Source: Candidatus Manganitrophus morganii (GTDB lineage: Bacteria > Nitrospirota > Nitrospiria > SBBL01 > Manganitrophaceae). Taken from it: a stretch of DNA of 64,000 nucleotides. Shown in pieces: positions 1 through 64,000 of this stretch. Numbering within the stretch: the first letter of the stretch is position 1; each line of letters begins with the position of its first letter. A model generated the notes under the pieces. It did no database searches. It saw only the letters and a list, made by a program, of their open reading frames with translations, and was not told where the DNA came from. The position numbers and the translations under genes are program-made. The stretch spans positions 1 to 64,000 of the forward strand of contig JAJHOH010000001.1 in NCBI GenBank assembly GCA_021651055.1, written 5' to 3'.

Positions 1-882
1 GGAAATGCTTATGGAGATTTGGGCGATCACAAACGGCAGTTGGAATATTCTGAGAAAGCTTTAGCGCTTAGCAGAGATTTATTTGGAGAGCGACATCCAA
101 ATACGGCGACGTATCTTAATAATACTGGAAATGCTTATGGAGATTTGGGCGATCACAAACGGCAGTTGGAATATTCTGAGAAAGCTTTAGCGCTTAGCAG
201 AGATTTATTTGGAGAGCGACATCCAAAGACGGCGACGTATCTTAACAATATAGGAAATGCTTATGGAGCTTTAGGCGATCACAAGCGGCAGCTGGAATAT
301 TCTGAGAAAGCTTTAGCGCTTAGCAGAGATTTATTTGGAGAGCGACATCCCGATACGGCGACGTATCTTAATAATACTGGAAGAGCTTATGGAGATTTGG
401 GCGATCACAAACGGCAACTGGAATATTCTGAGAAAGCTTTAGCGATTAGCAGAGATTTATTTGGAGAGCGACATCCAAATACGGCGACGTATCTTAATAA
501 TACTGGAAATGCTTATGGAGATTTGGGCGATCACAAACGGCAGTTGGAATATTCTGAGAAAGCTTTAGCGCTTAGCAGAGATTTATTTGGAGAGCGACAT
601 CCAAAGACGGCGACGTATCTTAACAATATAGGAAATGCTTATGGAGCTTTAGGCGATCACAAACGGCAGCTGGAATATTTTGAGAAAGCTTTAGCGCTTA
701 GCAGAGATTTATTTGGAGAGCAACTTCCAAATACGGCGACGTATTTTAACAATATAGGAAATGCTTATGGAGATTTGGGCGATCACAAACGGCAGTTGGA
801 ATATCTTGAAAAAGCTATGAACCTATATAATGAGCTACTCGGCCCACAACATCCTAAGACGGCTTGTATTATTGATGATCTG
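1..882 (+). repeat. Tandem 126-bp coding repeats, seven units
   Basis: Units start at 1, 127, 253, 379, 505, 631 and 757, exactly 126 bp (42 codons) apart. Units 1-6 differ at only a few positions and unit 7 is diverged. The variants follow a three-unit cycle: units at 127 and 505 share K-T...I, units at 253 and 631 share GAL, and units at 1 and 379 share N-T...T. This suggests duplication of a 378-bp block after the initial amplification. Confidence 0.95.
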
Positions 883-1086
883 GCATCAACCCTTTCTAAA
901 CTCAACCGGCGTTATGATGCTTACCAGCTAATCGACGGATTCCTAAAGAAGCTCGGTAGTGATCACCCCAAATATACTTTACTTGCTAACCACAGAAAGC
1001 AACTGCTTTCTAAACCTCTACGTCCCGGGTTTCGCCAACCACCAAGTAATGGGAAAGGAAAGAAGAAAAAAAGGAGGAGAGAATAA
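1..1086 (+). CDS. Tetratricopeptide-repeat protein, C-terminal part (5' end outside window)
   Basis: The reading frame is open at the left edge, so the start lies upstream. The visible 361 residues are seven 42-residue units of the kinesin-light-chain/NPHP3 TPR type. The consensus runs GNAYGDLGDHKRQLEYSEKA, then LALSRDLFGERHP, then TATYLNN. Six units are almost identical and the seventh (about residues 253-294) diverges. A linker and a lysine/arginine-rich tail ending KGKKKKRRRE follow. Such superhelical repeats usually bind other proteins, and in bacteria they often form the C-terminal sensor of larger signalling or NTPase proteins. The N-terminal effector domain cannot be seen here, so the function is unknown. 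The near-identity of the repeats at DNA level indicates recent tandem amplification. Confidence 0.85.
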   Translation, partial: GNAYGDLGDHKRQLEYSEKALALSRDLFGERHPNTATYLNNTGNAYGDLGDHKRQLEYSEKALALSRDLFGERHPKTATYLNNIGNAYGALGDHKRQLEYSEKALALSRDLFGERHPDTATYLNNTGRAYGDLGDHKRQLEYSEKALAISRDLFGERHPNTATYLNNTGNAYGDLGDHKRQLEYSEKALALSRDLFGERHPKTATYLNNIGNAYGALGDHKRQLEYFEKALALSRDLFGEQLPNTATYFNNIGNAYGDLGDHKRQLEYLEKAMNLYNELLGPQHPKTACIIDDLASTLSKLNRRYDAYQLIDGFLKKLGSDHPKYTLLANHRKQLLSKPLRPGFRQPPSNGKGKKKKRRRE

Positions 1087-1194
1087 ACCTCGGTACCGAT
1101 ACATTAGAAAGGGTTTCTACCGCGTTTAATCAATCAAAGATCCCTTGGCCTCACCAAACAACACCCCAACACTCCCCTTCCCCATTAATTTTCC

Positions 1195-1224
1195 TTGACT
1201 TGGAGCACCAACCTGGTTTTTAAT
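1195..1224 (+). promoter_or_regulatory. Candidate sigma70 promoter for the dab operon
   Basis: TTGACT (1195-1200), an 18-base spacer and TTTAAT (1219-1224) fit a sigma70 promoter. Transcription would start near 1231, just before the structured leader. The -10 box is only moderately good, so this is an inference from spacing and context. Confidence 0.4.
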
Positions 1225-1230
1225 TTCCAT

Positions 1231-1317
1231 ACGCGGGAGATAGCCCGAAGGATTCTGAAATCAGGATCGGTCAGGCTATAAGCCGACTCAAAAATGAAGG
1301 GCTGGGTCGGCTTTTTT
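1231..1317 (+). promoter_or_regulatory. Structured leader with alternative hairpins (attenuator or riboswitch-like)
   Basis: Two small hairpins can form: CGGG/CCCG around an AGATAG loop (about 1233-1246), then GATTCTG-AAAT-CAGGATC (about 1250-1267). The strand AGCCGAC at 1281-1287 can pair with GTC(A)GGCT at 1270-1277, or with GTCGGCT at 1306-1312. The second pairing is followed directly by a T-run (1312-1317), making an intrinsic terminator. The two pairings exclude each other, which is the hallmark of a transcription attenuator. It lies about 135 bp before dabB. I do not recognise a known riboswitch class. It could alternatively be only the terminator of the upstream TPR gene, but a promoter-like sequence lies between them. 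Confidence 0.5.
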
Positions 1318-1340
1318 GTTATATAGTAAGGAAACAAGTT

Positions 1341-1412
1341 GTCAGCAGTCGGCGCTCAGCTTTCAGCTTAAAGAAATTTAAAGCCTCAAGCTGACGGCTG
1401 ATCGCTGATTGC
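1341..1412. repeat. Imperfect inverted repeat upstream of dabB
   Basis: The left arm (1341-1369, GTCAGCAGTCGGCGCTCAGC...) and right arm (1388-1412, AAGCTGACGGCTGATCGCTG...) are imperfect complements around an AT-rich loop. This resembles degenerate 'TCAGCGATCAGCTTTCAGCT' hairpins scattered in many bacterial genomes. It separates the attenuator-like leader from the dabB start. Confidence 0.55.
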
Positions 1413-1452
1413 TTTCTTCAGCCCGACTGTAGAAAATCAACTGTGGAGGAAG

Positions 1453-4215
1453 ATGACGGTTGCGTACTACCCATTGCTGATCCTTCTGGGGCCGCTCACC
1501 GCGGCCGTGGCGATCGGCCTCTTCGAAAGGCAGATCGGCCGGAAGGTCTATCGGATCGGCACCGCCGCGCAGGTGGCGTCGCTCGGGATTTCGCTACTGG
1601 TCCTCTACCAGGTCGGCGCGAGCACGGAGCCGATCCACGTTCCCCTTTCCCCCGCCGACGGCGGCCTCTTCCAATTCGGTCTCTATATCGATCGCCTCGC
1701 CGCCGTCATGCTGACACTGGTCAGCACCATCGGCTTCCTGATCTTCCGCTTCGCCATCCGCTACATGGAGCAGGAGACCGGCCGCGCCCGCTTCCACGGC
1801 CTCCTCAACCTGATGACCGTGATCCTCCTCTGCATGGTCGCCAGCCGCAACCTTCTGATGCTCTTCGTCTTCTGGCAGCTCATCAGCTGGATGCTCTACC
1901 TCCTCGTCCACAACTATTCCCATCCCGCGTCGGTGCAAGCGGCCGGGAAGACCTATACCATCCTCCGGATCGGAGACGTCGCCTTTTTAGCCGGGGTCGT
2001 CCTCGCCTATCGGACCTACGGCACACTCGAATTCCCGCAGCTCTTCATCAAAGCGGCCCAGATGCAAGAGAGCTTTTCACTCGGCGGATTTTCGATCGGC
2101 GCGCCGACGGTCATCACCCTGCTGATCTTCATCGGCGCCATGAGCAAGTCGGTCCAGTTCCCGATGCACACCTGGCTTGCGGGAAACCTCTACGCCCCGA
2201 CGCCGGTGACCGCCCTGCTGCACGCCGGGATCATCAATGCCGGCGGCTTCCTCATGAACCGGCTCGCCCCGCTCTACGGCCTCAGCCCCGTCACGCTCCA
2301 TTTCGCCTTGGTGATCGGCGCGGTGACCACGCTCGTCGGGGCGACGATGATGCTGACACAGAACGACATCAAAAAGACATTGGCCCACTCCACGATCGGG
2401 CAGATGGGCTACATGATCATGGAGTGCGGGCTGGGGGGCTTCGCCCTCGCCATCTTCCACCTTATCGCGCACGGTCTCTTCAAGGCGACCGTTTTCCTCG
2501 ACAGCGGCCATATCATCCATGCGGCCCGCCGGGAGCCGAGACACCCGCCGCTGCACGACAAGCACGATCAGGTGGAGCTCGCCCTGGAGAAGAAGGATTT
2601 CTCCCGCCTCACCTGGGGGGCCGGATTCCTCATGACTCTCATCCTCCCGTTGATCCTCGTCCTCACGGCGCACGGCGCGCTTCGAATCCCCCTGCTCGAT
2701 TCGCAAGGGGTGGTGATCTTTCTCTTCTTCATCTGGGTCACCTCCTCCCAGGCGATCCTGACCCTCTACCGCTTGCAGGCGGTGTCGTCCTGGAAGGTGG
2801 CGGCGCTCATGCTCTTCACGCTGCTCTTGGTGATGTTGACCTATCTCTTCGCGGCGGAGGGCCTGACCCACTTTCTCTATCCCGCGCCGGGAGAGGCCGC
2901 CGGCTATTTCCAGGCGGCCGCGTTGAACGGATGGCTCTTCGACTTTTTGATCGCGGTGACGGCGCTGCTGATTATCTCCGGCTGGGTGGTGAGTTATGCG
3001 AGAACCCACGGCTTCTCGATCCGGATGCCGGAGCGGACCGAGTCGCTGATGGCCCATCTCTACGTTCTCTTCATGAACCGGCTTTATCTGGAAGCGTTTT
3101 ACGCCCGGCTCGGACGAAGACTCGAGCGATGGACCCGCCGGCTCGACCAGAGCATGCCGTTTAAAATCGCCGTCGGGCTGATCGCGTTCGCCGTCGCCTT
3201 CGGCCGGCTCCTCCCCGCCGCCGCACAGGTGAACGATCTCTCCCCCGGAAATCTCGCGATCTTTATGATCGCCGTTCTCTTTCTTCCGCTCTTTCCGCTG
3301 CACGGGCTCTATGTGGCGGCGCTGACCCGGCTGCCGGGGGTTTTCCCCGCGCTGCTCGCCCTGCTTCTCCCCTTGTCGGGATTCTACGCGATCAGCGGGT
3401 TGCTTCCGCAGATTCCGGCGGAGATCCGTGGGGCGATCAGCCTGCTCGCCCTCTTCGGCGCGTTCTACGGAATGGTCAAGGCGGTCGCCCAGTTCCGGGT
3501 GGAGCGGCTGCTCGCCTACGGCGGGGTCGCCCTCTTCTCGATTCTTTGGTGGTATCTCGCCGGCGCGGCAAGCGGCGCGCCGCGGGGGGCGCTCTACGCC
3601 GGCGCCGCGGCGCTGATCACGGGGGGGCTCCTCTTCGCCTGGCGGAGGGTGCGGGCGCGCTACGGCGATTTGGATCTCGACCGGATCGGCGGGCTCGCAA
3701 AGCCGATGCCCCGCTTCGCCCTCTTGCTCGCCCTCCTGGTGACCGCCGCGATGGGTCTTCCCCCCTTCGGCCTCTTTTCGGGACTGATGGAAATGCTGAC
3801 GAACCGGTCGCTCCCGGTCTCGTGGGATCTCGCCGTGATCGTGCTGGCCTGGCTGGGGGCGTCGTGGCTCTTTGTCAATTTGATGCAGCGGCTCCTCTTC
3901 GGCCCCCCCCGCACCGACATCCAATACACCGACCTGCGCGCCGGCGAAGCCGCCCCCCTGGCGATCGCGCTCTTGATCCTCCTGGTCATCGGCATCGCCC
4001 CAAACGCATTTTTCCAAACAGACTCGGCGACGACGGGACTTCCTTCACCCAGCGCGCAAAGCGCGCGTGAGGGGGAGGCTCCGGCGGCTTCGCCGACGGA
4101 GGGGGCGACGCGAGCCCCTATAATTAATCCCCAGCGAGCAAACGCGAGCGTTGAGGGGGAGGCTCATCCAGCTTGGCTGGATGAGGGGGCGACGCAAGCC
4201 CCTATAATAAACTAA
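1453..4215 (+). CDS. dabB: DabB-like membrane subunit of an inorganic-carbon transporter (two-part fusion)
   Basis: This is a proton-antiporter-type membrane protein of the NuoL/NuoM/Mrp superfamily. It is thought to couple cation flow to CO2 hydration by its partner DabA. Residues 1-545 form the DabB-like part, with the conserved MSKSVQFPMHTWL segment (Lys232) and PTPVTALLHAG. Residues about 560-865 look like an extra antiporter-like half (RIGGLAKPMPRFALLLA, MGLPPFGLFSG), which makes the 920-residue protein much longer than usual DabB (about 550). The last 55 residues come from a palindromic repeat element that supplies the C-terminus. The start is the ATG at 1453 after a TGGAGGA ribosome site. 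dabA follows after 4 bases. Confidence is high for the family and moderate for the fused part. Confidence 0.88.
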   Translation: MTVAYYPLLILLGPLTAAVAIGLFERQIGRKVYRIGTAAQVASLGISLLVLYQVGASTEPIHVPLSPADGGLFQFGLYIDRLAAVMLTLVSTIGFLIFRFAIRYMEQETGRARFHGLLNLMTVILLCMVASRNLLMLFVFWQLISWMLYLLVHNYSHPASVQAAGKTYTILRIGDVAFLAGVVLAYRTYGTLEFPQLFIKAAQMQESFSLGGFSIGAPTVITLLIFIGAMSKSVQFPMHTWLAGNLYAPTPVTALLHAGIINAGGFLMNRLAPLYGLSPVTLHFALVIGAVTTLVGATMMLTQNDIKKTLAHSTIGQMGYMIMECGLGGFALAIFHLIAHGLFKATVFLDSGHIIHAARREPRHPPLHDKHDQVELALEKKDFSRLTWGAGFLMTLILPLILVLTAHGALRIPLLDSQGVVIFLFFIWVTSSQAILTLYRLQAVSSWKVAALMLFTLLLVMLTYLFAAEGLTHFLYPAPGEAAGYFQAAALNGWLFDFLIAVTALLIISGWVVSYARTHGFSIRMPERTESLMAHLYVLFMNRLYLEAFYARLGRRLERWTRRLDQSMPFKIAVGLIAFAVAFGRLLPAAAQVNDLSPGNLAIFMIAVLFLPLFPLHGLYVAALTRLPGVFPALLALLLPLSGFYAISGLLPQIPAEIRGAISLLALFGAFYGMVKAVAQFRVERLLAYGGVALFSILWWYLAGAASGAPRGALYAGAAALITGGLLFAWRRVRARYGDLDLDRIGGLAKPMPRFALLLALLVTAAMGLPPFGLFSGLMEMLTNRSLPVSWDLAVIVLAWLGASWLFVNLMQRLLFGPPRTDIQYTDLRAGEAAPLAIALLILLVIGIAPNAFFQTDSATTGLPSPSAQSAREGEAPAASPTEGATRAPIINPQRANASVEGEAHPAWLDEGATQAPIIN
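4048..4212 (+). repeat. Double palindromic element, copy 1 (in frame, 3' end of dabB)
   Basis: Two tandem units (4048-4128 and 4129-4212) share the frame AGCG.GCAAA...GAGGGGGAGGCT, then a 19-nt hairpin, then GAGGGGGCGACGC.AGCCCCTAT. The central hairpins differ: the first is CCGGCGG/CCGACGG with one mismatch, the second is CATCCAGC-TTG-GCTGGATG. The element is translated as PSAQSAREGEAPAAS... and RANASVEGEAHPAW..., and the dabB stop follows immediately. A second copy with the same length and phase lies at 5651-5815 inside dabA. Confidence 0.93.
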
Positions 4216-4219
4216 ACTT

Positions 4220-7200
4220 ATGCAAATAACCCGAATCCCATACAGCGAAACCGAGCGGCTGCGGCTCAGAGGGGTGGTCCGGCTGGCCGGCGAGATCATC
4301 GCCAACTACTGGCCGATGCGGAACTTTATTACCCGCAACCCGTTGCACGGCCTGGAGTATCTCCCTTTCGAGGAGGCGGTGAAGCAGGGGGAGCGGATCC
4401 TCGGGGCGAAAGGGTATCTCTCCGGCGCGATTTACCGGGAATATCTCCGCTCCGGGAGAATTCTCCCGGAACAGATCGACGCCCCCCTCCGGCCGCTGGC
4501 GTGCGATAAATATGTGACGGCGGGAGGAGAGCGGGTTACCCGCCTCGCCGTCCTTCGCGCCTGCATGCTCGCGGGGCTCGGCGGCCCCCTCGACCCGGAC
4601 GAGGCGGTCATCCAAGCCGCGCTCGACGCCGCTCCCGATCGGACCTTTCTGGAGGCGTTGGCGGGCCGCCTCGGCCCCGCGTTGAAACCGCTCGACCTTC
4701 GGAAACAGATGCGGGCCGACGCCGAGGCGGCGCGGGGGGCGCTGGTCCGGCGGGTGACGCCGTCGGCCTGGTGCGACCAGGTCCTCGGAACCAACATCAC
4801 CGAGCAGATCAACGGCGAGATGATCAAATGGTGCGGCGCCTTTTTGGACGAGGGGCAGGCCCCCTGGCCGATGCCGGAACGGGAAAAAGGATTTTATCTC
4901 GCCTGGAAATCGCTCGCCGCGCTCGAATGGTCCCCCTGCGGCATCCCCCTCAGCCGCCGGAAGATCGCCGCCCTTCCGGACGAGCCGGAAGCGGCGCTCT
5001 TCGAAAGCCTCATCACCCTCGACATTCCCCATGATACGTGGCAGGAATATCTCTCCCTCCACCTGGCGGCCCTTCCCGGCTGGACCGGCTTCATCAAATG
5101 GCGCTCCGATCAGAGCGAGTACGATTGGCAGCAGGCCTACCCCGCCGATCTGATCCAGTACCTCGCCGTCCGGATCTGGTATGTGCGGGAACTGGTCGAG
5201 AAAGCGTGCCAGGAACATCTTGGAATCGCCGGAAACGTCGACGCCATCTCGGCCTACCTGCAACGCCACCCGCTGGAATATTATCTGCGGCGCGCGCGGC
5301 TCGCCGGGCGGCTGCCGGCCGATTACGCCGCGCAGGTCGATCGGCTCCGCGAGCGGAGCGACTCCTCGGTCGGACAAAAAGACGCCTGGGAAAAACTCGC
5401 CGAGCATTATGCGGCGCAGACCGGGCCGCGGCGGGAGGAGGCGGTCCGGCGCGCCGCCGCCTTGCGGCTGCGCGCCCTCGCCGAAGCGCTCGCGATCGAT
5501 CCGGCCCTTTTCCTGGAAACCCCGCCGGAGGATCTGAAGACCCTTCTCGACTGGGTCGATGCCTTTCCGGAATCGGAGCAAGTTCCGGTCTGGCTGAAAG
5601 CGCTCGAAACGGGCTACCAGGAACAGTTGATCGAAAAACTGAAGTCCAATCTCAGCGCGCAAAGCGCGCATGAGGGGGAGGCTCCAGCAGCTTCATTGCT
5701 GGAGGGGGCGACGCGAGCCCCTATGATGAATCCCCAGCGAGCAAACGCGAGCGTTGAGGGGGAGGCTCATGCGGCTAAGCTGCATGAGGGGGTGACGCAA
5801 ACCCCTATATTAATCCGCCCCCAAGCGCAAGCGGTTTTTTGCATCGACGTTCGCTCCGAGCCGTTCCGGCGGCATTTGGAGGCGGTCGGCGATTACGAGA
5901 CGTTCGGCTTCGCCGGATTCTTCACCGTCTTCATCCGCTATCAAGGGCTCGGCGATCATCACGAGACCGATCAGTATCCGGTGATCATGAAGGCGAAGAA
6001 CCTGGTGCGGGAGCTCCCCCGCCCCTATCAGGGCCGGCTCCTCTCCCGGCATCTCTCGGGGACGCAGCTGCTGCACATGGGGCATGAGCTGTTGTATTCT
6101 CTGAAGGAGAATGTGATCACCCCGTACGTGATGGTCGAGTCGGTCGGCTGGTTCTACGCGCTTCCGCTGATCGGCAAGACGGTTTTCACCAACGGGTATC
6201 GGAATCTGACCGCCTGGTTCCGCCGGCTCTTCGCCCCCCCCGTCGCCACCTCGCTCACGATCGACAAGCTCTCCCGAAAAGAGGTCGAGGAGATGCTCGC
6301 CTCCGAGCAGCGGTCGATCATCCGGCGCGCGCTGCAGCAGGAGTTCGCCGACCGGAACCTGAACCTTTCTCTGGAGCGGCTGGAGTTCTTGCGCCGGCGG
6401 GCGATGGACGACATCGATCCGGCGCCGCTTGTCAAAGGATCGACCCGTTCCAACGCCCCTTCCAACGCCCTCTCCCCCGAGGAGGAGGCCGCCTTTGTCG
6501 AAGATCTCCGCGCCCGCTACCAGATCAACCGTCGCTGGTCGTTCGCCCGGATGGAGAAGATCACCCGGACCGGCTTCACCCTTCAGGAGCAGCTCTTCAC
6601 CGTGGAGACGGCGCTCCGGATGATGGGATTGACCAAAAACTTCGCCCGGTTGGTTCTTTTCTGCGGACATGGGAGCGTGTCGGAAAACAATCCTTTCGAG
6701 GCGGCGCTCGACTGCGGCGCCTGCGGCGGAAACTCCGGCAAGCCGAATGCGCGGGTGCTGGCGGCGATGGCGAATAAGCCGCTCGTCCGGGAGGCGCTGG
6801 CGAAGAACGGCATCGTGATCCCGCCCGATACCTATTTCATCGCCGGTGAGCACAACACCACCACCGACGCGGTGACCCTCATCGATCTGGAGGACCTTCC
6901 CCAGACCCACCGGATGGATCTGCACCGGCTGATGGACGATCTGGAGGAGGCCGGCCTTCAGACCAGCCGGGAGCGCTGCGCGCGGTTCCCGGAGATCGAA
7001 TCGGCCCCGACCCCCGCTCAAGCGGCGCGGGAGGTGCGGCGGCGCAGCGGCGACTGGAGCCAGGTCCGGCCGGAGTGGGGGCTGTCGGGGAACGCCGCCT
7101 TCGTCATCGGCGGCCGGCGGATGACCCGGCGGGTTGATTTGGAAGGGCGGGTTTTCTTACAATCGTATGATCCTCAGGAAGATCCGACCGGCCGGCTGCT

Positions 7201-7645
7201 GGAGATTCTGATGACCGGCCCCCAGGTGGTCGGCCAGTGGATCAACATGGAGTACTATTTTTCGACGGTCGACAACGAGGTCTACGGGAGCGGGAGCAAG
7301 ATTTACCACAACGTCGTCGGCCGGTTCGGGGTGATGTCGGGGCCGCAGAGCGATTTGCGCGTGGGGCTCCCCGCGCAGACGGTGATGAAGGGGGAGCGGC
7401 CGTATCATGAGCCGATGCGGCTGCTGAGCGTGATCGAAGCGCCGCGGGAGCGGATCGGAGCGATCATCCGCCGTCATAAAGTGCTTCAGGAATATTACCA
7501 CAACGAATGGGTCCACTTGATCGCGCTCGACCCGGGGGATAAAATTTTCTATCGCTATCTTCCAAGCCGGGAGTGGGTTCCCTTGAGGGAGGCGCGGGCG
7601 ATTCCGCAGGACGAAATGTTTTTAGCGAAGGAGCAGAACGTATGA
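4220..7645 (+). CDS. dabA: DabA, DUF2309 zinc-dependent CO2-hydrating subunit
   Basis: DabA is the beta-carbonic-anhydrase-like soluble subunit of the DAB dissolved-inorganic-carbon pump. It is thought to convert CO2 to bicarbonate in the cytoplasm when attached to DabB. The four zinc and active-site residues are visible: Cys541 and Asp543 in AVFCIDVRSE, His817 in FCGHGS, and Cys832 in LDCGACGG. The His-to-Cys spacing of 15 matches Halothiobacillus DabA. At 1141 residues it is longer than that protein. About 55 residues (478-532) come from an in-frame palindromic element ending some eight residues before the catalytic Cys541. The start ATG at 4220 lies 4 bases after dabB, with a weak ribosome site. 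The stop overlaps the next gene (ATGA). Confidence 0.93.
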   Translation: MQITRIPYSETERLRLRGVVRLAGEIIANYWPMRNFITRNPLHGLEYLPFEEAVKQGERILGAKGYLSGAIYREYLRSGRILPEQIDAPLRPLACDKYVTAGGERVTRLAVLRACMLAGLGGPLDPDEAVIQAALDAAPDRTFLEALAGRLGPALKPLDLRKQMRADAEAARGALVRRVTPSAWCDQVLGTNITEQINGEMIKWCGAFLDEGQAPWPMPEREKGFYLAWKSLAALEWSPCGIPLSRRKIAALPDEPEAALFESLITLDIPHDTWQEYLSLHLAALPGWTGFIKWRSDQSEYDWQQAYPADLIQYLAVRIWYVRELVEKACQEHLGIAGNVDAISAYLQRHPLEYYLRRARLAGRLPADYAAQVDRLRERSDSSVGQKDAWEKLAEHYAAQTGPRREEAVRRAAALRLRALAEALAIDPALFLETPPEDLKTLLDWVDAFPESEQVPVWLKALETGYQEQLIEKLKSNLSAQSAHEGEAPAASLLEGATRAPMMNPQRANASVEGEAHAAKLHEGVTQTPILIRPQAQAVFCIDVRSEPFRRHLEAVGDYETFGFAGFFTVFIRYQGLGDHHETDQYPVIMKAKNLVRELPRPYQGRLLSRHLSGTQLLHMGHELLYSLKENVITPYVMVESVGWFYALPLIGKTVFTNGYRNLTAWFRRLFAPPVATSLTIDKLSRKEVEEMLASEQRSIIRRALQQEFADRNLNLSLERLEFLRRRAMDDIDPAPLVKGSTRSNAPSNALSPEEEAAFVEDLRARYQINRRWSFARMEKITRTGFTLQEQLFTVETALRMMGLTKNFARLVLFCGHGSVSENNPFEAALDCGACGGNSGKPNARVLAAMANKPLVREALAKNGIVIPPDTYFIAGEHNTTTDAVTLIDLEDLPQTHRMDLHRLMDDLEEAGLQTSRERCARFPEIESAPTPAQAAREVRRRSGDWSQVRPEWGLSGNAAFVIGGRRMTRRVDLEGRVFLQSYDPQEDPTGRLLEILMTGPQVVGQWINMEYYFSTVDNEVYGSGSKIYHNVVGRFGVMSGPQSDLRVGLPAQTVMKGERPYHEPMRLLSVIEAPRERIGAIIRRHKVLQEYYHNEWVHLIALDPGDKIFYRYLPSREWVPLREARAIPQDEMFLAKEQNV
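5651..5815 (+). repeat. Double palindromic element, copy 2 (in frame, inside dabA)
   Basis: This is the same two-unit element as at 4048-4212, offset by exactly 1603 bp with no length change. Its units are 5651-5731 and 5732-5815. The hairpins here are CCAGCA...TGCTGG and CATGCGGC-TAA-GCTGCATG. Relative to copy 1 the stem changes are mostly paired (G-C to A-T twice, C-G to G-C once, and a G/A mismatch becoming G-C), so base pairing is kept. Both copies are read in the same frame (LSAQSAHEGEAPAAS...). Confidence 0.93.
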
Positions 7646-7983
7646 ACAGCCTTACCCTTCACCCGATGAAGGAGATTCGAATCATCATTCAGGGCGAGCA
7701 TGTGAAGTTCGCGACCGATCTTCTCGACAGCGTCAAGGCGACCGGCTACACGATCATCCACAACATTTCGGGAAAAGGGACGCATGGGATTCACTCGGCC
7801 CATCCGATGTTCAATGAGATGGACAGTCTGGTAATGTTGATGACGGTCGTTCCGCCCGACAAGGTGAAGCCGATTCTCGCCGGCTTACAGCCGCTCTTCG
7901 ACCGCCATACCGGGGTGATGTTCGTCTCGGATGTCTCGGTCAGCCGCGTGGACCACTTCTCCTCTCCGTCCGGCGACCGCTGA
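7642..7983 (+). CDS. PII-like regulatory protein of the DAB operon
   Basis: This 113-residue protein has the ferredoxin-like PII fold signature, with beta-alpha-beta segments such as MKEIRIIIQGEHVKFATDLLDSV and DSLVMLMTVVPPDKVKPILAGL. It ends with LFDRHTGVMFVSDVSVSRVDHF. It lacks an obvious uridylylation T-loop, as in the PII-like (CPII-type) proteins found beside inorganic-carbon transporters. It probably senses adenine nucleotides and/or bicarbonate and adjusts the DabAB pump. The start ATG overlaps the dabA stop as ATGA, which implies translational coupling and makes this the third gene of the operon. The binding ligand is inferred from the family. Confidence 0.8.
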   Translation: MNSLTLHPMKEIRIIIQGEHVKFATDLLDSVKATGYTIIHNISGKGTHGIHSAHPMFNEMDSLVMLMTVVPPDKVKPILAGLQPLFDRHTGVMFVSDVSVSRVDHFSSPSGDR

Positions 7984-8345
7984 TCACTCTTTTGGGGCGT
8001 TGCCCCAAACCCCACCGCGGGGGGTGCGTGCCCACCCTGTTTATCTGATGTGGAGCCGGCGCTGGGAGAAGACGGTTGGTTTCCGATCTTCACACCAGGT
8101 GCGCCTTGCCCCACACCCTTCGGATTCCCAGGGCAGCGGAGGGGGCAAGTCCCCCCCTGCTCCCCCCACGGTCAGAACTCGCTCAACCACGGAAGATCGC
8201 TGATGGATTGAGCTTCAAACATGCTGACCTGAAGCGTCGATAATACGTCTGACAGAAGGAACGCAGGATCATCAGGGGCACAGTACGCCCATGACGCGCA
8301 GGCTCTTTGCTCTGGGGTTTTGGGGGAGGGAATTTATGGCAGAAT
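7984..8345. other. Non-coding stretch after the dab operon, GC-rich hairpins
   Basis: No gene is recognised. A perfect hairpin, TTTGGGGC-GTT-GCCCCAAA (7991-8009), lies just after the PII-like gene and may stop transcription, although no T-run follows. Further on, CTTGCCCC (about 8105) and GGGGGCAAG (about 8144) form a long imperfect inverted repeat. The composition resembles degenerate dispersed repeat material. Confidence 0.5.
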
Positions 8346-9692
8346 TTAATTCCCGGCGACGGTCATGCGTGAGATTTTAAGGGTTGGGGCGGCGGTCTTT
8401 CGCCAGGGGTCGAGATCGTTTCCGACCATCTCGATCTGCTGAAACATCTCTTTCAGGTTTCCGGCGATGGTGATCTCTTCGACCGGATAGGCCAGCTCTC
8501 CGTTTTCAATCCAGAGTCCCACCGCGCCGCGGGAATAGTCGCCGGTCACCGAATTGACTCCGAAGCCGATCAACTCCGTGACATAGAGGCCCGACTTCAC
8601 CGACCGGATGATCTCCTCCGGCGTATATTGCCCCGGCTTCATGTGGAAGTTGGACGATCCGACCGACGGGGGGTCGCCGATCCCGCGCACGGCGTTTCCG
8701 GTGGAGGGAAGGCCGAGCTTCTTGCCGGAGTAGGTGTCGAGCAGATATGTTTTCAGAACGCCGTTTTCGACGACGGTCTTTCGATACGAGGGAAGGCCTT
8801 CGCCGTCGAAAGGACGGGAGCCGAGACCGGAGCGAAGGGTCGGATCGTCGTAAACCGTCACCCCGCTCGACGCGATCGGATTCCCCACCTGATCGATCAG
8901 AAACGACGCCCCTTTGTAGATCGAATAACCCGACACCGCCGAGGAGAGGTGTCCTAAGAGGGAGGCGGCCAGCTGCGGATCGAAGACGACCGGGACCTGC
9001 TGTGTCGTGACTTTTCGGGCCCCCAACCGCCGCAACGTCCGGATCGCCGCCGTTCGGCCGATCGATTCCGGCGACTCGAGGTCTTTCAGTTTGCGCCGGG
9101 AGGAATACCAATAATCGCGCTGCATTTGACCGTCCTGAACGGCGATCGGCATTGCCGAGATGGAAGCGCCGGTCGTTTCATAATGACCCTGAAACCCGTT
9201 GCTCGCGGCATAGAGGACGAAGGTATGATAGTGACCGAAGTCGGCCCCTTCCGAATTCGTCAGCCGGGGGTCCTGTTCCAACGCCGCCTGCTCGGCCCGG
9301 CGGGCGAGGTCGATTTTCTCTTCGATGGGAATTTTCTCCACCTCGGTATCGACCAGATCGAGCTCGGGAAAGCTCTTGGCCAAAAGCTCCGGCGCGGGAA
9401 GACCGGCGAACGTGTCCTCCGCGGCGATCTGAGCCAGGGTGCAGGTGTCGTCGAGAAGGCGGTCGAGCGAGGCGGGGCTCAGATCGGAGGTGGAGGTGAT
9501 CGCCGACCGGTTCCCGAAAAAGAGCCGCAGCCCGAGGCTTTTTCCGCGGGCATTGCTGATCTTTTCCACCTCTTTGAGGCGGACCTGCGCCGAGAAAGAA
9601 TCCCCCTCCACGACGATGAGATCCCCTCCGGTGGCTCCCCGTTTTTCCGCTCTCTTAAGTAACTCTTTGGCTCGATTCAGGTCGAATTGCAT
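8346..9692 (-). CDS. tldE: TldE/PmbA subunit of the TldD-TldE metalloprotease
   Basis: TldE is the non-catalytic partner of TldD. Together they form a cytoplasmic zinc protease that degrades or matures unfolded and modified peptides (antitoxin CcdA, microcin B17 and related RiPP precursors in other bacteria). The 448 residues have the family order: an N-terminal domain (MQFDLNRAKELLKRAEKRGA), the central ALEQDPRLTNSEGADFG segment, and a C-terminal beta domain with GYSIYKGASFLIDQVGNPIAS and AVGLWIENGELAYPVEEITIAGNL. It lacks the HExxxH motif, as expected for TldE. It lies 14 bases downstream of tldD on the same strand, so the two form an operon. Confidence 0.92.
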   Translation of the reverse strand: MQFDLNRAKELLKRAEKRGATGGDLIVVEGDSFSAQVRLKEVEKISNARGKSLGLRLFFGNRSAITSTSDLSPASLDRLLDDTCTLAQIAAEDTFAGLPAPELLAKSFPELDLVDTEVEKIPIEEKIDLARRAEQAALEQDPRLTNSEGADFGHYHTFVLYAASNGFQGHYETTGASISAMPIAVQDGQMQRDYWYSSRRKLKDLESPESIGRTAAIRTLRRLGARKVTTQQVPVVFDPQLAASLLGHLSSAVSGYSIYKGASFLIDQVGNPIASSGVTVYDDPTLRSGLGSRPFDGEGLPSYRKTVVENGVLKTYLLDTYSGKKLGLPSTGNAVRGIGDPPSVGSSNFHMKPGQYTPEEIIRSVKSGLYVTELIGFGVNSVTGDYSRGAVGLWIENGELAYPVEEITIAGNLKEMFQQIEMVGNDLDPWRKTAAPTLKISRMTVAGN

Positions 9693-9706
9693 TTTTTCTC
9701 CGAAGT

Positions 9707-11152
<1,446 letters not shown>

Positions 11153-11174
11153 TCTATTTTTTTCCCTTAAACTT

Positions 11175-11228
11175 AGGGGCGAATCTTGTATTCGCCCCAG
11201 ATTTGGGCGATCACAAAGATCGCCCCTA
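11175..11228. repeat. Paired palindromes GGGGCGAAT/ATTCGCCCC and GGGCGATC/GATCGCCC
   Basis: Two hairpins lie side by side: GGGGCGAAT-CTTGT-ATTCGCCCC (11176-11198) and GGGCGATC-ACAAA-GATCGCCCC (11205-11226). Elements of this style are dispersed in many bacterial genomes. It sits 5' of tldD in the minus-strand gene row. Its string AGATTTGGGCGATCACAAA also occurs exactly in the TPR repeats at the left edge. Confidence 0.85.
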
Positions 11229-11297
11229 CGAAAGATGTGAAACCATTTACGGTCTGTATTAATTCTGCTTGATTTTACAGGAGTTCGGCCTCTTCTT

Positions 11298-11792
11298 TCA
11301 AGCGCGATCTCTTCCCAGTCTTTCGAGTCTTCTCTGCTTGCGCTCGAGCGCCTCCTGAAAACGTCGGCGCTCCTCGTCGGTCGTTAAGACCAGTTTTGGA
11401 ACCGGAACCGGCTTGCCGTTGAAATCGATCGCGACGTAGGTCAGAATCGCGCTGCTGGTGTGGACCCGCTCCCCGGTCAGGCCGTTCTCGGAGTAGACCT
11501 CGACGCCGACCTCCATGGAGCTTTTCCCCGCATAGTTCATGCGGGCCTTTAAGATGACCAGAAACCCGAGCTTCACCGGAACAAGAAACTCGAGCCCTTC
11601 CATCGCGGCGGTCACAATCGGCTTCCGGCTGTGCCGGTTGGCGGCGATCGCCCCGACGATGTCGATCCAATGCATCAGCGTCCCGCCGAGGAGGTTTCCG
11701 AGCATGTTGGTGTCATTCGGCAGGACGATCTGAACCATCTCGGTCGCCGACTCGGCGACCGTCTTCCCCTCTTCCGGCATCTGCTTCTCCAT
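11298..11792 (-). CDS. Acyl-CoA thioesterase, hotdog fold (BFIT/BACH/YciA type)
   Basis: This 164-residue protein is a single hotdog-fold thioesterase that hydrolyses acyl-CoA to free acid and CoA in the cytoplasm. The signature is PNDTNMLGNLLGGTLMHWIDIVGAIAA, with the Asn and Asp of the catalytic region, followed by AILTYVAIDFNGKPVPVP. The C-terminal tail is highly charged (RRRFQEALERKQRRLERL). Chain-length preference cannot be read from the sequence. It is followed by the tldD/tldE pair and preceded by an SDR gene on the same strand, which fits a general lipid or CoA role but no defined pathway. Confidence 0.85.
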   Translation of the reverse strand: MEKQMPEEGKTVAESATEMVQIVLPNDTNMLGNLLGGTLMHWIDIVGAIAANRHSRKPIVTAAMEGLEFLVPVKLGFLVILKARMNYAGKSSMEVGVEVYSENGLTGERVHTSSAILTYVAIDFNGKPVPVPKLVLTTDEERRRFQEALERKQRRLERLGRDRA

Positions 11793-11826
11793 TCTTTTTG
11801 ATCTCCCCGGCCCGCGCCCCCTACGC

Positions 11827-12603
11827 TTACGACATGGTCGCGCCGCCGCAAATATTCAGCGCCTGACCGGTCATCGCCTGGGAGGCGTCTGAAGCGAGAT
11901 AGACGGCCAATTCGGCGACTTCGGTCCCTTCGGTGAACCGCTTCATCGGAATCGCCGCCACCGCCTGACGGCGGACCTCCTTATCCGAGAGTCCGGCCGC
12001 CTCGGACCACTCTCTTAATCCAAGCCGTGCCATCTCCGTTTCAACCCATCCCGGACAGAGGGCGTTGACCGTGATGCCGCGGGAGACCACTTCGAGCGCC
12101 AGCGCGCGGGTAAACCCGACGATTCCATGTTTCGTGGCGCAGTAGGCGGTATAACCGGCCACACCGAACTTTCCCAGGACGGAGGAGAGGTTGATGATCC
12201 GGCCGTGGGCTTGATCCTTCATCTCCGGAAGGACCCGCTTCGTGACGTAATAGACGCCGGTTAAATTGGTCTCCAAGATGCGCATCCACCGATCGTCTCC
12301 TTCTTGATCGATCGGATTCTGCCCGGACGTCCCCGCATTGTTCACCAAGATCGTGATCGGCCCGAACGCCTCGACCGTCTTCGTCACAAATCGATCGACC
12401 GACTGTTTGTCGGTCACGTCGACTTCCCATCCGACAATCGGCCACCCTTTTGCCCGGAGCCCTTCCGCAAAGGTTTTATAATGGTCCGGCCGGCGGGAGC
12501 CGATCACCACCCGGGCCCCTTCTTTCAAGAAAGCCTCGCTGACCGCGGCGCCGATCCCGGTCCCGCCCCCCGTCACCACGGCGACTTTATCTTTAAGGCG
12601 CAT
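11827..12603 (-). CDS. Short-chain dehydrogenase/reductase (FabG-like)
   Basis: This is a classical SDR with the Rossmann nucleotide site TGGGTGIGAAVSEAF, the NNAG motif (LVNNAGTSGQ), a catalytic Ser in INLSSVLG, and YTAYCATK giving the Tyr-x-x-x-Lys pair. Early basic residues after strand 2 (GSRRPDH) suggest NADP(H). Its 258 residues fit 3-oxoacyl-ACP or 3-hydroxybutyrate/acetoacetyl-CoA reductases, but the substrate cannot be fixed. I chose the start MRLKDKVAVV (12603) over an eight-residue longer form, because it fits the family and has GGAGGA just upstream. It precedes the thioesterase on the same strand. Confidence 0.85.
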   Translation of the reverse strand: MRLKDKVAVVTGGGTGIGAAVSEAFLKEGARVVIGSRRPDHYKTFAEGLRAKGWPIVGWEVDVTDKQSVDRFVTKTVEAFGPITILVNNAGTSGQNPIDQEGDDRWMRILETNLTGVYYVTKRVLPEMKDQAHGRIINLSSVLGKFGVAGYTAYCATKHGIVGFTRALALEVVSRGITVNALCPGWVETEMARLGLREWSEAAGLSDKEVRRQAVAAIPMKRFTEGTEVAELAVYLASDASQAMTGQALNICGGATMS

Positions 12604-12816
12604 CAAATCCTCCCCGCTGCAGATCAAATAACCGAAATGGTGTAGTGATTATACGAATTCGGTTAATACGGTTATCCTGTTTTTGAATGTGATCGACATC
12701 CTAATTGTATCTTACTGATTTTAAAAATAAAATATATTATATCATCTTAAAGAAGACGGCACAGGCATTGCAAAATTTCCACCCGTTATAAAAAACACCC
12801 AAACAGGAGGAATAGA

Positions 12817-13083
12817 ATGAAAAAATTGATCATGTTCTTTGTTGTTGCAATGGTTGCCTTCAGCTTCGCCACAGTCGGCTTTGCCGGCGGAGATCACAAA
12901 ATCTCCGGCGAGATCACAAAGGTCGAAGGAGACATGGTCACGATTAAAGATGAAAAAGGCAAAGAGCATATGGTTCACACCGACAAGAGCACCAAAATGT
13001 CGGGCGAAGTGAAGCAAGGGGCGAAGGTCGAGGCGGAAACGACCGAAAAAGGTCACGCCACCATGATTTCGGTAAAGAAATAG
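12817..13083 (+). CDS. Small exported protein, OB-like (DUF5666-like)
   Basis: This 88-residue protein has a clear signal peptide (MKKLIMFFVVAMVAFSFATVGFA, cleavage after VGFA). The mature part is short and charged (HKISGEITKVEGDMVTIKDEKGKEHMVHTD). The pattern 'GEITKVEGDMVTIKDEKGK...V..GAKVEAE' is typical of small periplasmic beta-barrel proteins sometimes annotated as DUF5666 or bacterial OB-fold. A good ribosome site (AGGAGG, 12805-12810) precedes the ATG. The function is unknown. An intrinsic terminator lies just after it, so it is probably a single-gene unit. Confidence 0.8.
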   Translation: MKKLIMFFVVAMVAFSFATVGFAGGDHKISGEITKVEGDMVTIKDEKGKEHMVHTDKSTKMSGEVKQGAKVEAETTEKGHATMISVKK

Positions 13084-13108
13084 TCTGAACCGGGTCGGCT
13101 TTATCTGG

Positions 13109-13148
13109 AACGCCTCTTCATCTCAGCCCGGTGGAGAGGCGTTTTTTT
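13109..13148 (+). terminator. Intrinsic terminator after the small exported protein
   Basis: AACGCCTCT (13109-13117) pairs with AGAGGCGTT (13135-13143) and is followed by a run of T to 13148. It overlaps the 3' end of the converging HAD gene, so it may also affect minus-strand transcription. Confidence 0.85.
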
Positions 13149-13848
13149 CCAGAGCGTCTAAAAGATCGCTCAGGGAAGAGAGGCGCGGGACGGAGCGCTC
13201 CTTCGTGTAGCGTCCCGAACGATCGAGCAAGAAGACATGCATTCCAATCTCCCGGGCCCCTTCAATATCGTGATGCGGGCTGTCTCCCACATAAACCGAT
13301 TCTTCAGGTGAAAGGGCCGCTTTCTCCAAGGCCTTCCTGAAGATTTCCGGAGAAGGCTTGGCCACCCCTTCCCGGCTCGAGATCGTGATCGTCTGGAAAT
13401 ATTGGCCGATGCCGAGCGATCTGCAGACCTCATGAATCCGTGAATCAAAATTGGAAATAATTCCGAGATGGTACCCTTCCCGATGGAGACGTTCGAGGAG
13501 CGCTTTGGTTTCAGGAAAGAGGGACCACCCCTCTGGGCCGACAAAAAAAAGATAGAGCTCTTCGAAGAGCGCATCAAATTTCGGAAAGCGGATGTCGTCG
13601 AAGACGGCGCGAACCAGACGGCGCCACCACTCCTTCTCTTGTCTTTCGAGCTCCGGGCCGCTGACGCCCGGGAAGGTCAACGGCGGACTTTGCTTAAACA
13701 TCTCCTTGAATCGTTGATTCAAAAACGCCGGATCGACCTCAATTCCATACTTCTTTGCAAATCGGCTATATTGAGCGCCGACACTCCCTTTGACTTCGAA
13801 TAAGGTGTCTCCCGCGTCGAAGAAAACCCCTTTGATTTTAGCCGGCAT
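13123..13848 (-). CDS. HAD-superfamily hydrolase (HDHD3/phosphoglycolate-phosphatase-like)
   Basis: This 241-residue HAD hydrolase is probably a cytoplasmic phosphatase. Motif I is FFDAGDTLFEVKG near the N-terminus, motif II is IISNFDSR, the motif III Lys is in GVAKPSPEIF, and motif IV is YVGDSPHHDIEGAREIGM. A helical cap lies between motifs I and II (residues about 20-100), as in subfamily IA. The substrate is not evident. It is the last of a minus-strand row and its 3' end overlaps the terminator of the small exported protein. Confidence 0.85.
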   Translation of the reverse strand: MPAKIKGVFFDAGDTLFEVKGSVGAQYSRFAKKYGIEVDPAFLNQRFKEMFKQSPPLTFPGVSGPELERQEKEWWRRLVRAVFDDIRFPKFDALFEELYLFFVGPEGWSLFPETKALLERLHREGYHLGIISNFDSRIHEVCRSLGIGQYFQTITISSREGVAKPSPEIFRKALEKAALSPEESVYVGDSPHHDIEGAREIGMHVFLLDRSGRYTKERSVPRLSSLSDLLDALEKNASPPG

Positions 13849-13878
13849 GGTCCTCCCATTCTCCAGAGTGTGCGTGAC

Positions 13879-14835
13879 TCACTCGGGCTTCCTTCCCGCT
13901 CGCTTCATTTCAAGGCCCTTCACCAGTCCATAGAGCGCGCGGTGCGTCGGAACCGGAATTCCCTTTTTCTCTCCCCGCCGGATCAGATCGCCGTTGAGAT
14001 GCTCGATCTCCGTCGGCTTCCCGTTTTTGAAATCCTCGTACATCGAGGTGTGATACTCGCGGAACTGGCCGGAGGTCGTGATCGTCTCTTCAATGATATT
14101 CGTCTTCAACGCGATCCCTTCGGCCGCCGCGACCGCGATGATCTCGATGATTCCCTGCCGGACGATTTCGAGCAGCGGTCCCGAATCGAGAATCAACGAA
14201 ATGGGATGATCGAGGATGACGGAAAGAGGATTAAACGTCGCGTTCCAGCAGAGTTTTTCCCATTTGGCTTTCATGATCTGGCCGGTCAGGTAAGAGGTGA
14301 TCCCGGCATTTGAAAGAAGCTGATGAATTTGCGCGGCGCGATCGCTCTTCTCTCCCGAAAGTTCTCCGAGGGAGATGATTCCTCTTCGATAATGCTCGAT
14401 CAGACCGGGCGCCGCCAACCGCGAGGTGATATAGGCGACACCGGCGACCAGGCAATCTCTTTTGAAGTAGGAAAGAATTCTTTCTTCGGAGTCGACGCCG
14501 TTCTGAAGGGTGAGAAGGGTTGCTCCCCTCTCCACCAGCGGGGCAATTTCCTTTAGGAGAGACGGAAGGTCATATGCTTTGACCGCGAGGATGATCAGAT
14601 CGACCGAGTCGATTTGAGAGACGCTTTGAATCAGCGGTGGATGAACCGTAAAGTCGCCGTTGACACTCTTGATCTGAAGTCCGCCCCCCGCGATCGCCCG
14701 GTCGCTCTTCGGACGGACCAGAAAAGTGACATCGACTCCCGATCTGCAAAGGAGGGCGCCGAAATAACCGCCGACGGCGCCCGCTCCGATCACGAGCACT
14801 TTCTTCAATTGTTTTTGCGGATTGTCTATCGACAT
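13879..14835 (-). CDS. panE: 2-dehydropantoate 2-reductase (ketopantoate reductase family)
   Basis: This enzyme reduces 2-dehydropantoate to pantoate with NADPH in coenzyme A synthesis. The N-terminal Rossmann motif VLVIGAGAVGGYFGALLCRSG is followed by ILAVKAYDL and TLLTLQNGVDSEE. The C-terminal domain starts at KAKWEKLCWNATFNPLSVIL, which carries the family's catalytic Lys and the conserved Asn, and ends with TEIEHLNGDLIRRGEKKGIPVPTH. The length of 318 residues is normal. Paralogues of this family act on other substrates, so the exact pathway is likely but not proven. It is followed by the HAD gene on the same strand. Confidence 0.87.
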   Translation of the reverse strand: MSIDNPQKQLKKVLVIGAGAVGGYFGALLCRSGVDVTFLVRPKSDRAIAGGGLQIKSVNGDFTVHPPLIQSVSQIDSVDLIILAVKAYDLPSLLKEIAPLVERGATLLTLQNGVDSEERILSYFKRDCLVAGVAYITSRLAAPGLIEHYRRGIISLGELSGEKSDRAAQIHQLLSNAGITSYLTGQIMKAKWEKLCWNATFNPLSVILDHPISLILDSGPLLEIVRQGIIEIIAVAAAEGIALKTNIIEETITTSGQFREYHTSMYEDFKNGKPTEIEHLNGDLIRRGEKKGIPVPTHRALYGLVKGLEMKRAGRKPE

Positions 14836-14857
14836 CGACTCCAGAAAATGATCTCAC

Positions 14858-15199
14858 CTAAACGAGAAGGTACTGATCAATGCGGCGGATCAGTTCATCA
14901 TACTCTAATTTTTCGTCGGCCGTATGGACCAAAACACCGTTCTTGTAGAAATGAGAGGTCGGAAAGGTCTCGAAGGAGTATTGTTTTTTAATTTCGCGAC
15001 AGGCCCCGGGAACATGCATCTGCGCTTTTCCGAACTTTACGGACCCCCCATATTTCTCCGCCGCTTGTTTGAGAATCGGATCAAACTCATTGCACGGAAC
15101 GCAGGAAGCGATTCCAAAAACAACCACCGCGGCGGGAACGGATAGGTAGGAGGGATAGTTTTGGTCATCGACCCTCGGGATCTCAATTGAATCACTCAT
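14858..15199 (-). CDS. Thioredoxin-like protein
   Basis: This 113-residue thioredoxin-fold protein has the redox motif CVPC in VVVFGIASCVPCNEFDPILKQAAEKYGG. There is a cis-Pro region in ETFPTSHFYKNGVLVH and the usual ending helix. There is no signal peptide, so it is cytoplasmic. The CxxC dipeptide VP differs from canonical GP, which may change the redox potential. It lies beside a peroxiredoxin gene on the same strand, although a strong terminator separates them. It may nevertheless reduce that peroxiredoxin (inference). Confidence 0.85.
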   Translation of the reverse strand: MSDSIEIPRVDDQNYPSYLSVPAAVVVFGIASCVPCNEFDPILKQAAEKYGGSVKFGKAQMHVPGACREIKKQYSFETFPTSHFYKNGVLVHTADEKLEYDELIRRIDQYLLV

Positions 15200-15215
15200 T
15201 TCTCTTCTTCCATAT

Positions 15216-15246
15216 AAAAATGGCCGGAAGGGGTCCCCTTCCGGCC
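15216..15246 (-). terminator. Intrinsic terminator of the peroxiredoxin gene
   Basis: A 12-bp perfect stem, GGCCGGAAGGGG/CCCCTTCCGGCC (15222-15246), is followed on the minus strand by ATTTTTA (15215-15221). It lies directly after the peroxiredoxin stop codon. Confidence 0.88.
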
Positions 15247-15260
15247 GGGAGTTTAACCGC

Positions 15261-15728
15261 TTATCCGTTCTTCACGGTTTCGAGGGCCTTCAAGATGTCG
15301 TTATTGTCTCTGGCCGTTAAGATCTCCTGGACCTTCTTGTAGCGGACTTTCCCCTTTTTATCGACGATGACCGTCGCCCGCTTTCCGATGTTGGCGTCTT
15401 CGAGGAAAAGCCCGTAATTCTTCACCGCATCGCGCTTCATATCGGAGAGGAGCCGATGCTTCAGACCGAGCGCGTCGGCCCACGCCTTGTGCGACCAGGT
15501 GGAGTCGATGCTGATCCCGAAGACTTCCGTATCGGTGTCCTGAAACTTGGGAAGATCGTTCGTAAAACATTTATTCTCATTGGTGCAGACGGGGCTCCAG
15601 TCCAACGGATAAAACGCGAGGACGACATTTTTCTTGTCGCGAAAATCGCTGAGCTTCACTTCTTTTTGATCTTGGTCTTTCAAAATAAAATCGGGGGCGT
15701 CGTCACCCACCTCAATTTCTTTCGCCAT
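15261..15728 (-). CDS. Peroxiredoxin, AhpC/TSA family (AhpE/BCP-like)
   Basis: This 155-residue thiol peroxidase reduces hydrogen peroxide and organic peroxides in the cytoplasm. The peroxidatic cysteine lies in [17 protein letters not shown], with the conserved Pro and Thr of the PxxxT/SxxC region. A nearby second cysteine (CTNENKC) could serve as resolving cysteine, as in some BCP-type enzymes. [19 protein letters not shown] is the usual C-terminal strand pair. The start [14 protein letters not shown] has an AGGAG-like ribosome site. A palindromic repeat lies just upstream and a terminator just downstream, so it is probably transcribed alone. Confidence 0.9.
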
Positions 15729-15742
15729 GAATTTTCTCCTCT

Positions 15743-15867
15743 ATTGAAGCTCCCCGCAGCTTGCTGCGGGGAATCTTCCACCCGAAAGGATGGAAAGACT
15801 CTATTTGTATTCGCGCGTCTAACCTTCGCAGCAAGCTGCGAGGAATGCGACGCGCGTGCGTGTTCAA
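15743..15867. repeat. Multi-hairpin intergenic repeat, family 2, copy A
   Basis: This is about 125 bp, closely matching 18024-18148. It holds a perfect hairpin CCCCGCAGC-TT-GCTGCGGGG, an inner palindrome CGCAGC-AA-GCTGCG, and long-range arms CGCGCGTC/GACGCGCG. Together these would fold into a branched structure. The shared core TATTTGTATTCGCGCGTCTA is identical in both copies. It lies immediately upstream of the peroxiredoxin start. Confidence 0.93.
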
Positions 15868-15941
15868 ATGGATGATGATTAAGCAGACGCTATCTTTAAC
15901 ACAGCGATTGGAAGGGTGTCAACCGGATTATCAGGAAAAGG

Positions 15942-16025
15942 ACAGGGGCCTGGGGCCGGGGACCGGAGAAACGAATTCAGAATCTTTTATCCGACCCCTG
16001 GCCCCCGACACCCGGCCCCTGTTTT
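15942..16025. repeat. Inverted repeat ACAGGGGCC...GGCCCCTGT between fbp and the peroxiredoxin gene
   Basis: Nine-base perfect outer arms (15942-15950 and 16014-16022) enclose further complementary GC tracts (TGGGGCCGGGG and CCCCTGGCCCCC). It lies just after the fbp stop on the minus strand. It may act as a transcription end or be a dispersed repeat. A T-run follows only on the plus strand. Confidence 0.7.
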
Positions 16026-16031
16026 AAGATC

Positions 16032-17015
16032 TTATTGTCCTCGGAGGGAAGCTTCGGCCTGCTTGACATCTTCCACGCTTCCGATGATCAGGGGGACCTT
16101 TTGATGAAGCTTTTCAGGTTTGATATCGAGGATCGGATGACTCCCGGTCGTCGCTTTTCCTTGGGCCTGTTCCATGATAAAAGCAAGCGGGGCCGCCTCA
16201 TAGAGCAGTCGAAGTTTTCCTTGCGGGTTTTTGCTGTCGCCGGGATAGAGAAAAATTCCTCCCTTGAGAAGGTTTCGGTGAAAATCGGCCACGAGGGAGC
16301 CGACATACCGCGCGGTCGCGCCCGATTTTTTCATCCCTTCGATATACCGCTTGATCCCGTCGCTCCAGAGGTTGGCGTTTCCTTCGTTGATGCTGAAGAT
16401 ATTTCCTTTCGGCGGAATCCGGAGGTTTTCATGGGAGAGAAGAAACTCTCCGATGCTCGGATCGAGGGTAAATCCGTGAACGCCGAAACCGGTGCTGTAG
16501 ACCATCATCGTCGAGGAGCCGTAGATGATGTAGCCCGCGCCGATCTGATCGCGTCCCGGCTGGAGAAAGTCTTCCATCGTCGCTTCCGGGCCGGTGCTTT
16601 TTCTCCGATGGATGGAGAAGATCGAGCCGATGCTGATGTTGACGTCGATATTCGATGAGCCGTCGAGCGGATCGACCAGGAGAACATATTTCCCCTTGGG
16701 ATAGGTGTCCGGAACCTGGTAGATCCCATCCAGCTCTTCGGAAGCGATGCCGATGAGATGGCCGGTGTGGCAGAGCATCTTGATGAAGGTTTCATTGGCG
16801 AAGTCGTCCAGCTTCTGGACCCGCTCGCCGTGAACATTCTCTCTCCCCTTGTAACCGAGGAGGTCGATCAGTCCGGCCTGGTTCACCTCCCGCGAGATGA
16901 TCTTGGCCGCGGTGGCGATTTCCACCAGAAGGCCGGTGAAATCTCCCGTCGCTTTCGGATAATGTTTTCGTTGCTGTTCGATCAGAAATCGGGTGAGGGT
17001 GGTCCCCAGCTCCAT
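16032..17015 (-). CDS. fbp: Fructose-1,6-bisphosphatase, class I
   Basis: This enzyme hydrolyses fructose-1,6-bisphosphate to fructose-6-phosphate in gluconeogenesis or the Calvin cycle. The class I signature is complete: the metal site LLVDPLDGSSNIDVNISIGS, GIASEELDGIYQVP, and the substrate region GYIIYGSSTMMVYSTGFGVHGFTLDPSIGEF. The length of 327 residues is normal. The N-terminus has MELGTTLTRFLIEQQ. It is followed on the minus strand by an inverted repeat and preceded by thrB, 31 bp upstream. The link to autotrophy is only suggestive, because gluconeogenic bacteria also have it. Confidence 0.95.
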   Translation of the reverse strand: MELGTTLTRFLIEQQRKHYPKATGDFTGLLVEIATAAKIISREVNQAGLIDLLGYKGRENVHGERVQKLDDFANETFIKMLCHTGHLIGIASEELDGIYQVPDTYPKGKYVLLVDPLDGSSNIDVNISIGSIFSIHRRKSTGPEATMEDFLQPGRDQIGAGYIIYGSSTMMVYSTGFGVHGFTLDPSIGEFLLSHENLRIPPKGNIFSINEGNANLWSDGIKRYIEGMKKSGATARYVGSLVADFHRNLLKGGIFLYPGDSKNPQGKLRLLYEAAPLAFIMEQAQGKATTGSHPILDIKPEKLHQKVPLIIGSVEDVKQAEASLRGQ

Positions 17016-17046
17016 CGCGCGCTCCTATTCTGAGTAGTAAAATAGT

Positions 17047-17970
17047 TTACTTGATCATCCGTGCACCCAGACGATCCATCTGGGTGATCCGAATTTCTGA
17101 AACAACCTGGTGACCCTGGAACGCTTTTTCCATCGCCCTTCCGATCTTCTCGGCCCGCTTCGGATCATCGGTGACCGCAAAGATCGAGGCCCCGGCGCCG
17201 GAGATCGAGCAGCCGAGCGCTCCGGCCGAAAGGGCCCCCTTCTTCACATCTTCGAACCCTTTGATGAGGGGCGCCCGGGCCGCCTCGGCGACGCGATCCT
17301 GAATCGACCGGCCGAAACGCGCGGCGTCTTTCTTGGCGACCGCCCATGCAATCATCGAGGCGTAGGCCATGTTCGAGATGAAGTGCTCCATCGGAATCAT
17401 TCCCGGGAGAACGCGCCGGGATTCCTTCGTCAGAAGCGGAAAATCGGGGATGGCGACGACGATGATCGCTTTTTCAATCCGTCCCAGCGAAACCACCTCC
17501 TTCGTGAAGGGGTTATTCCAGGTCACCCCTCCCATCATCGAGGGGCCGATATTATCGAGGAAGAAACCGCGGCTTACGTGAGACTCCGCCACCGCCGCCA
17601 AGGGAACCAGCTCCGCCTTCGATAATTTCTCTCCGAAGAGGAGATTGACGGCATAAGCCGCCGCAACGGCGCTGGCCGCGCTGCTTCCAAGGCCGGTTCC
17701 GGGAACCCCTTTATGGAGGGTCAGACTGACCCCCTCCCGGGAGACGAGATGATCCAAAACCGCTTGGGCGGAGATCCCCGCGGTGTTTTCCTCGGCCTTG
17801 TATGACAACCGGCCCCGATCTCCGGTGATCTCGGTGATGGAGACGCCCGGCTCGGGCCGGCGGGTCGCCGCCACCGTATCCCCCATTCCGGCGAGGGCCA
17901 TTCCCAGGACATCAAATCCCGGCCCGATATTTCCGACGGAGGCGGGGGCGAACACGCGAACCGATTTCAT
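17047..17970 (-). CDS. thrB: Homoserine kinase
   Basis: ThrB phosphorylates homoserine with ATP, the penultimate step of threonine synthesis. The GHMP-kinase motifs are visible: VRVFAPASVGNIGPGFDVLGMAL at the N-terminus, the phosphate loop PGTGLGSSAASAVAAAYAVN, and a C-terminal GCSISGAGASIFAV motif. I placed the start at 17970 (MKSVRVFAPA), which has an AGGAGGAG ribosome site. An in-frame extension of 48 codons exists, but it is encoded by the palindromic repeat and is not expected in the family. The protein has 307 residues. fbp follows 31 bp downstream on the same strand. Confidence 0.93.
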   Translation of the reverse strand: MKSVRVFAPASVGNIGPGFDVLGMALAGMGDTVAATRRPEPGVSITEITGDRGRLSYKAEENTAGISAQAVLDHLVSREGVSLTLHKGVPGTGLGSSAASAVAAAYAVNLLFGEKLSKAELVPLAAVAESHVSRGFFLDNIGPSMMGGVTWNNPFTKEVVSLGRIEKAIIVVAIPDFPLLTKESRRVLPGMIPMEHFISNMAYASMIAWAVAKKDAARFGRSIQDRVAEAARAPLIKGFEDVKKGALSAGALGCSISGAGASIFAVTDDPKRAEKIGRAMEKAFQGHQVVSEIRITQMDRLGARMIK

Positions 17971-18023
17971 TTGAAACTCCTCCTGAGAAGAATAGATGGT
18001 CGCGCCTGATTCAATACTGCCTG

Positions 18024-18148
18024 ATTGAAGCCCCCCCGCAGCAAGCTGCGGGGAATCTTCGACCCGATATGAGAAGATCTCTATTTGTATTCGCGCGTCT
18101 AACCTTCGCAGCAACGCTGCGAGGAATGCGACGCGCCTGCGTGTTCAA
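18024..18148. repeat. Multi-hairpin intergenic repeat, family 2, copy B
   Basis: This copy matches 15743-15867. Here the first hairpin loop is AA instead of TT (CCCCGCAGC-AA-GCTGCGGGG). One terminal TCA of the repeat supplies the stop codon of the LOG-family gene on the minus strand (18145-18147). The repeat fills the gap between that gene and thrB. Confidence 0.93.
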
Positions 18149-19158
18149 TACTGATTGATGATGTTAATCATCTCGCGCAGGCGGCCGAAATCTCTTCGAT
18201 TGAAATGAAACACGATACGGGGAAGCGGAAGGAACTTCGGTTCGTTCGCCTCATCGGCCAGCGCTTTGGTCTCTTCGAATTTTCCGCCGACGAGAATATC
18301 GGAAAAAGAGGCGTTGAGCTGATCGAGCATTTTCCGATCGACCGGATGATTGAGCCGAATCACCAGTTGGTCGCGAACGAATCGGAGGGAATGATAGTTT
18401 TTGTAAAACTTCACCACCTCTTCCACGGCATGATCGACATTATCGGTCACTTTAAATAGATTGAGATCCTCCGCCGAGATGAGCCCCCGCGAGAGAAGCT
18501 CGTCTTCTACATAGGCGCGCCATGCCTTCCAATAGGTTCCGCCGGGGGAATCGATGAAGACCACCGGCAGCGGATTGGTCTTTCCGGTCTGCAAAAGGGT
18601 GAGTGCTTCGAATCCCTCGTCATGCGTCCCGAACCCTCCCGGAAAAAGGGCGATGGCGCTCGCTTCTTTGATGAAGAAGAGCTTCCGCGTGAAGAAATAT
18701 TTGAAGGTCATCAGCTTGGGGTCGTTTTCGATGAATTCATTGGCGGCCTGTTCGAAGGGGAGGAGGATGTTCAACCCGAAGCTGTTGCCCCGGCCCGCCC
18801 CTCCCTGAACCGCCCGCATGATCCCCTCCCCGGCCCCGGTAATCACCATGAATCCGGCCGCCGCGATCTTCCGGGCAAACTCCTCGGCGTATGCATAGAT
18901 CGGCTCGGTCGAGCGGGTCCGGGCCGACCCGAAAACGCTGATCTTTCGCCTGTCTTTATATGGGGCATACAGCTTGAAGGCATACCGCATCTCTTTTAAA
19001 GCGGCATGGATAATTTTAAGATCCCCCCGTGTGGCATGGTTTTTTGAGAGGGTGAGGGCGGTGATAATGATCTCCCGGATCAGATCTTCATTTTCCGAGG
19101 GACCGGAGACAAGTTCGATGAGTTCGGCAATTTGTGATTGAAGCTCCTTTGCGTCCAT
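18145..19158 (-). CDS. LOG-family protein (TIGR00730, lysine-decarboxylase-like fold)
   Basis: This 337-residue protein of the LOG / TIGR00730 family has the motif PGGFGTHDEGFEALTLLQTGK and the upstream nucleotide-binding GAGEGIMRAVQGGAGRG. Family members are phosphoribohydrolases releasing cytokinin-type bases or cleaving nucleotide monophosphates (PpnN-like), and few are lysine decarboxylases despite the annotation. An extra N-terminal stretch of about 70 residues and a C-terminal one of about 80 make it longer than the usual 190 residues. This recalls PpnN-like long forms. Its stop codon lies inside palindromic repeat copy B. The substrate is inferred only from the family. Confidence 0.85.
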   Translation of the reverse strand: MDAKELQSQIAELIELVSGPSENEDLIREIIITALTLSKNHATRGDLKIIHAALKEMRYAFKLYAPYKDRRKISVFGSARTRSTEPIYAYAEEFARKIAAAGFMVITGAGEGIMRAVQGGAGRGNSFGLNILLPFEQAANEFIENDPKLMTFKYFFTRKLFFIKEASAIALFPGGFGTHDEGFEALTLLQTGKTNPLPVVFIDSPGGTYWKAWRAYVEDELLSRGLISAEDLNLFKVTDNVDHAVEEVVKFYKNYHSLRFVRDQLVIRLNHPVDRKMLDQLNASFSDILVGGKFEETKALADEANEPKFLPLPRIVFHFNRRDFGRLREMINIINQY

Positions 19159-19325
19159 CTATTTCCTTCTTACCAATCAATAAGTCCATTTGGATGATCA
19201 TAAATAGTATGAATCATAAACTGCATTGATATTATTTCCGAATAAGGTTCTACTGTCAATATAAATTCCCCTTTTCGGCTTCCGCGAGACGGCCACATTG
19301 ACTCGGTCGGCCTCATTTTCTTACG

Positions 19326-19940
19326 ATGGATCATATGGATATCAAAGAGCGTCGAAAAGCGCTGGAGCAACTCAACCGGGAGATTCGAACGACCGAGCAC
19401 TGTCCCCTTTGCCCTTACCGGACAAATGCGGTTCCGGGAGAAGGCCCGATCGATGCGCGCCTCTTTATGATCGGAGAAGCCCCCGGCGCGGAAGAAGATA
19501 AAACGGGGCGGCCCTTTGTCGGAAGGGCGGGGATGTTTCTCGACAAAGCGCTGACCGAAGCCGGACTCGACCGGGAGAAAATTTTTATCACCAACGCCGT
19601 CAAATGCCGGCCTCCGCAAAATCGAAAACCGAAAACCGATGAACTGCTGGCCTGCCGCCCTTTTCTTGACCGCCAACTTGAGCTGGTTCACCCTGAATGG
19701 ATCTGTACGTTGGGCGCCGTCGCAACCGGTCTCTTCTTAAAGGAATCTCTCACAAAAATTCATGGAAATGTTTATCCGATCGACCACAACGGCAGGAAAT
19801 ACCAACTCTTTCCAACGTATCATCCTGCGGCCGTATTTAGGGTTCCGGTTTTGGGGGAGGAGATTCGTAAAGACTTCAAGAAATTGAGGGAACGGATGGT
19901 TAAATCCGCGCCCCTTTCCGGGAAATGGCCGCCTCAATGA
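19326..19940 (+). CDS. udg: Uracil-DNA glycosylase, family 4 (iron-sulfur type)
   Basis: This enzyme removes uracil from DNA in base-excision repair. Features are the N-terminal CPLC pair (Cys26 and Cys29), the active-site segment GEAPGAEEDKTGRPFVGRAG, and the NAVKCRPPQNRKPKTDELLAC region. That region supplies the other two cysteines of a 4Fe-4S cluster. A further motif, FPTYHPAAVFR, contains the conserved His. The protein has 204 residues. Two in-frame start codons are close (19326 and 19335), and neither has a strong ribosome site. The 3' end overlaps a converging response-regulator gene by 41 bases. Confidence 0.92.
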   Translation: MDHMDIKERRKALEQLNREIRTTEHCPLCPYRTNAVPGEGPIDARLFMIGEAPGAEEDKTGRPFVGRAGMFLDKALTEAGLDREKIFITNAVKCRPPQNRKPKTDELLACRPFLDRQLELVHPEWICTLGAVATGLFLKESLTKIHGNVYPIDHNGRKYQLFPTYHPAAVFRVPVLGEEIRKDFKKLRERMVKSAPLSGKWPPQ

Positions 19941-20319
19941 CCGATTCAAGCTCGGACAATCGAAAAGGTTTATTCAAGAAATAGTCGACCCTTTTCGCCT
20001 CGATGTCATTGGTTGCATCGATATAAGAGGCACTCGTTAAAATGACGGGGAGCTGATGGGAAGAAGCCTTGATTCTTTCCGCCACTTCCAGACCCGACAT
20101 GTGTGGCATGATGTAATCGACCAAAACAGCCTGGATATCTTTCTCGCGGCAGAGGGCCAAGCCTTCGTCCCCTCCCTCCGCCAAGAGGGGGGTATATCCC
20201 ATACAGGTCAATGCTTCACCGATAAAATCGAGTGTCGACTCATGATCATCAATCACCAGGATCTTCCCTCTTGTCAGCGACCTCGATTTTGTATTCAATG
20301 GTTTACATTGGCTGGCCAT
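19900..20319 (-). CDS. Single-domain response regulator (CheY-like receiver)
   Basis: This 139-residue receiver domain has no output domain. Acidic residues follow strand 1 (LVIDDHES), the phosphoacceptor is Asp68 in VLVDYIMPHMSGLEV, Thr/Ser is in VILTSASY, and Lys is in FLNKPFRLSEL. I chose the start at 20319 (MASQCKPLNT) because of the GAGGTAAG ribosome site directly upstream. No histidine kinase adjoins it, so it is an orphan. The gene converges with the uracil-DNA glycosylase gene and overlaps it by 41 bp. Confidence 0.87.
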   Translation of the reverse strand: MASQCKPLNTKSRSLTRGKILVIDDHESTLDFIGEALTCMGYTPLLAEGGDEGLALCREKDIQAVLVDYIMPHMSGLEVAERIKASSHQLPVILTSASYIDATNDIEAKRVDYFLNKPFRLSELESVIEAAISRKGARI

Positions 20320-20417
20320 GGTTCTTACCTCCCCGTTGCCGGAGGTAATGAGCATAAAGCATGCCTGTCGCCGGAATGAACGGTCGCTTTCTAACTGGTT
20401 GATTTTAGAGAGTATAA

Positions 20418-20447
20418 AAAAATGAGAGGGTGAAAAGTCTCATTTTT
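20418..20447. terminator. Palindromic hairpin, bidirectional terminator-like
   Basis: AAAAATGAGA (20418-20427) pairs perfectly with TCTCATTTTT (20438-20447). The A and T runs on both sides give an intrinsic-terminator shape in both directions. It lies between the diverging response-regulator gene and the thiC leader, so its role may be insulation. Confidence 0.5.
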
Positions 20448-20537
20448 CCGCCAATTCACGCCAAGCGGTATGTAAACGATTACCCAGCCATCCAGATTGA
20501 TCTACGGGGATTAACGGAAGATCCTGGATAAAATAAA

Positions 20538-22660
<2,123 letters not shown>

Positions 22661-22769
22661 CGTTAACCGTGATTCGTGATTCGTTAACCGTGAAAAACCG
22701 AGACCAAGAACGGCTCCTTTCTTTCAGATTAACGTTTAACGAATAACGGAATAACAGAAGGAAGTCGCT

Positions 22770-23564
22770 ATGAAAGAGAGAGAGATTCAACCGCTGCGAG
22801 AAGCCGACATCACGCGAACCATCGCGCGGGAATATTACAAAGAATTCGATCAGATGATCGAGTCGGATGTCCTCATCGTCGGCGCCGGGCCGTCCGGCCT
22901 GGTCTGCGGACGCGATCTCGCCTCTTCCGGATATAAAGTGGTCATTGTCGAACAGCTGAACCATCTCGGCGGCGGCTTCTGGAACGGCGGTTATTTGATG
23001 AATAAGGCGACCATCGCCCATCCGGCCCAGGAGATTTTGGAAAAGATCGGCGTGCCGGTTAAAAAAATCTCCAAGGAGATGTACATCGTCGACCCGCCCC
23101 ATGCCACCGCCAAGCTGATCGCGTCCGCGTATGATGCCGGCGTCAAGGTGATGAACATGACGAAGGTGGTCGACCTGGTCTTGCGGGGGGAAAAAAATCG
23201 ATTAGAAGGACTCGTCGTCAACTGGTACCCGCTCGAAGCGATGGGGCACGACGCGGCCCATGTCGATCCGATCGCGCTCGAGTCGAAGATCGTCGTCGAT
23301 GCCACCGGACACGATGCCGTGACCCTGCAGCTCCTCGCCCGGCGGAATCTCTACACGAATATTCCCGGCAACGGGGCGATGTGGGTCGATCGCTCCGAAG
23401 AAATGGTCATGGAAAAAACGGGCGAAGTCTACCCCAATCTTTTTGTCGTCGGCCTCTCCGTCGCCGCCGTCTACGGCACCCCCCGCATGGGACCCGCCTT
23501 CGGTTCGATGCTCCTTTCGGGGCGAAAAGGGGCGGAGCTGATTCGGAAAAAACTGAAAAGATAA
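22770..23564 (+). CDS. thi4: Thi4 thiazole synthase, sulfide-dependent type
   Basis: Thi4 makes the adenylated carboxythiazole precursor of thiamine from NAD and glycine. The FAD/NAD dinucleotide fold SDVLIVGAGPSGLVCGRDLA is at residues about 32-50, with LGGGFWNGGYLMNK and GTPRMGPAFGSMLLSG further on. At the position of the sulfur-donating cysteine of yeast Thi4, the sequence reads HDAAHVDP, with His. This fits the archaeal-type enzymes that take free sulfide and turn over catalytically. The protein has 264 residues and lies 109 bp after thiC, probably in the same riboswitch-controlled unit. The gap holds short direct repeats (GATTCGTTAACCGTGA). Confidence 0.92.
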   Translation: MKEREIQPLREADITRTIAREYYKEFDQMIESDVLIVGAGPSGLVCGRDLASSGYKVVIVEQLNHLGGGFWNGGYLMNKATIAHPAQEILEKIGVPVKKISKEMYIVDPPHATAKLIASAYDAGVKVMNMTKVVDLVLRGEKNRLEGLVVNWYPLEAMGHDAAHVDPIALESKIVVDATGHDAVTLQLLARRNLYTNIPGNGAMWVDRSEEMVMEKTGEVYPNLFVVGLSVAAVYGTPRMGPAFGSMLLSGRKGAELIRKKLKR

Positions 23565-23581
23565 GCAACGTGTTTCGCCCG

Positions 23582-24136
23582 ATGAAAATCATTGCCTTCG
23601 GAGACAGCCTTACCGTCGGATACCTCTCCCCGTTTGAAGCGACCCCGTACGCCGAGTTCCTCCAGCCGATGCTCGATCCAAAAACGGAGATTTACGTCGC
23701 CGGCGTCAGCGGGGAAACCACCGACGATATGCTCCGGCGTTTCGATCGACAGGTGATCAGGAACGCCCCGGACCATGTCATCATTCTCGGCGGAACCAAC
23801 GATCTCGGATGGGGAATATCGATCGATCAGATCGTCGCCAACCTGGCCCGGATGTATCAATCGGCTCAGAAGGCCGGCATCATCCCGATTGCCTGCGCCG
23901 TCCCCTCTCTCCTCGGCGCGGATGAGTTCATCCCTCCCCGCCTTGCGCTGAACCGTCGAATTCAGGAAACGGCAAAAGAGAGAACGATCCCCTTTGCCGA
24001 TCTCTTCACGCCGACGGCCGATTCCGCCGGACGCCTCCTGGAGGAATATTCCCAAGACGGTCTCCACCTTACCCCGGAAGGATACCGGAAGATCGCCCAC
24101 GTTCTTTATGAGACGGTTTTTAAAGAAAAGAAATGA
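23582..24136 (+). CDS. GDSL/SGNH-family esterase-like hydrolase
   Basis: This is a small cytoplasmic SGNH hydrolase. Block I is IIAFGDSLTVGY with the nucleophile Ser, block II has the Gly in GVSGETTDDM, block III is ILGGTNDLGWG with the oxyanion Asn, and block V is DGLHLTPEGY with the Asp-His pair. It has 184 residues and no signal peptide. I start at ATG 23582; GTG at 23570 is an alternative. It lies 17 bp after thi4, so it is co-transcribed with the thiamine genes, though a direct role in thiamine metabolism is unproven. Confidence 0.87.
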   Translation: MKIIAFGDSLTVGYLSPFEATPYAEFLQPMLDPKTEIYVAGVSGETTDDMLRRFDRQVIRNAPDHVIILGGTNDLGWGISIDQIVANLARMYQSAQKAGIIPIACAVPSLLGADEFIPPRLALNRRIQETAKERTIPFADLFTPTADSAGRLLEEYSQDGLHLTPEGYRKIAHVLYETVFKEKK

Positions 24137-24145
24137 ACGCCCGCT

Positions 24146-24182
24146 GAGAGGGCCGATTCTAAAGTTCCGAATCGACCCTCTC
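24146..24182. terminator. Hairpin between converging genes
   Basis: GAGAGGG-C-CGATTC and GAATCG-A-CCCTCTC form a stem with one mismatch between the GDSL hydrolase gene and the converging isomerase-like gene. No strong T-run follows, so it is only a possible terminator. Confidence 0.45.
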
Positions 24183-24211
24183 TCTAAAAAGGTTGGGGCA
24201 GCCCAAATTCG

Positions 24212-25144
24212 TTATTGCGACGAGGTAGGGGGGAGGTGAATGAGGGCCGCCCCAACAGCCATCCCATTAGACCGTTCGGTCGAAGGGGCTGGACTCACCG
24301 GATGATTGGGACGTGTCAAATGAGTTTCCGCTCTCAACTGCGCCAAGGCCAGCGCGGCGAGTTCGGACGGTTTTTTGTCGGATGAATAAAGCGCCAGTGA
24401 CAGATATCCTTGATATCCGATCTCTTCCGACGCGAGGAGCATTTTCGAAAGAGAAGGCCATGTTTTCCCCGAAGCGGGTTCGGCGGGAAGATCGATCGGC
24501 CCGATATGCTCAAGATGGATGTGCCCCACGTAGGGGCCGATGTTGCGGAGCGCCTGGAGGGGATCTTCTCCGATGCAAGAGAAATGATCGATATCAAAAT
24601 AAATTTGCAGCAAGGAAGAATTCATCCGTTCGATCCACTCGCATATTTCCCGAGAGGTGGAGAAGAGGAAATTCGGCTCCGCATCGATGAGGATCTTTAC
24701 CCCTGCATCCTCTGCATGGGGGAGAATGCGTTTCAAACCCTCCATGAAAAGGTCGAGGTCCTCTTCACGCGTTTTGACGTTCAACGGTCCCCCCGCCGGA
24801 ATCGAGATGCTCTCCGCTTCCAGCGCCTCGGCCAGCTTGATACATTCGATCGTGTGGAGAATCCGGACTTCCCGCGCCGCCATTTCGCGCTCGATCCAAG
24901 AGGGATAACCCCATTCTCCCATCGATGAAATAATCTTTGTATTCAAATTCGCGACCTTCAACCCGGAGCGGGCCAACATCGACTGAAGCTTTCGAAGCGT
25001 GCTCCGGGAGAGCTCGGTTGGATAGGCATGCGGGCGATCGCACATGATCTCGATGCCGGAATAGCCTGCCGCGGCGATTTGATCCACCGCTTCCAAAATG
25101 GAATAGTTTCGAAAAGAATGGGTGCTGAATGCCGGTTGAATCAT
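24212..25144 (-). CDS. Sugar-phosphate isomerase/epimerase family TIM-barrel protein
   Basis: This 310-residue protein is of the xylose-isomerase-like TIM-barrel superfamily (AP endonuclease 2 family). The frame starts MIQPAFSTHSFRNYSILEAVDQIAAAGYSGIEI. Metal-site acids and histidines appear in KILIDAEPNF, QIYFDIDHF and VGHIHLEHIG. These proteins isomerise or epimerise sugars or inositols with a divalent metal, and the substrate is not evident. The C-terminal 40 residues (PNHPVSPAPSTERS...) are low in conservation and may be a loose tail. It converges with the GDSL gene and stands alone. Confidence 0.82.
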   Translation of the reverse strand: MIQPAFSTHSFRNYSILEAVDQIAAAGYSGIEIMCDRPHAYPTELSRSTLRKLQSMLARSGLKVANLNTKIISSMGEWGYPSWIEREMAAREVRILHTIECIKLAEALEAESISIPAGGPLNVKTREEDLDLFMEGLKRILPHAEDAGVKILIDAEPNFLFSTSREICEWIERMNSSLLQIYFDIDHFSCIGEDPLQALRNIGPYVGHIHLEHIGPIDLPAEPASGKTWPSLSKMLLASEEIGYQGYLSLALYSSDKKPSELAALALAQLRAETHLTRPNHPVSPAPSTERSNGMAVGAALIHLPPTSSQ

Positions 25145-25396
25145 CTTTTCATCCTTGCTCTGATCATCTTGCGGAAACTATAAAGCAAAGATCGTTCCAA
25201 AGTAAAAATCTCTTTCAATCGACGCTGAGAAAGGATTTAAGGAGGCTTACAGACGGGAAAAAAGGAGATCACCCTTTGAAACGGGCTTGCTGAGGGGAGA
25301 AAAATACGACCACCGGGAAATCTTTCGCAGAAGAGACGCAATTCATTTCAGGCGGGATGAAACGTTTTTATCTGATTTGAAAAAAACGGTCCCGAT

Positions 25397-26683
25397 TTAT
25401 TGAAAGGGATTCCGCAGGACGATCGTCTCTCCCCGCTTGGAGCTGGTCGAAACGAGATCGACCCGGCAGCCGACCTTTTCCGAAATTGCTTCGAGATAAG
25501 TTTTGGCATTCTTCGGCAGCCGATCGTACGACGTGATTCCGGTGGTCGGCTCGCTCCAGCCGGAAAAATGTTCATAAATCGGCGTGCACTTTTCCAAGGT
25601 CTTTAAGGCCGTCGGCATTTCCCGGTAGACCTTCCCTTCGAACTCGTAGCCGACACAGACCTGGATTTCCGGAAATCCGTCCAGCACATCGAGCTTGGTG
25701 ATGGCAAGCGAAGTCAATCCATTCACCCGGACGGCGTATCGAAGCAGGACCACGTCGAACCATCCGCACCGGCGCGGGCGTCCGGTGGTCGCGCCGAATT
25801 CCTTCCCCTTCGACCGGAGCATTTCACCCATCTCATTATTCAGCTCCGAGGGAAACGGCCCGCTCCCGACCCGTGTGGTATAGGCCTTCGCCACCCCCAA
25901 TACTTCGTTGATCTTGGTCGGTCCCACACCGGTCCCCGTACAGGCCCCTCCGGCGGTCGCGTTGGAGGAGGTCACATAAGGATAAGTTCCCAAATCAACG
26001 TCCAAGTGGGTTCCCTGCGCCCCTTCGAAGAGGAGCCGCCGGCCCTGGCCGATCGCTTCATCGATCAATAAGGTCGTGTCGGTGATATACGGTCTGATCC
26101 GGTCGGCATACTCCATATACTCTTGATAGACCTTCTCCAGATCAAACCCTTTCACCTTATAGAGTTGCTCAAGGAAGTAATTCATTTCGACGAGATTGGT
26201 CGCCAGCTTCTCTCTGAAGAGACCCGGATCGAGCAGATCGACGACACGGATTCCGATCCGCGCCATTTTATCGGCATAGGCGGGACCGATCCCTCTTCCG
26301 GTCGTGCCGATCTTGCGTGTTCCCTTGACCTTCTCGCTTTCCTTGTCGATCGCCTTATGGTAGGGCATAATGAGGTGGGCCGCTTCGCTGATGAAGAGAC
26401 GCCCCGAAACGGAGATCCCGCGGGTGGAAAGGGCATCGATTTCTTCCAGCAAGGCGCCCGGATCGACGACGACGCCGTTTCCGATCACGCCGATTTTTCC
26501 CGCATGAAGCAGTCCGGTCGGGATCAGATGAAGGACAATGACCATTTCCCCGCTGACGACGGTATGGCCGGCATTGTGTCCTCCTTGATAACGGATGACA
26601 TAGTCCGCCGACTCCGAAAGAAGATCGACGATCTTCCCTTTTCCCTCATCTCCCCACTGAGATCCGATTACGACTAAATTCAT
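25397..26683 (-). CDS. purA: Adenylosuccinate synthetase
   Basis: PurA joins IMP and aspartate using GTP, the first committed step to AMP. The signature GSQWGDEGKGKIVDLLSE starts at residue 7, and GHNAGHTVV, GTRKIGTTGRGIGPAYADK and GATTGRPRRCGWFD follow. The length of 428 residues matches the family. I set the start at 26683 (MNLVVIGSQWGDE); a longer in-frame version is not conserved. The divergent tRNA-Ala gene starts 152 bp upstream. The 252-bp stretch after the gene (25145-25396) shows no clear feature. Confidence 0.97.
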   Translation of the reverse strand: MNLVVIGSQWGDEGKGKIVDLLSESADYVIRYQGGHNAGHTVVSGEMVIVLHLIPTGLLHAGKIGVIGNGVVVDPGALLEEIDALSTRGISVSGRLFISEAAHLIMPYHKAIDKESEKVKGTRKIGTTGRGIGPAYADKMARIGIRVVDLLDPGLFREKLATNLVEMNYFLEQLYKVKGFDLEKVYQEYMEYADRIRPYITDTTLLIDEAIGQGRRLLFEGAQGTHLDVDLGTYPYVTSSNATAGGACTGTGVGPTKINEVLGVAKAYTTRVGSGPFPSELNNEMGEMLRSKGKEFGATTGRPRRCGWFDVVLLRYAVRVNGLTSLAITKLDVLDGFPEIQVCVGYEFEGKVYREMPTALKTLEKCTPIYEHFSGWSEPTTGITSYDRLPKNAKTYLEAISEKVGCRVDLVSTSSKRGETIVLRNPFQ

Positions 26684-26781
26684 AATTGATTCGTCCTGAT
26701 TCAAGTCATTAAAAAAAGGCCGGGCGGCCTTATAAGCAATCCCATCATAGGTTTTATGATTTTTAATGTCAAGACAAAACC

Positions 26782-26810
26782 TTGACATCCCCTACTCCGG
26801 ATGATATCAT
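26782..26810 (+). promoter_or_regulatory. Strong sigma70 promoter of tRNA-Ala
   Basis: A perfect TTGACA (26782-26787), a 17-base spacer and TATCAT (26805-26810) lie 25 bp before the tRNA-Ala gene. Confidence 0.85.
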
Positions 26811-26834
26811 CCTCAACACAATTTTGGATCATAT

Positions 26835-26910
26835 GGGGCTGTAGCTCAGCTGGGAGAGCACAAGGCTGGCAGTCTTGGGGTCAGGGGTTCGATCCCCCTC
26901 AGCTCCACCA
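26835..26910 (+). tRNA. tRNA-Ala (anticodon GGC)
   Basis: The 76-nt cloverleaf is complete with encoded CCA. The acceptor GGGGCTG pairs with CAGCTCC and includes the G3-U70 wobble that identifies alanine tRNA. The D arm is GCTCAGCTGGGAGAGC, the anticodon loop CTGGCAG gives GGC, and the T arm carries GGTTCGATCC. A promoter precedes it and a hairpin with T-run follows. Its 3' 47 bases are repeated at 60743-60789, which marks it as an integration site. Confidence 0.97.
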
Positions 26911-26913
26911 AAA
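26864..26913 (+). repeat. attL: 50-bp exact direct repeat at the tRNA-Ala 3' end
   Basis: Bases 26864-26913 (from the anticodon stem to just past CCA) recur identically at 60743-60792. The adjoining hairpin and AT-rich flank are also similar for about 60 more bases. Direct repeats of a tRNA 3' end plus an integrase remnant are the classic sign of integration. Confidence 0.9.
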
Positions 26914-26920
26914 CTTTCAA

Positions 26921-26951
26921 GGAGTTAGCGCACACCGGCTAACTCCTTTTT
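26921..26951 (+). terminator. Terminator after tRNA-Ala
   Basis: GGAGTTAGC (26921-26929) pairs with GCTAACTCC (26938-26946) and is followed by five T. A near copy lies at 60801-60831. Confidence 0.85.
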
Positions 26952-27106
26952 CTTTGAATGTGATAAATTTGTGATAATTTTTGGGCGATCCAAAACTCCC
27001 ACCCCGTCCCGAAGGCTCTCCGGGTAGTGGTGTGCATACCGCTGGGTCATTCGGATATCCTTATGACCCAGCAGTTTTTCGATTTTGTAGATGTCGACGC
27101 CGGATG
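26925..27106 (-). pseudogene. 3' remnant of a tyrosine site-specific integrase
   Basis: Read on the minus strand, this encodes the C-terminal end of a phage-type integrase: ASGVDIYKIEKLLGHKDIRM, then TQRYAHHYPESLRDGV, then about 25 more residues to a TAA at 26925-26927. It contains the conserved LLGH histidine and the catalytic Tyr in TQRYAH. The N-terminal and most catalytic residues are missing: the frame joins unrelated sequence at the 3' end of the lipoprotein gene. The short size puts it outside normal gene prediction. Its position directly at the tRNA 3' end matches integrases that insert there. Confidence 0.85.
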
Positions 27107-27121
27107 CGGTTAATAAACAAA

Positions 27122-27895
27122 CTACTCCATTCCCACCCTCAGGAGAATTGATTTCTTCGTGCTCGGGTTGTAAGTCGGAATCGCAATCTCCGTAATACCT
27201 ACCTGGCTTGGCAGGAAAATCAATCCGTCGGCAAAAAAGCCTGGCGCTAAGGTTTGCCGCTTAATCTGCTGGCCGGTGTACTCGCGAGTGAGGAGTTGAA
27301 TCAATCCTCTCTCATACTGACGCGCCCGACCTACCCCAACCCCTGCCGCCCCCTTCGCAACCCCACTGGCCCCGCCGGTAATTCCCCCGGAGGCAACGCC
27401 GCTGACCCCGCCGCTAAAGGCTTCAACAAAGATTTCCCCCCCGAGTATCGATTTAAGCACCGGTCCAACCTGGCTTCCTTCAATGGCTTCTTTGAATTCT
27501 TTAGACTGGGTTACGAGGTCGACGGCCTCTTGGGGTGAATAAGTGCGGTACGCTACCTCCCCCACCATGCCGCGAATCTGATCGGGATCAAACAGGATCT
27601 CTTCCTCGCCCTCATTGAGGAGGATCAAGCGGACCGGCATGACCCCCGCGTCGAGTACATTCAATGAGAGTCCTCCGTCTCTCTCTGCCGGTTTTGCCGG
27701 ATCTGTATAGACGTCTCGGCCAGGAGCAAACGGATAGATAGCGGCCTTCACTCCGGCGGATTCCGATGCCATCGGATAACGACTGATGGGGTAGATCGGT
27801 CTTGGGTAGATCAGATTCGGAATCGGCTTCGTGGAGACACAGCCCCATAACGATGATGCGAAGAAGAATAAGATGAATCCCACAGGTCGCTTCAT
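27122..27895 (-). CDS. Hypothetical lipoprotein with glycine-rich segment
   Basis: The 257-residue protein starts with a lipoprotein signal peptide (MKRPVGFILFFFASSLWGC), so it is lipidated at Cys19 and held in a membrane. A proline- and tyrosine-rich linker follows (IYPRPIYPISRYP). A middle domain contains VMPVRLILLNEGEEEILFDPDQIRGM. A Gly/Ala-rich stretch (SGGVSGVASGGITGGASGVAKG) could form a membrane-inserting or loose segment. The C-terminus is a beta-rich ILRVGME end. I do not recognise a family. It is next to the YiiX-like gene and both lie near the attachment site. Confidence 0.72.
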   Translation of the reverse strand: MKRPVGFILFFFASSLWGCVSTKPIPNLIYPRPIYPISRYPMASESAGVKAAIYPFAPGRDVYTDPAKPAERDGGLSLNVLDAGVMPVRLILLNEGEEEILFDPDQIRGMVGEVAYRTYSPQEAVDLVTQSKEFKEAIEGSQVGPVLKSILGGEIFVEAFSGGVSGVASGGITGGASGVAKGAAGVGVGRARQYERGLIQLLTREYTGQQIKRQTLAPGFFADGLIFLPSQVGITEIAIPTYNPSTKKSILLRVGME

Positions 27896-27929
27896 TGTTT
27901 CCTCCTATTGAATAAAACGGGTATCATTC

Positions 27930-29453
27930 TCATGTTGTGGATGCAGCCAACCGACGCCGTTCTATTACTTTGCGCCCCAATTCGATCATTTTCCAATAGG
28001 GGGCCTCATGACCGGCTGCCTCTCGGAATCGGCGCGCCTCGATCTCAATTTCACCGCGTACTTTCGGATGAAGCTCGTTGGAGAGATAGTGAACCCGCAG
28101 GGCCGACTCTGCCGTCATTCCCTCCGGAATAGCGGGTCTGAAACCGAAGGTGCTTTGCAGAACCGACCATCCTTTTATCATTCGGGCGATCGGTCGCTGG
28201 TAGAGCGGGGCTCGAAGTCGCTCACCTTGATCAGCTCCTTCTAGAAGAACGTCCATCGTGACATTGTCCAACCGATCCTGTCTTAGAGAGTCAGGGTTGC
28301 GCCATTCGGCGACGGGGGCAAGACGAGGATCGTATTCTAAGTCCGAGGGGACCAGGGTCGTAAAATGTCGAACCCCCATGCCGGAGAGCCAATTGACTAA
28401 ACCGGGTGAAGACATCGAGGATTTAAATCCCCAGAGATCAATCCCCATTTCCCGATATGCATGGAATGGAACCTCGGAGCAGAAAAAGCCGCTACGCTCT
28501 TGCCAGTCCATAGCAAAATCGTATGAAAGCCGGTTCTGCCGGGCGAATCCAATCATCGCAGTCGCTGCTTGATGCGGTGCCTGAGGGTTATTAGCCATGA
28601 TTGGACCGTCCGGCCGAAGACGAAGCAAAAGGATGCGGAATTTCTTATCCTGAAGATAGTCTTTGAGTGAGGAGAGGACCACTCCCTGCTCGATTAAAGC
28701 CTCAATGACAATCGGCTCTTTTGTTTTCGGATCGACATACAGGAGGGCTGCGTGTGAGAAGAATCCCGGAAAATCGTTCCCACGGGCGATTAAGGCGGAC
28801 GTTGGCGCTCCCCCCCGTGAGAGGAGGATATCTCCACTGTGCACTTCGATTCCTTCCACAACGGTCCCAGGGACATTGGAGGAAAATTGCTCCAGTGTCA
28901 GAATGGATGGAAGCGCTGTGGCGCGATTTTGGATAAGCGCTTCCTCAATAGCGGCCCGCCCTCCATAAATAACGCGATAGATTGCCTCGTGCACATCGCG
29001 CCGGCCGATGGGCCAAGATCGAGCGCTATTCAGCAGCTGAATCCGGATTTGATTGATATATTCCTGAGCGCCCGGTAAAAAAGATTCATGCGCAGCCGCG
29101 CGAGCAGCGAGCCGAAATTGAATCGCCTCCAACCGGGTCAGCTCATCAAACGGCACTTCCGATCCGCTCGCTCTCACCCGGTTGAGGATTTCCAACCCTT
29201 CTCTTTTGAACGTTTCAATCTCTTCTGCTGTCATTCCTTGGGAAGCCGATCGCGTCTGTTCAAATTCTTTTTCTAAGGTGTGAAACAGAGTGGACCGACC
29301 CCATTGGAAAGGAGTGGGTAAGACCGGTTGGGAAGGAATCCGCTCACCCTCCGGATAGATAAAGAGCAGAGATAAGAGGACTCCCGTAGAGAGCCAAAAG
29401 ATCCTTCGGGAACCGCTTCGTGCTGCGAAACGATCAAACCGTCCGATCTTCAT
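27930..29453 (-). CDS. YiiX/LRAT-like papain-fold (permuted NlpC/P60) protein
   Basis: This 507-residue protein has one N-terminal membrane anchor (IFWLSTGVLLSLLFIYP). Residues about 200-330 look like a YiiX-type permuted NlpC/P60 domain: EVHSGDILLSRGG, then the active His in FFSHAALLYVD, then the active Cys in SGFFCSEVPFHAYREMG. Such domains cleave or transfer acyl or amide groups, often on peptidoglycan peptides or lipids. The N-terminal helical region and the C-terminal 170 residues are not recognised. The enzyme probably faces the periplasm. It ends 34 bp before the lipoprotein gene on the same strand. Confidence 0.75.
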   Translation of the reverse strand: MKIGRFDRFAARSGSRRIFWLSTGVLLSLLFIYPEGERIPSQPVLPTPFQWGRSTLFHTLEKEFEQTRSASQGMTAEEIETFKREGLEILNRVRASGSEVPFDELTRLEAIQFRLAARAAAHESFLPGAQEYINQIRIQLLNSARSWPIGRRDVHEAIYRVIYGGRAAIEEALIQNRATALPSILTLEQFSSNVPGTVVEGIEVHSGDILLSRGGAPTSALIARGNDFPGFFSHAALLYVDPKTKEPIVIEALIEQGVVLSSLKDYLQDKKFRILLLRLRPDGPIMANNPQAPHQAATAMIGFARQNRLSYDFAMDWQERSGFFCSEVPFHAYREMGIDLWGFKSSMSSPGLVNWLSGMGVRHFTTLVPSDLEYDPRLAPVAEWRNPDSLRQDRLDNVTMDVLLEGADQGERLRAPLYQRPIARMIKGWSVLQSTFGFRPAIPEGMTAESALRVHYLSNELHPKVRGEIEIEARRFREAAGHEAPYWKMIELGRKVIERRRLAASTT

Positions 29454-29595
29454 TATTGGTGCCCAGGGACGTTCTCGAATAAGACCTAACCATCATGAGT
29501 CTCCACCCGGAAGGACATATTCTATTTAAATATCAGCTCCCACAGTATAGCTGATCTCTTAAAATCTTCATCTTTTTTTCTCGTGAAGCGCGCCG

Positions 29596-32500
29596 TTATT
29601 GGGTGATGCCGGCGCATGTCGCCCTCGCCAGAGCCATTGCCTTTAGCGTTCTCAGATCGAGCTTCCCTGTGCCAAGGATCGGGAGGGCCTCAATAGAATA
29701 GAAATTCTCTCGCTTCGGAATCCAAAGTTTCGGCAGACCCGATTCATTGAGGCGGCTCCAGAGGGTCTCGGGACAAGCGGAGGAATCGGTATAGAAAACG
29801 ATAAGACGCTCCCCTTTCTGGTCATCCGGGATGGCGGTCACCGCCCCATTTCCATTTTGGAGAATCGCGTTCACCGCCTCTTCGATCTTAATATGCGGCA
29901 CCATCTCGCCTCCGATCTTGCTGAAGCGCGAGAGCCGGTCGGTGATTCGGATAAAGCCCTCTTCATCGATACACGCGATGTCGCCAGTGTGATACCACCC
30001 GTCCCGGATCACATCGGCGCTCTTCTGCTGCTGATGGAGGTAGCCGAGCATTAAATTCGGACCCTTCACCAGAAGCAGTCCCTCTTGACCGGCCGGGAGT
30101 GTTTCGCCGGTGTTGAGATCGACGATTTTCACGGTCACCCCCGGGACCGGGTGACCCACCGTTCCCGAGCAGAAACCTTTCTGATACTCCCGTCCGTGCG
30201 TCACATCGGGAATATTGACCGAAACCACCGGAGAGAGCTCGGTACATCCATATCCTTCCAGCAGATCGAGGTCGTACTTTTCGCGGAAGGCCTCCGCGAC
30301 TTCAGCCCGGAGCTTCTCCGCCCCCACAATCGCATACCGAAGCGATGCAAACTCCTCTTTCGAACAGCGGCGAATGTACCCACCATAAAAAGTGGGCGTA
30401 CTGATCAGAATCGTCGCCTGATGCTTCGAGACCATCTCCCCGATCACCTTTGCATCCATTGGATTCGGATGGTAGACGGCGCCGAATCGCGCGATCAGCG
30501 GAAACCAAAGGGTACCGGTGAAGCCAAACGAGTGAAAGAACGGAAGCACCCCCATCACCCGGTCCTTCTCCGTGATCCAGAACACCTGCGAAATGCTCTC
30601 GATGTTCGAGAGAATGTTGTGGTGCGAGAGCATCACCCCCTTCGGCTGCCCGGTGCTGCCGCTGGAGAAGATCACCGTCGCCATCTGATCCGGCTCACTC
30701 TTCTCGGGGCAGAAGAGCCTCCGGAGCACCCATGCCGGGAGGAGGAAAGTGATCAAAGCAACAGAGACCTTCTCGGCCGCTGAGATGGTTTTCGAGATCG
30801 CTTCGAGGGACACGATCTCGGATCGCCGCTCTATCTTCGCTTTGGTCAGAAAGGTGTCGGAGGAAAGAATCGTTTTGATTTCGCACTGACGAATCGCCGC
30901 ATCGATTGCATCCCTTCCCGCCGTAAAGTTCAAGTTCACCGGCACTTTCCCCGCCATCAGGACAGCAATGTTTGCGAGGGCCCCTCCAACCGAGGAGGGA
31001 AGCATCACCCCGACCATCTTCTGATCCGTACACTGCCGGCGGATTTTCTTTGAGAGGAGCAGGCTGCCGATCAGCGCCTTGCCATAGGTCAGCTCCTTTC
31101 CAGTAGAATCGGCCATACAGAATTGCCGCCAAGCCGACTTCGCAGACGCCATGAATTTCAAATGAAGCAGCTCTTCTTTTTCACGCCGCAGCTGTACCGC
31201 ATCACTCCCGAGTGACATCACCGCATGTCGCACTTCGTGAGCGCTTGCAGTCGACGGCAGGGGCTCCCCAAACGAGACGGTCACCGGATAAGGAATTCTC
31301 CTCGGCCGCTTCCAGAAAAAATGCCCCTTCTCGAAGCTAAAAACACTCCCCCACAACCCATCGAGATGGACCGGGACAATCGGCACGTCGAGATCCTTGA
31401 CGATCTTCTCAAATCCTTTCTTGAAGGGGAGCATGTTGCCGGTCCGGCTGATCGCCCCCTCGGCGAAGATGCAGACCACATGGCCCTGGCGCAACTCCTC
31501 CCGCGCCCGCTCGATCGACGCGACGACCTCTTTGCGATTTCCTCCCGCGATCGGGATGGCGCGCATCGTTCGTAAGAGCCATCCGATCGGCTTGATGTCA
31601 AAGAATCCCTTAAAGACCAGAAATCGGATAAACCGTTGCACACAGGCGCCGACGAGAAGACCGTCTGCAAAGGAGACGTGATTACAGACCAGCAGCGCCG
31701 GCCCTCGGAACGGGACATGATCCTGTCCCTTGATCCGGATGCGATAGATCGTATGGGTCAACATCCAGAGGATGAAGCGAATGAGAAAATCCGGCAATAT
31801 TTTAAGAAGGTAAACCGTCGCCGCCAAAGTGAAAAGCCCGAAGAAGAAAACAATCCAATCAGGAGAAATCGCAAGCTTATCGCTCAAAAGCCACAACGCG
31901 GCGGAAGCAAACAGCACGCCAATCGTATTGAGGAAATTATTTGTCGCGATTAACTGGCCCTTCTCTTCTGCTCCTCCCTTCTGCTGCAGGAATGCATTCA
32001 GAGGGACCACGAAGAGACCGCCGGAGAGGCCCAGCCCCACGAGCGCCGAGGCAGCGCCCAGGTAAGAGGCCCCCGCCTGCGAAAGAAGAATGGAGAAAAG
32101 TCCCATCCCGATCGAACCGAGCGGAACGAGTCCCAACTCCACCTTATCTCCCGAGAGCCGCCCGGCGGCCAGGCTTCCGATTCCAATGCCGATCGCAAGA
32201 AAGGTCCCCAAAATTCCGATCCAGAAATCATTCAGTTGCATCACCTCTTTTCCGATCAGAAGGAGATCCATCTGCAGCAGCGCTCCCAGAAACCAGAAAT
32301 AAGAGATCCCGATCACGGTCAGCCAGAGATTCTTATCCCGATAAAGCCGCCGAATCCCCTGCCCGACCTCTCCCCATGGATTGATCTGAATCGGTTTCTT
32401 AGACTCGGGATCAGGAACACGCCCGATCTGAAAGCTGGTGAGCGCCCCAGCCACCGCAATGACAACCAACACCAAACCCATCCAGAGCAGATTTTCCTTC

Positions 32501-33000
32501 CAAGCTGAGAAGAGAATGCTCCCGATCGAAGTTCCAAGGATGATCGCAAGAAAAGTGCTCATCTCCAGCAGGCCATTGGCGCGCGAGAGCTCCTTGTCCG
32601 GGAGCATCTCCGGAACGATTCCATATTTGGCGGGACTGAAGAAGGTCGCCTGCAGGGCCGCAAGGAAAAGACCACCCAGCATCCACTCGATTCGGCCTGA
32701 CCAGAACGCCGCCGTCGCCACCAACATAGAGAAGACCTCGAAGAGCTTGGTGGCGATCAGCACCTTTCGCTTGTTGACGGCATCGGCCAGATGTCCCGCA
32801 TACCCCGAGAAGAAAAGAAAAGGCAGAATGAAGATCGCCCCCACCAGGGGAAGATAGCCGCTTCCGGAGGTGGTCGCGACACGCACCGCCAGCATCGACA
32901 CCACGATCTTATAAATATTATCGTTGAATGCCCCCAAGAATTGGGTCCAGAGAAAAGGCTGGAATCCGGGCCGTCTTAATAGCGCTTGGTATTTCCCCAT
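29596..33000 (-). CDS. MFS transporter - PlsC acyltransferase - AMP-ligase fusion (LplT-Aas-like)
   Basis: This is a 1134-residue trifunctional protein. Residues 1-415 are an MFS-like lysophospholipid transporter (LplT-type; WTQFLGAFNDNIYK, then many hydrophobic helices). Residues about 420-620 are a PlsC/Aas acyltransferase with the VCNHVSFADG (HX4D) and FAEGAISRTG motifs. Residues about 640-1130 are an acyl-AMP/ACP ligase with VIFSSGSTGQPKGVMLSHH and YGCTELSPVVSVN. Together it likely brings lysophospholipid in and re-acylates it with activated fatty acid. In E. coli LplT and Aas are separate; fused forms are known. The start at 33000 (MGKYQALLRRPG) has a CAAGGAG ribosome site. Confidence 0.9.
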   Translation of the reverse strand: MGKYQALLRRPGFQPFLWTQFLGAFNDNIYKIVVSMLAVRVATTSGSGYLPLVGAIFILPFLFFSGYAGHLADAVNKRKVLIATKLFEVFSMLVATAAFWSGRIEWMLGGLFLAALQATFFSPAKYGIVPEMLPDKELSRANGLLEMSTFLAIILGTSIGSILFSAWKENLLWMGLVLVVIAVAGALTSFQIGRVPDPESKKPIQINPWGEVGQGIRRLYRDKNLWLTVIGISYFWFLGALLQMDLLLIGKEVMQLNDFWIGILGTFLAIGIGIGSLAAGRLSGDKVELGLVPLGSIGMGLFSILLSQAGASYLGAASALVGLGLSGGLFVVPLNAFLQQKGGAEEKGQLIATNNFLNTIGVLFASAALWLLSDKLAISPDWIVFFFGLFTLAATVYLLKILPDFLIRFILWMLTHTIYRIRIKGQDHVPFRGPALLVCNHVSFADGLLVGACVQRFIRFLVFKGFFDIKPIGWLLRTMRAIPIAGGNRKEVVASIERAREELRQGHVVCIFAEGAISRTGNMLPFKKGFEKIVKDLDVPIVPVHLDGLWGSVFSFEKGHFFWKRPRRIPYPVTVSFGEPLPSTASAHEVRHAVMSLGSDAVQLRREKEELLHLKFMASAKSAWRQFCMADSTGKELTYGKALIGSLLLSKKIRRQCTDQKMVGVMLPSSVGGALANIAVLMAGKVPVNLNFTAGRDAIDAAIRQCEIKTILSSDTFLTKAKIERRSEIVSLEAISKTISAAEKVSVALITFLLPAWVLRRLFCPEKSEPDQMATVIFSSGSTGQPKGVMLSHHNILSNIESISQVFWITEKDRVMGVLPFFHSFGFTGTLWFPLIARFGAVYHPNPMDAKVIGEMVSKHQATILISTPTFYGGYIRRCSKEEFASLRYAIVGAEKLRAEVAEAFREKYDLDLLEGYGCTELSPVVSVNIPDVTHGREYQKGFCSGTVGHPVPGVTVKIVDLNTGETLPAGQEGLLLVKGPNLMLGYLHQQQKSADVIRDGWYHTGDIACIDEEGFIRITDRLSRFSKIGGEMVPHIKIEEAVNAILQNGNGAVTAIPDDQKGERLIVFYTDSSACPETLWSRLNESGLPKLWIPKRENFYSIEALPILGTGKLDLRTLKAMALARATCAGITQ

Positions 33001-33335
33001 GGGATTATCTCCTTGCAGAGTGTTTAATAAGTCTATCCGATGGGATTGCAATTGGGGGGCCGGTTATGTGGGGAAATAATGGCGAGAATACGGAGAACAC
33101 TAGACTCGTAAAATCAGTTACTTGGGAAAAATAATTAAACCTATTAAATAAATAAAAATGCACGGGTGCGAAACCGGATTCGCAGTGGAAGGATTCGAAC
33201 GAGGAGTTTGGTTCGCGGTGAATACCAGGGGTGAAGGATGGGGCTCATGGTGTCTGAAGAGATTTTTTGGAAGTGTCCCAGGAAGGCGTTTATTTAAGGC
33301 CGTCTATCCTCTTGTGCTTCTTGCGGTTTATCCTC
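33001..33335. other. Gene-free stretch between the LplT-Aas-like gene and the sigma54 regulator gene
   Basis: I see no gene or clear signal here. A T-loop-like string (GTTCGAATCC on the minus strand near 33190) lacks a cloverleaf. Confidence 0.5.
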
Positions 33336-34709
33336 TCATTCCTCTCTTCTGATCTGATAGGCCTTCATCTTCAGTTGCAGCCCCTTTCGGCTTAAGCCCA
33401 GTTGCTTGGCCGCCAGCGTAACGTTTCCCCCGGTCTCGTGCAGCGCGGCCACGATCATCTCTCGCTCCATTTGCCCTTTGATCGATTTCATCCGCTCCTT
33501 GATCCGATCGGGCGAGGACGACTCCTCTGTCGCTGTCAGCGAGGGAGTACAGTGTAGTTCCTCTGGAAGGTCTTCCAAGCGAAGCAGCGGGCCTTGCGAG
33601 AGAAGCACGCCACGCTCGATGACGTTCTCCAACTCGCGAATATTTCCTGGATAGTCATAGATGCTCAGGGCGGCCTGTGCTTCGGGGCTCATCCCACGGA
33701 GTGGACGACGAAGCCGTTCGCTGTACTTTCGAAGCAAGTGATCCGTCAGGAGTGGCAGATCTTCCTTCCGCTCTCTCAGCGCGGGGAGCTTGAGGGTCAC
33801 TGTATTGAGCCGGTAGTAGAGGTCCTCGCGAAAGCTCCCCTCCTTGATCTTCAGCTTCAGATCTTGATGTGTCGCAGAGAGGAGACGGACATCAACCCGG
33901 ATCGTTTTCACCCCCCCGACCCGCTCGAGCGTCTGCTCCTGCAGCACCCGCAGTAACTTCACCTGCATCGGCTTCGGCAGCTCCCCGATTTCATCGAGAA
34001 AGAGGGTGCCGCCGTCGGCAAGCTCAAACCGCCCGGGTTTACTGGAGGCGGCGCCGGTGAAAGCCCCCTTCTCATAGCCGAAGAATTCACTCTCCATCAG
34101 GTTCTCGGGGATCGCTCCGCAGTTGACAGCGATAAATGGCTTTGAAGCACGCTGGCTTTTCTGATGAAGCGCCCTCGCGATTAATTCTTTGCCGGTGCCG
34201 GTCTCCCCTTGGATTAATACGGAGGAGGGGCTGTCCGCCACCCGATCGATCATCTTCAACATTGCCTGAATGGCGGGGGAAGCGCCGATGATCTCAGACG
34301 CCGTCCCGATCGGTCCCGGCCGCCGCAGTTCCCGCCCCTGGCGCTCCCCGGTGGCGAGCGCCTTTCGGACCACCGCGAGCAGCTCCTCCTGGTCGAACGG
34401 CTTGGTAATATAATCGAATGCTCCGCGCTTCATCGCCGTGACAGCGGTCTCAATCGTGCCGTGGGCGGTGATTAAGACGACGGGGAGATCGGGATGGCGG
34501 GCCGCCGTTTGCTCCAGCAGGCCCAAGCCGTCGAGGTTCGGCATCTTGAGATCAGTGATGACGAGGCTCCAGGCACCCTGGGCCAGACGTTCGAGGGCTT
34601 CGGCGCCGTCGACGGCCTCCCCCACCTCCCATCCCTCGCGCTTCAGATGCGCCGCCAGCACCCGTCGAAGATTCCGCTCATCATCTACGATGAGGATTCT
34701 CGCCGACAT
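33336..34709 (-). CDS. Sigma54-dependent response regulator (NtrC family)
   Basis: The domain order is receiver (Asp53 in VITDLKMPNLDG), AAA+ sigma54 activator, and Fis-type DNA-binding helix. The AAA+ part shows Walker A GETGTGKELIARALH, the sigma54-contacting GAFTGA loop and Walker B GTLFLDEIGEL, with the arginine region REDLYYRLNTVTLKLP. The HTH is GGNVTLAAKQLGLSRKGLQLKMKAY. It has 457 residues and works with the kinase encoded just upstream (2-bp gap). The targets are unknown, but the operon also holds the lipase and FPLY-repeat genes, which may be output or input. Confidence 0.93.
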   Translation of the reverse strand: MSARILIVDDERNLRRVLAAHLKREGWEVGEAVDGAEALERLAQGAWSLVITDLKMPNLDGLGLLEQTAARHPDLPVVLITAHGTIETAVTAMKRGAFDYITKPFDQEELLAVVRKALATGERQGRELRRPGPIGTASEIIGASPAIQAMLKMIDRVADSPSSVLIQGETGTGKELIARALHQKSQRASKPFIAVNCGAIPENLMESEFFGYEKGAFTGAASSKPGRFELADGGTLFLDEIGELPKPMQVKLLRVLQEQTLERVGGVKTIRVDVRLLSATHQDLKLKIKEGSFREDLYYRLNTVTLKLPALRERKEDLPLLTDHLLRKYSERLRRPLRGMSPEAQAALSIYDYPGNIRELENVIERGVLLSQGPLLRLEDLPEELHCTPSLTATEESSSPDRIKERMKSIKGQMEREMIVAALHETGGNVTLAAKQLGLSRKGLQLKMKAYQIRREE

Positions 34710-34711
34710 CC

Positions 34712-36025
34712 CTATATCTCCTTTCGACCCTGCCGGAGGGGAAGATCGAGGATAAACTCAGTCCCCCCCTCACCTGGAGAGGCGACACGAATCGCTCCCC
34801 CATGCCCTTCGATAATTCGCCTGCAGATCGCAAGGCCCAACCCCACCCCTTTTTCTTTGGAAGTCGAAAAGGGATGAAAGAGCTTGGCCTGCATCTCCGG
34901 AGAGATTCCCTTTCCGGTATCTCTCACCGAGAGGATGAATCGCTCCTCCTGCAAGCGGCCGGTGATCTCGACCAATCCCCCTTCGGGCATCGCCTCGACC
35001 GCATTCGTCAGCAGATTGATCAAGACCTGCTCGATCTGACCCCGATCGATTTCGATCGCGACGGAGGAAACGTTGGCCTTAAAATCCACGACACAATCCG
35101 AGGGAGTCCCGCGCTGAATCAGCGCCACTGTCTTCCCAACCAGCTGATCGATTGGTTCGATGGAGAGATCTTTCTTTAAGGGGCGGGCATAATCGAGAAA
35201 GCGCGCGACCACGTCGTTGAGACGATGCGTTTCCTCTAACACGATTTCCAAAAACTCCCGCTCTTCTCCGGAGAACTTCTTCGGATCAAGGTACTGAATC
35301 GCCCCTTTAATGGTGGCGAGCGGGTTTCTGACCTCGTGCGCAAGTCCCGCCGACATCTCGCCGATCACCGCCATCTGCTCCCGCTGCATCACCTCCTGTA
35401 GATCCAGCAGATGATATCGGAGAATCCCGGTCGCGACGAAGTAGAGATAGACTACGGTGGCGACACTTCCAAGCCGCGGAATCGGAACTCCCAGCGAGAA
35501 GAGAAAATCGGTCGGGCTGAAGAGCGCTGCAATGCAGCCGCCGTAGAAGAGCACCTGCAGCTGCCGCTTCTGGATCGGATGATGAATGGCGTCCATCCGG
35601 CGCTTCAGCCGCCAAAGCGAGAAAGCCAGCGTCGGAAGGATAAAGGCGAGAGCGGCCATATTCCAGGCCGGCCAATCAAAGAACGGGGTGAAAACAGTCA
35701 GATAAAAGAGAAAGCCGATCAGATAGATCGCAAATCGGGTTTTTCGGACCCAACTCTGCCGCTCGCTCTTCAGATAGGCGCTGCCGAAATCGAACGCCGC
35801 GCCGGGAATCGAGAAGGTTCCCAGAAAGAGGACGAAGTCCCACGACGGCGATTGGGTCACCTCCCGAAGATAGTAGCCGATATTCCAGAGGGCGAGCGCC
35901 AGGGAGAGTTGGGAGAATTTTCGATGGACCGACCCGGCCGGGTTCTGCTGGAAGACCAACAACGCCAGCGCAAGACACCCTGTCCCCGCAATCAGGGAAA
36001 ATTGCAGCAAAAAGGAACTCGTCAC
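34712..36025 (-). CDS. Membrane sensor histidine kinase
   Basis: This 437-residue sensor has an N-terminal membrane region of about 200 residues with six or seven hydrophobic helices (LQFSLIAGTGCLALALLVF onward), like the 7TM-type sensors. A HisKA domain follows with the phosphoacceptor in AGLAHEVRNPLATIKGAIQYL. The ATPase shows LINLLTNAVEAMPEGG, DTGKGISPEM and GVGLGLAICRRIIEGHGG. The input signal is unknown; a membrane ligand is suggested by the many helices. It is directly upstream of the sigma54 response regulator and forms a two-component pair with it. Confidence 0.92.
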   Translation of the reverse strand: MTSSFLLQFSLIAGTGCLALALLVFQQNPAGSVHRKFSQLSLALALWNIGYYLREVTQSPSWDFVLFLGTFSIPGAAFDFGSAYLKSERQSWVRKTRFAIYLIGFLFYLTVFTPFFDWPAWNMAALAFILPTLAFSLWRLKRRMDAIHHPIQKRQLQVLFYGGCIAALFSPTDFLFSLGVPIPRLGSVATVVYLYFVATGILRYHLLDLQEVMQREQMAVIGEMSAGLAHEVRNPLATIKGAIQYLDPKKFSGEEREFLEIVLEETHRLNDVVARFLDYARPLKKDLSIEPIDQLVGKTVALIQRGTPSDCVVDFKANVSSVAIEIDRGQIEQVLINLLTNAVEAMPEGGLVEITGRLQEERFILSVRDTGKGISPEMQAKLFHPFSTSKEKGVGLGLAICRRIIEGHGGAIRVASPGEGGTEFILDLPLRQGRKEI

Positions 36026-36085
36026 CTTGTACGCTCCGTCCCGCCTGCTATGAGTAAATTATCCGCCCTTGGCACGCGCTTTAGT

Positions 36086-37088
36086 CTAATGGAAAGCCCC
36101 CTCTTTGGCAAGATGTTCACCCCTCTTCTTTAGAAGAATAAGACCGGCGGCCCGCTCGAAGACTGACTCCGGAAAACCGAGAGCCCGCTTGATCAGCAGA
36201 TCCCGATCGATCGGGCTGGGGATCGCTGCGATCCGTCGCGCCTCTTTTATCGCCAGCCGGTGGACAAAAGGCCAGGGAGAGACCGGAAGCGGATAGTCGC
36301 TTCCGTGAAGAAGCTTGGCGTGCAGCTCGGGACGATCCAGAAACGTGAGCAGATAGCGGCTCCGCGGCGGAAGCGTCAGCGCGGAGGTGTCGGTGTAGAA
36401 ATGCGGGTACTTTAAGAGCATCTCAACGAAGCGCTTAATCCGAACCCCGGAAGCCAGCCCCATCCTCCCCCATGGGCGGCAATGACGGTGACCCCCTCTT
36501 CGAGAGCAAGCAGGAGGCGCGAGGGATGACCCAACGATTGATCGAGCGGCTTGAGGGCAAATTCCGGTCCCGTATGACAGAGGAGCGGGATTTGATGCTC
36601 CAGGAGCTTTTTGAAGAAGGGGATGTTCTTCCGATCCATCGGATCAAAACCTTGCGTGTTCGGAAGCCATTTAATTAAAACCGCTCCTTCCTCGACCACC
36701 CGGTCGAGCTCCTCCAGCGCGTCTTTTCGGTAAGGGTGGATCGACGCGGCCGGCAGAAGCCGCGGGTGCTCCCGGGCCAATGCCAAAACATAATTATTCG
36801 GGATGTAAAAATGGGTCTGATCTTCCAGCCGCTCGCCATTTCGGTCGAAGACCGCATCATGGGCCAGGATGACGAGCTGATCGACATGTTTCGTCTGCTC
36901 GATCATCGCAAGCCACTGCGTCTGTAAAACGGCCTCCGCTTGCTCGGCCGGATCTGTTGCCCGAATCCCGTTTTTCCAGCGAAGATAGCGGCCGACGAGA
37001 CGACGCTCTGAGACCTTTGAGAGGGTGCATCCGGTCCGGGCTGGATCCAACGAGAAAACATGCGTGTGGATGTCGATAATCCTTCCAT
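36086..37088 (-). pseudogene. Amidohydrolase (Amidohydro_2 family), broken by two frameshifts
   Basis: The reading frames join into a TIM-barrel metal hydrolase. The DIHTHVFSLDPARTG metal motif at the N-terminus is in a different frame from the best start ATG (37086-37088), which follows AAGAGGAG. The middle part runs to VTVIAAHGGG at about 36465. The C-terminal part, from GLASGVRIKRFVEMLLKYPHFYTDTSAL to the stop at 36086, is in another frame. One inserted base near 37080 and one near 36460 would restore a single frame. Such enzymes hydrolyse or decarboxylate cyclic substrates. Possible assembly errors cannot be excluded. Confidence 0.8.
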
Positions 37089-37116
37089 CGAATGCTCCTC
37101 TTTCTTCTATGGATCT

Positions 37117-37902
37117 TTAGGGTTCATTCTTATTTTCCTGATCTGCCTCACACGGGATCTCACCACGATGATCGAATTGTCCCGAGGAGAGAAATGCCAC
37201 GACTTGGTCCGCCGTCTCTTGCTCCAGAAGAAGGGCGGTGTGCTGACGTCGGATCACAAAGAAATCGGCAGCTCCCTCCAACCGGGCGCTTTGTAGCGAG
37301 ACCGATCCGTCGTCGTCTCCGGGAAGATCCCGGCTAAGCCCTTTTCCATCGCAGAGCCCACCGGCAATAATGCCGAATGGGACCGACGGGATGCCGATTT
37401 CAGCATAAAACGGGCGATTGCTTGCAAGGAGCTGGGTCATTGCCTTACTGCCGTAGAGCCAGCGAAACCATGAGTAAGGATAAAGCACGTCGGCGAGCTC
37501 CGATCCGTGGTTCGGCGGGGCGATCATCACAAAGCGGCCGGCATTCTCGGGTGGATCATGGGAGAGATAGTAGCGGATGATGATGCTTCCCAAGCTAAAC
37601 CCCACAAAATGAACCTTCGACGAAGAATCCAGCTTCCGAACCTGTTCGGCCAGATCAGCCGCCGCCTCTTCGATCATTTTTTCACGACTGGGATAGTCGA
37701 TATTCATCACGGTGTATCCGGCGCGCTCCAGCGTCCATTCAATCTTCTTCATCATCACCGGATGGCCGAGAATGCCATGAAGCAGAATCACTGTTTCGCC
37801 CCGATCGGGCATTGAAGCGGCGGCCGCAGGAGTTAAGCTCATGGATAGAAGCAATGCCAGCAGAATCATGAGGATTTTCTTCCTGACCTCCGAATGGTTC
37901 AT
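37117..37902 (-). CDS. Exported lipase-like alpha/beta hydrolase
   Basis: This 261-residue hydrolase has a signal peptide (residues 1-30, ILMILLALLLSMSLTPAAAA). The oxyanion HG is in ETVILLHGILGH, the nucleophile Ser in HFVGFSLGSIIIRYYL, Asp in LPGDDDGSVSL, and His in VIRRQHTALL. This resembles PGAP1/LipA-type hydrolases that act on lipids. The start ATG overlaps the TGA of the upstream FPLY-repeat gene (ATGA), so translation is coupled and the two proteins are likely made in equal amounts. Its substrate is unknown. Confidence 0.88.
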   Translation of the reverse strand: MNHSEVRKKILMILLALLLSMSLTPAAAASMPDRGETVILLHGILGHPVMMKKIEWTLERAGYTVMNIDYPSREKMIEEAAADLAEQVRKLDSSSKVHFVGFSLGSIIIRYYLSHDPPENAGRFVMIAPPNHGSELADVLYPYSWFRWLYGSKAMTQLLASNRPFYAEIGIPSVPFGIIAGGLCDGKGLSRDLPGDDDGSVSLQSARLEGAADFFVIRRQHTALLLEQETADQVVAFLSSGQFDHRGEIPCEADQENKNEP

Positions 37903-40900
37903 AGCGTCAGATCTCCTTCCTCTTTTGTCCGGGTGTCGTCTGCACCGCCGAAGAACCAAAGCCATCGCATTTTTCGTGCTCCTTCATCCGAGCGCTCCAC
38001 ACCGACCAAGCCTCCGAGGAAGGTCCACTCCACACCCTTTCCCCTCTCCTTTTCATAAGAATAGAGCGGGAGAATCGGATTGAATTCAAAGGTGGAGCGC
38101 TCGGGGGAAACCGACCTACTGACCACCGCCATAGCGGAGCCGCCGAGGAGATGCCACTCTTGGGTCTCCTCGTCCGATCGCTCATAATTGACCAGCCACC
38201 AAAGCACGCTGGCCTCCGTTGTATGTCCCTCGCGGTTTTTGTAGGTAACGAGCGGCCAGAGCAACGAGAGTTCCCCTTCATCTCTAATTCGATTGTAGCT
38301 GTAGCGATATAGAGGAAAGAAGCGATCCGAGAGCTCCTCATTCGTCTGCACCCGTTGATAGAGTGAGAAAGGTGCCACTCCGATCACACCGACCCGGCGC
38401 ACCCCGGTCTTGTGATCACGTTCATCACTGTAGAATGGGAAAACGCGCTGCCATCTCCCGTCCGGATTGGAGCGGTATCTGGAAAGAAGGGTCGTGAAGC
38501 GACGCTCTTTCTTCTCAAGATCATGTTGGTATAGATAGAAGGGAAGGAAGCGATCGGTGAGCTCCTTCTCTGAGTCGGAGTGCTCATACAGTGCCAGTGC
38601 GGGGCCGCTGCCGATGGGAGGCAGTCCGAGGGCTGAGAGCCGCCATGCGCCATCGGTCCGATCTTCACGATAACCATAGAGCGGGAAGAGCCGGTCATCG
38701 ACCTCTCTTGCGGTGGATCGATGGGAGTAAAGGGTTAGCGAGGAGACTCCGAGCAGGCCAAAAGATCGGCTTCCGGCCACGGCATCGCTCCGATAATCAT
38801 AAAGGGGAAAGAGCCGATCGCGCGTCAGCGATGCCGTTTGCTCATGACGGTACAAAGAGAGATCTCTTAATCCGACGAAAGAGACGGCAAACCGGTCTTC
38901 CCGCCGCTCATAGTCATAGAGGGGAAAGAAGCGATCCTCCACCGAAGCTGGACTCGATTTGTGGGCATAAAGGGAGAGTGGAGGGACACCGATCATCCCA
39001 AACGACCAGCCCCCATTTCCCTTCTCCTGTTCATAACCATAGAGTGGGAAAAGGCGGTCGGTTGTCTTCTCTTTTGATCCAGTATGTCGATACAGAGAGA
39101 GTTCCGAAAAGCCAACGATGGAGAGGGCGGATTTCCCCGCTACTCGTTCATAGCTGTAGAGAGGGAAGAGACCATCATAGAGCGCTTTCGGAGTGGCACG
39201 ATGCGTATAGATAAGCAGCGCATTGAGAAAGGTCTCCTCCCCTTCCAGCCGGCTGCGAGAGTAGTAGAGAGGGAAAAACCGATGCGTCAGCGCAGTGCCG
39301 TCATTGATATATCGAAACAGCGAAAGGGGGCCATACCCGATAACAGAAAGATCTGTCTTTGTTCCCTCTCGGGTCAGGTTCCCCAGCGGAAAGAGAAAAT
39401 CGTCGGTCCGCTGCGGGGTCTCATGATGTTGATAGAAAAGAAGCAGGTTGAAGTCGATCTCATCGCGTTTAAGGTTGTGAGCATAGCGGTAGAGGGGAAA
39501 GAACCGATCGACTACCTCCCCCTCCGACGTGCGATGCTCATACAGAGAGAGGGAGGTATCCCCGATAGGAGGAAGTCCTAAGAGCGTGATCCGCCTCTCC
39601 TCAGGACGTTTACGATATCCATAGAGCGGAAAGAGATGACCTGTGCTCTCGGCAGGTGTGCTTCGGCTCTCAAAGAGCATCAAGGGGGGGACGCCTAACA
39701 ATCCCATCCTTCTTTCCTGCCGAAGGATATCGTGCTCATAAGAATGAAACGGCAGGAGGGCATCCTTTGTAAATGTTTCGCTCTGCCGATGCTGATAGAC
39801 AAAGAGGGCATCCCATTGCCGCTCCCCGTTCACAAGATGATGTCGATAGCGATAGAGCGGGAAAAGGCGATCTTCGATTAGAGAGGGAGACTCCGCGTGT
39901 TCATAAAGGGAGAGGGTCCAGTCATTGCCGGTCGGAGGGAATCCCAAAAGAGAGAAGCGGACGCTTTTTCCCGATCTACGATATCCGTAGAGTGGGAAAA
40001 GCCGATCCGATGTCGCCGAGGGGCTCGTCTGATGCCGATAGAGTAAGAGGCCATCGATTTCGGTCTTGTCTTTTAAGAGATCGCGATGATAAGCATAGAG
40101 CGGAAAGAGACGATGTCGGACTTGACTGGGGGTGATCTCCTGCCGGTAGAGTGCGAGTTCAGATACTCCCAAAAGGGAAAGCGCGCGTTGCGCTCCAACC
40201 GATTCGTAGTCATAAAGGGGGAAGAAGCGGTCTCGGGTGCCATCCGCTCGTTGTTGGTGCCGGTAGAACGCCAGCGGACCCACTCCCAACAAGGAGAAGT
40301 CGATCCCCTCTTTCTGCTCTTTGTACGAGTAGAGGGGAAAGAGACGGTCCGTCATCCCCAAGGCGGTCCGCTCATGCCGATAGAGGGACAGCGGACCATA
40401 GCCGATGAGTCCCAATTGATTTGCGTCTGATCTTGAGTCACTCTCCTTGTTATACAAAGGGAAGAGGTGACTCTTTACTTCTTGTGGAGTCCTCTGATAC
40501 CAGAAGAGGGAGAGTTCTTGATAACCGACAAGAGAAAGATGGGTGTTCTGCTGTGACTGCTCGTATCGATAGAGGGGGAAGAGCCGGTCAAGAACACCTC
40601 CTGGAGAGGATTGATGCCGATAAAGGAAAAGGGCATCGATCTCGGTTCGATCTTCATTAAACCATCGGGCATACCGATAGATCGGGAAAAAGCGATCGGT
40701 TGTCCGATCGGAAGCCGAGACATGCTCATAGAGGGCTAATGTCGGCAGCGGCCGAAGCGCTCGGATCGGCGGCAGACCCAACAAGGAGAGCCGGCGCTCC
40801 GAGGCCTTTTTATCCTCCTCGGAACCGTAAAGCGGGAATAAAAAGCTGTGAGAAAAGGCCGGACTCTCCCATGCGCCATAGATCGGAAGCAGATATCGAT

Positions 40901-41522
40901 AAGCCTGCCCCGACGTATGATCATACTCTGAAAAATAGAGGGGGAGGACTCGGGTGGCGCTCCCTTCCCGATCGCTCCGGTGGCTGACCAGGGGAAAAAG
41001 AAAATCCCACTGCCGTCGCTCCCGCTCAAGGTCTTGGGTATAGATAAAGAGCGGCCCCAGAACAAAGTAGCGATCGTATGACTCTCCCCGCGCATGATGG
41101 CCATAGAGCGGGAAGAGATGAAAATAGCTATTCTCATCTTTGAGATAATTGAAGTAGAGAGGGAAAAAGAGTGTGAACCGCTCGCGCGGGTGCTCCTCAT
41201 GCCAGTAGAGCGGGAAAACATGAAACCAAATATCATTCCCCTTCTTTTCATAGGTCCCCAGCGGCCATAGAATACTCCGTCGAACATAATCCGCTTTCAG
41301 ATCGATCTCATGAGAGTAGAAGGGACGGACCGAAAGGCGGGAGAACCCCTCTCTTTGCTCTGAAGAGTACAGATATAGGGCATCACGCGAAACCGAGCCG
41401 TCCTTCTCTTCAGTGCACCAAATCAACCCGAAGCAAGTCCGCTTGCCGGATGTTTCGCGCGCTTCGGCGCGAACGGACGGTAAAGATAAAAGCAACAGCA
41501 GAAATATTCCCCATCGTTTCAT
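37899..41522 (-). CDS. Giant secreted 'FPLY' repeat protein, unknown family
   Basis: This is a 1207-residue protein with a signal peptide (MKRWGIFLLLLLSLPSVRA). The rest is an array of about 30 imperfect units with the pattern DRLFPLYRY...LSLLGVPPLSLYRH, about 36-47 residues each from residue 230 on. The N-terminal units (residues about 90-230) are shorter, 17-20 residues. FPLY occurs exactly about 20 times, with variants FPIY, LPFY and LPLY. Long units containing LGLPPI...LALYEH are each followed by a unit without the LLG strand (four cases). The alternation of short hydrophobic/aromatic strands suggests a beta-rich outer-membrane or surface structure. Related tracts exist in other bacteria but I know no named domain. 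It is first in the lipase/two-component operon. Confidence 0.85.
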   Translation of the reverse strand: MKRWGIFLLLLLSLPSVRAEARETSGKRTCFGLIWCTEEKDGSVSRDALYLYSSEQREGFSRLSVRPFYSHEIDLKADYVRRSILWPLGTYEKKGNDIWFHVFPLYWHEEHPRERFTLFFPLYFNYLKDENSYFHLFPLYGHHARGESYDRYFVLGPLFIYTQDLERERRQWDFLFPLVSHRSDREGSATRVLPLYFSEYDHTSGQAYRYLLPIYGAWESPAFSHSFLFPLYGSEEDKKASERRLSLLGLPPIRALRPLPTLALYEHVSASDRTTDRFFPIYRYARWFNEDRTEIDALFLYRHQSSPGGVLDRLFPLYRYEQSQQNTHLSLVGYQELSLFWYQRTPQEVKSHLFPLYNKESDSRSDANQLGLIGYGPLSLYRHERTALGMTDRLFPLYSYKEQKEGIDFSLLGVGPLAFYRHQQRADGTRDRFFPLYDYESVGAQRALSLLGVSELALYRQEITPSQVRHRLFPLYAYHRDLLKDKTEIDGLLLYRHQTSPSATSDRLFPLYGYRRSGKSVRFSLLGFPPTGNDWTLSLYEHAESPSLIEDRLFPLYRYRHHLVNGERQWDALFVYQHRQSETFTKDALLPFHSYEHDILRQERRMGLLGVPPLMLFESRSTPAESTGHLFPLYGYRKRPEERRITLLGLPPIGDTSLSLYEHRTSEGEVVDRFFPLYRYAHNLKRDEIDFNLLLFYQHHETPQRTDDFLFPLGNLTREGTKTDLSVIGYGPLSLFRYINDGTALTHRFFPLYYSRSRLEGEETFLNALLIYTHRATPKALYDGLFPLYSYERVAGKSALSIVGFSELSLYRHTGSKEKTTDRLFPLYGYEQEKGNGGWSFGMIGVPPLSLYAHKSSPASVEDRFFPLYDYERREDRFAVSFVGLRDLSLYRHEQTASLTRDRLFPLYDYRSDAVAGSRSFGLLGVSSLTLYSHRSTAREVDDRLFPLYGYREDRTDGAWRLSALGLPPIGSGPALALYEHSDSEKELTDRFLPFYLYQHDLEKKERRFTTLLSRYRSNPDGRWQRVFPFYSDERDHKTGVRRVGVIGVAPFSLYQRVQTNEELSDRFFPLYRYSYNRIRDEGELSLLWPLVTYKNREGHTTEASVLWWLVNYERSDEETQEWHLLGGSAMAVVSRSVSPERSTFEFNPILPLYSYEKERGKGVEWTFLGGLVGVERSDEGARKMRWLWFFGGADDTRTKEEGDLTL

Positions 41523-42003
41523 CTTACACTCCGTTACAGGATCAATCCAACTTCAAGCCAGGTATCCGGTCTCTGTTCATGCTATCAAAGCATATAAGCA
41601 ATCGGCGTGCCTTTCGCAGTCATGTGACGCTCCTCTTTTTTCCCTATCATAAAACAGATCCAAAGCTCTTGCCATAAATTAAACAGAGGCTTTGTTGCGA
41701 ACCTTGCTTCGCACCGTGAAGATAGGCTGCCACCTAAACTTCGCACCCGATCGCCATGTCTGTAACCGCATCCGATACACCGTACCTCAATACAACACTC
41801 TTTCAAGCTTTCCACACACCATTCGATCGTCTCTATTCCTCAGCGTTATCCGATATTTTCACTGCTTTCTGTTTTTCACATCCTGATATGGAATCAGAAA
41901 AGGCCTCGCTGTTGCAATCACACCCTTCGTGGTCGAGTTCCAAGTGCTAATACAAAACGTGGATATCCATCATTGATGGTAACCAATCACAAAGGAGACT
42001 GCG
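41523..42003. other. 481-bp intergenic region upstream of two diverging genes
   Basis: The FPLY gene starts leftward at 41522 and the di-iron gene starts rightward at 42004, so promoters for both are expected here. I see no convincing promoter pair. A stretch near 41690 (AGAGGCTTTGTTGCGAACC) faintly recalls transposon ends but has no partner. No gene is supported. Confidence 0.4.
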
Positions 42004-42828
42004 ATGAATTTTCGAAAAACGGATTGGCAGGCGGAAGGAATTGAATATCATAACATTCAAAAAGAGAAGGTCTTAGACAATAATATTCTGTTCTACAGCG
42101 TCGTAGGCTCCTCCTTTTTGGAAAGCACGGTCGGCTTCATTACTCAAAACCTGATTACTTTCTACCGAGACGATGAAGAGGTCCGCTCATGGCTTCATAT
42201 GATCTGGGATCCTGAGGAGATGAATCATGGCCGAGCAATGAAGTATTACGTCCAGTCGGTCTGGCCGGACTATGACTGGGAGGCCGCGTATGCTTCTTTC
42301 TATGAGGAATACTCGAGATTCTGCCAGTTGGAGTTGCTTCGACCGACGAAGGCGTTAGAAATGCTGGCACGATGCATGACCGAAACGGAAGCCGCGATGT
42401 ACTACAGGGCGGCGAGTGCTTATTGCCCCGAGCCGATCCTCAAAGATCTCCTCATGAAGATGTATCGGGACGAGGTAAAACATTACAAGCATTTCCTCCA
42501 GTACTTTAAACGCTTCAATATGACGGAGCGAAACGGTCTCTGGAGGCTTTCTAAAACGATGTTGAAAAGAAACACGATTGTTGCCGAAGAGGATATCGAT
42601 ATCACCTTCCGCCACATTCATGTCGGCTGGAAGAAGACTACCCCCTTTGAGCCTCTCTCCTCGGACACTCTCGGGAAGGCGATGACGGCAATCTCAAAAG
42701 AGTACTTCCCCTATGACGTGGCCAGACGGATGCTTTTCAAGCCGCTTGAGACCGAGTCCAGATGGAGAAATTTGATCGTCAAAGGCTTGGAGTTTCATGT
42801 GACTCGCCGCATTCCGGGATTTGCATGA
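42004..42828 (+). CDS. Di-iron ferritin-like protein (acyl-ACP desaturase type)
   Basis: This 274-residue soluble helical protein carries the two halves of a carboxylate-bridged di-iron site: Glu40 in LESTVGF, Glu72/His75 in EEMNHGRAMKYY, Glu129 in CMTETEAAMYYRA, and Glu157/His160 in RDEVKHYKHF. The order and spacing (E...ExxH twice) match the fatty-acid desaturase type 2 (acyl-ACP desaturase) and related ferritin-like enzymes. It could insert a double bond in acyl-ACP or act as a hydroxylase. AAGGAGAC lies before the ATG. No electron-donor gene is adjacent. Confidence 0.8.
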   Translation: MNFRKTDWQAEGIEYHNIQKEKVLDNNILFYSVVGSSFLESTVGFITQNLITFYRDDEEVRSWLHMIWDPEEMNHGRAMKYYVQSVWPDYDWEAAYASFYEEYSRFCQLELLRPTKALEMLARCMTETEAAMYYRAASAYCPEPILKDLLMKMYRDEVKHYKHFLQYFKRFNMTERNGLWRLSKTMLKRNTIVAEEDIDITFRHIHVGWKKTTPFEPLSSDTLGKAMTAISKEYFPYDVARRMLFKPLETESRWRNLIVKGLEFHVTRRIPGFA

Positions 42829-42845
42829 TGGGCAGCGACCAGATT

Positions 42846-43472
42846 TTATTCTTTCATCTGTCCCAGCTGCTTGTCATGAAGGCGGCCAAGGGTCAGTTGG
42901 GCGGTCAGCGAGCCGATCAGGGCAAGGAACATATCCCATTGGGTATCCCAGACATCCCCCTGAGTACCCAAAAAAGCATCGGCCGCTTCTCCGCCGGCGA
43001 TCGCCGCCCACCATTCGATGAACTCATAAGAGGCGCTGATCGCAAGACAGACGCAGGCGACAAGAAAGAAGAGCATTTTTCCGGGGTAGAGGGGGGAGTT
43101 CCGAAGAAGAACTTCCCGTGCAATGATCGCCGGAACAAACCCTTGTGCGAAGTGCCCGATGCGATCGTAATGGTTCCGCGCAAAATCGAAGAGATCCTGT
43201 ATCCAGAAGCCAAGTGGGACACGTGCGTAGGTGTAATGTCCCCCTAACATCAGAATCAGCGCATGGATGGTGATCAATCGGTAGGCAAGAGGGGTTAGCG
43301 GAAACCGGTCGTAGGTGAGAATTAGAATGGGGAGGCCAATGAGGACCGGAAACACCTCCATCCACCAGGTCGGCCGATCATATGGATCAATACCGGATAG
43401 AATCAGGCCAAGAAGGACAATGGCGATCATGATGCGCCGCTCTTTTTTGCCCTTTGTTTCGCTTCTTGCCAT
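42846..43472 (-). CDS. YjdF-like inner-membrane protein (DUF2238)
   Basis: This 208-residue protein has five or six hydrophobic segments (for example RIMIAIVLLGLILSGI and LITIHALILMLGGHYTY). The conserved DUF2238 motifs are present: RNHYDRIGHFAQGFVPAII, SYEFIEWW and GTQGDVWDTQWDMFLALIGS. The conserved polar residues within helices suggest a membrane transport or enzymatic role, but the family's function is unknown. It converges with the di-iron gene and ends 17 bp from it. Confidence 0.87.
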   Translation of the reverse strand: MARSETKGKKERRIMIAIVLLGLILSGIDPYDRPTWWMEVFPVLIGLPILILTYDRFPLTPLAYRLITIHALILMLGGHYTYARVPLGFWIQDLFDFARNHYDRIGHFAQGFVPAIIAREVLLRNSPLYPGKMLFFLVACVCLAISASYEFIEWWAAIAGGEAADAFLGTQGDVWDTQWDMFLALIGSLTAQLTLGRLHDKQLGQMKE

Positions 43473-43499
43473 GAACTTCCTAGCTTGATTTGAATCAAC

Positions 43500-43532
43500 G
43501 ATCGGTGGAAGCCGACACTCACTCCACCGATC
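43500..43532. promoter_or_regulatory. Inverted repeat, operator- or terminator-like
   Basis: GATCGGTGGA (43500-43509) pairs perfectly with TCCACCGATC (43523-43532) around a 13-base loop. It sits upstream of both the YjdF-like gene (leftward) and the DUF2339 gene (rightward), so a regulator site is possible. No T-run follows. Confidence 0.5.
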
Positions 43533-43754
43533 ATACCATGATTATCGCAATAATAAAGACGCGTTTTTTAGGATCTGACATGTGTTAAAGAGAAAATCTC
43601 TAAGACATAACTCCGCAAAGGGATTATACTAGAACAAGTCCTGGCCGGCAACAAGCGGAATAATAATTCGTCAACAACGCTCAGGTCCAGGAACAATTAT
43701 GATTTGTATCGGCAAAGGAATAAAGATGAATGCAATAAACAGTGAGGTGATCCC

Positions 43755-46715
43755 ATGTTAATGTTCTTAACGGTTGTTGGGATCGTCGTACTGATTATCC
43801 GTCAAATCATCGACTCGCAGAAAATCTCCTCGTTGGAAGATGAAATTCAGAAGCTGTGGCGATCGATTCAGCGGCTGCAGCAGAAGACGCCTGAAGATGC
43901 CGTCTCCCCCATTCCCGCTCCCGCCCAAGAGAAGCCGACTCCACCGCCCCAATTTCCTGTCACGCCCTCTTCCCCATATTCAGAGAGAATGGAACCACGA
44001 ACCGACTCCACTTCGCCGCCTCCCGTGCGACCGCCGATCCCTTCGCCAGCGCCGTCCCGGGCCGCCGCTCCCGAAAGTAAGATCCCCGCGATGGCATCGA
44101 TCGATTGGGAAAGGTTTACAGGGGTGAACCTCTTCTCCTGGATCGGGGGATTCGCTCTTTTCCTGGGAACGGTTTTCTTTGTGAAATATTCGATCGATCA
44201 TGGGCTCCTCAGTCCCTGAGTCCGAATCCTGCTCGGCTTGACGCTGGGGACCGGGACAATCGTCGGCGCCTTTTGGATGAGGACGAAAGGGTATGCAATC
44301 ACCGTCCACACGCTCGCGGCTGCCGGCATCGGCATTCTCTATGCCGACATCTTTGCGGCCCATGCCCTGTATCACTTCATCGAAGCATCACTCGCTTTTC
44401 CCTTCATGAGCCTGGTGACGGTTCTTGCCTTTCTACTCGCAGTTCGGCTCGATACCCGGTATGTCGCGATCCTCGGTATGGTGGGCGGCTTCCTGACCCC
44501 TCCCCTCCTCTCCACAGGAGAGGATCGTCCGTTCGGGCTCTTTGCCTACGTTGCGCTTCTTGACATGGGACTTACCGCCGTGGCGATTCGAAAACGTTGG
44601 GGGTTCCTTGTCGCAATGGGTGCAGTCGGAACGGTCCTGATGCAGATAGGCTGGGTAGAGCGGTTCTTTGACCCTTCCAAGGTCGAGATCGCGATGGCGA
44701 TTCTTCTCTTCTTTTCATTCTTCTTCATTGGAATCGATCTGGTGGCTAGGCGACGCGACGCGGAGGATCAATGGATCTTTAAGCCAGCGGCCATACTGCC
44801 ACTGATCTCAATGCTCTATACCGGCTACTTTATGGGCTATCCGGCGCTTGCCGCTCGTCCGTGGCTACTTTTTACTTTCCTTTTCCTGCTTGACGCGGGA
44901 ATCGCCGGTTTAGCACTCTATAGGGATGATTTCCGCAAGGTGCAGTTGGCGGCAGGTGCAATCAGTTTCCTCTTCCTTTCGGTCTGGACAGCCGGTTTTC
45001 TGACACAGGATCTTCTCCCCTGGGCTCTTTTCTTTTATCTTCTTTTCGCAGCCCTTCATGCAGCGCTACCGGTGGCACTCCAGAAGGTCCGGCCGTCCAC
45101 TTCCCCTTGGATCTGGAGTTATCTCTATCCGGTACTGATGCTGATCCCAATCATGATATCCATCTCTAAAGCAATCATTTCTCCCTTCTGGATTTGGCCG
45201 ATCGTTTTCCTCATTGATCTTATTGCAATTGTCGTCGCGATTCTCGGAGGGGTACTCTGGGTCCTCTTTAGTGTGGTCATTGCCACGTTCATCCTCTCAG
45301 CGCTCTGGCTAACGCAGTTAACCGACACCACAGCGCTTTCCGGTCTGCTCTTCGTCGTCGTGCTTTTCTCCGTCGGTTTCTATCTACTCGGCATCTACAT
45401 CATGCGTCGGCAGAAGAAGTCTTTTGTATCTGCCTCGGTTGGGCTAAAACCGGAGTGGCCGATGGATGCGAATACTCTCTCGCACCTCCCCGCGCTCTCG
45501 GCGATTCTCCCTTATTCACTTCTGATAATGGCCTGTTTGCATCTTCCCCTAGAGAGCCCGGGGACCCTCTTCGGAATGGGACTTCTCTTCGCGATGCTCC
45601 TCTTCGGCTTGGTCGTGTACTATCGAGCGGAGATGCTCTCCATGGTTGCCATGGGCTGCGGACTTCTGCTGCAATATACTTGGCACTTCAGCCGGTATGA
45701 TCCGGTCAATCATCCGTTGGTTCCGCTTCCTTGGTATCTGATCTATTTCACGCTCTTTGCCATTTTCCCCTTTTTCTTCCAAAAGCGAATGCGCGATCTG
45801 CTGCTTCCCTGGGTGGCTGCGGCCTGCGTGGGTCCCGGCTCTTTTTATCTGGTCTATCAGGCCATTGTTTCCTCTTTCGGAGATGCCGTGATCGGTCTCC
45901 TCCCCGCGCTCTATGCCGTGATTTATCTTGCAGGCTTGTACGACATCCGCCGCGACATTCCAAAAGAATCACCCCACTACCTGACCCAGCTGGCCCTCTT
46001 CGGCGGGATTTCTCTTTTTTTCATCAGTTTGATCTTCCCGCTGCAGTTTGAGAAAGAGTGGTTGACGCTGGGGTGGGCGCTGGAGGGGATCGCATTGGTT
46101 TGGCTTTATCGAAGAATCCCGCACGAGGGACTTAAAATCTGGGGAGGCGCACTGCTTCTCATCGTTTTTGTACGGCTGGCGATGAACCCCGCTGTGCTGG
46201 ATTATCACCCCCGAGCCGCGCTCCCGATCTTGAATTGGTATCTCTATACCTATGGTGTCGCAACGATATGTTTATTATTGGCGGCGCGGCTCTGGCGACC
46301 CGCAAATGAAGGGGTGATGGGAAAACCGATTGCACCCACACTCGCTGGACTGGGGGTGATCTTAGCCTTCCTATTACTGAACATCGAGATTGCCGATTTC
46401 TTCAGCACGGGGTCGACGCTAACCTTTCAATTCTCCGGAAGCTTTGCGCTTGACCTCACCTATACGCTCGGCTGGGCCATTTTCGGCCTTACCTTGCTTA
46501 GCATCGGGATTCGGGTAAATCAACGCGGGGCGCGACTCGGCGGGGTGGGACTCCTCGCGGTCACCATCGGGAAACTCTTTCTACATGATCTCTGGCGCTT
46601 AGGTCAGCTCTACCGGGTGGGGGCTTTTCTGGGGTTGGCTGCCGTTTTGATCCTCGCCTCTTTCCTCTATCAGCGCTATCTGCAACAACAGAACAAGCCG
46701 GAGGCTCGCTCGTGA
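43755..46715 (+). pseudogene. DUF2339 polytopic membrane protein interrupted by an in-frame TGA
   Basis: The 986-codon frame encodes an N-terminal helix, a coiled and proline-rich linker (residues 30-115) and then about 25 hydrophobic segments typical of DUF2339. At 44217-44219 the frame has TGA (DHGLLSP-stop-VRILLGLTLGTG), where family members probably have Trp (TGG). The 825 codons after it are intact and uninterrupted. The stop therefore looks recent, recoded or a sequence error. If real, only a 154-residue fragment is made, unless translation restarts (TTG 44238). The gene is followed by DUF3999 with a GTGA overlap. Confidence 0.8.
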
Positions 46716-48688
46716 GGTATTTTGTCATCACTCTTTTTTTGCTTTTCACCGCGCAGCCCTCCATCTCGGCTGAAATCCCATCCGCATGGCCTCTTCATCA
46801 AGAGATCGATGTTGAGAAACCGGGACTCATACGGCACCCCCTCCCTTATGAGACCATCGATCAGGCCCACGCCACGCTACGGGACCTTCGTCTCTTTGAC
46901 ACACACGGCAAGGAGCAGGCCTATCTTTTGGAATATCCTGTTCGGGAAAATCAGCAGACGACTCCTGCGAAGCAGTTGGAAATCACTGTCCAGAAGGATC
47001 GTACCCTTTTGGCAGTTATCACCGGATCAACCGATCCGATCGAAGCGGTTGTACTCGAAACACCCGCATCTGAATTTCTGAAAGCCGTCACGGTGGAGGG
47101 ATCAAAAGATCAAAAACAATGGAGGCCCCTTGCAATCAACAGGCCGGTCTTTCGTCAGCCAAATGGTGCAGCGCAGTTAAAAATTGACTTTGGTTCGATA
47201 CCATTTCCTTACCTTCGAATTATCCTTGATGATGATCGTACCCCACCCATCCCGATCACCGGTGTCCGGATCCAGAAAACTGCCGCGGCGCCTCCCGCCA
47301 CGGATCCGATCGACCTCAATTTGATCGAACGGATCGATGCGGCTGGTGAGACATATCTAAGGATCGCGCTTCCTTCTCGAAACGTCACCCTCTCAGAAAT
47401 CGAGCTAATAACGGAAGAGGCCCTCTTCACTCGGCCCGCCCGGCTGACTCTCAGCAAATATATGAATGGTGAAATTCAGGAAGAGCGTCTCGCGGAGGGA
47501 ACCTTTTATCGGATTGCTCCGGAGGGGAAAATTATTCACGCTAACGAGCGGCTATCGGTCGGTAAAATTGTACAAACTAGGGAGCTGACGTTAGTCATCT
47601 CGAATGGAGATGCTCCCCCGCTTCGAATCAAAAAGATTCGGGCACATCTTCTTCCGGTTTACCTTATCTTCCATGCTCAAAACGCAGGGAGCTACCACCT
47701 TGCCTTCGGACATCTGGAAGCAAGAGCGCCGCGGTATGATCTCTCAAGCATGCGAGAGACGATCACTCGGACGGATGCTGTTTCGGCCCGCATCGGACCG
47801 ATCCAATCGAACCCCACCTTTATTCGGCCTGAGCCGCTCCCGATGCTCCCGGATCGAGCGGGCCCGATTGATTTGACCCCCTATCGATACCGGGCACGTC
47901 TTCGACCCTCTGCTGATGGAATCCAGGAGTTAGAACCAGGACTGCATGTCTTGTCGCAGACCGCTCCTTCTGGATCGGATTGGCGCATTGTTGCGGGAGG
48001 AAATCAGGTTCCTTACGTCATTGAACGGAGAGGACCATTGAGGAGTTTTTCCCCTTCTGTCATACATCTTGGTTCCGACCCGAAAAAACGGATTGACCGC
48101 TGGGAGTTATTGCTTCCATATTCTAACCTCCCGCTGACTTCTCTGAGTTGTACGGTGATAGAGCAGCTCTTCGAGAGATCGGTACAATTGTATGAAGAAA
48201 GGGAGGACGAACGAGGAGCGATTTCCCGCCGGCTGTTGGGACGCGGCCTTTGGCGGAGGATACCCGAGCAGGAATCAGCCCAGCTCTTTATTTCAATCCA
48301 AGAGAGACCACAAACTACAAAGCTTATTTTAGAGGTCGACGACGGAGATAATTCTCCGCTTCGGCTCGAAACGTTTCAAATCCATTATCAGGCACCCCGT
48401 TTACTCTTCAAAGGATCCATCAATGAATCGCTTTGGTTTTATTATGGAAATCCAAAGACGACTCCTCCGAAATATGACATTTCGCTAATTGCCGATGCGC
48501 TTCTCTCTGCTGAAAGATCTTCAGCCACTCTGGACCAAGAAGAATCTCTGAAGACCGGCCCCTCTCGGATTTTCTTACGCCTAACGGGACCGGGCCGTCT
48601 GATCCTGTGGGCTTCCCTAGGAATCTCCACCGCTGTATTGCTTTTCATCATAAACAAACTACTTCCTCCGACATTTGAAGAGAAATAA
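46712..48688 (+). CDS. DUF3999 exported membrane-anchored protein
   Basis: This 658-residue protein has a signal peptide (VRYFVITLFLLFTAQPSISA), a long beta-rich periplasmic part with repeated discoidin-like stretches (DGDAPPLRIKKIRAHLLPVY, DDGDNSPLRLETFQIHYQAP), and a single C-terminal membrane helix (LILWASLGISTAVLLFI). DUF3999 genes are regularly found beside DUF2339 genes, so the two products likely form a complex in the envelope; the role is unknown. The GTG start overlaps the upstream stop as GTGA, which indicates translational coupling even though the upstream gene carries an in-frame stop. Confidence 0.85.
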   Translation: MRYFVITLFLLFTAQPSISAEIPSAWPLHQEIDVEKPGLIRHPLPYETIDQAHATLRDLRLFDTHGKEQAYLLEYPVRENQQTTPAKQLEITVQKDRTLLAVITGSTDPIEAVVLETPASEFLKAVTVEGSKDQKQWRPLAINRPVFRQPNGAAQLKIDFGSIPFPYLRIILDDDRTPPIPITGVRIQKTAAAPPATDPIDLNLIERIDAAGETYLRIALPSRNVTLSEIELITEEALFTRPARLTLSKYMNGEIQEERLAEGTFYRIAPEGKIIHANERLSVGKIVQTRELTLVISNGDAPPLRIKKIRAHLLPVYLIFHAQNAGSYHLAFGHLEARAPRYDLSSMRETITRTDAVSARIGPIQSNPTFIRPEPLPMLPDRAGPIDLTPYRYRARLRPSADGIQELEPGLHVLSQTAPSGSDWRIVAGGNQVPYVIERRGPLRSFSPSVIHLGSDPKKRIDRWELLLPYSNLPLTSLSCTVIEQLFERSVQLYEEREDERGAISRRLLGRGLWRRIPEQESAQLFISIQERPQTTKLILEVDDGDNSPLRLETFQIHYQAPRLLFKGSINESLWFYYGNPKTTPPKYDISLIADALLSAERSSATLDQEESLKTGPSRIFLRLTGPGRLILWASLGISTAVLLFIINKLLPPTFEEK

Positions 48689-48756
48689 TATAGAGCTTCT
48701 ATATCTCTGGCCAATCTTCGCGAGATAAAAACCAATTTTTACAGGACGAATAAGTT

Positions 48757-48812
48757 CTTCCTGAAACAAGTGAGGGGCGAGATCCATCCTGTATTGGATA
48801 TTTCAAATGGAA
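48757..48812. repeat. Island intergenic repeat, copy 1
   Basis: Shared pattern with 54934-54988: CTTCCTGAAAC, then GCGAG or TCGAG, then ATTGGATATTTCAA.TGGAA. It lies between the DUF3999 and TPR genes. Confidence 0.7.
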
Positions 48813-48941
48813 TTCCTTTCTCAAGGAAAACGCATACCGATATGACTATTTTCTGTTTAGTTTCTCCGCAATTTTCGATATAATCATATCTGACTTCCCG
48901 TAAAACACATAGAACTCCGCTTTAACCAATCGAGCAATCCG

Positions 48942-51812
48942 ATGAAGCGTATTGGAGCAGGCGCACTGGCCGGTTGTTTGGGAGTACTCTTACTTGCCGG
49001 ACTGCTTTGCGCTGAGACCATTCCGAATACGCTTTTTCAAGAAGCATCATCTCTTATCAATTCCGCTCAAAAGATCGAACAGGAGAATTTTTCCGAGGCA
49101 TACCGATTTTACAAGGCAGCCAATGAGAAAATCGAGGAACTCCTCGCAAAACACCCTACCTCCAAGATCGCCTCTCAGTTGATACAGGGGCAGCTTCGGA
49201 TCGGAATTTATTCGTATGACGAGTTGAAAGAAAAAGTTCTCCCCCACGCAAAAAGAAAAGCCGACGCGGAGACTGATCCGATTGAAGCCATCCTTTTATT
49301 GATCGAACGCAAAGCAGATGAAGCCTACCTCCAATACGCTCTAAAGCGGATTATCCGGATCTACAAAAGGCGAGGACAAATGGATAAGGCCCAAGAGATT
49401 GCGCTCACCAGAACGAGCTTGGTCGACAGACCTGGATTTTTGATGGCGCTGGCATTTGATTTTGTCGAGCAGGGCAAAAAGAAAGAAGCATTTGATCTAC
49501 TTGAGAAGGCCATCATTTCACCATCCCGTCCACTAAAAGAGCAATGGGAACGTGAACGATGGGGTTCCACGCTGACAAGGGTCGCGTGGGCATATATCCG
49601 TCTTAAAGAACCCGATCGGGCGAAGGCGTTGCTGGATCAAGCGTCTTCACTGGTTGATTCGCCCTCACTGCTCTCTCAGGTTGCAGCAGGGTATGCCAAT
49701 GTCGGAGAGAGCGAGAAAGCGGAGGCGGCATTTGCCAAAGTGAAAGGAGTAAAAAACATAAACGCCGCTATTGAAGTCGGGGGCAGTCTCGCTCATGCGG
49801 GACGATACGAGGAGGCCCGCAAAATGATCAAGGAAATCGATATTCCCTCCTATCGAATCCACTTTTGGGTTTCGCTCTTCGGTATTGCCACAACCCGCGG
49901 AGAGGAAACGATGGCATCTAGATTTCTCAATGAAGCTTTGGCTGAAGCTCGCCGTGGAGACCGCTCTAAGGATGCAGATGATACAGCGCGAACATGGCTT
50001 CATTTGGCTCGAGCTGCAAGAGAGGTCGGTGAGTTAAATCGGGCGCTTCACTTTTTAAAGCGAGCGGAGCAGTCAATCGATGCTGTCGTGGGAAATCCCT
50101 CTTCACAACGGCAGCTCCTGATTGAATTGGCAGAGGAATATTGGAAATCCGGTAATCCACGACCGATTGACGGCCTTCTTGATCGGGCAAATATAAAGAG
50201 CTCTATCCAGAGCGGAGGATCTAATATAACCCTCGCCGAACTCTATGCCCGCCTTGGAAAGGTCGAACAGGCGCTTCTGATTACTCAGGATTTCAATGGG
50301 GGTGTCGGACAGATCGGTGCGATGATCCAAATCGCAGCAGTCCTCTGGGAGACGGGAAACCGCAGCCAGGCGTTAGCGATCTTAGCGAAAGCGGAGTCAG
50401 ACCTTCAGAAAGCAGATCAAGATGGATTAGAGCGTCACCATGAGTTGGTTCGCCTTGCTTCTCAATACGCCGCCTTCGGCGAAGAGAGCATTGCGGTTAG
50501 AATCTTGAGGGATGCAGAGAAATTGGTTCCGACTCGGGGTAGTACTTTCGGGACGAGTTTTGCTCTCATCGATGTTGCGCAGGGTTATCTCGGAATTCAT
50601 CGTCCGGAGGACGCAGAGCGGATTCTCTCAAAAGCGATAGAGGTAACAAAACAAGCTGTGAGACAATCGGATCGACCTGAAAGGTACGCATATATTGCCT
50701 CCGTTTATACGGAGGGGGGAATGTTTCAGCGTGCTTGGGAAGTAGCCGAGCTGATTGAAGGAAATGAGGCGGAGAAGGCCGACGCCTGGCTTCAGATTGC
50801 AACAAAGCAGCTTGCCGCAAAGCAGACGGCACAGGGGCGGGAGCGTTTATTGAGCGCGATCGCACTTCTCGATAAAAAAGGAATTGGAGAGGATAGTCGG
50901 TTCCACGCCCAAATTGCAGCGGCCTGGATGGCCGCCGGAGAAATCGATAAGGCACTTCGTGCAATTGATTCGCTGGATCGAGTAGTCGGGAAAATAGCAA
51001 CATTGTACCGGCATCTGAGGTCTTATTCGACACAAGATACGCTGCCCTGGCCGGAGGATTCAATCGTAAAGGTAAAATCACGTTTGAAAGAATGGGAGCA
51101 TCAAGCAGTATCCGGAGAGGACTGGGCGAAATTAGCCGCGATTTGGGCGAAAGTCGGAGACCGAAACGAGGTGACCGAAATTTTCTCCCGGGCGGAAAGT
51201 GCAACTTTAAAGGACGTTTCCAAGAGCCGAAACGATTTCGATTCCCTCCGTAACATCGTATTCAACTTAGTCGAATTGGGTTTTCCGGAAAAGGCGGCAT
51301 CGATCGCGGACGAAATTCGAGATCCTTCGCAAAGAATTATTTGCTTATCTATTGTGATATGGACTCTGATAGACCAGAAGAAAACCGATAAAGCCCAATC
51401 TTTACTATCCAAAATGGAAGAGGCCGCCAAAGAAGTCACCGATCCATCTAAGCGATCGAGCGCCCTCTTACTCGTTGCTCGCCATCGGATCGAATTAGGA
51501 GAGCGTGAGGAAGGGTTAAATTTACTAAATCAGTTGGTTGCTTCATCGCATCCGCCAAGGGAGTCTGGAGATGAGATTACGGCTGCCTCAAGCTATCTCA
51601 AGGCCAGAGAGCGCGACAAAGGGATGGATCTATTAGAGCTTGCCTTGCAAAGGGTTCAAGACGAACAACCTGGCTGGGGAAAAGTAATCGACCTTGGGGA
51701 GAGGACCTTTCCCCTCGCTGAAGTAGGCGAGGTCGACGGAAGGGGCCAGCGATTTCTGCACAAAATCTTACAACACGCAGAGGAGATTCCGGTGTACGGG
51801 CCCTCTCGATAA
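48942..51812 (+). CDS. Large exported TPR-like helical-repeat protein
   Basis: This 956-residue protein has a signal peptide (GALAGCLGVLLLAGLLCAET). The rest is helix-turn-helix repeats of about 30-40 residues with patterns such as AGRYEEARKMIKEIDIP, KAEAAFAKVKG, GNRSQALAILAKAESDL and WMAAGEIDKALRAIDSL. They resemble TPR or related alpha-alpha superhelices that serve as protein-binding scaffolds. The protein would lie in the periplasm or outside. It is similar in style to the protein at 58881-60398 (AGDVESALKTAGSI). No catalytic motif is visible and the function is unknown. The downstream HEAT lipoprotein gene follows on the same strand. Confidence 0.82.
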   Translation: MKRIGAGALAGCLGVLLLAGLLCAETIPNTLFQEASSLINSAQKIEQENFSEAYRFYKAANEKIEELLAKHPTSKIASQLIQGQLRIGIYSYDELKEKVLPHAKRKADAETDPIEAILLLIERKADEAYLQYALKRIIRIYKRRGQMDKAQEIALTRTSLVDRPGFLMALAFDFVEQGKKKEAFDLLEKAIISPSRPLKEQWERERWGSTLTRVAWAYIRLKEPDRAKALLDQASSLVDSPSLLSQVAAGYANVGESEKAEAAFAKVKGVKNINAAIEVGGSLAHAGRYEEARKMIKEIDIPSYRIHFWVSLFGIATTRGEETMASRFLNEALAEARRGDRSKDADDTARTWLHLARAAREVGELNRALHFLKRAEQSIDAVVGNPSSQRQLLIELAEEYWKSGNPRPIDGLLDRANIKSSIQSGGSNITLAELYARLGKVEQALLITQDFNGGVGQIGAMIQIAAVLWETGNRSQALAILAKAESDLQKADQDGLERHHELVRLASQYAAFGEESIAVRILRDAEKLVPTRGSTFGTSFALIDVAQGYLGIHRPEDAERILSKAIEVTKQAVRQSDRPERYAYIASVYTEGGMFQRAWEVAELIEGNEAEKADAWLQIATKQLAAKQTAQGRERLLSAIALLDKKGIGEDSRFHAQIAAAWMAAGEIDKALRAIDSLDRVVGKIATLYRHLRSYSTQDTLPWPEDSIVKVKSRLKEWEHQAVSGEDWAKLAAIWAKVGDRNEVTEIFSRAESATLKDVSKSRNDFDSLRNIVFNLVELGFPEKAASIADEIRDPSQRIICLSIVIWTLIDQKKTDKAQSLLSKMEEAAKEVTDPSKRSSALLLVARHRIELGEREEGLNLLNQLVASSHPPRESGDEITAASSYLKARERDKGMDLLELALQRVQDEQPGWGKVIDLGERTFPLAEVGEVDGRGQRFLHKILQHAEEIPVYGPSR

Positions 51813-51945
51813 CGGCTGTTAGATTGACGGTTATCCTGATATGGGTTGCCCCTTCGATGTCTGCCCAAGAGGGTTTTACGATGCGCTGATGCGAGCAGAG
51901 GCGAAATACGATTGGGTTCAGAACACAATTGATGGAATTGATTCA

Positions 51946-53742
51946 ATGAAACGAATACCCCTGTTGGTCCTAACGTCTATCGTGTTCTTCTCATGTGTAC
52001 AAGGGAAAGAGGGCATGAGTTTAGATGGTAAAAATTTTAATCCGAGTGCACCGCATTTGCAAAGACAACGGGCTTACGCGCGCCAGCGCGCCTATCTTGA
52101 ATTATTTAATCGCATGGATTCTCGGATGTTTGAAGCCATTCTCCAAGCCCTACGCGACCCGGATCCATACGTCCGTTACACCGGCGCTTGGGCTTTGAAC
52201 CCAAGCCATATGGACGCTCATTCGGAAATGGGGCCTGAGTTAGATTATAAGGAATGGGTGTTTCCGCTTTCTCCTGAAATATCAAAAGAAATCGTGACGT
52301 CACTGATGGAAGCGTTGCCGGAGACCGATGTGTGGGCGCGAAGGGAGATGCTTATTTCCTTATCAAACCTTCAAAGCTATCAAGTAACGCAGAAGGTTCC
52401 GCTCGATGAAAAGGCTAAACGGCATTTTCTAGATTACATCAAAGATCCCGACCCCATTACTCAGGCCATTTCGGTTAAAGGGCTTCATCTGTGGGCAAAA
52501 GATCCCAGAGTAGAAGAGGTCCTCCGACAGGCTTTATCCGACAAGGCTTGGGATGTTCGATCAGAGGCGTTGCGTTACTTTAAATCCGATTTTCAGGTTT
52601 TGGCTGAAGCTCTAAAAGACAGTGATCCTGGAATCAGGGTTCAAGCGGTCAGGGGACTTTCTTGGCACCATCGAGATAATCCGATGACGATGGACCTGCT
52701 CATTACACAATTGGGTGATATCGACTTTAATGTTATAGAAACCATCTTAATGTCAATCAAAGATCCAAGAGCAGTGAAACCGATCTTGGCGTTGCCGGAG
52801 AATAGATACCCAAATCAACCCGGAGCGATTGAACTCATCACAGGGAAGCCCTTTCAACAGGTAAAAGCAGAATATCAAAACGAGATGAAGGACTTTCATC
52901 TTCCACCGGCCCCTATCCATAAGGGTGATCCCCGCCCTCTCCTTAACCAGCTAAAGGAAGGGGACCGCTTTGAGCGAATTACAGCCGTGCACAACTCCCA
53001 TCGGAGAGGATTTCGGGAAAAAATTCCAGCATTACTTGAGGGGATCCATGGGGATGATCCGCTTGTCAGATATCATTTTATTTCAGAATTGGAGCTTTAT
53101 CTCAGATATTTTATTATTCCCGATGAGAAAGAAGAACCGATTTATAAAAGTTTAGTCAAAGCAACGAAGGACCCAAATCCCCATGTCCGTAGGGAGGCAA
53201 TAAGAATGATCGGCCCTTTTGCGCGCTCTGACGTATACAATACACGCGCGATTGAACTGATCAATCAACTCATTGAAGGAGAGTCCGATCCCTTTCTAAG
53301 ACATGCCAGCATTTCACTGATGGATCAGTATGTCTATAAACCAGGGAATTCAGGGGGACGCTCTGTACCTGTAAAGGACGTGAATCTCATTTATTCAAAA
53401 TTGTTGAACGACGATTTTTCTGAAACGCGCAGGATTGTAGTGGCGAAAATTAATTTAAGCTGTTATCCGGAGGCGGTCGATGCGATGTTGGACGCCTTAA
53501 AAGATCCATTTTCGGACACGCGCAAGAATGCTGCGAATAATCTTAAATTGGGCCTCCTGATTCATCAAATAGATCATACGAAGGTTCAATCCGCCCTAAA
53601 GAAGATCTCTGAAGAGGACCCTTCACGACAGGTCCGGTATTTTGCGGACGCATCCTTCAAGCAGAACCAGCGCTTTCTGGAAGGAAAGGCATCTATTAAT
53701 GATGTGCTAAGCAGTAAGGGCTGCCGCAATGATGAGAAGTAA
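51946..53742 (+). CDS. HEAT-repeat lipoprotein
   Basis: This 598-residue protein has a lipoprotein signal (LLVLTSIVFFSC, lipidation at Cys17). HEAT/PBS-lyase-type repeats follow, with motifs like ALRDPDPYVRYTGAWAL, ALSDKAWDVRSEALRYF, ALKDSDPGIRVQAVRGLSWH, ATKDPNPHVRREAIRMIGPFA and ALKDPFSDTRKNAANNLKLG. These form a curved scaffold for protein contacts. I start at ATG 51946 for the signal peptide; a frame starting 105 bp earlier lacks a sensible leader. The last 14 bases overlap the cytochrome gene, so the two products are probably partners at the membrane. Confidence 0.83.
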   Translation: MKRIPLLVLTSIVFFSCVQGKEGMSLDGKNFNPSAPHLQRQRAYARQRAYLELFNRMDSRMFEAILQALRDPDPYVRYTGAWALNPSHMDAHSEMGPELDYKEWVFPLSPEISKEIVTSLMEALPETDVWARREMLISLSNLQSYQVTQKVPLDEKAKRHFLDYIKDPDPITQAISVKGLHLWAKDPRVEEVLRQALSDKAWDVRSEALRYFKSDFQVLAEALKDSDPGIRVQAVRGLSWHHRDNPMTMDLLITQLGDIDFNVIETILMSIKDPRAVKPILALPENRYPNQPGAIELITGKPFQQVKAEYQNEMKDFHLPPAPIHKGDPRPLLNQLKEGDRFERITAVHNSHRRGFREKIPALLEGIHGDDPLVRYHFISELELYLRYFIIPDEKEEPIYKSLVKATKDPNPHVRREAIRMIGPFARSDVYNTRAIELINQLIEGESDPFLRHASISLMDQYVYKPGNSGGRSVPVKDVNLIYSKLLNDDFSETRRIVVAKINLSCYPEAVDAMLDALKDPFSDTRKNAANNLKLGLLIHQIDHTKVQSALKKISEEDPSRQVRYFADASFKQNQRFLEGKASINDVLSSKGCRNDEK

Positions 53743-54892
53743 AGGCCTTGGCCGATTCATAAAAAGCCTTAACCTCATTTTATGTCTCTTATCCCTGATC
53801 GGGTTATCCGGAGCATCGGATGTCCTCTCCCAACCGGTCCAGGAGGCCCCTTCTTCGGAAGCGGATCTCCGGCAGATTCCCATCGAAAAACTCATACGCC
53901 TTGGACAGAATGTTATCTTTGGTACTGACAATCTAAAAGGGGTATTCGATAAAAGAGAGGCGATTCCGATCGGTCGGGGTCAATGTCCACTCTGTCATAG
54001 CTTTTTCGTAGAACAAAAGGCAGAACGCTGTCCGAACATGATAGCTCTGAGCACACAGCCGCAAAAGCTGCTTCAAGTCAGTATCGAGGAACGATCCCAT
54101 GACCGGATTAAGGACCCTCGGTACGCGGAAGCAAAACAAAATTATGCCCAAGGTGAGCGAAACACCGGTATTGTGCCCCATGCCGAAACAGGCGGTCAGT
54201 ACCTTATTGAATCGCAGTATTGCCCGGATTGTTATGTGGTTGAAGGCTATGGCATAAAGGGAACCAACGATATGGCAAGCCCGATGCCGGCGATCCATTT
54301 TATTCCGATTCTTTTGGAAGACTTTGAAATTGTCGCCGTGACAGCCTATCTACAAGCAATGGATAATCCCACTGACACGTCAAAGGTGACGGCATTAGAT
54401 GACTGGGAAAACTATTTCGGCAAAAAACTCACGATGCTTCCCTCAAGAATTCCCTCTGCACCGACCGAAGCGGAACGGTTAAAAAGAAAGCTAGACAATC
54501 TCGCGCTGAGCGATGATTCGCCCGATGAAATCGTCGAGAAAATGATTTGTTTTGCGTGTCATAAAATTCCGGGCATCGCCATCGCCAAAACCGGAAAACT
54601 CGGCCCCCAGCTCATCATGAAAACGAACGCTGAGATCCGGATCAAATCGGCTGAATATCAGAAGGCTGTTCGAGAAGGAAGAGCGCATGCAATGACACCC
54701 AGAGAGTACGTTATTGAATCAATTGTCGATCCCGGTGCCTTCATCATTCCTGGATTTGTAGATGGAATGGTGAAAGATTATCGCCATAAATTTACTCTTC
54801 AGGCATTGGACACTCTTGTTGATTTTCTTATGACCCAAGGAGATGAAGAAGCGCGAAAAGAGGCCTTAGAGCATCTTTCAAACGAAAACTGA
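53729..54892 (+). CDS. Diheme c-type cytochrome with a third CxxC lacking His
   Basis: This 387-residue protein has a signal peptide (LNLILCLLSLIGLSGASDVLS). Two heme c sites are visible: CPLCH (residues 86-90) and CFACH (274-278). A third pair, CPDCY at 165-169, has Tyr in place of the ligating His, so it cannot be a normal heme site. SQYCPDCYVVEGYGIKGTND follows a conserved-looking pattern. The C-terminal DALVDFLMTQG-type helix (TLQALDTLVDFLMTQGD) resembles cytochrome c class I ends. It is probably a periplasmic electron carrier. The start overlaps the HEAT lipoprotein gene by 14 bp. Confidence 0.85.
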   Translation: MMRSKGLGRFIKSLNLILCLLSLIGLSGASDVLSQPVQEAPSSEADLRQIPIEKLIRLGQNVIFGTDNLKGVFDKREAIPIGRGQCPLCHSFFVEQKAERCPNMIALSTQPQKLLQVSIEERSHDRIKDPRYAEAKQNYAQGERNTGIVPHAETGGQYLIESQYCPDCYVVEGYGIKGTNDMASPMPAIHFIPILLEDFEIVAVTAYLQAMDNPTDTSKVTALDDWENYFGKKLTMLPSRIPSAPTEAERLKRKLDNLALSDDSPDEIVEKMICFACHKIPGIAIAKTGKLGPQLIMKTNAEIRIKSAEYQKAVREGRAHAMTPREYVIESIVDPGAFIIPGFVDGMVKDYRHKFTLQALDTLVDFLMTQGDEEARKEALEHLSNEN

Positions 54893-54933
54893 GGGAACGT
54901 ACTAAACTTCTAATTATTTATCCATCGAGAATA

Positions 54934-54988
54934 CTTCCTGAAACGAATGCACATCGAGCTCTATCCGCATTGGATATTTCAATTGGAA
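54934..54988. repeat. Island intergenic repeat, copy 2
   Basis: This matches copy 1 at 48757-48812 in CTTCCTGAAAC, GAGCTC/GAGATC and ATTGGATATTTCAATTGGAA. It lies just after the cytochrome gene. Shorter pieces of the start (CTTCCTGAA) recur near 56208 and 58634. Confidence 0.7.
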
Positions 54989-54991
54989 GTC

Positions 54992-56113
54992 TTATCTTGC
55001 CTCTAATCTTTTAAGGCGCAACTGCGCGCCGGAGTGCCCCTGCTCGGCGGCCTTCTGAAGCCACTTCAGTGCTTCCGCTTTGTCCTGTTGGACCCCTCTG
55101 CCTTCCTCGTACGCTAGGCCAAGCTCGTATTGGCCGTCATCGAAGCCCTGTTCGGCAGCTTTACGAAACCATCTCAACGCCTCGGCATCATTCTTTTCAA
55201 CACCTTGCCCCTCTACATACAATGCCCCTAGGTTCACCTGGCCTGGTGCGAACCCTTTTTCGGCTCCCCGGCGATACCATCGAGCGGCTTCTTCCACATT
55301 CTTATCAGTCCCGCGGCCCTGTTCATAGAAGAGACCCAAATTAAACTCTGCGGTCTTGTCCCCTTGCTCCGCGGCTTTGCGAATCCACTTAAAGGCTTCC
55401 GCATCGTCTCTCAGGACCGATTCTTCTTCTGCATATAAATTTCCCAAGTTGGATTGCGCGATAGCATTTCCCTGCTCGGCAGCCTTACGGAACCATTCAA
55501 GCGCCCTCGCTTTATCTTGGGTCACTCCGAAACCATTTGAATACATAACACCGATACTGTTCTGTGCTGCGGCGGATCCTTGTTCTGCGGCACGGCGCAG
55601 CCATTTTAAGCCTTCCTCTTTATTCCGTATTTCCGGCTTTCCGAAGATATACATTGTTCCAAGATTGGCCTGCGCTGGTAAAAAACCTTGCTCAGCGGCC
55701 GTGCGATACCACTTGACCGCTTCTTTGTCGTTTTGTAGGACACCCGTTCCGTGCACATACAGACCTGCCAGACCATTTTGCGCCGGCGCATAGCCCTGCT
55801 CCGCGGCTTGCTTATACCATCTAGCAGACTCCGCTTGATCCTTCGCAACGGCGCATCCTTCCAAATACATTTTTCCTAATTCGTATTGCGCCTCGGCATT
55901 GTTCTGGATCGCGCGCTCTCTCAATGCAGTTAGATCTGACTGAACACACTCGGCCTTCTGGTCAATCGATCGAACTATGGATTCTCCACGCTGTTCCCGT
56001 TCAGGAAGGACTTCATGGGGTCTTTGTTGCAATTCGTGTGGTTGTTCATTGGCGGCAGTCGGCAGTGGAAGAAAAAAAAGGAATAAAATAATTATGTACC
56101 AAACGTATTTCAT
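54992..56113 (-). CDS. Exported Sel1-like repeat protein
   Basis: This 373-residue protein has a signal peptide (MKYVWYIIILFLFFLPLPTAA). A charged linker follows, then about nine Sel1 repeats of 36 residues with the pattern AAEQGFAPAQ.NLG.LYV.G.GV..D..EA.KWYRKAAEQG. Sel1 arrays are TPR relatives that bind proteins, often in envelope signalling or cell-contact functions. I start at ATG 56113 (MKYVWYII), since the longer frame adds 15 residues without a signal. It is the only minus-strand gene in this part of the island. The function is unknown. Confidence 0.88.
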   Translation of the reverse strand: MKYVWYIIILFLFFLPLPTAANEQPHELQQRPHEVLPEREQRGESIVRSIDQKAECVQSDLTALRERAIQNNAEAQYELGKMYLEGCAVAKDQAESARWYKQAAEQGYAPAQNGLAGLYVHGTGVLQNDKEAVKWYRTAAEQGFLPAQANLGTMYIFGKPEIRNKEEGLKWLRRAAEQGSAAAQNSIGVMYSNGFGVTQDKARALEWFRKAAEQGNAIAQSNLGNLYAEEESVLRDDAEAFKWIRKAAEQGDKTAEFNLGLFYEQGRGTDKNVEEAARWYRRGAEKGFAPGQVNLGALYVEGQGVEKNDAEALRWFRKAAEQGFDDGQYELGLAYEEGRGVQQDKAEALKWLQKAAEQGHSGAQLRLKRLEAR

Positions 56114-56369
56114 GAAGATTACTCTATGATAAATATCGGAGTTATTCCAGAAGCACATATAGTTATATAAAACGAATAGGACAAGAAATGCAAGTCAATC
56201 GAAGCGGACTGCTTCCTGAAGTCCTCGATCCTTACTTCCTGTATACCTGAGCAGACTACAAACGGCAATTCTCAATTGGGCGTCAAATTTTCACCAAATA
56301 AACTGCTGAAATATAAAAACAATATTGGTATAATATTTCTCACGTTCGGCCAACATAAGAGGACGAAAT

Positions 56370-57761
56370 ATGAAAATAACACAACTCATCTTTTCCACCG
56401 CCGCAGTTTTGTTGCTCTTATCTGCCAAAGTGAACGCCTGCTCATGTGCATTCGACTCGCCCTGCCAGGTTTTTTCAAGCGCATCAGCGATCTTTATCGG
56501 AGAGATGGCCGGTGGCACAGAAAAAGTAGACATGGGGAGGGAGACCGGAAGTACATCGTATGAAGCGGGAGAGGTCCGATTTATCGTCGAGGAGACTTTT
56601 AAGGGGAACCCAGGAACTGAAGTTACGATCTCGGTGAAGAGCCACAAAAATTCCAGTTGTGGCCCGTATGGATTAATTAAAGGACAAAGATATATCGTTT
56701 ACGCCTACGGCGAGTCCGGTCACTTATCGACAGGCGTCTGTACTCTGACAAGGCCACTTTCTATGTTTTCGGAGGAGGATGACGATTTTCAATTTTTAAA
56801 AAACCTTCCTAAGGCGGGCAGTGGTGGCCGGCTTACAGTTTCAGTATCTGCTGATCGAGGGATGATTTATAAGCCATTTAGAGATGTGACTGTGATTCTG
56901 AAGAATGGGGAAAAACAGTCAATTCGAGGGATTACAAACGCAGAAGGCGTCTTTGAAATCTCTAATTTGCGGGCTGACAAGTACGAAGTAGAAGCGCTAT
57001 GGCCCAATAGTTATTCGAGTACAAATTCAAAAGCTGAAGTCGATGTGCCTGACCGAGGGTGCGCAACCATTAATTTTGTTGCCAGGCCCGATACGATTCT
57101 CACCGGTCGAGTATTTGATAGTCGTTTCCGGCCTGCCTCTGTAATGTTAAACCTAGTTCCCATCGACCTGCAGAGCGATGTCAAACCTATGTTTATCTAT
57201 GGACGCTCTGACGAAGATGGGAACTTCCAAATAAAGGGAATACCGCCTGGAAAATACTTGCTTTATTTTAACCTTCATGCTGATGATTTTAGGAAGAATA
57301 TGAAATACTTTTATCCAGGAACTCCTAAATCCGAAGAAGCCACTGTCATTGAGATCGGTTCGGCTCAGAAATTAGAACGCTATGACTTTCAGATACCAAA
57401 AGAATTCAATACTCAAATAGTAAAAGGGCAGGTTCTATGGCCCGATGGGAAACCTGCCGCTGGTGTGGAAGTGATGCTCTTATGTCCACGAAGTACCCAG
57501 GCTGAAGGATACATCTTAAATTTTGGATCGGTCACCACCGAGGCGGATGAAGAAGGATTTTTCACGCTAAATGCATATACAGCAACCGTCTACAATCTTG
57601 AAGCTCGCAGCAGTAAGATTCCACCATCAGAGAAAGACCCGCTGGCGTACCATTCTCCAGCCCATCCCCTTATCGTAGAAGAAGATATAAAAGGTATGGA
57701 AGTAGTATTATCCGAAACAGGATGGTCCGGCAACGGTTGCTCAAGACGAGGTGTAAAATAG
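56370..57761 (+). CDS. Exported NTR/TIMP-like plus regulatory-like (Ig-fold) domain protein
   Basis: This 463-residue protein has a signal peptide (ITQLIFSTAAVLLLLSAKVNA) and then CSCAFDSPCQVFSSASAIFIGE, the start typical of NTR/TIMP-like domains. FIVEETFKGNPGTEVTISV and SSCGPYGLIKGQRYIVYAYGESGHLSTGVC continue it (to about residue 125). Three carboxypeptidase-regulatory-like (Ig-fold) domains follow, with DVTVILKNGEKQSIRGITNAEGVFEI, GRSDEDGNFQIKGIPPGKY and GQVLWPDGKPAAGVEVMLLCP. NTR domains in bacteria are poorly understood; binding or inhibitory roles are possible. The last 20 residues (GWSGNGCSRRGVK) show an extra Cys. Confidence 0.75.
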   Translation: MKITQLIFSTAAVLLLLSAKVNACSCAFDSPCQVFSSASAIFIGEMAGGTEKVDMGRETGSTSYEAGEVRFIVEETFKGNPGTEVTISVKSHKNSSCGPYGLIKGQRYIVYAYGESGHLSTGVCTLTRPLSMFSEEDDDFQFLKNLPKAGSGGRLTVSVSADRGMIYKPFRDVTVILKNGEKQSIRGITNAEGVFEISNLRADKYEVEALWPNSYSSTNSKAEVDVPDRGCATINFVARPDTILTGRVFDSRFRPASVMLNLVPIDLQSDVKPMFIYGRSDEDGNFQIKGIPPGKYLLYFNLHADDFRKNMKYFYPGTPKSEEATVIEIGSAQKLERYDFQIPKEFNTQIVKGQVLWPDGKPAAGVEVMLLCPRSTQAEGYILNFGSVTTEADEEGFFTLNAYTATVYNLEARSSKIPPSEKDPLAYHSPAHPLIVEEDIKGMEVVLSETGWSGNGCSRRGVK

Positions 57762-57847
57762 TATTCCCTCCGGGGTAGTGGAAATCTCGCCATCAGGCCA
57801 AGTGGCCTATTCACGAGTGAGCTTATGGATTCTTTGAGTAACAGCAG

Positions 57848-58183
57848 ATGAAAAAAGCAGTGACATTTTTAATAATCATTCTTCTGTGGTTTGGAAAATT
57901 ATCAGTTATTGGCGAGGCTCTCGCTGAAACAGGAACACTCGAGCTTGAACCGGAGGAAGGGCTGTTCGGTTCTGTGGAAGACAATCCGTATCATTCTGCC
58001 GTCGGTGATCTGCTCTTAAGTGCAAATAAATTCCGCAAGTGCCAGATGTTGTTCTTGCCATCCTTCGATAAAGAAAGCGCAGTATTCCTGGTGCGGAGCG
58101 GCGACAACCCGAAGGCGAATGCGATCGTTGTGGCAGCTGAAATGAAAGAGCAACTATGGGGTGCAATAAATAGATTTCTATGA
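57848..58183 (+). CDS. Small exported hypothetical protein (possibly 5' part of a split gene)
   Basis: This 111-residue protein has a signal peptide (AVTFLIIILLWFGKLSVIGEALA). The mature part is EPEEGLFGSVEDNPYHSAVGDLLLSANKFRKCQMLFLPSFDKESAVFLV and later AIVVAAEMKEQLWGAINRFL. No family is recognised. Its TGA overlaps the ATG of the next gene (ATGA), and the next product has no signal peptide, so this could be either a coupled pair or a single gene broken by a frameshift. Confidence 0.6.
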   Translation: MKKAVTFLIIILLWFGKLSVIGEALAETGTLELEPEEGLFGSVEDNPYHSAVGDLLLSANKFRKCQMLFLPSFDKESAVFLVRSGDNPKANAIVVAAEMKEQLWGAINRFL

Positions 58184-58599
58184 AAGAAGCCGGAGAGGGC
58201 AAGCCCTACACCATTGGCCCGGTAGACATGCGGCGGGCGCTTAGCCAAGTATCTCGTAGAGTCGAACGGGTTGAGGCTGAGATTGATCCAAGCACTGCAG
58301 ATCTTTTGGAGAAAACCTGGGAAAGCATGCTCCTCCGCGTACGGTACCCTGCTCCGTCTAACGACGTTGGATTGGATGGTGAAACCTTCCATGTGGCTCA
58401 CCGGGTAAACCTAAACGGATATCTAACCGGCAAAACCTGGAGCCCCAAGCCAAGCACTCGGATAGGTAACTTCGTCGAACTTGCAAAGGTGCTCCGGAAG
58501 TATCCAAAACTAAGCGGTGATCAACGCGAAGATGTGAGGAAAGATTTAATTTCTCGGGCTGAAGCCCTCTTAAAACGTTTGAATGAGAGTGGCCAGTGA
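58180..58599 (+). CDS. Hypothetical protein, possibly C-terminal part of the preceding gene
   Basis: This 139-residue product lacks a signal peptide. It contains GPVDMRRALSQVSRRVERVEAEIDPSTADLLEKTWESMLLRVRYP and LDGETFHVAHRVNLNGYLTGKTWSPKPSTRIGNFVELAKVLRKYP, then a helical end. The start ATG overlaps the previous stop (ATGA). If the two frames are one, the protein would be an exported 250-residue one. The family is unknown to me. Confidence 0.55.
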   Translation: MKEAGEGKPYTIGPVDMRRALSQVSRRVERVEAEIDPSTADLLEKTWESMLLRVRYPAPSNDVGLDGETFHVAHRVNLNGYLTGKTWSPKPSTRIGNFVELAKVLRKYPKLSGDQREDVRKDLISRAEALLKRLNESGQ

Positions 58600-58615
58600 T
58601 GGAATTATCCTAAAG

Positions 58616-58636
58616 AAGGATTAATCAATAATCCTT
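58616..58636. terminator. Hairpin AAGGATTA-ATCAA-TAATCCTT
   Basis: An 8-bp perfect stem (58616-58623 and 58629-58636) lies 17 bp after the hypothetical pair. No strong T-run follows. The gap to 58880 also contains ATATGGTA/TACCATAT inverted strings and nothing else recognised. Confidence 0.45.
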
Positions 58637-58880
58637 CCTGAAAGATTGAATAGCAAAAAGATTTTTAATATGGTAGATTATATCCAGAAATCTTATATAC
58701 CATATGTAAGTTAACATTTAAACCTCGTTGTTCCTAATGAAACAGGGAAGTCGAAAGAGCACTTCTCTTTGGTTATTCCTCAAGGACCTATCAAGAGGAA
58801 GAGCCGGAAAAAAATTCCACGCATCCTTCCCCCTTAAAAATCTTATCGCAAGATCCATTTACTCAGAAGAGCATAAAATA

Positions 58881-60398
58881 ATGATGAAATCATTCTCTCT
58901 GCTATTCGCTGTCTTTCTTGCGGTTGAATCGGGTTTGCCTGTCGAGGGTTGGGCGACTGAAATACCTGATGTCCAGGAGATTCTTGTACAGAGTAGTCTT
59001 ATCGCCTCATTAACTCAAAAGAACCAAGACCGGGATAGTTTGTTGGGTCGTATTGTAACTGCTCAGGTGGCGATCCAAGATCTTAAGGGTGCTCTAAGAA
59101 CAATTGATTTTATCGGAGGGGATAAAGATACTGCACTTTCTAGAGTAGTTAAAGCACAAACCGCTTTAGGGGATCTGGACGGTGCGAAAAACACGGCCAA
59201 TGTAATGCGATCAGAAATAAACAAAGCAAATGTTTTAGCTGATATCGCTATTGAAGAAGCAAAAGCTGGAAAGATGGAAAGAGCTCTGAAAACCTTATCC
59301 ACCATCAAAAACGACACCCATGGTTATAGACAGGCGTTAAAAGGGATTGGGACAATCCAGGCACAAACAGGAAAAATCGAAGAAGCCCTCAAGACAGTCT
59401 CAGAAGTTATGGATAGCCAACCGAATGCCCTATGGGACATTGTCATCCCCAAGACGGAAGCGGGAGACGTTGAGGATGCCAAACAGATTATCTCTAATGT
59501 GAGCAACCCGTTTCATAAAGCATATGCGCTGTGGGGAGTCGTCAGGGGCAAAATAAACGTAGGAGACTTAGCAGGAGCCATTCAAATTGCTGATTCAATC
59601 GAGGCCGGGCATGCTAAAGCATCGGCGTTGGTAGAAATAGCATACTTTCAGTTGAAGACAGGAAAAGTAGAAGATGCTCTCCAAAGTTTGCATACGGCCG
59701 CAAAAGCTGCTGAACATGTTGTTAATGTGTGGGCAAAGGCGGACATTTTAATGCAAATCGCAGAAGCCCAAGCAAAGGCGGGCGATGTGGAAAGTGCATT
59801 AAAGACCGCGGGCTCAATAGAGGCGGAGGGACACCGGGAATTTGCTCTGAAAAAGATTGTGGTTACACAGGCTGAAAGTGGTGATAAGGATGGAGCACTT
59901 CAAACGGCATTTACCTTCGAGGGAAAAGATGGTGGTGCCCTAACCAATATTAGCGAGAAAGAGGCTTTGTCTGGGAATATCCAAGATGCGATGACAACCA
60001 TCGCCCGCATAAAAGGAGAGAGCGAAAGATCGATCGCTATGATAAAAGTGATCAAGGTACAGGCGGAAAGTGGCGACATAAAAGGTGCCCTCCGATCTGC
60101 TGGCAAGATTCACGATGGAATCTATAAAGATTGGGCCTTGCAGGATATCGCAGAGGCTCAATCGAGGTCCGGAGATATTCAGGGGGCTTTGAAAACGATC
60201 GCTATGATACAGGGGGAATACCCCAAAGGAGAGGCATTGATCACAATTGCTAAACTCCAGATAATTAAGGGGGATAGTAAGGGAGCCTACGCTTTTGCTA
60301 ATCTGCGTGAAGATCCGGTGGAAAAATCGTATGCACTTCTTGGGATTGCTCTTGGAATGTCGGAGTTAGAGAGTAAAAAGGTTAACCCTACCAAATAA
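58881..60398 (+). CDS. Exported TPR-like repeat protein
   Basis: This 505-residue protein has a signal peptide (MMKSFSLLFAVFLAVESGLPVEGWA). About 12 helix-pair repeats of 33-35 residues follow, such as AQAKAGDVESALKTAGSIEAEGHREFALKKIVVTQAESGDKDGALQTAF and AQSRSGDIQGALKTIAMIQGEYPKGEALITIAKLQIIKGDSKGAYAFA. The style matches the large protein at 48942. The repeats suggest binding of other exported proteins. I start at ATG 58881, because the longer frame adds 51 residues without a leader. It is the last gene of the island before the right repeat. Confidence 0.8.
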   Translation: MMKSFSLLFAVFLAVESGLPVEGWATEIPDVQEILVQSSLIASLTQKNQDRDSLLGRIVTAQVAIQDLKGALRTIDFIGGDKDTALSRVVKAQTALGDLDGAKNTANVMRSEINKANVLADIAIEEAKAGKMERALKTLSTIKNDTHGYRQALKGIGTIQAQTGKIEEALKTVSEVMDSQPNALWDIVIPKTEAGDVEDAKQIISNVSNPFHKAYALWGVVRGKINVGDLAGAIQIADSIEAGHAKASALVEIAYFQLKTGKVEDALQSLHTAAKAAEHVVNVWAKADILMQIAEAQAKAGDVESALKTAGSIEAEGHREFALKKIVVTQAESGDKDGALQTAFTFEGKDGGALTNISEKEALSGNIQDAMTTIARIKGESERSIAMIKVIKVQAESGDIKGALRSAGKIHDGIYKDWALQDIAEAQSRSGDIQGALKTIAMIQGEYPKGEALITIAKLQIIKGDSKGAYAFANLREDPVEKSYALLGIALGMSELESKKVNPTK

Positions 60399-60742
60399 TG
60401 GATGTTATTCAGACCATCCATCCTTATTTCGACTTTGAGCCGTATCCATTTTTATCGGTAATCTTCAACTCAATCCCTTCTACCCTCCTGAGTAGTAGGT
60501 GAATTATAGTATACACGTAGCTTTTCCGACAAAGCCTGGGGAATCAGGATCTGTTGTTATTGTACGATCATTGATCTATAACATTCGCTATATAGCATTG
60601 GCCAAACATTGGCCAAAAACAATGAAAAAGAGGGATACAAAACGATATCATCTTTTCTCTAGTCAAAATTTAACTCTTTAATTTTCCTCCTCTTTTATCC
60701 CCTCTTGTCCCGAAATATCCTGCTCAGAAATCGGCTCGGGCG

Positions 60743-60792
60743 GGCTGGCAGTCTTGGGGTCAGGGGTTCGATCCCCCTCAGCTCCACCAAAA
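60743..60792 (+). repeat. attR: copy of the tRNA-Ala 3' end
   Basis: Identical to 26864-26913 over 50 bp (offset 33879). The 5' half of the tRNA is absent here, so this is not a functional tRNA gene. It marks the right junction of the island. Confidence 0.9.
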
Positions 60793-60800
60793 TTATCAAA

Positions 60801-60831
60801 GGAGTTAGCGGTTGTCCGCTAACTCCTTTTT
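60801..60831 (+). terminator. Terminator at attR
   Basis: GGAGTTAGCGG-TTGT-CCGCTAACTCC (60801-60826) is followed by five T. It corresponds to the tRNA-Ala terminator at attL, with a different loop. Confidence 0.82.
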
Positions 60832-60950
60832 ATTTTACTGTGATAAAGATGTATAAATTTACGATAACTTTCTACTCGTTCCCCGAAAAAACCTTCCATA
60901 GAATCATGAATGACTTGGAGATAACGGGTACAATTTAAACCAATCGATCT

Positions 60951-61727
60951 TTACCCTTTGTTCAAAACTGTGCCCAGAATCGGCACCCCTTTCAGTAGAC
61001 GGAGAGATTGTACAATTTCTTCCGTTTGAGTGCGTCCCGACTCAATCACCAAAAGCATTGCGTCGATATAGGGGGAAAGGGCCAGTACATCATCGGTCGG
61101 TAGAAGCGGCGGCAGATCGAAAATAACGATTCGGGATGCATAACGGTGTTTAAGTTCGCTGATAAGCGAGAGCATCCGGGGAGAAGTCAGCAATTCACTG
61201 GGACTTCTGACCGCTCTGCCCGCCGGGAGGAGAACGAGTCGCGGAAGGCCGGGATGAACCAAAAGATCCTCGACCGGCTTCTGATCTAGAAGATGGTCGA
61301 CCAGGCCCGGGCTTTCCGCGATTCCAAAGAGTTGATGTACCGCCGGGTTACGAAGATTGGCATCGACCAAGAGAACCGTTTGGCGGACCTCCAACGCGAG
61401 GCTGACGGCCAGATTGGCCGCAGTCAACGTATTCCCCGCCCCCGGTCCGGGGCTCGTGATTCCCAAGAGGTTCCATCCATTCTCCCGCATCCGAAGCATC
61501 ACTTGGGTGCGCAAGATCTTGTAGGCCTCGGTGAGAGGACCCTCTTCTAAGGCAGCGATCACCCGCCGTTCCCGCAAACGGGCGGGGGAGAGGGTGACCA
61601 ATCGGGTGTGGGTGTAGACAATCTTGTCCGGGACCATCACATGGAGGGAGGGCTGATCCGGCAGATGTCCGTTTCCGATCCGCTGCAATTCTTGCGTTTG
61701 ATCTATCGAAGACTCTTCTTCCGCCAT
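60951..61727 (-). CDS. CpsD/CapB-like tyrosine-kinase-family ATPase with altered Walker motifs
   Basis: This 258-residue cytoplasmic P-loop protein is of the bacterial tyrosine-kinase (CpsD/Wzc kinase part, XrtA-associated) family, which works with the chain-length protein encoded just upstream. The Walker A reads SPGPGAGNTLTAANLA, with Asn99 where the family usually has Lys. The Walker A' is LLVDANLRNP, with Asn124 for the second Asp; Walker B is VIFDLPPLL. No C-terminal tyrosine cluster is visible. These changes suggest weak or no phosphotransfer and perhaps an ATP-binding or structural role. It ends the exopolysaccharide gene row. Confidence 0.83.
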   Translation of the reverse strand: MAEEESSIDQTQELQRIGNGHLPDQPSLHVMVPDKIVYTHTRLVTLSPARLRERRVIAALEEGPLTEAYKILRTQVMLRMRENGWNLLGITSPGPGAGNTLTAANLAVSLALEVRQTVLLVDANLRNPAVHQLFGIAESPGLVDHLLDQKPVEDLLVHPGLPRLVLLPAGRAVRSPSELLTSPRMLSLISELKHRYASRIVIFDLPPLLPTDDVLALSPYIDAMLLVIESGRTQTEEIVQSLRLLKGVPILGTVLNKG

Positions 61728-61737
61728 CGTTTCTCCT

Positions 61738-63477
61738 TTATTCCAGACCCAACTTTCTTAGCGCAGCATACCAGATCACATCCAACGGAAACCAGAAAAA
61801 ATGGATAAGGCTCACGAGCAGAACCGCTGAGAGGACCCCGCCCCAAAGCGACCAACCCCTTTTCTTGCCTTGCCGCCATGTGTCCTCTTTGTTCTGAATA
61901 TAGGGCACCACAGCCAAGGGGGAAACCTCGGTGAGATCCCAAATCTGCTCGGCCGTGTAGACGGCATGATCGAGGCTTTCCACGGCCGCGCCATACCCGA
62001 TGCCGCCGATCATCGCAAAGACCATCGTTAAAAGGAGAATGGCCGGACGATTCGGTTTTTCCGGGCGCTCCGGAAGCGCCGGCGGATCGATCAGGGAGAA
62101 GCGCTCCGCTTTCCGGTCCGCCTCCAACCCTTCGGCAACCCTCGCCTCCAGAAGTTTCGAGCGGATCTCATGATACTTTTGGACGGAGTTGTCCCGGTCG
62201 CGCGTGAGATCAAGATATTGCCCCTCCAACATGGGGGTCTTCTCCAACCGTACGGCGATTTCCGTGACCCGTTGTTTGAGGCTCGCCTGCGTCGACCGCA
62301 TCGACTTTAAATCGTTGAGGGTCGAGGCAAGCTGCGCTTGGATCAAAATGTACGCGGGATTCTCCGGCGCGACCTCTACTTTTTTTTCGGGACGGGTCCG
62401 GCGGATTTCGTCCTCAAGAGAAGCGACGATTCTCCGGGCGCGGAGGACATCGGGATGTTTCTCCCCAAACCGCTCCGTCAGCGCGGCCAGATTCGTTCGC
62501 TCCTCGGTTAATTTTTTAAAGAGAACATCAGCGGCGGAGGACTCCCCCGCTGACTTTTCGAGGGCTTCAATCTCCCGCTTCATCTTGATCATATCGGGAT
62601 GGTTTGAAGAGAGGAGTGCGCTGCTGCTCACATACTGCGCCCGAAGGGCTTTGAGCCGCTCTTCCGTATCCAAAATCCGCTCGCCGTCGGCGGAGATCAT
62701 CGGCGTGTTCGGTTTGAGGGTCGCAAGTTGACCCTCCAGATAGATCTTTCGATCCTCCAGGCTGCGTATCTCCCGATCGGCATTGAGCAGCTCGCGATCA
62801 AATTGGTTTATGAGTTGAATGTTGACTTGGTTCAGCTCCGGGAGGGCTCCGCCCGCTTGATGTTTAAACTCCGCGATCTTTTTTTCGAGTGTTTCGATTC
62901 GGCCGGACAAGTTCTCCGCCTCCTTTTGGAGGAAGGCGGTCGTCTCTTGGGCGCTCCGCTCCCGGGTTCGAAGATTTTCGGCAAGAAAGAGGCTCGTCAG
63001 CTCGTTCGCGACCATTTGCGCAAGCGGCGGGGTCTCTCCGTCGTAGGCGAGCGTAAAGGCGATGGTGGCGCGGGTCTGTTGGCCCGTTCTCCGATCGACC
63101 ACATCGGCGCTGATCACCTCGATCCGGACATCATCGGCAAATCGTTTCAGCAATGCCTCTGTGGTTGCTTTTCCGCGAAGCTGCGGATAAAGGCTGTACT
63201 GATCGATCACCTTCAGAAGCGTCGACCGGCTCATGACCTGATGTTTGATCGTCTGGATTCTTTGGTCGGCATAGCTGGTTACGGTCGATCGGACCAGATC
63301 GGTCGGGACCTCTTGTTCTTCAATCAAGATGGTCGCCGTCGAGCGGTAGACCGGGGAGAGTGAATAAGCGATGCTCACTCCGACGATCATGAGCAGAATG
63401 ATCGGGACCAACATCTGCCATCTCCGGCGCCGTACAAAATGGAGATAATCTCTGAGGGTTTTTGTCTTTTGTTCCAT
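61738..63477 (-). CDS. Wzz/GNVR-type polysaccharide chain-length determinant
   Basis: This 579-residue inner-membrane protein has two membrane helices (MLVPIILLMIVGVSIAYS at about residue 25; LSAVLLVSLIHFFWF near the end) and a long coiled-coil periplasmic region. It has the Wzz N-terminal pattern (LRDYLHFVRRRRWQMLVP, PVYRSTATILIEEQ) and the GNVR segment near the second helix (LTRDRDNSVQKYHEIRSKLLEARVAEG). It controls length and export of exopolysaccharide with its cognate kinase. I start at ATG 63477 (GGGAGTG before it); the first ATG lacks a ribosome site. It belongs to the PEP-CTERM/XrtA-like cluster. Confidence 0.87.
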   Translation of the reverse strand: MEQKTKTLRDYLHFVRRRRWQMLVPIILLMIVGVSIAYSLSPVYRSTATILIEEQEVPTDLVRSTVTSYADQRIQTIKHQVMSRSTLLKVIDQYSLYPQLRGKATTEALLKRFADDVRIEVISADVVDRRTGQQTRATIAFTLAYDGETPPLAQMVANELTSLFLAENLRTRERSAQETTAFLQKEAENLSGRIETLEKKIAEFKHQAGGALPELNQVNIQLINQFDRELLNADREIRSLEDRKIYLEGQLATLKPNTPMISADGERILDTEERLKALRAQYVSSSALLSSNHPDMIKMKREIEALEKSAGESSAADVLFKKLTEERTNLAALTERFGEKHPDVLRARRIVASLEDEIRRTRPEKKVEVAPENPAYILIQAQLASTLNDLKSMRSTQASLKQRVTEIAVRLEKTPMLEGQYLDLTRDRDNSVQKYHEIRSKLLEARVAEGLEADRKAERFSLIDPPALPERPEKPNRPAILLLTMVFAMIGGIGYGAAVESLDHAVYTAEQIWDLTEVSPLAVVPYIQNKEDTWRQGKKRGWSLWGGVLSAVLLVSLIHFFWFPLDVIWYAALRKLGLE

Positions 63478-63513
63478 GTTCACTCCCATCTGAAAATAAG
63501 ACTTAATTAAAAA

Positions 63514-64000
63514 CTAACGCGATTTCGACCACCCCAACCCACGATAGGTCAGCATCCACGAGATCGAATTGGAATAAATCGGCTCGGAGCCGTCGTCCCG
63601 TTTCAGCCAGGCATATCGGTACCCGATCAACATCGACCACGCCTCTGTCCAATTCCATGTCCATCTCGGCCCGATGTTGTAAGAAGTGCTGTCGGGAGGG
63701 GAAAGTTCGCCGCGAAGCGGTCGGGTCAAATAAAAATTGGCCACCAGCGAGCCGGAAGTGGTCTGTGTCAGCGCTTGTTCGATTGCGCCGGAGAGGCGAT
63801 TCACTTCGATCAAATAGCCTCCCCCGCTTGGATCCACCTGTCGGGTCGCCTCTCCCCGTAAAGAGGTCCGCTCCCATTTTTTCCGAACCGTCCCCCCCGC
63901 CAGCCAACCGAGATCTCTCTCTTTCTGAGTTTCCCCCCCGGTTGAAAACTCGTTAAACAACTCCCGAACTCCGACGGAGAAGGTCCCCTCGAACGTTTCG
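63514..64000 (-). CDS. Outer-membrane beta-barrel protein of the exopolysaccharide cluster (partial)
   Basis: The frame is open at the right edge, so the N-terminus lies outside. The 161 residues visible here are amphipathic strands with a C-terminal pattern typical of beta-barrels (LVANFYLTRPLRG, IGPRWTWNWTEAWSMLIGYRYAWLKRDD, NSISWMLTYRGLGWSKSR). Together with the chain-length protein and kinase beside it, this fits the TIGR03016-like PEP-CTERM-associated outer-membrane protein. The exact family is inferred from context and strand pattern. Confidence 0.72.
   Translation of the reverse strand, partial: ETFEGTFSVGVRELFNEFSTGGETQKERDLGWLAGGTVRKKWERTSLRGEATRQVDPSGGGYLIEVNRLSGAIEQALTQTTSGSLVANFYLTRPLRGELSPPDSTSYNIGPRWTWNWTEAWSMLIGYRYAWLKRDDGSEPIYSNSISWMLTYRGLGWSKSR

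What the first reader, a model, noticed from the sequence alone, without database searches (positions are those of the whole stretch)
44217..44219. Single in-frame TGA where Trp is expected in DUF2339
The frame continues for 825 codons after TGA with normal DUF2339 sequence. Single-codon interruption can be a recent nonsense mutation, a sequencing error or a readthrough. The intact downstream DUF3999 with a GTGA overlap argues for some selection on the pair.
Basis: partly seen in the sequence, partly recalled or inferred. Interest (0 to 1): 0.55.

Follow-up and report, generated by a model that had tools for sequence, protein, structure and literature searches.

The report
Broken defence gene on acquired island
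A large membrane-protein gene, of a family known to protect bacteria from lipid-cutting toxins of rival bacteria, is cut by one stop codon; it sits on an acquired stretch of DNA, and the stop is most likely an ordinary recent inactivating mutation (or one wrong base in the assembly), not a new way of reading the code.

Summary
The TGA at 44217-44219 is real in this sequence and is the only stop in a 986-codon DUF2339 (PF10101) frame. "Trp expected" fails: 0 of 37 distinct relatives aligned across the site have Trp. TGA is an ordinary stop here: it ends this same frame and 108 of 291 long ORFs; RF2 is present; none of 44 tRNAs has a UCA anticodon; tRNA-Trp is canonical; no tRNA-Sec or SelB; no special fold after the TGA. 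So no recoding. In 1.484 Mb of the genome I found one other internal single stop, also TGA, in a Cache/GGDEF gene whose five aligned relatives have TGG. The finding missed the setting: DUF2339-DUF3999 is the pair known as arc3A-arc3B (defence against a phospholipase toxin); it lies with an LplT-Aas lysophospholipid-repair fusion on a 33.9-kb island between direct repeats of a tRNA-Ala end, and a sister genome has the empty site. Best reading: an acquired arc3A-like gene with a recent nonsense mutation (0.55); a consensus error is the main rival (0.25); low-level readthrough is possible (0.12). Ordinary; interest low.

The parts
43755..46715 (+). DUF2339 (arc3A-like) gene, 986 codons before the final stop, interrupted once
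44217..44219 (+). the single in-frame TGA (context CCC TGA GTC), codon 155, between hydrophobic segments
43755..44219 (+). 154-aa product if the TGA terminates: N-terminal hydrophobic segment, Pro-rich linker, one more segment
44220..46715 (+). 831 open codons after the TGA, rest of DUF2339, no further stop before the end, genome-like codon usage
46712..48688 (+). DUF3999 (PF13163, arc3B-like) gene, intact, overlaps the end of DUF2339 by GTGA
29596..33051 (-). MFS (LplT-like) + acyltransferase + AMP-binding fusion, NF006386 acyl-[ACP]--phospholipid O-acyltransferase above cut-off, same island
26835..26910 (+). tRNA-Ala (GGC), the attachment gene of the island
26864..26980 (+). left direct repeat: 3' part of tRNA-Ala and the terminator after it
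60743..60860 (+). right direct repeat (first 57 nt 96% identical to the left copy)
26981..60742 (.). island absent from sister genome G005, whose two flanks meet at one repeat copy

Best explanation
The locus is a horizontally acquired arc3A-arc3B-like pair (DUF2339-DUF3999) on a tRNA-Ala genomic island. Its arc3A-like gene has taken one recent nonsense mutation. RF2 ends translation at codon 155, leaving a 154-aa fragment with the first two of about 24 hydrophobic segments, so the Arc3A-type function is lost or nearly lost, while the intact DUF3999 gene behind it may still be made. Shown: the stop, the frame, the family, the island and its empty site, the standard code. Inferred: that the base is right, that the gene is off, and that the function is the one reported for Arc3A in Pseudomonas.
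For: One TGA in an otherwise intact frame with domain homology on both sides and relatives with a sense codon there. TGA is a normal stop: it ends this frame and 108 of 291 long ORFs in 684 kb; RF2 present, 526 bits over a cut-off of 370; no UCA anticodon in 44 of 44 tRNAs; tRNA-Trp has CCA, a 5-bp anticodon stem and, by my own numbering, G24 and A9. No DUF2339 match in 5 of 5 other genomes of the genus (two of them 72% and 86% complete) and an empty site in one: a dispensable cargo gene. The assembly looks clean where I could check: in two three-way alignments (7,951 columns) G000 has 1 private deletion and 0 insertions, against 4 and 2 in G001 and 7 and 6 in G005.
Against: No reads, so a wrong base cannot be excluded. 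Nothing else has decayed: no further stop in the other 985 codons, where about 0.97 stops per 1% of neutral change are expected, so the loss, if real, is younger than about 3% neutral divergence (95%, my arithmetic), or the gene is still used.
Confidence: 0.55

Rival explanations
1. Consensus error: the organism has a sense codon there and the gene is intact.
For: Single substitution in an otherwise undamaged gene. A second lone TGA in this genome (G000:C1:3451306-3451944, dCache) stands where 5 of 5 relatives that align, two of them 97.8-99% identical in DNA, have TGG. Both TGAs read TGANTC; 5.2% of all TGA are so followed, which would fit a context-dependent miscall but was noticed after the fact. 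Modification-linked nanopore errors are described (PMC10687267, passages); whether this genome was read so is unknown to me.
Against: G000 has the fewest private indels and substitutions of three relatives in 7,951 columns, and of its 55 private substitutions 3 lie in or by GANTC sites in the G000 reading, two of them at one place, with no excess apparent.
Confidence: 0.25
2. Tolerated or useful readthrough: near-cognate tRNA-Trp(CCA) reads the UGA at low rate and a little full-length protein is made.
For: The site accepts many residues (8 different ones in 37 relatives), so an inserted Trp may be harmless; the codon before the stop is Pro, and C-terminal Pro can slow termination in E. coli (PMC7246954, passages citing Hayes 2002); the frame behind is undamaged.
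Against: No relative has a stop at this site; tRNA-Trp is canonical, unlike the 4-bp-stem, G24A or A9C forms linked to UGA reading (PMC13092985, abstract and passages); the 60 nt from the TGA fold no better than shuffles (z +1.12).
Confidence: 0.12
3. Split gene: translation restarts after the TGA and two pieces work together.
For: A TTG at 44238 and an ATG at 44277 are in frame.
Against: I see no Shine-Dalgarno-like run before either (by eye); DUF2339 residues between the TGA and these starts would be lost; G025, which looks split near the same place, has its pieces at two contig ends.
Confidence: 0.05
4. Recoding: selenocysteine, or UGA as Trp genome-wide.
For: None beyond the TGA itself.
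Against: No SelB above cut-off (best 204 of 242.25 bits, in a 396-aa EF-Tu-sized frame); the only RF01852 match above cut-off is tRNA-Arg(TCT) by ARAGORN; RF2 present; TGA common as stop; no UCA anticodon; relatives have neither Cys nor Trp there.
Confidence: 0.01

Closest known systems
Arc3A-Arc3B of Pseudomonas aeruginosa (PA5114-PA5113; eLife 2022, PMC8926400)
   Same: Same Pfam families by the paper's own criterion (PF10101 next to PF13163), many membrane segments, and an Aas/LplT gene in the same island; the paper says aas genes neighbour arc3 genes in many bacteria (passages).
   Different: Arc3A-like gene interrupted by TGA; 24 hydrophobic segments by a simple scan against 35 reported; the aas-like gene is about 11 kb away on the other strand; function untested here.
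Single-stop pseudogenes of acquired islands
   Same: One nonsense codon, no other decay, cargo gene absent from close relatives.
   Different: Not shown by reads to be real.
Intact DUF2339-DUF3999 pairs of Elusimicrobia GWA2_56_46 (L105), AM-2014 bin-1840 (L104) and an Opitutaceae MAG (L103)
   Same: About 40-42% identity over most or all of the length and the same gene order.
   Different: No stop; Met, Met and Glu at the site.
4-bp-stem tRNA-Trp(CCA) UGA decoding (PMC13092985)
   Same: tRNA-Trp with CCA is the only Trp tRNA.
   Different: Here the anticodon stem has 5 pairs.

Membership tests
DUF2339 / Arc3A family (PF10101) | Profile match over the curated cut-off | tested here: met
   282.7 bits against 33.6, across the TGA
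DUF2339 / Arc3A family (PF10101) | Neighbouring PF13163 (Arc3B) gene | tested here: met
   75.1 bits against 30
DUF2339 / Arc3A family (PF10101) | Protection against Tle3-type phospholipase | not testable with these tools
   needs a competition assay
DUF2339 / Arc3A family (PF10101) | Uninterrupted reading frame (needed for a working member) | tested here: not met
   TGA at codon 155
LplT-Aas fusion (NF006386) | Equivalog cut-off | tested here: met
   1392.6 against 1221 bits
Selenoprotein | tRNA-Sec and SelB in the genome | tested here: not met
Selenoprotein | Stem-loop just after the UGA | tested here: not met
   z +1.12, (60 nt, one fold only)
UGA = Trp code (tables 4/25-like) | UGA-reading tRNA, RF2 lost, TGA rare as stop | tested here: not met
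tRNA-integrated genomic island | Direct repeats of the tRNA end and an empty site in a relative | tested here: met
tRNA-integrated genomic island | Integrase gene (usual, not obligatory) | tested here: not met
   no recombinase domain in the island ORFs given to Pfam; small ORFs not tested
Pseudogene | Disrupting change present in the organism's DNA | not testable with these tools
   no reads

The most novel reading that the evidence does not exclude
The UGA is a leaky switch: on an acquired defence island, arc3A is kept with a stop after Ser-Pro so that only a little of a costly 24-segment membrane protein is made, more of it when termination is slow (stress, low RF2), tying toxin defence to translation state.
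Probability: 0.05. Interest if true: 0.55.

Novelty: new member of a known kind. Interest (0 to 1): 0.2.

Why it matters
It indicates that this genome uses the standard code and that the stop is not a recoding site. The useful part is the setting: an arc3A-arc3B-like pair travelling with an LplT-Aas repair gene on a tRNA-Ala island in a Nitrospirota bacterium, a case of phospholipid-damage defence as mobile cargo, with one gene apparently lost.

Tried and rejected
Codon log-odds scan for internal stops (37 hits of 36,366 stops): did not flag the DUF2339 site itself, so not used for rates. Same-frame ORF scan: 95 candidates in 1.484 Mb (45 + 50), judged by eye; two are internal (window 44217; L149:1425); a third, L189:19382, is a gene boundary with AGGAGG and TTG behind it. 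The control of 294,292 bases of G003 gave 22 candidates and none that I took for internal by eye. A looser scan gave 696, not worked through. Premature stops between G000 and G001 (78,215 aligned bases): most events lie in the 5' leaders of stop-to-stop ORFs or in wrong-frame ORFs, so inconclusive and not counted. GANTC as an error motif: noticed, no excess apparent. Relatives in viral contigs: none; first scan of genome contigs: none. Plasmid records: 18 with a weak DUF2339 match, best 52% of the query, not used. PDB by sequence: none for DUF2339. PADLOC: nothing for the pair. No structure was predicted: the fold would not tell the explanations apart.

Full report
What is there. The window is the start of a 4,287,287-base single-contig genome. 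An ATG at 43755 opens a frame that meets TGA at 44217-44219 and stays open for 831 codons more, to the TGA at 46713-46715; DUF3999 starts with GTG at 46712. DUF2339 matches on both sides of the stop and across it. By Kyte-Doolittle the read-through protein has 24 hydrophobic segments, 2 of them before the stop.

Is Trp expected? No. Relatives came from 295 genomes of the phylum (19 with a match, the own genome included) and from genome contigs (25 loci). Of these, 17 distinct Nitrospirota loci and 24 of 25 genome-contig loci align across the site; four are shared, which leaves 37. None has Trp, Cys or a stop. The residue is free to vary: Ala, Glu, Val, Thr, Met, Ser, Ile, Gln. The ancestral codon of this gene therefore stays unknown. 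The closest relatives, two Elusimicrobia and one Opitutaceae MAG, are only 40-42% identical.

Is the code standard? Yes, as far as tested. TGA ends 108 of 291 long ORFs in 684 kb. RF2 is present. Rfam's tRNA model finds 44 tRNAs and ARAGORN reads the anticodon of all 44: none is UCA. The Trp tRNA has CCA and a full 5-bp anticodon stem; positions 9 and 24, read by my own numbering, are the normal A and G. There is no SelB above cut-off and the one tRNA-Sec match above cut-off is tRNA-Arg. The RNA from the TGA on is not unusually folded.

Is it one of many? In 1.484 Mb, about 35% of the genome, a scan for adjacent same-frame ORFs gave 95 candidates and by eye two internal stops, both TGA. The second interrupts a dCache domain in a Cache-PAS-GGDEF-EAL gene; 5 of 5 aligned relatives have TGG there, including two at 97.8-99% DNA identity. 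So lone TGAs are rare here, and one of them is a private change. The scan misses stops with short open stretches on one side and was read by eye. Both TGAs are followed by NTC; 5.2% of TGAs are. This is a chance of about 0.003 for two, but it was noticed after the fact, and the 55 private substitutions of G000 in 7,951 aligned columns show no such excess.

Is the gene decayed? Not otherwise. About 0.97 further stops are expected per 1% of neutral change in this frame and none is seen; codon usage after the stop (index 0.637) is like that before it (0.612) and above DUF3999 (0.572). A loss must be recent, or it is not a loss.

Setting. The window flanks 24001-26981 and 60743-63999 are contiguous in G005 and share there one copy of a repeat that G000 has twice: the 3' part of tRNA-Ala(GGC) with its terminator, at 26864-26980 and 60743-60860. 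The 33.9 kb between are an island. G001 has the same tRNA junction with other DNA behind it, a further copy of the tRNA end about 14 kb on, and pieces 88-95% identical to 56212-58644 and 60495-60806 on other contigs, so the tRNA looks like a repeated target. None of 5 other genus genomes has a DUF2339 match (two of them are 72% and 86% complete). No integrase domain was found among the island ORFs scanned. That the phylum is Nitrospirota follows from same-phylum contigs of the same lengths as named records.

Function. In Pseudomonas aeruginosa the PF10101-PF13163 pair is Arc3A-Arc3B; Arc3A is needed against the phospholipase effector Tle3 and limits lysophospholipid build-up, and aas genes often neighbour arc3 (PMC8926400, passages only). 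The island here carries, besides the pair, an LplT-Aas fusion above its equivalog cut-off; one other DUF2339 locus, the Nitrospirota MAG locus L109, has an aas-like gene within the fetched flank (1 of 25 loci, flanks up to 4 kb). This makes a phospholipid-damage cargo likely. It is inference: the aas-like gene is about 11 kb from the pair, and function was not tested.

Verdict. A real stop in this sequence, in an acquired arc3A-like gene; most likely a recent nonsense mutation, with a wrong consensus base as main rival. Recoding is excluded as far as these searches reach. My searches of the paper library found no paper with 'DUF3999' and ten with 'DUF2339'; one of the ten was opened (passages only).

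Noticed in passing
window 26864-60860: Genomic island of 33.9 kb at tRNA-Ala(GGC) with direct repeats; empty site in G005, other DNA at the same tRNA in G001; no integrase domain found in the ORFs scanned.
   Followed up: partly
G000:C1:3451306-3451944 (L149, L212): Second lone TGA in this genome, inside a dCache domain of a Cache-PAS-GGDEF-EAL gene; 5 of 5 aligned relatives have TGG there.
   Followed up: yes
L012/L031 (G241:C162): DUF2339 gene of another Nitrospirota genome has a single in-frame TAG after codon 375, followed by 281 open codons of normal homology.
   Followed up: partly
window 48757-48821 and 54934-54997: A 64-nt repeat (77% identical) inside the island, with an 82% copy in G001:C9:29734-29798; nature unknown.
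   Followed up: no
window 36086-37050: Amidohydrolase match covers only profile 61-181 of 289 on a 212-aa ORF overlapping a 125-aa ORF in another frame; perhaps a frameshifted gene.
   Followed up: no
window 37899-41522: 1207-aa ORF whose DNA holds at least ten copies of a degenerate 34-nt repeat with spacings that are multiples of 3; no Pfam match at E 1e-5.
   Followed up: no
G000 sample, 1.484 Mb: GAGTC/GACTC (704 and 778) is about a third as frequent as GAATC/GATTC (2446 and 2339), also in G003.
   Followed up: no
G000 whole genome: Among 44 tRNAs none reads as Ile(GAT) or Ala(TGC), which often lie in rRNA operons (recalled); they may be missing or unmatched.
   Followed up: no
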